Below are positions 1 through 18,404 of a stretch of 18,404 nt of DNA, in pieces (position 1 is the stretch's first letter; every line of letters starts with the position of its first letter). The DNA lies in contig JACRIR010000102.1 in the NCBI GenBank assembly GCA_016215705.1, positions 1 through 18,404 of the forward strand, in the 5' to 3' direction. Made by a program: the position numbers and the translations under genes. Origin of the DNA: Candidatus Poribacteria bacterium (GTDB taxonomy: Bacteria > Abyssobacteria > SURF-5). The notes below the pieces were generated by a model, which worked only from the letters and a program-made list of their open reading frames with translations, ran no database searches and was not told where the DNA came from.

Positions 1-1149
1 GGCAATGGCAGCGTGACTGTGGAGCCTGCCGGCCCGAACTACGACTGTGGGATTGAAGTCTGCCTTACGCCCACGCCGGCAGCCTGCTGGAGATTCGACC
101 ACTGGGAAGACGGCGCGGGAACCAGTTTGGGAAGCGCTGTCCCATTCTGCATGACCATGGACGGCAACAAGACAATCGGACCGGTCTTCGTTCGGACGCA
201 GCATAACATATACATCACCATCATCGGCGCGGGCCATGTAACGCCGCCCGGTGGGCCCTATGATTGCGGAACACAAGTTGATCTACTCGCCATTCCGGAC
301 GACCCATGCTGGCAGTTCCATCATTGGGAGGGCGACATTACCGGAACTGAAAATCCGGTGCGAGTCATCGTAAATCACGACATGCATGTCATTGCTGTGT
401 TCGTTGATATAAGTATTACCTACTGTCGCGACGCTGACACCGACGAATATGGGAATCCCATTGATAGCGTTCTAGATTGCGTAGCGCCCTCGGGATATGT
501 GGACGATTGCACCGACTGCGATGACACCAACCCGGCCGTAAATCCGGGCGAGGTGGAGACATTCTGTAATTGCATAGATGACGACTGCGAACCGGCGACA
601 CCCGACAATGGCGGCTGCTGTCCGGATTTCGGAATCGTTCTGGAAAGCGGTTACAGCCCCGTCGGCCCTGCGCTGCATCTATGCGGGGCACTTGCGGAAG
701 ACCTCTGCAATGAACTCAATTCCGGCGGCTCGGTCTGCGATAGGGTCATCCGCTACAACGTAAGCACAGGTATGTACGCCACGCACATATGCGGGCTGAC
801 GTTCAATAACTTCTCAACCGAGGACGGCGAAGGCTTCTTCTTACGTTGCTCGGGCGAGGTCACATGGTGGCAGGAAGGCTGTGACATCGCATGCCCGATA
901 GCGATTGAACTTGTCCCGGGCTATAACCCGATCGCATTGCCGGCGTGCGCCTCGACCGCTACCGCCGAGGGTTTGTGTCAGGCGATAAGAGACGCCGGCG
1001 GTTCAGCGGACAGAGTCATTCGATACCGGACGGAGACCGGTATGTACGACACTCACATCTGCGGCCTGCCATTCAACAACTTCGCGCTCGAACCCGGCGC
1101 TCTGTACTTCGTCCGCAGCCAAACAACCGCAACAGTATTGATACCATAG
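1..1149 (+). CDS. Secreted repeat protein with InlB-B-like repeats and shared Cys-rich tail (5' partial)
   Basis: The frame is open from the first base, so the start, and presumably a signal peptide, lies upstream; 382 residues are visible. Residues 1-66 and 67-136 are two divergent InlB B-type repeats. Each has a GxGxV start, a 'YDCG' strand, a 'FxHWE' core (RFDHWED, QFHHWEG) and a closing 'xxVF/VFV' strand. These are small beta domains common in surface proteins. Cysteines in 'YDCG' and before 'WxF' recur in both and could pair. From residue 141 a 242-residue tail begins: a MopE-like metal-binding segment (CRDADxDxYGNP, DCDDTNPA, CNCIDDDC, NGGCCPDFG), then two related halves ending in FVRSQTTATVLIP. 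The same tail ends the next two genes. It is probably extracellular and adhesive or structural; no catalytic motif is visible. The domain calls are from memory of the families, and the role is inferred. Confidence 0.9.
   Translation, partial: GNGSVTVEPAGPNYDCGIEVCLTPTPAACWRFDHWEDGAGTSLGSAVPFCMTMDGNKTIGPVFVRTQHNIYITIIGAGHVTPPGGPYDCGTQVDLLAIPDDPCWQFHHWEGDITGTENPVRVIVNHDMHVIAVFVDISITYCRDADTDEYGNPIDSVLDCVAPSGYVDDCTDCDDTNPAVNPGEVETFCNCIDDDCEPATPDNGGCCPDFGIVLESGYSPVGPALHLCGALAEDLCNELNSGGSVCDRVIRYNVSTGMYATHICGLTFNNFSTEDGEGFFLRCSGEVTWWQEGCDIACPIAIELVPGYNPIALPACASTATAEGLCQAIRDAGGSADRVIRYRTETGMYDTHICGLPFNNFALEPGALYFVRSQTTATVLIP
421..1149 (+). repeat. Shared 729-bp C-terminal cassette, copy 1
   Basis: This copy encodes 242 residues plus a TAG stop. 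The same module, with identical length and no indels, ends the next two genes (6780-7508 and 14727-15455). All 19 cysteines are conserved among the three. It has a MopE-like segment followed by two homologous halves, each built as GY(N/S)P...LC...RVIRY...TGMY.THICGL.FNNF. This copy is the most divergent at a few sites, for example AC in place of PC before the second half and NVSTGMYATHI in place of NISTGMYVTHI. Confidence 0.9.
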
Positions 1150-1170
1150 CAGAGGCGAGAGGGGTGCTTT

Positions 1171-1188
1171 CCCCCTTTGCAAAGGGGG
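1171..1188. repeat. Perfect 18-bp palindrome CCCCCTTTGCAAAGGGGG
   Basis: The sequence equals its own reverse complement. It lies 21 bp past the first gene's stop codon and is followed by a second G-run (GAAGGGGGAT). A near copy with a three-base loop lies in the next intergenic gap (7611-7629). No T-run follows, so it is not a classical intrinsic terminator. It looks like a short dispersed palindromic repeat, although termination on either strand cannot be excluded. Confidence 0.7.
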
Positions 1189-1218
1189 ACGAAGGGGGAT
1201 TCCATTCGCATTCCAGTT

Positions 1219-1256
1219 TTCTTTGCGCCCCTCTGCGCCTCTGCGGTAAAAAAGTC
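1219..1256. other. Low-complexity CTCTGCG-type intergenic tract
   Basis: The tract reads as tandem units of about 8-10 bp (TTTGCGCCC, CTCTGCGCC, CTCTGCGG) ending in TAAAAAAG. I recall very similar 'TTTGCGCCTCTGCGGT' strings between genes in many environmental bacterial genomes, so it is probably a dispersed repeat rather than a gene-specific signal. The rest of the 1150-1325 gap shows only the palindrome at 1171 and the ribosome binding site before 1326. Confidence 0.4.
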
Positions 1257-1310
1257 GTTTTGGACAGCAGCGATCCAAGGTCTTTCTTCTTTATAAACAG
1301 GCGTGTCGGA

Positions 1311-1318
1311 AGGGAGAG
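1311..1318 (+). promoter_or_regulatory. Ribosome binding site AGGGAGAG deciding the GTG start at 1326
   Basis: The purine-rich AGGGAGAG lies 7 bases before GTG at 1326. Translation from this GTG gives an immediate signal peptide. The frame is open further upstream (to 945), but that part overlaps the previous gene and encodes no hydrophobic leader. Confidence 0.7.
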
Positions 1319-1325
1319 TAGCATC

Positions 1326-4300
1326 GTGAAAACAAGACTATTCATCCTATCGCTGCTCGCAGTTGCATTCGTGTTCTGTTTCGCGATTGCGAACGCTGTT
1401 GCGGGCCCGTCGGACGAAGACAATGACGGCGTTTACGATGACATGGACAATTGTCCGTCCGTTTACAACCGGGACCAGGTAAATACGGACGGCGGCGGGG
1501 TCGCGGTCGGGGGAAGTGACATTCGACTCGATACGGATGCCGCCGGCGCTTCCGGGTCTTCCAGTTCCCGGATATCAACCGATTCGGCCGGCAACGTGTA
1601 CGTCACCTGGTACGACAGCAGAAACGGGCAGAACGACATCTACTTCAACCGTTCCGCGGACTATGGCGCGACGTGGCTGCCCGATGATGTTCGCCTTGAT
1701 ACGACCGCTCCCGGCGCGTCTTCCTCCTACAATCAGGTCGTGACATGCGATTCTTCCGGCAACGTGTATGTCGCATGGGATGATAGGAGGAACATAGATA
1801 TTGATATCTATTTTAATCGTTCAACTGATTATGGAGCGACATGGCTGCCCAACGACATTCGGATTGACACGAGCGCCGCAGACACGTGGTCAACAAGGCC
1901 TCAAATATCGTGTGATTCTTTCGGCCATGTGTACGTCACATGGCTGGATTACCGCAATGGCCAGACGGACATCTACTTCAATTGTTCCGCCGATCATGGC
2001 GCGACGTGGTTGCCGAGTGACCTCAGGCTTGATACGAGCGCTATCGGTGTTTCGGCGTCCTTTGACCCGCAGATATCGTGCGATTCCACCGGCCATGTGT
2101 ACGTCACCTGGTATGACTTCCGCAATGGTCGGGCGGATATCTATTTCAATCGTTCGGCGGATTACGGCGCCACGTGGCTGCCGAATGACGTCCGGCTTGA
2201 TTCGAGCGCTCCCGGCGCTCCGGGGGGGTCTCATAATCCTCATATATCAAGCGATTCATCCGGTCATGTGTATGTCACATGGTTCGATCACCGAAACGAT
2301 GCGGAGGATATCTATTTCAATTGTTCATCCGATTACGGCGCCACATGGCTGCCCGGCGATATCCGGCTTAATACTAATGCTGTTCCAGTCCCTGCTGACG
2401 TTCTGTTGTTGGATGCTCAGATATCGAGTGATTCTTCCGGCCATGTATATGTCGCGTGGGAGCACAACAGAAACGGCCTCTTCGATATTTACTTCAACCG
2501 TTCATTGGACTACGGGGCGACGTGGCTGCCCAATGACATTCGGCTCGACACGAATGGGGCAGGCGGCTCCACATCCCAGAAACCCTGCGTCTCGAGCGAC
2601 TCCACCGGCCATGTTTTTGTCACGTGGCAAGATGACCGGGCGGGGGGTAATGACATCTATTTGAACCATTCGGCCGATTACGGAACGACATGGTTGTCGG
2701 CTGACGTCCGGCTTGATACGGATGCGGCAGGCGACTCCGATTCATCCAGGCCCGTCATATCGAACGATTCCTCCCGCCACGTATATGTCGCGTGGCAAGA
2801 CTCCCGAAACGGAGCGACGGATATCTATTTCAACGGCATTCTTGTCGGAGACACTTTCGGCGACGCCTGCGACAACTGCCCCGATGCCTTGAATCAAGAT
2901 CAAGCCGATGCCGATGGCGACTCCATCGGTGACGCCTGCGACGCATGGCCTTTTGACCCCGACAACGATGCCGACGGCGACGGCGTCTCGGGACACATAG
3001 ATAATTGTCCCGACGTTTCCAACGCGGACCAGGCAAACTCGGACGGCGACGCTATCGCGGTCGGTGAAAACGACATTCGCCTCGACACGAGCGCGCCAGG
3101 CGCTTCCGCCTCTGAGAACCCTGCTATGTCGAGTGATTCTTCCGGCCACGTGTATGTCACGTGGGAAGACAGCCGAAACGGTGAGAATGACATCTATTTC
3201 AACTCTTCCTCGGATCACGGCGCCACATGGTTACTATCTGATGTCCGGCTTGATACGGATGCTGCAGGGGCACACACGTCTACATACATAGACATATCGG
3301 GTGACTCCCTCGGCCACGTCTATGTCACGTGGAGCGATTCGCGCAACGGCATGCGGGATATCTATTTCAACCGTTCGTTGGATTACGGGGCGACGTGGCT
3401 GCCCAACGACATCCGGCTCGATACGGATGCTCCGGGCGCTGACTCCTCCTACACTCCTCAAATATCGAGTGATTCCGCCGGGCAGGTGTATGTCACGTGG
3501 CACGATTACCGCAACGGCTCGTCGGATATCTATTTCAACCGCTCCTCGGATTACGGGGCGACATGGCTGCCCAACGACATTCGGCTCAATGCGACTGCGC
3601 CGGACGACTCCAATTCATGGTGGCCTAGCATTTCGAGCGATTCCGACGGCCACGTCTATGTGGCGTGGCACGATTACCGTGACAGTTCGGTGGACATCTA
3701 TTTCAATTGTTCCTCGGACTACGGCGCTACATGGCTGCCCAACGACATCCGGCTTAATGCCAGTCCTGCAGCCCTTTTTGCTGTATATATAGAACCTCAA
3801 ATATCGAGCGATTCTTCCGGCCATGTGTATGTAACATGGCACGATAACCGCAACGGCGAGTGGGATATCTACTTCAATCACTCGTCGGATTACGGGGTGA
3901 CATGGGCGCCTAACGACGCGCAAGTTGACACGAACGGGGCCGGTGTCTCACTTTCCACTTATCCCCGAATATCGAGTGATTCCGTCGGCCATGTGTACAT
4001 CACGTGGGGTGACAACCGCAATGGCACAGCCGATATCTATTTTAATCGTTCCGATGACTACGGCGCCACGTGGTTGTCAAGCGACACCCGCCTCGATACC
4101 AACGCCGCAGGCGCTTCCCACTCCTTCCTTCCCATGATATCGAGCGATTCGGGCGGTCATGTCTATGTCACATGGGCCGACAACAGGAACGGCACATACA
4201 ATATCTATTTCAATCGTTCGGCGGACTACGGAGCGACATGGTTGCCCAACGACGCTCGAATTGACAGGGAAGGGGAAGTGACATATGACATCTTTAGTCC

Positions 4301-7300
4301 TCGGCTCCGAATCTCGAGTGATTCCGCCGGCCATGCGTTTGTGGCGTGGGGCGACGCGCGGAACGGAGTGTCGGACATCTATTTCAATAGCGTCTTCGTC
4401 GGAGACTCTTTCGGCGACGCTTGTGACAACTGTCCCGATGCCCTTAACGAGGATCAGGCCGACACCGACAGCGACACCGTCGGTAACGCCTGCGATAATT
4501 GCCCCGAAGTCTCTAATCCCGATCAAGCCGATGCTGATGGCGACTCCATTGGCAACGCCTGCGACAACTGTCTCAATGTCTCGAATCCCGATCAGGCCGA
4601 CACCGATGACGACTCCATCGGCGACGCCTGCGACGCATGGCCTTACGATCCCGACAACGACGCCGATGCCGACGGCGTCTCAGGACATATAGACAACTGT
4701 CCGGACGTGGCAAACGCCGACCAGGCAGACGGGGAGATGACGACGGGACAAAACGATGTGCAGCTCGACACGGGTAGCGCAAGCGGCTCGTCCGATAGTC
4801 CCCAGGTATCGAGCGACTCGGCCGGCCATGTGTATGTCACATGGCAGGATAACAGAAACGGTCAGACCGACATCTACTTCAACAGTTCATCAAATTATGG
4901 AGTGACGTGGAGGACGCCGGCTGACATCCGGCTGGACACCACCGCTCCGGGCGCCTCCAGCTCTTCTACTCCGCAGATATCGAGCGATTCTGCCGGTCAT
5001 GTCTATGTCGCGTGGCGCGATGGCAGAAACGGCGAGTCGGACATCTATTTCAGCCGCTCGTCGGATTTTGGGGCGACATGGCTGCCTAATGACATTCGGC
5101 TTGACACGAATGCTGCGGGCGCCTTCGGCTCCACGGTTCCCGCTGTGACGAGCGATTCCGCCGGCCATGTGTACGTCGTCTGGTCCGATTCCCGCAATGG
5201 CGCGACGGATATCTATTTCAATTGCTCTTCGGACTACGGGGCGACGTGGGCGCCCAACGACAGGCGGCTTGACATGGATGGGGCAGGCGCATCCAGCGCT
5301 TATTCGCCTCAGATATCGTGCGATTCAGACGGCCATGTGTATGTCGTCTGGTACGACAACAGAAACGGGCAGTACGACATCTTCTTCTACCGCTCGTCGG
5401 ATTTTGGGGCGACGTGGGCTTCGGGGAATATGCGGCTCGATACGGATGCCCCGGGCTCTCACACTTCTATCGGGCCCTCCATATCGAGCGATTCCAGCGG
5501 CCACGTATATGTCGCGTGGCACGACAACAGAAACGGTCAGAACGACATTTATTTCAACCATTCGTCGGATTACGGGGCGACATGGGCTGTGACCGATACC
5601 CGGCTTGACACGGACGCGCCGGGCGCATTCAACTCCGCTTCTACCCGGATAGCGAGCGATTCGGCCGGCCACGTGTACGTCATTTGGTCGGATATCCGGA
5701 ACGGCATGTACGATATCTATTACAACCGCTCCACTGATTTCGGCGCCACATGGGCAGTGGCCGATATCCGGCTTGATACAAATGCGCCCGGTGCTTCCCA
5801 GTCTTACAATCCTCAAATATCAAGTGATCCTGCCGGCCATGTGTGTGTGACCTGGGCCGATAACAGAAATGGCCTGTACGATATCTACTTGAACCTCTCG
5901 TCCGATTCCGGCGCCACATGGCTGCCGGCCGACGTCCGGCTTGATACGAACGCTGCGGGCGTCTCCAGTTCCACTTTTCCGGCAATATGGAACGATTCCG
6001 CCGGCCATGCGTACGTGACTTGGCGCGACTACAGGAACGGTCGGAACGATATCTATTTCAACATTGTCACGCTGGGAGACTCTTCCGGCGACGCATGCGA
6101 CAATTGTCCGGAAATCATGAATCCGGACCAGGCGGACTCGGATGCGGACGGACTGGGGAACCTTTGCGACGGCTGTCCCACCGACCCGCTCAATGACGGC
6201 GACGGCGACGGCCTGTGCGCCGACACCGACAACTGTCCGCTGGCGCCGAACCCCGGGCAACAGGACTGCGACAGCAATGGCCTAGGCGACGCCTGTGACG
6301 CAATCAATCCGGGCGCTAGCGATTCGGCATGCAACGGTGTGGATAACAACTGCAACGGCTTAACCGACGAGGAATATGTTCCTACCGCCACCGTCTGCGG
6401 GATAGGCGAATGCGCATCCGTCGGTCAAATGCTCTGTGTGAATGGTGCTTTGCAAAACACGTGTGTTCCCGGCGCGCCGGCGCCCGAAATCTGCGACGGC
6501 GTGGATAACGACTGCGACGGCTTCATGGACGAGGATGGGAATGCCCTCTGCGATAATGGTTTGTTCTGCGACGGAGTAGAAACCTGCGGTGGAGCGCTGG
6601 CATGTCAACAGGGCGCGCCACCTAATTGCAGCGACGGCGATCCCTGTACGACTGACACGTGTGACGAGTCTGCCGACCAGTGCGCCCATGAGCCGGGAGG
6701 GATGGAAGTCTGCGATGGTGTAGACAACGATTGTGACGGACTGATTGATTGCAATGACGCCGATTTGGCATGCGTCACATACTGTCGCGACGCTGATGAG
6801 GATGGATACGGTAATCCAAATGATGGCGTAATCGGCTGCAGTGCGTCAGAGGGATATGTGGAGGATTGCTCGGACTGCGATGATACCAATCCGGCGATAG
6901 ATCCTGGTGAGATGGAGACATTCTGTAATTGCATAGATGATGACTGCAATCCGGCGACACCTGACAATGGCGGATGCTGTCCGGATTTCGGAATCGTTCT
7001 GGAAAACGGCTACAACCCCGTCGGCCCTGCGCTGCACCTGTGCGGAGCGCTTGCGGAAGACCTCTGCGCCGAACTTAATTCCGACGGCCCGGTCTGCAAT
7101 AGGGTCATCCGCTACAACATAAGCACAGGCATGTACGTGACGCACATCTGCGGGCTGGCGTTCAACAACTTCTCAACCGAGGACGGTGAGGGCTTCTTCA
7201 TACGTTGCTCCGGCGAGGTGACATGGTGGCAGGAAGGCTGTGACATCCCGTGCCCGATAGCGATTGAACTCGTACCGGGCTACAACCCGATCGCATTGCC

Positions 7301-7508
7301 GGCGTGCGCCGCGACAGCTACCGCCGAGGATTTATGTCAAGCGATCACGGCCGCTGGTGGCACGGCGGACAGAGTTATTCGGTACCGCACGGAGACAGGC
7401 ATGTACGACACACACATCTGTGGCCTGCAATTCAACAACTTCGCGCTCGAGCCCGGTGCTTTGTACTTCGTCCGCAGCCAGACTACCGCAACAGTCTTGA
7501 TACCATAG
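1326..7508 (+). CDS. Giant secreted protein with three eight-repeat Asp-box propellers nested in TSP3 repeats
   Basis: The product is 2060 residues, starting at GTG 1326. Residues 1 to about 26 form a signal peptide (KTRLFILSLLAVAFVFCF, cleaved near ANA/AVA). A TSP3 segment follows, then three propeller arrays at residues 65-503, 583-1021 and 1144-1579. Each has eight repeats with the pattern DIRLDT..., ISSDSxGHVYVTWxDxRNG, DIYFNRS, SxDYGATW. The last motif matches the sialidase-type Asp-box SxDxGxTW, with 7 boxes per array. Uninterrupted TSP3 repeats (DNCPDxxNxDQADxDxDxxGDACD pattern) lie between the arrays. Residues 1580-1818 hold more TSP3, three MopE-like CDGVDNDCDG motifs and a CNxG/CTTDTCD cysteine-rich segment. 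The shared tail is residues 1819-2060. No sialidase catalytic residues (Arg triad, FRIP) were seen, so I favour binding or structure over catalysis. The protein is probably extracellular and calcium-stabilised. Its exact function is unknown. Confidence 0.92.
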   Translation: MKTRLFILSLLAVAFVFCFAIANAVAGPSDEDNDGVYDDMDNCPSVYNRDQVNTDGGGVAVGGSDIRLDTDAAGASGSSSSRISTDSAGNVYVTWYDSRNGQNDIYFNRSADYGATWLPDDVRLDTTAPGASSSYNQVVTCDSSGNVYVAWDDRRNIDIDIYFNRSTDYGATWLPNDIRIDTSAADTWSTRPQISCDSFGHVYVTWLDYRNGQTDIYFNCSADHGATWLPSDLRLDTSAIGVSASFDPQISCDSTGHVYVTWYDFRNGRADIYFNRSADYGATWLPNDVRLDSSAPGAPGGSHNPHISSDSSGHVYVTWFDHRNDAEDIYFNCSSDYGATWLPGDIRLNTNAVPVPADVLLLDAQISSDSSGHVYVAWEHNRNGLFDIYFNRSLDYGATWLPNDIRLDTNGAGGSTSQKPCVSSDSTGHVFVTWQDDRAGGNDIYLNHSADYGTTWLSADVRLDTDAAGDSDSSRPVISNDSSRHVYVAWQDSRNGATDIYFNGILVGDTFGDACDNCPDALNQDQADADGDSIGDACDAWPFDPDNDADGDGVSGHIDNCPDVSNADQANSDGDAIAVGENDIRLDTSAPGASASENPAMSSDSSGHVYVTWEDSRNGENDIYFNSSSDHGATWLLSDVRLDTDAAGAHTSTYIDISGDSLGHVYVTWSDSRNGMRDIYFNRSLDYGATWLPNDIRLDTDAPGADSSYTPQISSDSAGQVYVTWHDYRNGSSDIYFNRSSDYGATWLPNDIRLNATAPDDSNSWWPSISSDSDGHVYVAWHDYRDSSVDIYFNCSSDYGATWLPNDIRLNASPAALFAVYIEPQISSDSSGHVYVTWHDNRNGEWDIYFNHSSDYGVTWAPNDAQVDTNGAGVSLSTYPRISSDSVGHVYITWGDNRNGTADIYFNRSDDYGATWLSSDTRLDTNAAGASHSFLPMISSDSGGHVYVTWADNRNGTYNIYFNRSADYGATWLPNDARIDREGEVTYDIFSPRLRISSDSAGHAFVAWGDARNGVSDIYFNSVFVGDSFGDACDNCPDALNEDQADTDSDTVGNACDNCPEVSNPDQADADGDSIGNACDNCLNVSNPDQADTDDDSIGDACDAWPYDPDNDADADGVSGHIDNCPDVANADQADGEMTTGQNDVQLDTGSASGSSDSPQVSSDSAGHVYVTWQDNRNGQTDIYFNSSSNYGVTWRTPADIRLDTTAPGASSSSTPQISSDSAGHVYVAWRDGRNGESDIYFSRSSDFGATWLPNDIRLDTNAAGAFGSTVPAVTSDSAGHVYVVWSDSRNGATDIYFNCSSDYGATWAPNDRRLDMDGAGASSAYSPQISCDSDGHVYVVWYDNRNGQYDIFFYRSSDFGATWASGNMRLDTDAPGSHTSIGPSISSDSSGHVYVAWHDNRNGQNDIYFNHSSDYGATWAVTDTRLDTDAPGAFNSASTRIASDSAGHVYVIWSDIRNGMYDIYYNRSTDFGATWAVADIRLDTNAPGASQSYNPQISSDPAGHVCVTWADNRNGLYDIYLNLSSDSGATWLPADVRLDTNAAGVSSSTFPAIWNDSAGHAYVTWRDYRNGRNDIYFNIVTLGDSSGDACDNCPEIMNPDQADSDADGLGNLCDGCPTDPLNDGDGDGLCADTDNCPLAPNPGQQDCDSNGLGDACDAINPGASDSACNGVDNNCNGLTDEEYVPTATVCGIGECASVGQMLCVNGALQNTCVPGAPAPEICDGVDNDCDGFMDEDGNALCDNGLFCDGVETCGGALACQQGAPPNCSDGDPCTTDTCDESADQCAHEPGGMEVCDGVDNDCDGLIDCNDADLACVTYCRDADEDGYGNPNDGVIGCSASEGYVEDCSDCDDTNPAIDPGEMETFCNCIDDDCNPATPDNGGCCPDFGIVLENGYNPVGPALHLCGALAEDLCAELNSDGPVCNRVIRYNISTGMYVTHICGLAFNNFSTEDGEGFFIRCSGEVTWWQEGCDIPCPIAIELVPGYNPIALPACAATATAEDLCQAITAAGGTADRVIRYRTETGMYDTHICGLQFNNFALEPGALYFVRSQTTATVLIP
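1518..2834 (+). repeat. Propeller array 1: eight Asp-box repeats (439 codons)
   Basis: The eight repeats are 56, 56, 55, 56, 57, 59, 56 and 44 residues long. The first seven end in an Asp-box (for example SADYGATW). The eighth stops after DIYFN, where the chain goes into VGDTFGDACDNC. The array therefore starts with an outer strand (VAVGGSDIRLDT) and ends one strand short, as expected when the first strand completes the last blade. Codons in the conserved motif vary synonymously (GCG/GCC, ACG/ACA, TAC/TAT). That points to old repeats under selection rather than a fresh tandem duplication. Confidence 0.88.
3072..4388 (+). repeat. Propeller array 2: eight Asp-box repeats (439 codons)
   Basis: This array has the same length as array 1 and the same 7 + 1 pattern: seven repeats end in an Asp-box (SSDHGATW, SLDYGATW and so on), and the eighth ends at DIYFN before SVFVGDSFGDACDNC. 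It is entered from a half TSP3 repeat (NCPDVSNADQANSDGDAI). Repeat 5 has an extended first loop (LNASPAALFAVYIEPQIS), and repeat 8 has an unusual one (REGEVTYDIFSPRLRIS). Confidence 0.88.
4755..6062 (+). repeat. Propeller array 3: eight Asp-box repeats (436 codons)
   Basis: This array has the same 7 + 1 architecture and is three residues shorter than the others. In repeat 1 the Asp-box aspartate is replaced by asparagine (SSNYGVTW). Repeats 2, 4 and 6 carry phenylalanine before the glycine (SSDFGATW, STDFGATW). The array is entered from NCPDVANADQADGEMTTGQN and leaves through VTLGDSSGDACDNC. Confidence 0.88.
6780..7508 (+). repeat. Shared 729-bp C-terminal cassette, copy 2
   Basis: This copy has the same length as the other two and the same 19 cysteines. 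By eye about 28 of 242 residues differ from the copy at 14727, roughly 88% identity. Most differences are in the first 35 residues and in solvent-type positions. The last 45 residues (RVIRY...VLIP) differ at one position only. After the stop codon, CAGAG matches the sequence after copy 1, and AGAGCCAAAAGGC (7510-7522) matches the sequence after copy 3 at 12 of 13 positions. Confidence 0.9.
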
Positions 7509-7610
7509 CAGAGCCAAAAGGCTAACGGGCAAGGGTGAAACGCAAAGGCAAACGGATAGAGGCAAAAGGGCAAGAGCAAAAGCAACAGCAAAAGGGCAAT
7601 CCCCACTCAT

Positions 7611-7629
7611 CCCCCTTTGAAAAAGGGGG
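7611..7629. repeat. Hairpin CCCCCTTT-GAA-AAAGGGGG, second copy of the C/G-run palindrome
   Basis: An 8-bp perfect stem with a 3-base loop, closely related to the perfect palindrome at 1171-1188. It is followed by GATTTAAGGG. CCCCCTTTxAAAGGGGG elements of this kind recur between genes in many environmental bacteria as I remember them, so a dispersed repeat is the simplest reading. The short T-run (GATTT) is too weak to call a terminator. Confidence 0.6.
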
Positions 7630-7643
7630 GATTTAAGGGAAAC

Positions 7644-7659
7644 GGGTCACGCGAGGCAA
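7644..7659. repeat. 16-mer GGGTCACGCGAGGCAA, copy 1
   Basis: An identical 16-mer occurs at 15504-15519, in the gap after the third gene. Both copies are followed within a few bases by a CAAAAG string. The two lie at different distances past their stop codons (136 and 49 bp), so this is a partial homology between the two gaps rather than a gapless duplication. Confidence 0.65.
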
Positions 7660-7718
7660 CGTCAAAAGGGCAAGGAGCTATGTAGCTCGTTTCATAATTC
7701 CTGTATCGCATTTCGTAG

Positions 7719-7739
7719 GGGCGACTCGGTGAGTCGCCC
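7719..7739. repeat. GC-rich hairpin GGGCGACTC-GGT-GAGTCGCCC
   Basis: A perfect 9-bp stem with a 3-base loop. It is preceded by TAG and followed by GCGGGAATCC, with no T-run. It lies 91 bp before the next start codon. It could be a dispersed palindromic repeat or a transcript-stabilising hairpin; the sequence does not decide between them. Confidence 0.6.
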
Positions 7740-7816
7740 GCGGGAATCCACGTAATCTTCGGACAGAGAACGTTGTTCGCATTTGTGCGATTAGTACAGT
7801 TTCTCTCGCAACCAAC

Positions 7817-7821
7817 AGGAG
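7817..7821 (+). promoter_or_regulatory. Ribosome binding site AGGAG for the gene starting at 7830
   Basis: AGGAG lies 8 bases before ATG 7830, and the ATG is followed at once by a signal peptide. The open frame extends 57 bp further upstream, but without a better start. Confidence 0.75.
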
Positions 7822-7829
7822 TCCCGACC

Positions 7830-10800
7830 ATGCGCCGAAACCCGGCGATATTCGCAGCCTGTCTTATTATTTTCCTCGTTAGTTCTCACATCGCTCTTGC
7901 ACAGGAGACCTCGCACGATTTGGCCGTCAAGGGGATTGCTTTTACTCCAAATCAGATACTGAAGACCGAAACGGTTCAAGTCGTTGTTGGAATAGAGAAT
8001 CGAGGGAGCTATGATGAGAAGAATGTGACAGTGATATTAGAAATTCGCCAAATTGAATTTGCGCATAAAAAGAGCATACCGCTGATCCGCCATGGTGAGA
8101 CACCGTTTGTGAAATTCCCCATTCCTGTTGCAGTTTCCGAATTGCCGAGGGCTGTGACCATTGTTGCCAGAATCGTACCAGTCGATTCCGAGACCAACCT
8201 TGCCAATAACCAAGAACGTTTGCGGCTCCTCTTGCAGGAAAGAGACGGCATAATCACGCCCATGCATAAATCAGAGCCGATGACACAAGCACACCAGTAT
8301 CTGGCTGGAGAAGCTGCAAGAATATGGCCGGGAACGAATGGACTTGATCTCCAATCTCAGGATGACTGGACTAATTTCTTCAATGGCTCACACTCGGAAA
8401 TATGGGACTATATCGGTGCAAAGACGACCTATGTTCCCATTGATACATACGGAGTGGTCACATACGGTGGTCGGGATCATAACGGACAGCCGATCACTGA
8501 TACAACCTGGCCGTCTCCGAGTATTGGAAGGGTGAGCTATTCCTGCTACAACGAGGAAGTCTATTATTCTTTTGACCTGGAAACCCCCGGCGGGGACGGG
8601 TCTTGCGACAACCTCACCGTTGGAGGATTTCAAAACGGCGGGAATGACATTATAGAAGGCACACATGAAGAGGATTTGTTCAATGCAATATCAAATTTAG
8701 GATTGCCCGACAATTTCTTCAATGGCAGTACCTTGGACGGTGGCGCCGAATCAAATCTCAATGGTGCCTTCATTTTTTATAACCATTTCAGAAACGTCGA
8801 TGAATCCCATAATGGCGGGGATGAAGATGGTCTTACCTCATTCACGTTTACAGCAAGCACCAGTGCAATTGAAAAGGCCGAGAAGTATTGGAATGAATAC
8901 GTAATTCCATACTATCTTGGTATAAACGACAAACCCGTGAATAAAGAGCTGTCCTACTACTATCTAGGAAGGGTTGCTCATTTGCTGGCTGATATGGCCC
9001 TTCCTGCCCATGCGAACGGAGATGCACATGTATTGGACGTGGATGCATACGAATACTACATGGGTCAACACTATGCGGAATATACATTCAATGAAATTCC
9101 ACAGCTTGATTTGAATGGTGATGTCGTCGGCAGAAAGCCGTGGGCCTACAGCGCAGGTGACTGGAATTACAGCGATTTCAATTACGTGAGAACTCAGATT
9201 CCCGGCACGACATGGGATCCGGAAGAACCGAATGATGCGGTGGCTCAGGCTAAATGGAACCAGAAATCACCCCTGTATCATCTATTCTGGTGCACGGCGG
9301 AAATCGCGGATAACTATGATAGTGATGGTGCAAACGGAGAAGTCAACCCGGGCCGATTCAACTCCGACGGTTGGTTTGCAGACAGCGAAAGCAGGCTTGT
9401 TGGCGATAACCTAATGCGCCAAGCCATGAAATCCGTCGCCGAACTATACAAGCTTTTCTGGGATAGTGTTAACGACAGCGATGCGGACGGATTACTCGGC
9501 TATGATGAGATAGGGATTTATGGCACAGACCCAGATGTGGTTGATACAGACAACGACGGCATCGATGATGGTGACGAAGTGGCCTACTGGGGAAACGACT
9601 GGAACGCCAATCCGGACCACGATGGCTTCATCAACCTCCTCGACCCCGATTCCGACAACGACACAATCGCGGATGGACCGGACAACTGCCGGGCCATTTT
9701 CAACCCCGGCCAGGAAGATGCTGATGCTGACGGCACGGGTGATGTCTGTGAACCTGCTCCAACCGAATGGCCTCTGGTCACCCAAACCGCTAATCAAACA
9801 AACCCGGCAATCGCTTCGGACAGTTTAGGGAACATACACGTCGTATGGCAGGACTACCGGAACGGAAACTGGGAAATCTATTTCTCAAAATATGATAGCG
9901 ATGGCAGACCTTTAGTTCTCGATGTGCGAGTCACCAACACATCGGCAAGCTCAACTTGGCCCGACGTATCAACCGATTCCAGCGGAAACAGCTACGTAGT
10001 CTGGGACGAAGCCAGAGCTGTCAGGTTCTGCAAACTCGGCCCAGTCGGAAATAAATTGACCGGAGACATCTCCGTTAGCGGCAGCAGTACTAGCGACCCA
10101 TATCCGACTATTGCGACGACTCCGTCCGGCATCAGTCACATGGCATATGAAAGGACGGTCGTGACCTCATACAGGCTCTATTATAGCAAATTTGCCGCTG
10201 ACGGAAGCAGAATTGGCAGCGAACTTAGCGTTTACTCAGACAATGTGACAGGGGACTTTCCCAAAAAAGCAGATTGCGGCCTCGACTCTTCAGGCAACTG
10301 CTACATAACATGGAGAGATCATGATTTATGGTGGAATATTGGAATATATGTTCGACGGATCAACTCCAATATGACAATGCAAGCATCAGTTCGCCGATTG
10401 GTTTCCGATAGCGCCCGGAATCCGAGAATTTCTGTCACCGGAACGGACCAGTATCGCCTCATATATGAGGATATGAGAGGAGCCACAAGCGAGATATACC
10501 TCAACTTAGGTGTGAATAATGACCGCCAGATAAGCGAGACGGTTGGCTCCGCATATGAACCTGCGATAGTGACTGATTCACTAAACCACAGCTTCATCCC
10601 GTGGCACGACAACCGAAATGGGAAGTATGATGTTTACCTTATAGAGATCGGAAGCGACAACGCAACGATAGGCCCCGACCTCAGAATTTCGCACGGACCC
10701 GCTAATTCGCAATCCCCGGATATTTGCCTTGCGGGTGGCAGATATAAAATCGTTTGGCAAGACAACAAGAACGGCAACTGGGACATTTATGCAAACTTCG

Positions 10801-13800
10801 GTTCAAATCTCGGGCTCGATTCCGACAGCGACGGATTATCCGACAGCGATGAGACGTCCGTCTACGGCACGCTTCCGAATGATGATGACAGCGACAATGA
10901 CGGCATCAACGACGGCGACGAGGTCGCCTATTGGGGAAGCCGCTGGAATCAGGACATTGATGCAGACGCCAGGATAAACCTTCTCGACGATGATTCGGAC
11001 GGTGATGGAGTCAACGACGGACAGGAGAGAACAAACGGGACCGATCCCGGAATCCCGAATGTTGTGAATGTTTCCATCATCCCTTCTGCGGAGACAGTGG
11101 CTGTCGGCGGGTCAGCGGAGTACTTTGTCCGCCTTGAGAACTTGACTCAATCCGCCTGTACAGTGACGCTCGACATCATAGGGCTTTCTATCGACCCCTC
11201 ATGGGTCAGTTTCGGCGCGAATCCGGTAACCCTTATCGCGGGTGAAGCGCGCGACGTGTCGATGACAGTAGCCGTGCCGCTCGATTGCTCCATCGGATAC
11301 ACCGAGACCGAACTTGTTGTTCTCGAAAGCGCCCCCTGCGCTGGTTCTGGTAGGACTGCCTCGACCACTGTATTCATCACACCCGATCCTCAAATTAGCG
11401 ACCTGCTGCCCACCGATTCGACGAAGACACCAACCACGAGCGTTCTTGTTTCCTGGCGCACGAACATGTCTGCCATGGGGGCGGTGTATTATCGCGCGGC
11501 ATCTTCAGGCGAATACCAGACGGTCACAGGGCCCGACGGCGCCGACCACAGCATCCTGCTTCAGGGGCTTCTGCCCGACACGACTTACTACTGGCACGTC
11601 GAGAGCGCCACACCTTGCGGAGATTCAACAAGCGAGGTTCGGCAATTCACGACCGGCCGCGCGGTAGCTTTCGAGTACCCGACATACGCTTTCGAGGTTC
11701 CCATCGCCTACGACCAGCACGTTTCAGTCGGGATCGTCAATACCGACACACTAGCCTCACATGAAGTTCTCTTGAGCGTCGTCAATCCGTACAATGACAT
11801 CGCGGCTGGCTTTGTGGGAGCTGGCAGTGAAGGTGTTCCTCTAATAATCGCGCCGGGCGAGACACGCGCGGTCGACCTCGCGCTGCATACGCCGGATGCC
11901 ACGAAGACAGACTACGTTCTGCAACTGATGCTTACCTCTGACCCGCGCACCCCGGCCGAGGCGGGGGACATCGCCGTTGCCAACATCCACGTCCGGCGGC
12001 CAGTCGTCAATTTCTCTCTCACTCAGATATCGAGCGACCCTGTCACTCTGACCAATACCTACGAGATAACGAACAGCGGCGATGCTCTGACCGACATGAC
12101 CGTCAAAGCCGATGACACACTTCGAGGCCGCCTGATATTCGTTCCAAAGATAGAGCACATGACGATGGCCTCAGGACAATCAATCACGTTTAAGGCGACC
12201 TTTGTGCCGGACGATGCCGTCACCTCGACCGATGGCGCCTTGACTGCGACCGCCGCGGGTCACTCCGAGAACCTTTCCACCCACTTCGGCTGCGCCATAG
12301 GCACAACTCTCTACGACGTGACACTCGCGAACCCTCATTATTGCGTATTGGCCGACAACTGGTATTGCACCAACCGGCCGCAAATCTCTTCCGCACTCGA
12401 GGTTCCGGCAGGTATCAGCGCGTCAAATGTTACGCGCGCTGGCGTCTATATCCGGTTCGAGCCGCATTCAGGCGCTCTGAACCACAATGTAAAGATTCTC
12501 TTGAACGGAGTGGTTGTGGGGGAAATCAGGGACACAGTGCCGAGCGGCGATTATGGCTTTGCGGTTCCTCCGAGTGCTTTTCATTATGCGACAAGCGGCG
12601 TCGCCCAAAACACCATCGATATTCACACAGAGCACTTGTCCGGCGGGCATTATGTCGTTGCGACCAGTGTGCGGCTTTACATGGAACTCAGTCAGATGCA
12701 GGTGAGTGTGTGCGCCGCGAGTCAGCCCGAGGCCCAGGCAGCGGCACAGAACGTGCCTTATCTCGGCGGCTGCGACATAAGCGATTTGAACCTTTGTCCG
12801 CGTATCACAAATGTGGCGATACTCGACTCCGCCGGTCAGCCGCGAGAGTCGTTCATCCCGGGCGAGAATGTTCAGACGGCGTTTCATGTGCTCAATCCTG
12901 ACCTCGTGGCGCATCAGTTCACTGCGCGGGTCACGTTCGACGACACGCCGGGCGACGGGATACCCATAGGCGCGGCTCAGGCCGGCATAACGGTATTGCC
13001 AAACTCCGATACACCGCTTCAGTTTTCCTGGGACCTGCCGGTTGCGGCATCGGGCGAACGTATCTATGTACAAATACAACTCAACGAGACGGGTTGCGGT
13101 GATTCGACGGGTTATACTACATCCTTTATGGTTGATTGCAAGCCTGATTTGGTGATAGTTTCTGGGGGAAGCTACAGTCCAAATCCGGCAGAAGTAGCCC
13201 TCGATACAGTCTTCACCATAAGAATCAAGAACATCGGCGGCGGTGCATCAAAGGGCGGCCAAGTCATTCTGAAGTCTGTGATCAGATATCGAAACAGGAA
13301 CGAGGATTTCGCCGCGTCCGCGCAATCGATACCGATATTGCCGCTTGGGCCGGGCGAGACCACAGATATCTTTCTGACAAGGCAGTTTGCGCATCCGTAT
13401 AAAGCGCTCGACCATGCGCAGTTGCTTTTCGAATTTATCCCGCTTGCAACTCAAGTCTCTCAACCGTGGGAAATTGATTCAGACGTTTCTAATAATCTTG
13501 GCTGCTATGATGATTTCATCGTTAATGTAAACCCAGCACATTATCTTGACTGCGCCGCTGCCCTGGTTGGTGGCTACTTCTCCGCGGCCAATCCCAGATT
13601 TGAAGTGCTGTTCTCTACGACCTCCGTCGCAAGAGACATGGCGTCTTGCTTGCTCACTGACGGAACACTCGGCACGTTGAACCTTCCTTACAATTTGTCC
13701 GTTTACGGGGTTGCCGATGCAATTCAGAACCAGAACTTCGAGGAAAGCGGGCGCGGAATTGGGCGAATCTCAAATGATTTTAACGAAAATCTCGTGCCAT

Positions 13801-15455
13801 GTTTGGCAGATATGGCAGCCCAAGACCTTTTCTTCTTCTTACTGGGCGAGTTGACTAGTTCCTACTATGAGAGCATCGTGTCAACTGGCTTGTCATGCTA
13901 CACATCTTTGGAAGACCTCATCTACTACACGCTGCGCGGCGTTTTCTTGGAGATCAGTGATTCCATCCGGGATGCCTTCATTTTTGGAGCTCAGAGTCCG
14001 GTTGATATCGAGATAGTGAATAGCGAGGGGTTAATCACCTCGGTGACAGACTCGGGGGCGATCTCGGAGAATATCTCCGGGTCATTTGGCGCAAAGGCAG
14101 ACCACACAAAATGGATCGGGGCAAGCATAACCGACTCCTATACGCTACGAATCAAAGGGAACGCAATCGGGACGGCCGGCATATTCATCATACAAGCGGG
14201 CCCATATTCTGTGAGAGAATCGATAATGTATGAGAATGTCAACGTTACGGAATCCTCAGAGGGTCGGATAGCAATCACAGCAGGGACGTTCGTTCCTTAC
14301 CTTTCGATGGATAACGACGGCGATGGCTCAGAAGATGTGAGGATAGCTCCGACGAAGTTGGACGATGTTCCATTTGACGGCGCGGCGGATGACGATGCCG
14401 ATGGGATGAATAACTATGACGAAGCGGCTGTCACATTCAGCAACCCGTTCGATTCCGATACCGACGATGACGGAGTGCTCGACGGAGCTGATAACTGTCC
14501 GTTAACATCCAACCCCGCGCAGGACAACCTGGATCGCGACGACTTCGGAGACGCCTGCGATTGCGATATTGATGGGGATGGCTACAACAACTTGTCTTGC
14601 GCGGGAGATGATTGTAATGACCGCGATCCAAACATCCGCCCGTCGGCGGCAGAGATTTGCGACACCAATGACAATGACTGCGATTTGTTGATTGATTGCA
14701 ATGATCCCGACATGGTCTGCATTTCTTACTGTCGTGACGCCGACGTCGACGGATATGGGAATCCTACCGATGACGTTCTCGATTGCGTAGCGCCTCCAGG
14801 TTATGTGGACGAATGTACCGACTGCGACGACACGAACCCGGCCATAAATCCGGGTGAGCCGGAGACATCCTGTAATTGTATAGATGACGACTGCGAACCG
14901 GCGACTCCTGACAATGGTGGCTGCTGTCCGGATTTCGGCATCGTTCTGGAAAATGGCTACAACCCCGTCGGCCCTGCGCTGCACCTGTGCGGAGCGCTCG
15001 CGGAAGACCTCTGTGCCGAACTTAATTCCGGCGGCTCGGTCTGCAATCGAGTCATCCGCTACAACATAAGCACAGGCATGTACGTCACCCACATATGCGG
15101 ACTGACGTTCAATAACTTCTCAACCGACGACGGCGAAGGCTTCTTCATCCGTTGCTCCGACGAAGTGACATGGTGGCAGGAAGGCTGTGACATCCCATGC
15201 CCGACAGCGATTGAATTGGTTCCGGGCTATAACCCGATCGCGTTGCCGACTTGCGCCACGACCGCTACCGCCGAGGGTTTATGTCAGGCGATAAGAGACG
15301 CCGGCGGTTCAGCGGATAGAGTCATTCGATACCGCACGGAGACCGGCATGTACGACACACATATCTGCGGGCTGCAATTCAACAACTTCGCGCTCGAACC
15401 CGGCGCCCTGTACTTCGTCCGGAGCCAGACGAACGCGACCGTCTTAATACCGTAA
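7830..15455 (+). CDS. Giant secreted multidomain protein with Zn-phospholipase C-like domain, propeller and shared tail
   Basis: The product is 2541 residues. Its signal peptide is residues 1-24 (cleaved after ALA). Residues about 29-130 resemble a CARDB-type Ig domain. Residues about 140-548 resemble zinc-dependent phospholipase C/P1-nuclease folds: H155 in HQYLAGEAA, GTHEED at 277-282, NHF at 318-320, and HLLADMALPAHANGDAH with H384, D388 and H394 matching the family signature HYxxDxxxPxHxxN. A seven-repeat propeller (647-991; WxDxRNGxxxIY motif, no Asp-boxes) sits between two 68-residue calcium-binding modules. NEW3/Ig-like, FN3-like (1187-1277) and CARDB-like (about 1770-1900) domains follow. 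A helical segment reaches about 2050, then an SPVDIEIV beta domain, TSP3/MopE-like motifs (2186-2299) and the shared tail (2300-2541). Cleavage of phospholipids or phosphoesters outside the cell is plausible but inferred; not every zinc ligand could be assigned. Base composition differs along the gene. Confidence 0.9.
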   Translation: MRRNPAIFAACLIIFLVSSHIALAQETSHDLAVKGIAFTPNQILKTETVQVVVGIENRGSYDEKNVTVILEIRQIEFAHKKSIPLIRHGETPFVKFPIPVAVSELPRAVTIVARIVPVDSETNLANNQERLRLLLQERDGIITPMHKSEPMTQAHQYLAGEAARIWPGTNGLDLQSQDDWTNFFNGSHSEIWDYIGAKTTYVPIDTYGVVTYGGRDHNGQPITDTTWPSPSIGRVSYSCYNEEVYYSFDLETPGGDGSCDNLTVGGFQNGGNDIIEGTHEEDLFNAISNLGLPDNFFNGSTLDGGAESNLNGAFIFYNHFRNVDESHNGGDEDGLTSFTFTASTSAIEKAEKYWNEYVIPYYLGINDKPVNKELSYYYLGRVAHLLADMALPAHANGDAHVLDVDAYEYYMGQHYAEYTFNEIPQLDLNGDVVGRKPWAYSAGDWNYSDFNYVRTQIPGTTWDPEEPNDAVAQAKWNQKSPLYHLFWCTAEIADNYDSDGANGEVNPGRFNSDGWFADSESRLVGDNLMRQAMKSVAELYKLFWDSVNDSDADGLLGYDEIGIYGTDPDVVDTDNDGIDDGDEVAYWGNDWNANPDHDGFINLLDPDSDNDTIADGPDNCRAIFNPGQEDADADGTGDVCEPAPTEWPLVTQTANQTNPAIASDSLGNIHVVWQDYRNGNWEIYFSKYDSDGRPLVLDVRVTNTSASSTWPDVSTDSSGNSYVVWDEARAVRFCKLGPVGNKLTGDISVSGSSTSDPYPTIATTPSGISHMAYERTVVTSYRLYYSKFAADGSRIGSELSVYSDNVTGDFPKKADCGLDSSGNCYITWRDHDLWWNIGIYVRRINSNMTMQASVRRLVSDSARNPRISVTGTDQYRLIYEDMRGATSEIYLNLGVNNDRQISETVGSAYEPAIVTDSLNHSFIPWHDNRNGKYDVYLIEIGSDNATIGPDLRISHGPANSQSPDICLAGGRYKIVWQDNKNGNWDIYANFGSNLGLDSDSDGLSDSDETSVYGTLPNDDDSDNDGINDGDEVAYWGSRWNQDIDADARINLLDDDSDGDGVNDGQERTNGTDPGIPNVVNVSIIPSAETVAVGGSAEYFVRLENLTQSACTVTLDIIGLSIDPSWVSFGANPVTLIAGEARDVSMTVAVPLDCSIGYTETELVVLESAPCAGSGRTASTTVFITPDPQISDLLPTDSTKTPTTSVLVSWRTNMSAMGAVYYRAASSGEYQTVTGPDGADHSILLQGLLPDTTYYWHVESATPCGDSTSEVRQFTTGRAVAFEYPTYAFEVPIAYDQHVSVGIVNTDTLASHEVLLSVVNPYNDIAAGFVGAGSEGVPLIIAPGETRAVDLALHTPDATKTDYVLQLMLTSDPRTPAEAGDIAVANIHVRRPVVNFSLTQISSDPVTLTNTYEITNSGDALTDMTVKADDTLRGRLIFVPKIEHMTMASGQSITFKATFVPDDAVTSTDGALTATAAGHSENLSTHFGCAIGTTLYDVTLANPHYCVLADNWYCTNRPQISSALEVPAGISASNVTRAGVYIRFEPHSGALNHNVKILLNGVVVGEIRDTVPSGDYGFAVPPSAFHYATSGVAQNTIDIHTEHLSGGHYVVATSVRLYMELSQMQVSVCAASQPEAQAAAQNVPYLGGCDISDLNLCPRITNVAILDSAGQPRESFIPGENVQTAFHVLNPDLVAHQFTARVTFDDTPGDGIPIGAAQAGITVLPNSDTPLQFSWDLPVAASGERIYVQIQLNETGCGDSTGYTTSFMVDCKPDLVIVSGGSYSPNPAEVALDTVFTIRIKNIGGGASKGGQVILKSVIRYRNRNEDFAASAQSIPILPLGPGETTDIFLTRQFAHPYKALDHAQLLFEFIPLATQVSQPWEIDSDVSNNLGCYDDFIVNVNPAHYLDCAAALVGGYFSAANPRFEVLFSTTSVARDMASCLLTDGTLGTLNLPYNLSVYGVADAIQNQNFEESGRGIGRISNDFNENLVPCLADMAAQDLFFFLLGELTSSYYESIVSTGLSCYTSLEDLIYYTLRGVFLEISDSIRDAFIFGAQSPVDIEIVNSEGLITSVTDSGAISENISGSFGAKADHTKWIGASITDSYTLRIKGNAIGTAGIFIIQAGPYSVRESIMYENVNVTESSEGRIAITAGTFVPYLSMDNDGDGSEDVRIAPTKLDDVPFDGAADDDADGMNNYDEAAVTFSNPFDSDTDDDGVLDGADNCPLTSNPAQDNLDRDDFGDACDCDIDGDGYNNLSCAGDDCNDRDPNIRPSAAEICDTNDNDCDLLIDCNDPDMVCISYCRDADVDGYGNPTDDVLDCVAPPGYVDECTDCDDTNPAINPGEPETSCNCIDDDCEPATPDNGGCCPDFGIVLENGYNPVGPALHLCGALAEDLCAELNSGGSVCNRVIRYNISTGMYVTHICGLTFNNFSTDDGEGFFIRCSDEVTWWQEGCDIPCPTAIELVPGYNPIALPTCATTATAEGLCQAIRDAGGSADRVIRYRTETGMYDTHICGLQFNNFALEPGALYFVRSQTNATVLIP
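9474..9677 (+). repeat. 68-residue calcium-binding module, copy 1 (before propeller)
   Basis: This module encodes DSDADGLLGYDE, DTDNDGIDDGDEVAYWG and INLLDPDSDNDTIADG. It has exactly the same length as the copy at 10818-11021, and 42 of 68 residues are identical by hand alignment. The aspartate ladders (DxDxDGxxDxxE) are typical bacterial TSP3-like or EF-hand-like calcium loops. One more TSP3 repeat (DNCRAIFNPGQEDADADGTG) follows before the propeller begins. Confidence 0.8.
9768..10802 (+). repeat. Seven-repeat beta-propeller region
   Basis: Seven diverged repeats of about 42-55 residues contain the pattern PxI(A/V)xDSxGNxxVVWxDxRNGxxxIY, clearest in repeats 1, 6 and 7 (HVVWQDYRNGNWEIYF, IPWHDNRNGKYDVYL, IVWQDNKNGNWDIYA). 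They share the WxDxRNG..DIY core with the neighbouring gene's arrays but lack Asp-boxes and are far less regular. The region starts with a strand (WPLVTQTA) and ends after DIYANFG, so the first strand could close the seventh blade. Confidence 0.7.
10818..11021 (+). repeat. 68-residue calcium-binding module, copy 2 (after propeller)
   Basis: This is the partner of the module at 9474-9677. It encodes DSDSDGLSDSDE, DSDNDGINDGDEVAYWG and INLLDDDSDGDGVNDG. The two copies bracket the propeller, so either a propeller was inserted between duplicated modules or the module was duplicated around it. Confidence 0.8.
14727..15455 (+). repeat. Shared 729-bp C-terminal cassette, copy 3
   Basis: 242 residues plus a TAA stop (the other two copies use TAG). 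All 19 cysteines are present. The two internal halves are GYNPVGPALHLC...FNNFSTDDGEGFFIR and GYNPIALPTC...FNNFALEPGALYFVR. Past the stop, AGAGCCGAAAGGC (15461-15473) matches the sequence after copy 2, and GGCGAGAGGGG (15471-15481) is identical to 1154-1164 after copy 1. Confidence 0.9.
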
Positions 15456-15503
15456 CAAGTAGAGCCGAAAGGCGAGAGGGGGATTTGGCGGGGACGGGGA
15501 AAA

Positions 15504-15519
15504 GGGTCACGCGAGGCAA
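15504..15519. repeat. 16-mer GGGTCACGCGAGGCAA, copy 2
   Basis: Identical to 7644-7659. It is the only clear repeat in the 137-bp gap 15456-15592, apart from the post-stop homology noted for the cassette. No hairpin with a T-run was found in this gap. Confidence 0.65.
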
Positions 15520-15580
15520 TGGCAAAAGCGAAAACACGAAGGCCGTAAACATGCCGAAAATCGGATGGCATTGGAAGAGC

Positions 15581-15586
15581 AGGAGG
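15581..15586 (+). promoter_or_regulatory. Ribosome binding site AGGAGG deciding the ATG at 15593
   Basis: A full AGGAGG lies 6 bases before ATG 15593. An in-frame ATG at 15551 is also possible, but it has no comparable site and would put 14 hydrophilic, basic residues before the signal peptide. Confidence 0.8.
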
Positions 15587-15592
15587 AAACGG

Positions 15593-18404
15593 ATGCGTTT
15601 GGCGCGTGTGAGACTGGGTTCCGTATCGCTTATATGTTTGCTTCAAGTTGTCCTCTGCATGGCTGTTTCGGCGGAGCACGCTTATGCTTTTTCGAACGCC
15701 GTCGTCAAGAAAGATTCAGAGACCATTGACGACCTGGCCTCACGCGGCTTCGACTATGGTTCACTCGACATTCCCGAAGACGTGAGGCAGAAACTTTCAG
15801 AGAGCGCCCTTACTGTCCGAAGGTTGCCCCGGGTACTCAGGACGGAAGGCTCGGAAAAGCGAAGCAAGTCCATCCGCTACAGTTCGCAGAAGGCATATGT
15901 GGAGGCATTGCTCCGGTTAACGGAACAGGTGGAGAAGCTAACAGCAGTCGATACCGTTGCGGATGTCCGCGAGAATGTCAAGGCTCTCATACAAACAAGA
16001 AATGAGTTGTCTTCCTTAAACAAAGAGATTCAAGCCGTCTTTGCTGAGACCGGGAAAAAGTGTGTTTCAAAGCGGTTCGATGGAAAGATTCTCGAAAGAC
16101 ATCGGGAACTCGTAGCCGCTTATGCTGAGACTCATCGTGAGATAATGCAGTCACTCGATGTGATTGAACGCATTTGCCGCGGCGGCATACCTACTATCCG
16201 CGAACTGGAAGTCATCATCGGAGAATCTGAAAAGCTTCACGAGTTTCTGAAATCGCGGAAGCTCAAGGAACCCCCTCCTCTCATCAACGCCGAATCGTTG
16301 CCCTATACGTCGGAACGACGAAACCCGAAGAACTTGCCGATGTCAGCGGCGGGAAAACACTTTGAATCGATTACTCCGAAAGATGTCGTATTGCCCTTTT
16401 CGCCGCCGGAACCGGCAGACTTGCAGCTCACAATTGACGTTCAGATTACTCCTGAGATCGCAGCGCTCGCCGCAAGCCTGGATCATTCTCCCTACAAGAT
16501 CTTCAAATATGTGAGAGACAACTTCGAGTTTGACGCCTACATGGGATCACGGAAAGGGTCTTCAGAGACCTTGCGAGAGCATAGCGGAAACGCTTATGAT
16601 TTGTGCTCTCTGCTGATTGCGCTTCTACGCGCATCGAACGTTCCCACAAGATATGTGACCGGCGTGGTTATGATGCCCGTAGAGCAGGCGCGCAACTGGC
16701 TCGGATTCAACGATACCGTTGAGGCGGCAAACCTGATTGCGACGGCATTGGACTCCGGCGCTGTGCTTTGGTGGGAAGGCGACAATCCGGTTTCGATCTC
16801 CTTCAGGCATGCCTGGGTCATCGCCTACCTCCCTTATGCTGATTATAGGGGTGTGGAGAATGACGATACGGGCAAAATGTGGATACCGCTGGACCCATCT
16901 GTGAAAGAGTTCGTGTATCAGGAAGGAATCGATATCCCCACAGAAATGGGATTCGATGCAGAATCCTTTGTCTTCAATGAGTACGTTTCGACGTTTCATG
17001 AACTTAGCCCGGTCGAATTGTACGTGGACAGGATTCAGCAACATCTTGCCGTGGCCCACCCGGGGCTTTTATATCCGGATATTCTGCGCTTGGGGACTAT
17101 TGTGCCGTTTGGGCTCGAGACGCTTCCCGGCTCAACGCCATACCTTGTAAGAACGCTGGATGACGCATTTGCCGGCATACCGGCGTACCTGCGATACCGG
17201 ATTCGCTTTCGCATCCATGACGATAGCAGCGTTTTTGTCGACCACACGGCGAATCTGCCCGACATAGCGGGCAAGCGCGTGACCATATCATATGTCGCCG
17301 CCACAGAAGCCGATCAGGATGTGATTGATTCATATGGTGGACTCTATGAGACTCCGCCGCACCTCGTCCGCCTGAGACCGGTACTGAAGATTGGCGGAGC
17401 GGATGTGGCCATGGGACCTGACAGCGGAATCATGATGGGAATCACTCATGAATCGGATATGTATTTTTATCCACCCTTCGGCGCGGGCAATCAAATTCCG
17501 GAAGTGCACAACCCTGTCATTTCCGGCACGTACCAGGGAATAGGCATTGAGACAGGCAGAATTCCGGCAGATGTCTTCGTTCCCTCCGATGAGGGGGAGC
17601 TTCCCGATGTCGACGGATTCACCGGCGGCAAGTTATACCAGACAGCTATGGAGTACCTCCAGAAGATCGAATGGCCCGAGGACACCGTCGCCCAAACCAT
17701 GCGCATGGTTGTGACGAAAGACGTTTCCGAAGCGATCGTGGAGAACACTATCCTTGTCACGTTTGTCGGCGGCACCCCCTGGACTTTCGAATGGAAAGCT
17801 CTCACTGTGGACGCGGATAGGTGCATTGTGGGGCCATTCTCCGTTGACGGAGATGACACCAAGGCATACGACTACATGGTGCTGACCGGCGCCGACGGTT
17901 CCATTCAGGAGAACCGCGTCTTCGAGGATATGTATGATCAGGAGGCCATCTCGGCGGTCAAGATACTTGAGCTTGCCAACGATATGGGCATACCCGTCTG
18001 CCGGATCAGCGGCAATATCGACGCGGAATGCCCCGGAAACAACTGGCCCGCTCAAGTGAGAAGCGCTGTCGCTGCGGCAATTGCCCGGGGGCATGTGGTG
18101 ACAATCCCTCGAGCCGGAATCACACACCACGAGTGGAGCGGAATCGGATATATTGATATGGACCCGGCCTCCGGCGCCGCAGGCTATATCATCTCGGGAG
18201 GCCATGCGGGTGGCTCAACGGTTGATATTTGGGACTCCTGGAAGATGACATGGTTTACAATCTTCAGAAAGATCACGAGCATCACGGCCGTCATCAATCA
18301 TCCGGCTCAAAACGAGTATTTCCCGCAAGTTAGTTGGTGGGACTTCTTTGGTTGGGCTCTCTACTTCGATGTCGATTACACAATCCGTTATGACGACGGT
18401 TCAA
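15593..18404 (+). CDS. Secreted transglutaminase-like protein lacking the usual catalytic Cys (3' partial)
   Basis: The frame stays open to the window end, giving 937 codons, so the C-terminus is missing. Residues 1-32 form a signal peptide (MRLARVRLGSVSLICLLQVV, cleaved near AYA). Residues about 96-230 are charged and helical, possibly coiled coil. Residues about 300-440 are a transglutaminase-like core: GNAYDLCSLLIALLRA at 332-347, RHAW with H406, and PLDPS with D434. In a gapless alignment with the usual GxCxDxA motif, the nucleophile position is A334, and C338 sits where alanine is common. H406 and D434 match the rest of the triad. Downstream are a beta-rich region (YRIRFRIHDDSS, GKRVTISYVAATEADQDVID) and WSGIGYIDMDP...YIISGGHAGG (848-874), which I recall from large secreted transglutaminase-like proteins that often precede or carry RHS/YD repeats. 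Activity is uncertain. The gap to the preceding gene is 137 bp, so co-transcription is possible. Confidence 0.85.
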   Translation, partial: MRLARVRLGSVSLICLLQVVLCMAVSAEHAYAFSNAVVKKDSETIDDLASRGFDYGSLDIPEDVRQKLSESALTVRRLPRVLRTEGSEKRSKSIRYSSQKAYVEALLRLTEQVEKLTAVDTVADVRENVKALIQTRNELSSLNKEIQAVFAETGKKCVSKRFDGKILERHRELVAAYAETHREIMQSLDVIERICRGGIPTIRELEVIIGESEKLHEFLKSRKLKEPPPLINAESLPYTSERRNPKNLPMSAAGKHFESITPKDVVLPFSPPEPADLQLTIDVQITPEIAALAASLDHSPYKIFKYVRDNFEFDAYMGSRKGSSETLREHSGNAYDLCSLLIALLRASNVPTRYVTGVVMMPVEQARNWLGFNDTVEAANLIATALDSGAVLWWEGDNPVSISFRHAWVIAYLPYADYRGVENDDTGKMWIPLDPSVKEFVYQEGIDIPTEMGFDAESFVFNEYVSTFHELSPVELYVDRIQQHLAVAHPGLLYPDILRLGTIVPFGLETLPGSTPYLVRTLDDAFAGIPAYLRYRIRFRIHDDSSVFVDHTANLPDIAGKRVTISYVAATEADQDVIDSYGGLYETPPHLVRLRPVLKIGGADVAMGPDSGIMMGITHESDMYFYPPFGAGNQIPEVHNPVISGTYQGIGIETGRIPADVFVPSDEGELPDVDGFTGGKLYQTAMEYLQKIEWPEDTVAQTMRMVVTKDVSEAIVENTILVTFVGGTPWTFEWKALTVDADRCIVGPFSVDGDDTKAYDYMVLTGADGSIQENRVFEDMYDQEAISAVKILELANDMGIPVCRISGNIDAECPGNNWPAQVRSAVAAAIARGHVVTIPRAGITHHEWSGIGYIDMDPASGAAGYIISGGHAGGSTVDIWDSWKMTWFTIFRKITSITAVINHPAQNEYFPQVSWWDFFGWALYFDVDYTIRYDDGS

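Follow-up and report, generated by a model that had tools for sequence, protein, structure and literature searches.

The window, a stretch of 18,404 nucleotides of Candidatus Poribacteria DNA taken at its full length, encodes a 2060-residue protein that is rather likely a secreted stalk, extracellular or at the cell surface, whose rod of TSP3 repeats, stiffened by calcium, would display eight-bladed Asp-box propellers as closed rings inserted into loops. Sequence comparison strongly supports the location of each array inside a TSP3 repeat. The gene begins with a GTG codon at nt 1326, preceded by GGAAGGGAGAG, continues with a typical signal peptide VKTRLFILSLLAVAFVFCFAIANAVAG and stops at 7508 (Table 1). 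The interval 1423–6175 outlined in the preliminary description does cover three units consisting of a split TSP3 repeat and a propeller, but the gene itself (nt 1326–7508) is longer and adds to these units and to the signal peptide more TSP3 repeats, MopE-type Cys/Asp motifs downstream of the TSP3 stretch following unit 3 (6099–6299) and a C-terminal module. This module of 188 residues, present also in two neighbouring genes and in one gene on another contig, is possibly a sorting or anchoring module. In P0002, encoded in the same window, a propeller-like array stands directly behind an unsplit, complete TSP3 repeat.

Table 1. Position of the gene and of the encoded units in the window (nucleotides)
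Feature	Position	Strand	Basis or remark
Gene for 2060-aa secreted multidomain protein	1326–7508	+	Open frame, Pfam
Split TSP3 repeat 1, first half (DNCPSVYNRDQVNTD)	1446–1490	+	PWM join test, coordinates
Eight-blade Asp-box array 1, 7 Asp-boxes	1518–2834	+	Protein residues 65–503, 439 aa
Split TSP3 repeat 1, second half (GDTFGDACD)	2847–2873	+	PWM join test, coordinates
Complete TSP3 repeat, spacer of units 1/2	2871–2942	+	Pfam
Split TSP3 repeat 2, first half (DNCPDVSNADQANSD)	3000–3044	+	PWM join test, coordinates
Eight-blade Asp-box array 2, 7 Asp-boxes	3072–4388	+	Protein residues 583–1021, 439 aa; AlphaFold2-modelled
Split TSP3 repeat 2, second half (GDSFGDACD)	4401–4427	+	PWM join test, coordinates
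Three complete TSP3 repeats, spacer of units 2/3	4425–4634	+	Pfam
Split TSP3 repeat 3, first half (DNCPDVANADQADGE)	4692–4736	+	PWM join test, coordinates
Eight-blade Asp-box array 3, 7 Asp-boxes	4755–6062	+	Protein residues 1144–1579, 436 aa
Split TSP3 repeat 3, second half (GDSSGDACD)	6075–6101	+	PWM join test, coordinates
Two complete TSP3 repeats (6099–6170, 6228–6299) 3' of unit 3	6099–6299	+	Pfam
C-terminal 188-aa module	6942–7505	+	90–94% identity to modules of 3 other genes

Exactly eight repeats per array (439, 439 and 436 residues) with seven Asp-boxes in each had been counted in the preliminary description, and this was borne out by translation and coordinates; the start at an outer-strand segment (DIRLD or DVQLD) and the end at DIYFN were confirmed for each array. 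The 24 repeats of the type VYVTWxDxRNGxxDIYFN, eight per array, are about 56 residues long, follow each other with a spacing of 55–59 residues and show a median blade-to-blade identity within arrays of 55–66 percent. The pattern S.[DN].G.TW matched the protein 21 times versus at most once in 2000 shuffles of the same residues, and the repeated S-x-D-x-G-x-T-W boxes (21) place the arrays in the Asp-box superfamily. For the TIGR04275 beta-propeller repeat (NCBIfam, Methanosarcina-type) P0001 reached 214.5 bits, exceeding the curated cut-off of 85, though this 40-residue model spans only part of the 56-residue blade and leaves the TSP3 context outside. It is known that the Asp-box forms the hairpin of strands 3 and 4 at the bottom face of the propeller, that n-bladed structures never have n Asp-boxes and that 1+3 closure is usual (Quistgaard & Thirup 2009, PMC2716378). 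Six blades were described there for GH33 sialidases, seven for GH74 and YP_299179.1, and ten for the Vps10 domain (PMC2716378). The arrays studied here share with such propellers the box between outer strands, n−1 boxes, four-stranded blades and a predicted 1+3 Velcro, but differ in being eight-bladed, highly symmetric and devoid of a catalytic signature, as well as in having a split TSP3 repeat at the position of the missing box. Eight blades were also counted in relatives of other phyla whose arrays do not lie in TSP3 repeats, namely in Scalindua, Verrucomicrobia, Anammoxibacter, Pirellulales, Omnitrophota and Nitrospirae (for L067 the eighth blade was counted by eye, the scripted pattern having given seven), and eight blades are the rule in this Asp-box repeat family even without the TSP3 split.

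The flanks of the arrays, taken for TSP3 halves in the preliminary description, behave as such in the join test. On a scoring matrix built with complete TSP3 repeats taken from other genomes (481 repeats; control median 69.5 bits), unjoined halves from the window scored −33 to 29 bits and the joined 24-mers of its three units 66–76 bits. Control-level values of 63–81 bits were obtained for joined 24-mers in 14 of 14 split repeats; the cut after position 15 (Q-x-D-x-[DE]^G-D-x-x-G-D-x-C-D) was in all of them the best or within 1 bit of the best, and the two pieces were exactly complementary, with acidic and Cys residues retained in both. In the window the excision point lies between the third acidic residue (D, D and E, the Glu belonging to the unit of array 3, QADGE) and GDxxGDACD. 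First halves quoted earlier were real TSP3 halves, but their terminal 'GGG' and 'GD' are insert residues or duplicates of G-D. The same cut point was chosen by MAFFT, which unprompted set 29 uninterrupted TSP3 repeats across the insert. In the sequence, each propeller parts a single TSP3 repeat behind the third acidic ligand of Q-x-D-x-[DE] and ahead of G-D-x-x-G-D-x-C-D; all acidic and Cys positions are kept, distributed over two segments about 440–460 residues apart. Complete repeats scored above the cut-off of PF02412 and follow the consensus DNCPxxxNxDQxDxDxDxxGDxCD, matching strongly the TSP3 repeats of thrombospondin and COMP (PDB 3fby, 1yo8, 1ux6); these PDB matches cover uninterrupted repeats only, whereas here one repeat per unit is split. 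Secretion and richness in TSP3 repeats are shared with the MtsC-type cohesion proteins (NCBIfam NF047638) as well as with further TSP3 proteins of bacteria, but with 131.9 bits against a cut-off of 350 our protein is not a member of NF047638, and that model contains no inserted domains.

Other TSP3 repeats interrupted by Asp-box arrays, for which the preliminary description proposed a search, were found in the same genome on two further contigs (one unit in L051 and two in L052), and all six propeller units have eight blades in the same register. In sister genera, in one planctomycete and in a member of the Nitrospirae, split TSP3 repeats hold domains of other types (NHL propeller, LamG, CBM96 and F5/8C, all Pfam-confirmed). 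The inserts found in this one register (14/14) are of five unrelated kinds; they comprise 140–460 residues in a repeat of about 24 residues, and those other than Asp-box arrays are mostly binding modules. The initial idea of a propeller inserted in TSP3 stands, but it overlooked the generality of the split site beyond propellers and the family-wide constancy of eight blades. The presence of other domains at the same TSP3 residue suggests that the repeat serves as a general display socket, with the split position accepting NHL propellers, LamG, CBM96 and F5/8C in related proteins. The wider assumption of one privileged insertion-tolerant TSP3 loop, reused by bacteria for unrelated binding domains with adjacent termini and with calcium setting the rigidity, has in our opinion an even chance of being correct.

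Splits are enriched in the family of the source bacterium (12 of 100 TSP3 repeats versus 2 of 726 elsewhere); 40 further TSP3-rich loci from many families contained 243 complete repeats and no new split. A split LamG unit used as a query across planctomycetes found mostly LamG-only matches, so the TSP3 split seems to be rare there. Since one bacterial family holds 12 of the 14 splits and duplication of units is evident (for each of the 15 pairs of arrays, blades at matching positions resemble each other slightly more than blades at non-matching ones, 60.3 versus 56.4 percent), one can tentatively consider a single ancestral split with later insert swaps by recombination between TSP3 coding stretches, which would explain the constant position by common descent instead of a privileged socket. 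It competes with repeated insertion, not with the architecture itself, and we find it possible but somewhat doubtful: LamG or F5/8C splits exist also in the planctomycete and the Nitrospirae (L204, L138), the linkers on both sides of the insert vary with its type, and a swap within short half-repeats requires two close crossovers.

Array 2 with its TSP3 flanks was modelled by AlphaFold2 in two runs, the second with aligned uninterrupted TSP3 repeats added, and whether the ring closes and the TSP3 halves touch was read from DSSP, pLDDT and pTM of the predicted models. An alignment with eight extra propeller rows misplaced TSP3 middles into blades 1–2; a smaller propeller set aligned cleanly and was used for the second model. 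Both runs gave eight groups of three long strands and a short N-terminal strand, which was assigned by DSSP as paired (IR, model residues 69–70) and for which strand 3 of blade 8 is the only plausible partner, as in a Velcro closure of the 1+3 type. Together with short outer strands this corresponds, in prediction, to a closed toroid of four-stranded blades. In the VIA search the array (model residues 63–511) aligned with closed propellers, most of which have seven blades. The best PDB matches being seven-bladed, there is no direct template for the eighth blade, and none of the matches listed was recognised as a solved Asp-box propeller with eight blades. Eight blades with N-terminal strand closure, proposed in the preliminary description, are thereby supported by the modelled strand count and this alignment. 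The array had a pLDDT of about 90 in the first run, in which the TSP3 flanks, represented by few TSP3 rows, fell below 50. The second run gave a mean pLDDT of 86.1, pTM of 0.84 and no residue below 50, with TSP3 values mostly 83–90 (73 in block 21–30 and 62 in the last block). Packing of the two halves, also expected earlier, is consistent with this second model but depends on the uninterrupted rows that impose homology across the insert. The low-confidence flanks of the first run, like the unsplit array of P0002, would suit propellers strung between TSP3 tandems with truncated leftovers at their borders and no single split repeat, but this is improbable, since random truncation would not produce exactly complementary pieces restoring a control-level repeat in 14 of 14 cases, nor does it fit one position common to five unrelated insert types.

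Within the split-repeat architecture the strand 3–4 hairpin of blade 8, i.e. the eighth Asp-box site, is predicted to be replaced by exit and entry strands leading into the TSP3 halves, which would account both for n−1 = 7 Asp-boxes and for the meeting of these halves. Calcium may then lock them together, so that the ring would be held rigidly by its bottom edge, with the top face accessible. It is loop 2-3 of the top face that binds ligands in glycosidases (PMC2716378), and W-x-D-x-R was found at the predicted position of this loop in 23 of 24 blades, which would provide eight near-identical pockets per ring and 24 per protein. The propellers are probably multivalent, lectin-like binders, and the protein may participate in adhesion or in the capture of glycans or particulate organic matter. 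By sequence, the relatives with solved structures are sialidases; by structure, the closest matches include both an enzyme (CylK) and lectins. Among the best of them are the PLL-type lectins of Photorhabdus (PLL/PHL; VIA Z about 24, rmsd 3.7–4.0, about 320 residues aligned), which are symmetric multivalent propellers too, but have seven blades and 12–15 percent identity, the likeness being one of fold only. Active or degenerate sialidase-like glycosidases instead of binding domains, to which Pfam BNR_2/BNR_4 and the GH33 sialidases among sequence-level PDB matches could point, are unlikely, as eight near-identical blades are hard to reconcile with an active site as asymmetric as that of the six-bladed GH33 and as neither the G-x-G-x-G bulge nor, anywhere in the 2060 residues scanned, the [RK]IP motif is present. 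Membership in GH33 was rejected: there are eight repeats per array, not six blades, and the [FY]RIP motif is missing.

Nested domains are known as a kind, while TSP3-propeller or TSP3-LamG splits were not found described in the openly licensed literature searched, in agreement with the preliminary description, whose author knew of no such architecture. If our interpretation is true, a repeat of about 24 residues that takes up folded domains always at the same site would provide protein engineers with a natural scaffold for loop display, and the evolution of domain insertion could be studied on it as a test case. Asp-box propellers, surveyed in 2009 with 5, 6, 7 and 10 blades (PMC2716378), would acquire an eight-bladed size class. 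For the organism it offers the testable idea that an uncultured bacterial lineage presents binding rings on a calcium-dependent stalk.

Translation of the open frame 945–7508 gave the protein as it was preliminarily described, its start codon being likely GTG 1326, with GGAAGGGAGAG before and the signal peptide after it. The arrays of 439, 439 and 436 residues claimed there, with eight repeats and seven Asp-boxes apiece, were recovered by translation and repeat counting; the repeats are spaced by 55–59 residues. Since 21 Asp-boxes are present in the protein versus at most one in 2000 shuffles, their chance appearance is excluded. The proposed position of all three arrays inside TSP3 repeats also withstood the analysis: each array is flanked by two halves of one repeat, which after joining score at the control level. 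The position matrix used was built from 481 complete TSP3 24-mers, all from other genomes. Unjoined halves from the window gave −33 to 29 bits; for the 14 split repeats known here the joined halves reached 63–81 bits against the control median of 69.5. In 14/14 cases the cut after position 15, which separates G-D-x-x-G-D-x-C-D from the third acidic residue of Q-x-[DN]-x-[DE], was the best or differed from the best by no more than 1 bit. At this very cut MAFFT opened a gap unprompted, when in a local trial uninterrupted TSP3 repeats were aligned with the units (the set later aligned for modelling).

Beyond the window, which makes up one entire contig, the same genome (270 contigs) contains three more split-TSP3 propeller units (one in locus L051, two in L052) and a LamG domain within a split repeat (L065). 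The same TSP3 position is occupied, with domains identified by Pfam, by NHL propellers in genomes of the window's family (L060, L061, L181), by a LamG and by a CBM96 domain in this family (L061), by an F5/8C domain in a Nitrospirae contig (L138) and by LamG in an uncultured planctomycete (L204). Among the loci retrieved for comparison, which are not a census, 12 split versus 88 complete repeats were counted in this family and 2 versus 724 (481 + 243 from two sets) outside it (Fisher p = 4e-10 with copies counted and 5e-5 with copies collapsed). The shared split may originate either from one inherited event with the insert swapped later, or from repeated use of the site. Each component is already known (PF02412, PF13088/PF15892, TIGR04275), and no description of TSP3 repeats split by folded domains was found in the literature searched; the architecture is a new form of nested domains.

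The eight blades expected from the repeats were also predicted by AlphaFold2. Its first model (array 2 with flanks, 11 sequences) has eight groups of three strands with array pLDDT about 90, an N-terminal strand at IR and another at IAV; its last strand, DIYFNSVFV, is extended (pairing was deduced from DSSP), and pLDDT of the TSP3 flanks was below 50. For the second model 29 uninterrupted TSP3 repeats were added to the alignment so as to span the insert; this model gave a mean pLDDT of 86.1 and pTM of 0.84, with nothing below 50. Because the aligned rows carry the homology hypothesis, this prediction shows compatibility with docking of the TSP3 halves rather than its independent proof. By Foldseek and VIA the array aligns with propellers, of which the best, CylK (Z 26.8, rmsd 3.7, 345 residues) and PLL lectins (Z about 24.5), are seven-bladed.

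Eight blades without any TSP3 split were found in relatives from Scalindua, Verrucomicrobia, Anammoxibacter, Pirellulales, Omnitrophota and Nitrospirae (in the compared locus L067 the script pattern counted seven, and NNGYIVWYDSQNG was recognised by eye as the eighth). Having eight blades is thus characteristic of the repeat family. Median blade identity inside arrays is 55–66 percent. In 15/15 array pairs, blades at matching positions of different arrays resemble each other slightly more than blades at differing positions do, which suggests that eight-blade units were duplicated as a whole. Arrays of 16 blades from the same repeat family, readable as two successive eight-blade propellers, are present in Candidatus Scalindua (L066, L068).

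Three adjacent window genes and one gene on another contig end with a 188-aa module, which may serve for sorting or anchoring; no Pfam or NCBIfam model lies over it, the MopE motif excepted. The neighbouring protein P0002 also has CARDB, a purple-acid-phosphatase N domain, MopE motifs and a weak match to zinc-dependent phospholipase C. L052 (1–9500) has a 2806-aa open frame with many TSP3 repeats, parallel-beta-helix-like repeats and an M6-like metalloprotease region, where the HETGH motif was read by eye; these features precede the two split-TSP3 propeller units. A very TSP3-rich frame of 5026 aa (L175, G000:C178) has no confidently split repeat.

Location of the C-terminal module and of P0002 and P0003
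Feature	Position	Description
C-terminal module, 188 aa (CCPDFGIVLENGYNPVG... FVRSQTTATVLIP-stop)	window 583–1146, 6942–7505, 14889–15452; G000:C221:15144–15707	90–94 percent identity
P0002	window 7773–15455	second, more divergent propeller-like array adjoining complete TSP3 repeats
P0003	window 15485–18403	transglutaminase-like protein, cut by contig end

In Asp-box propellers the box forms the strand 3–4 hairpin on the bottom face, the last blade is completed by the N-terminal strand, and in glycosidases ligands are held by loop 2–3 on the top face (PMC2716378). The closing blade lacks the box because it has no continuous 3–4 hairpin. The TSP3 repeat would sit where this blade of the array would have its hairpin, so that both ring ends would meet side by side, as a domain must if it is to be inserted into a short loop. 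The loop 2–3 motif W-x-D-x-R-N-G, found in nearly all blades (W and R in 24/24, D in 23/24), would by its sequence suit a symmetric multivalent binder, and other domains inserted in split repeats are mainly binding modules. A stalk made rigid by Ca2+ may thus display binding domains, which probably serve adhesion or capture of glycans or particles.
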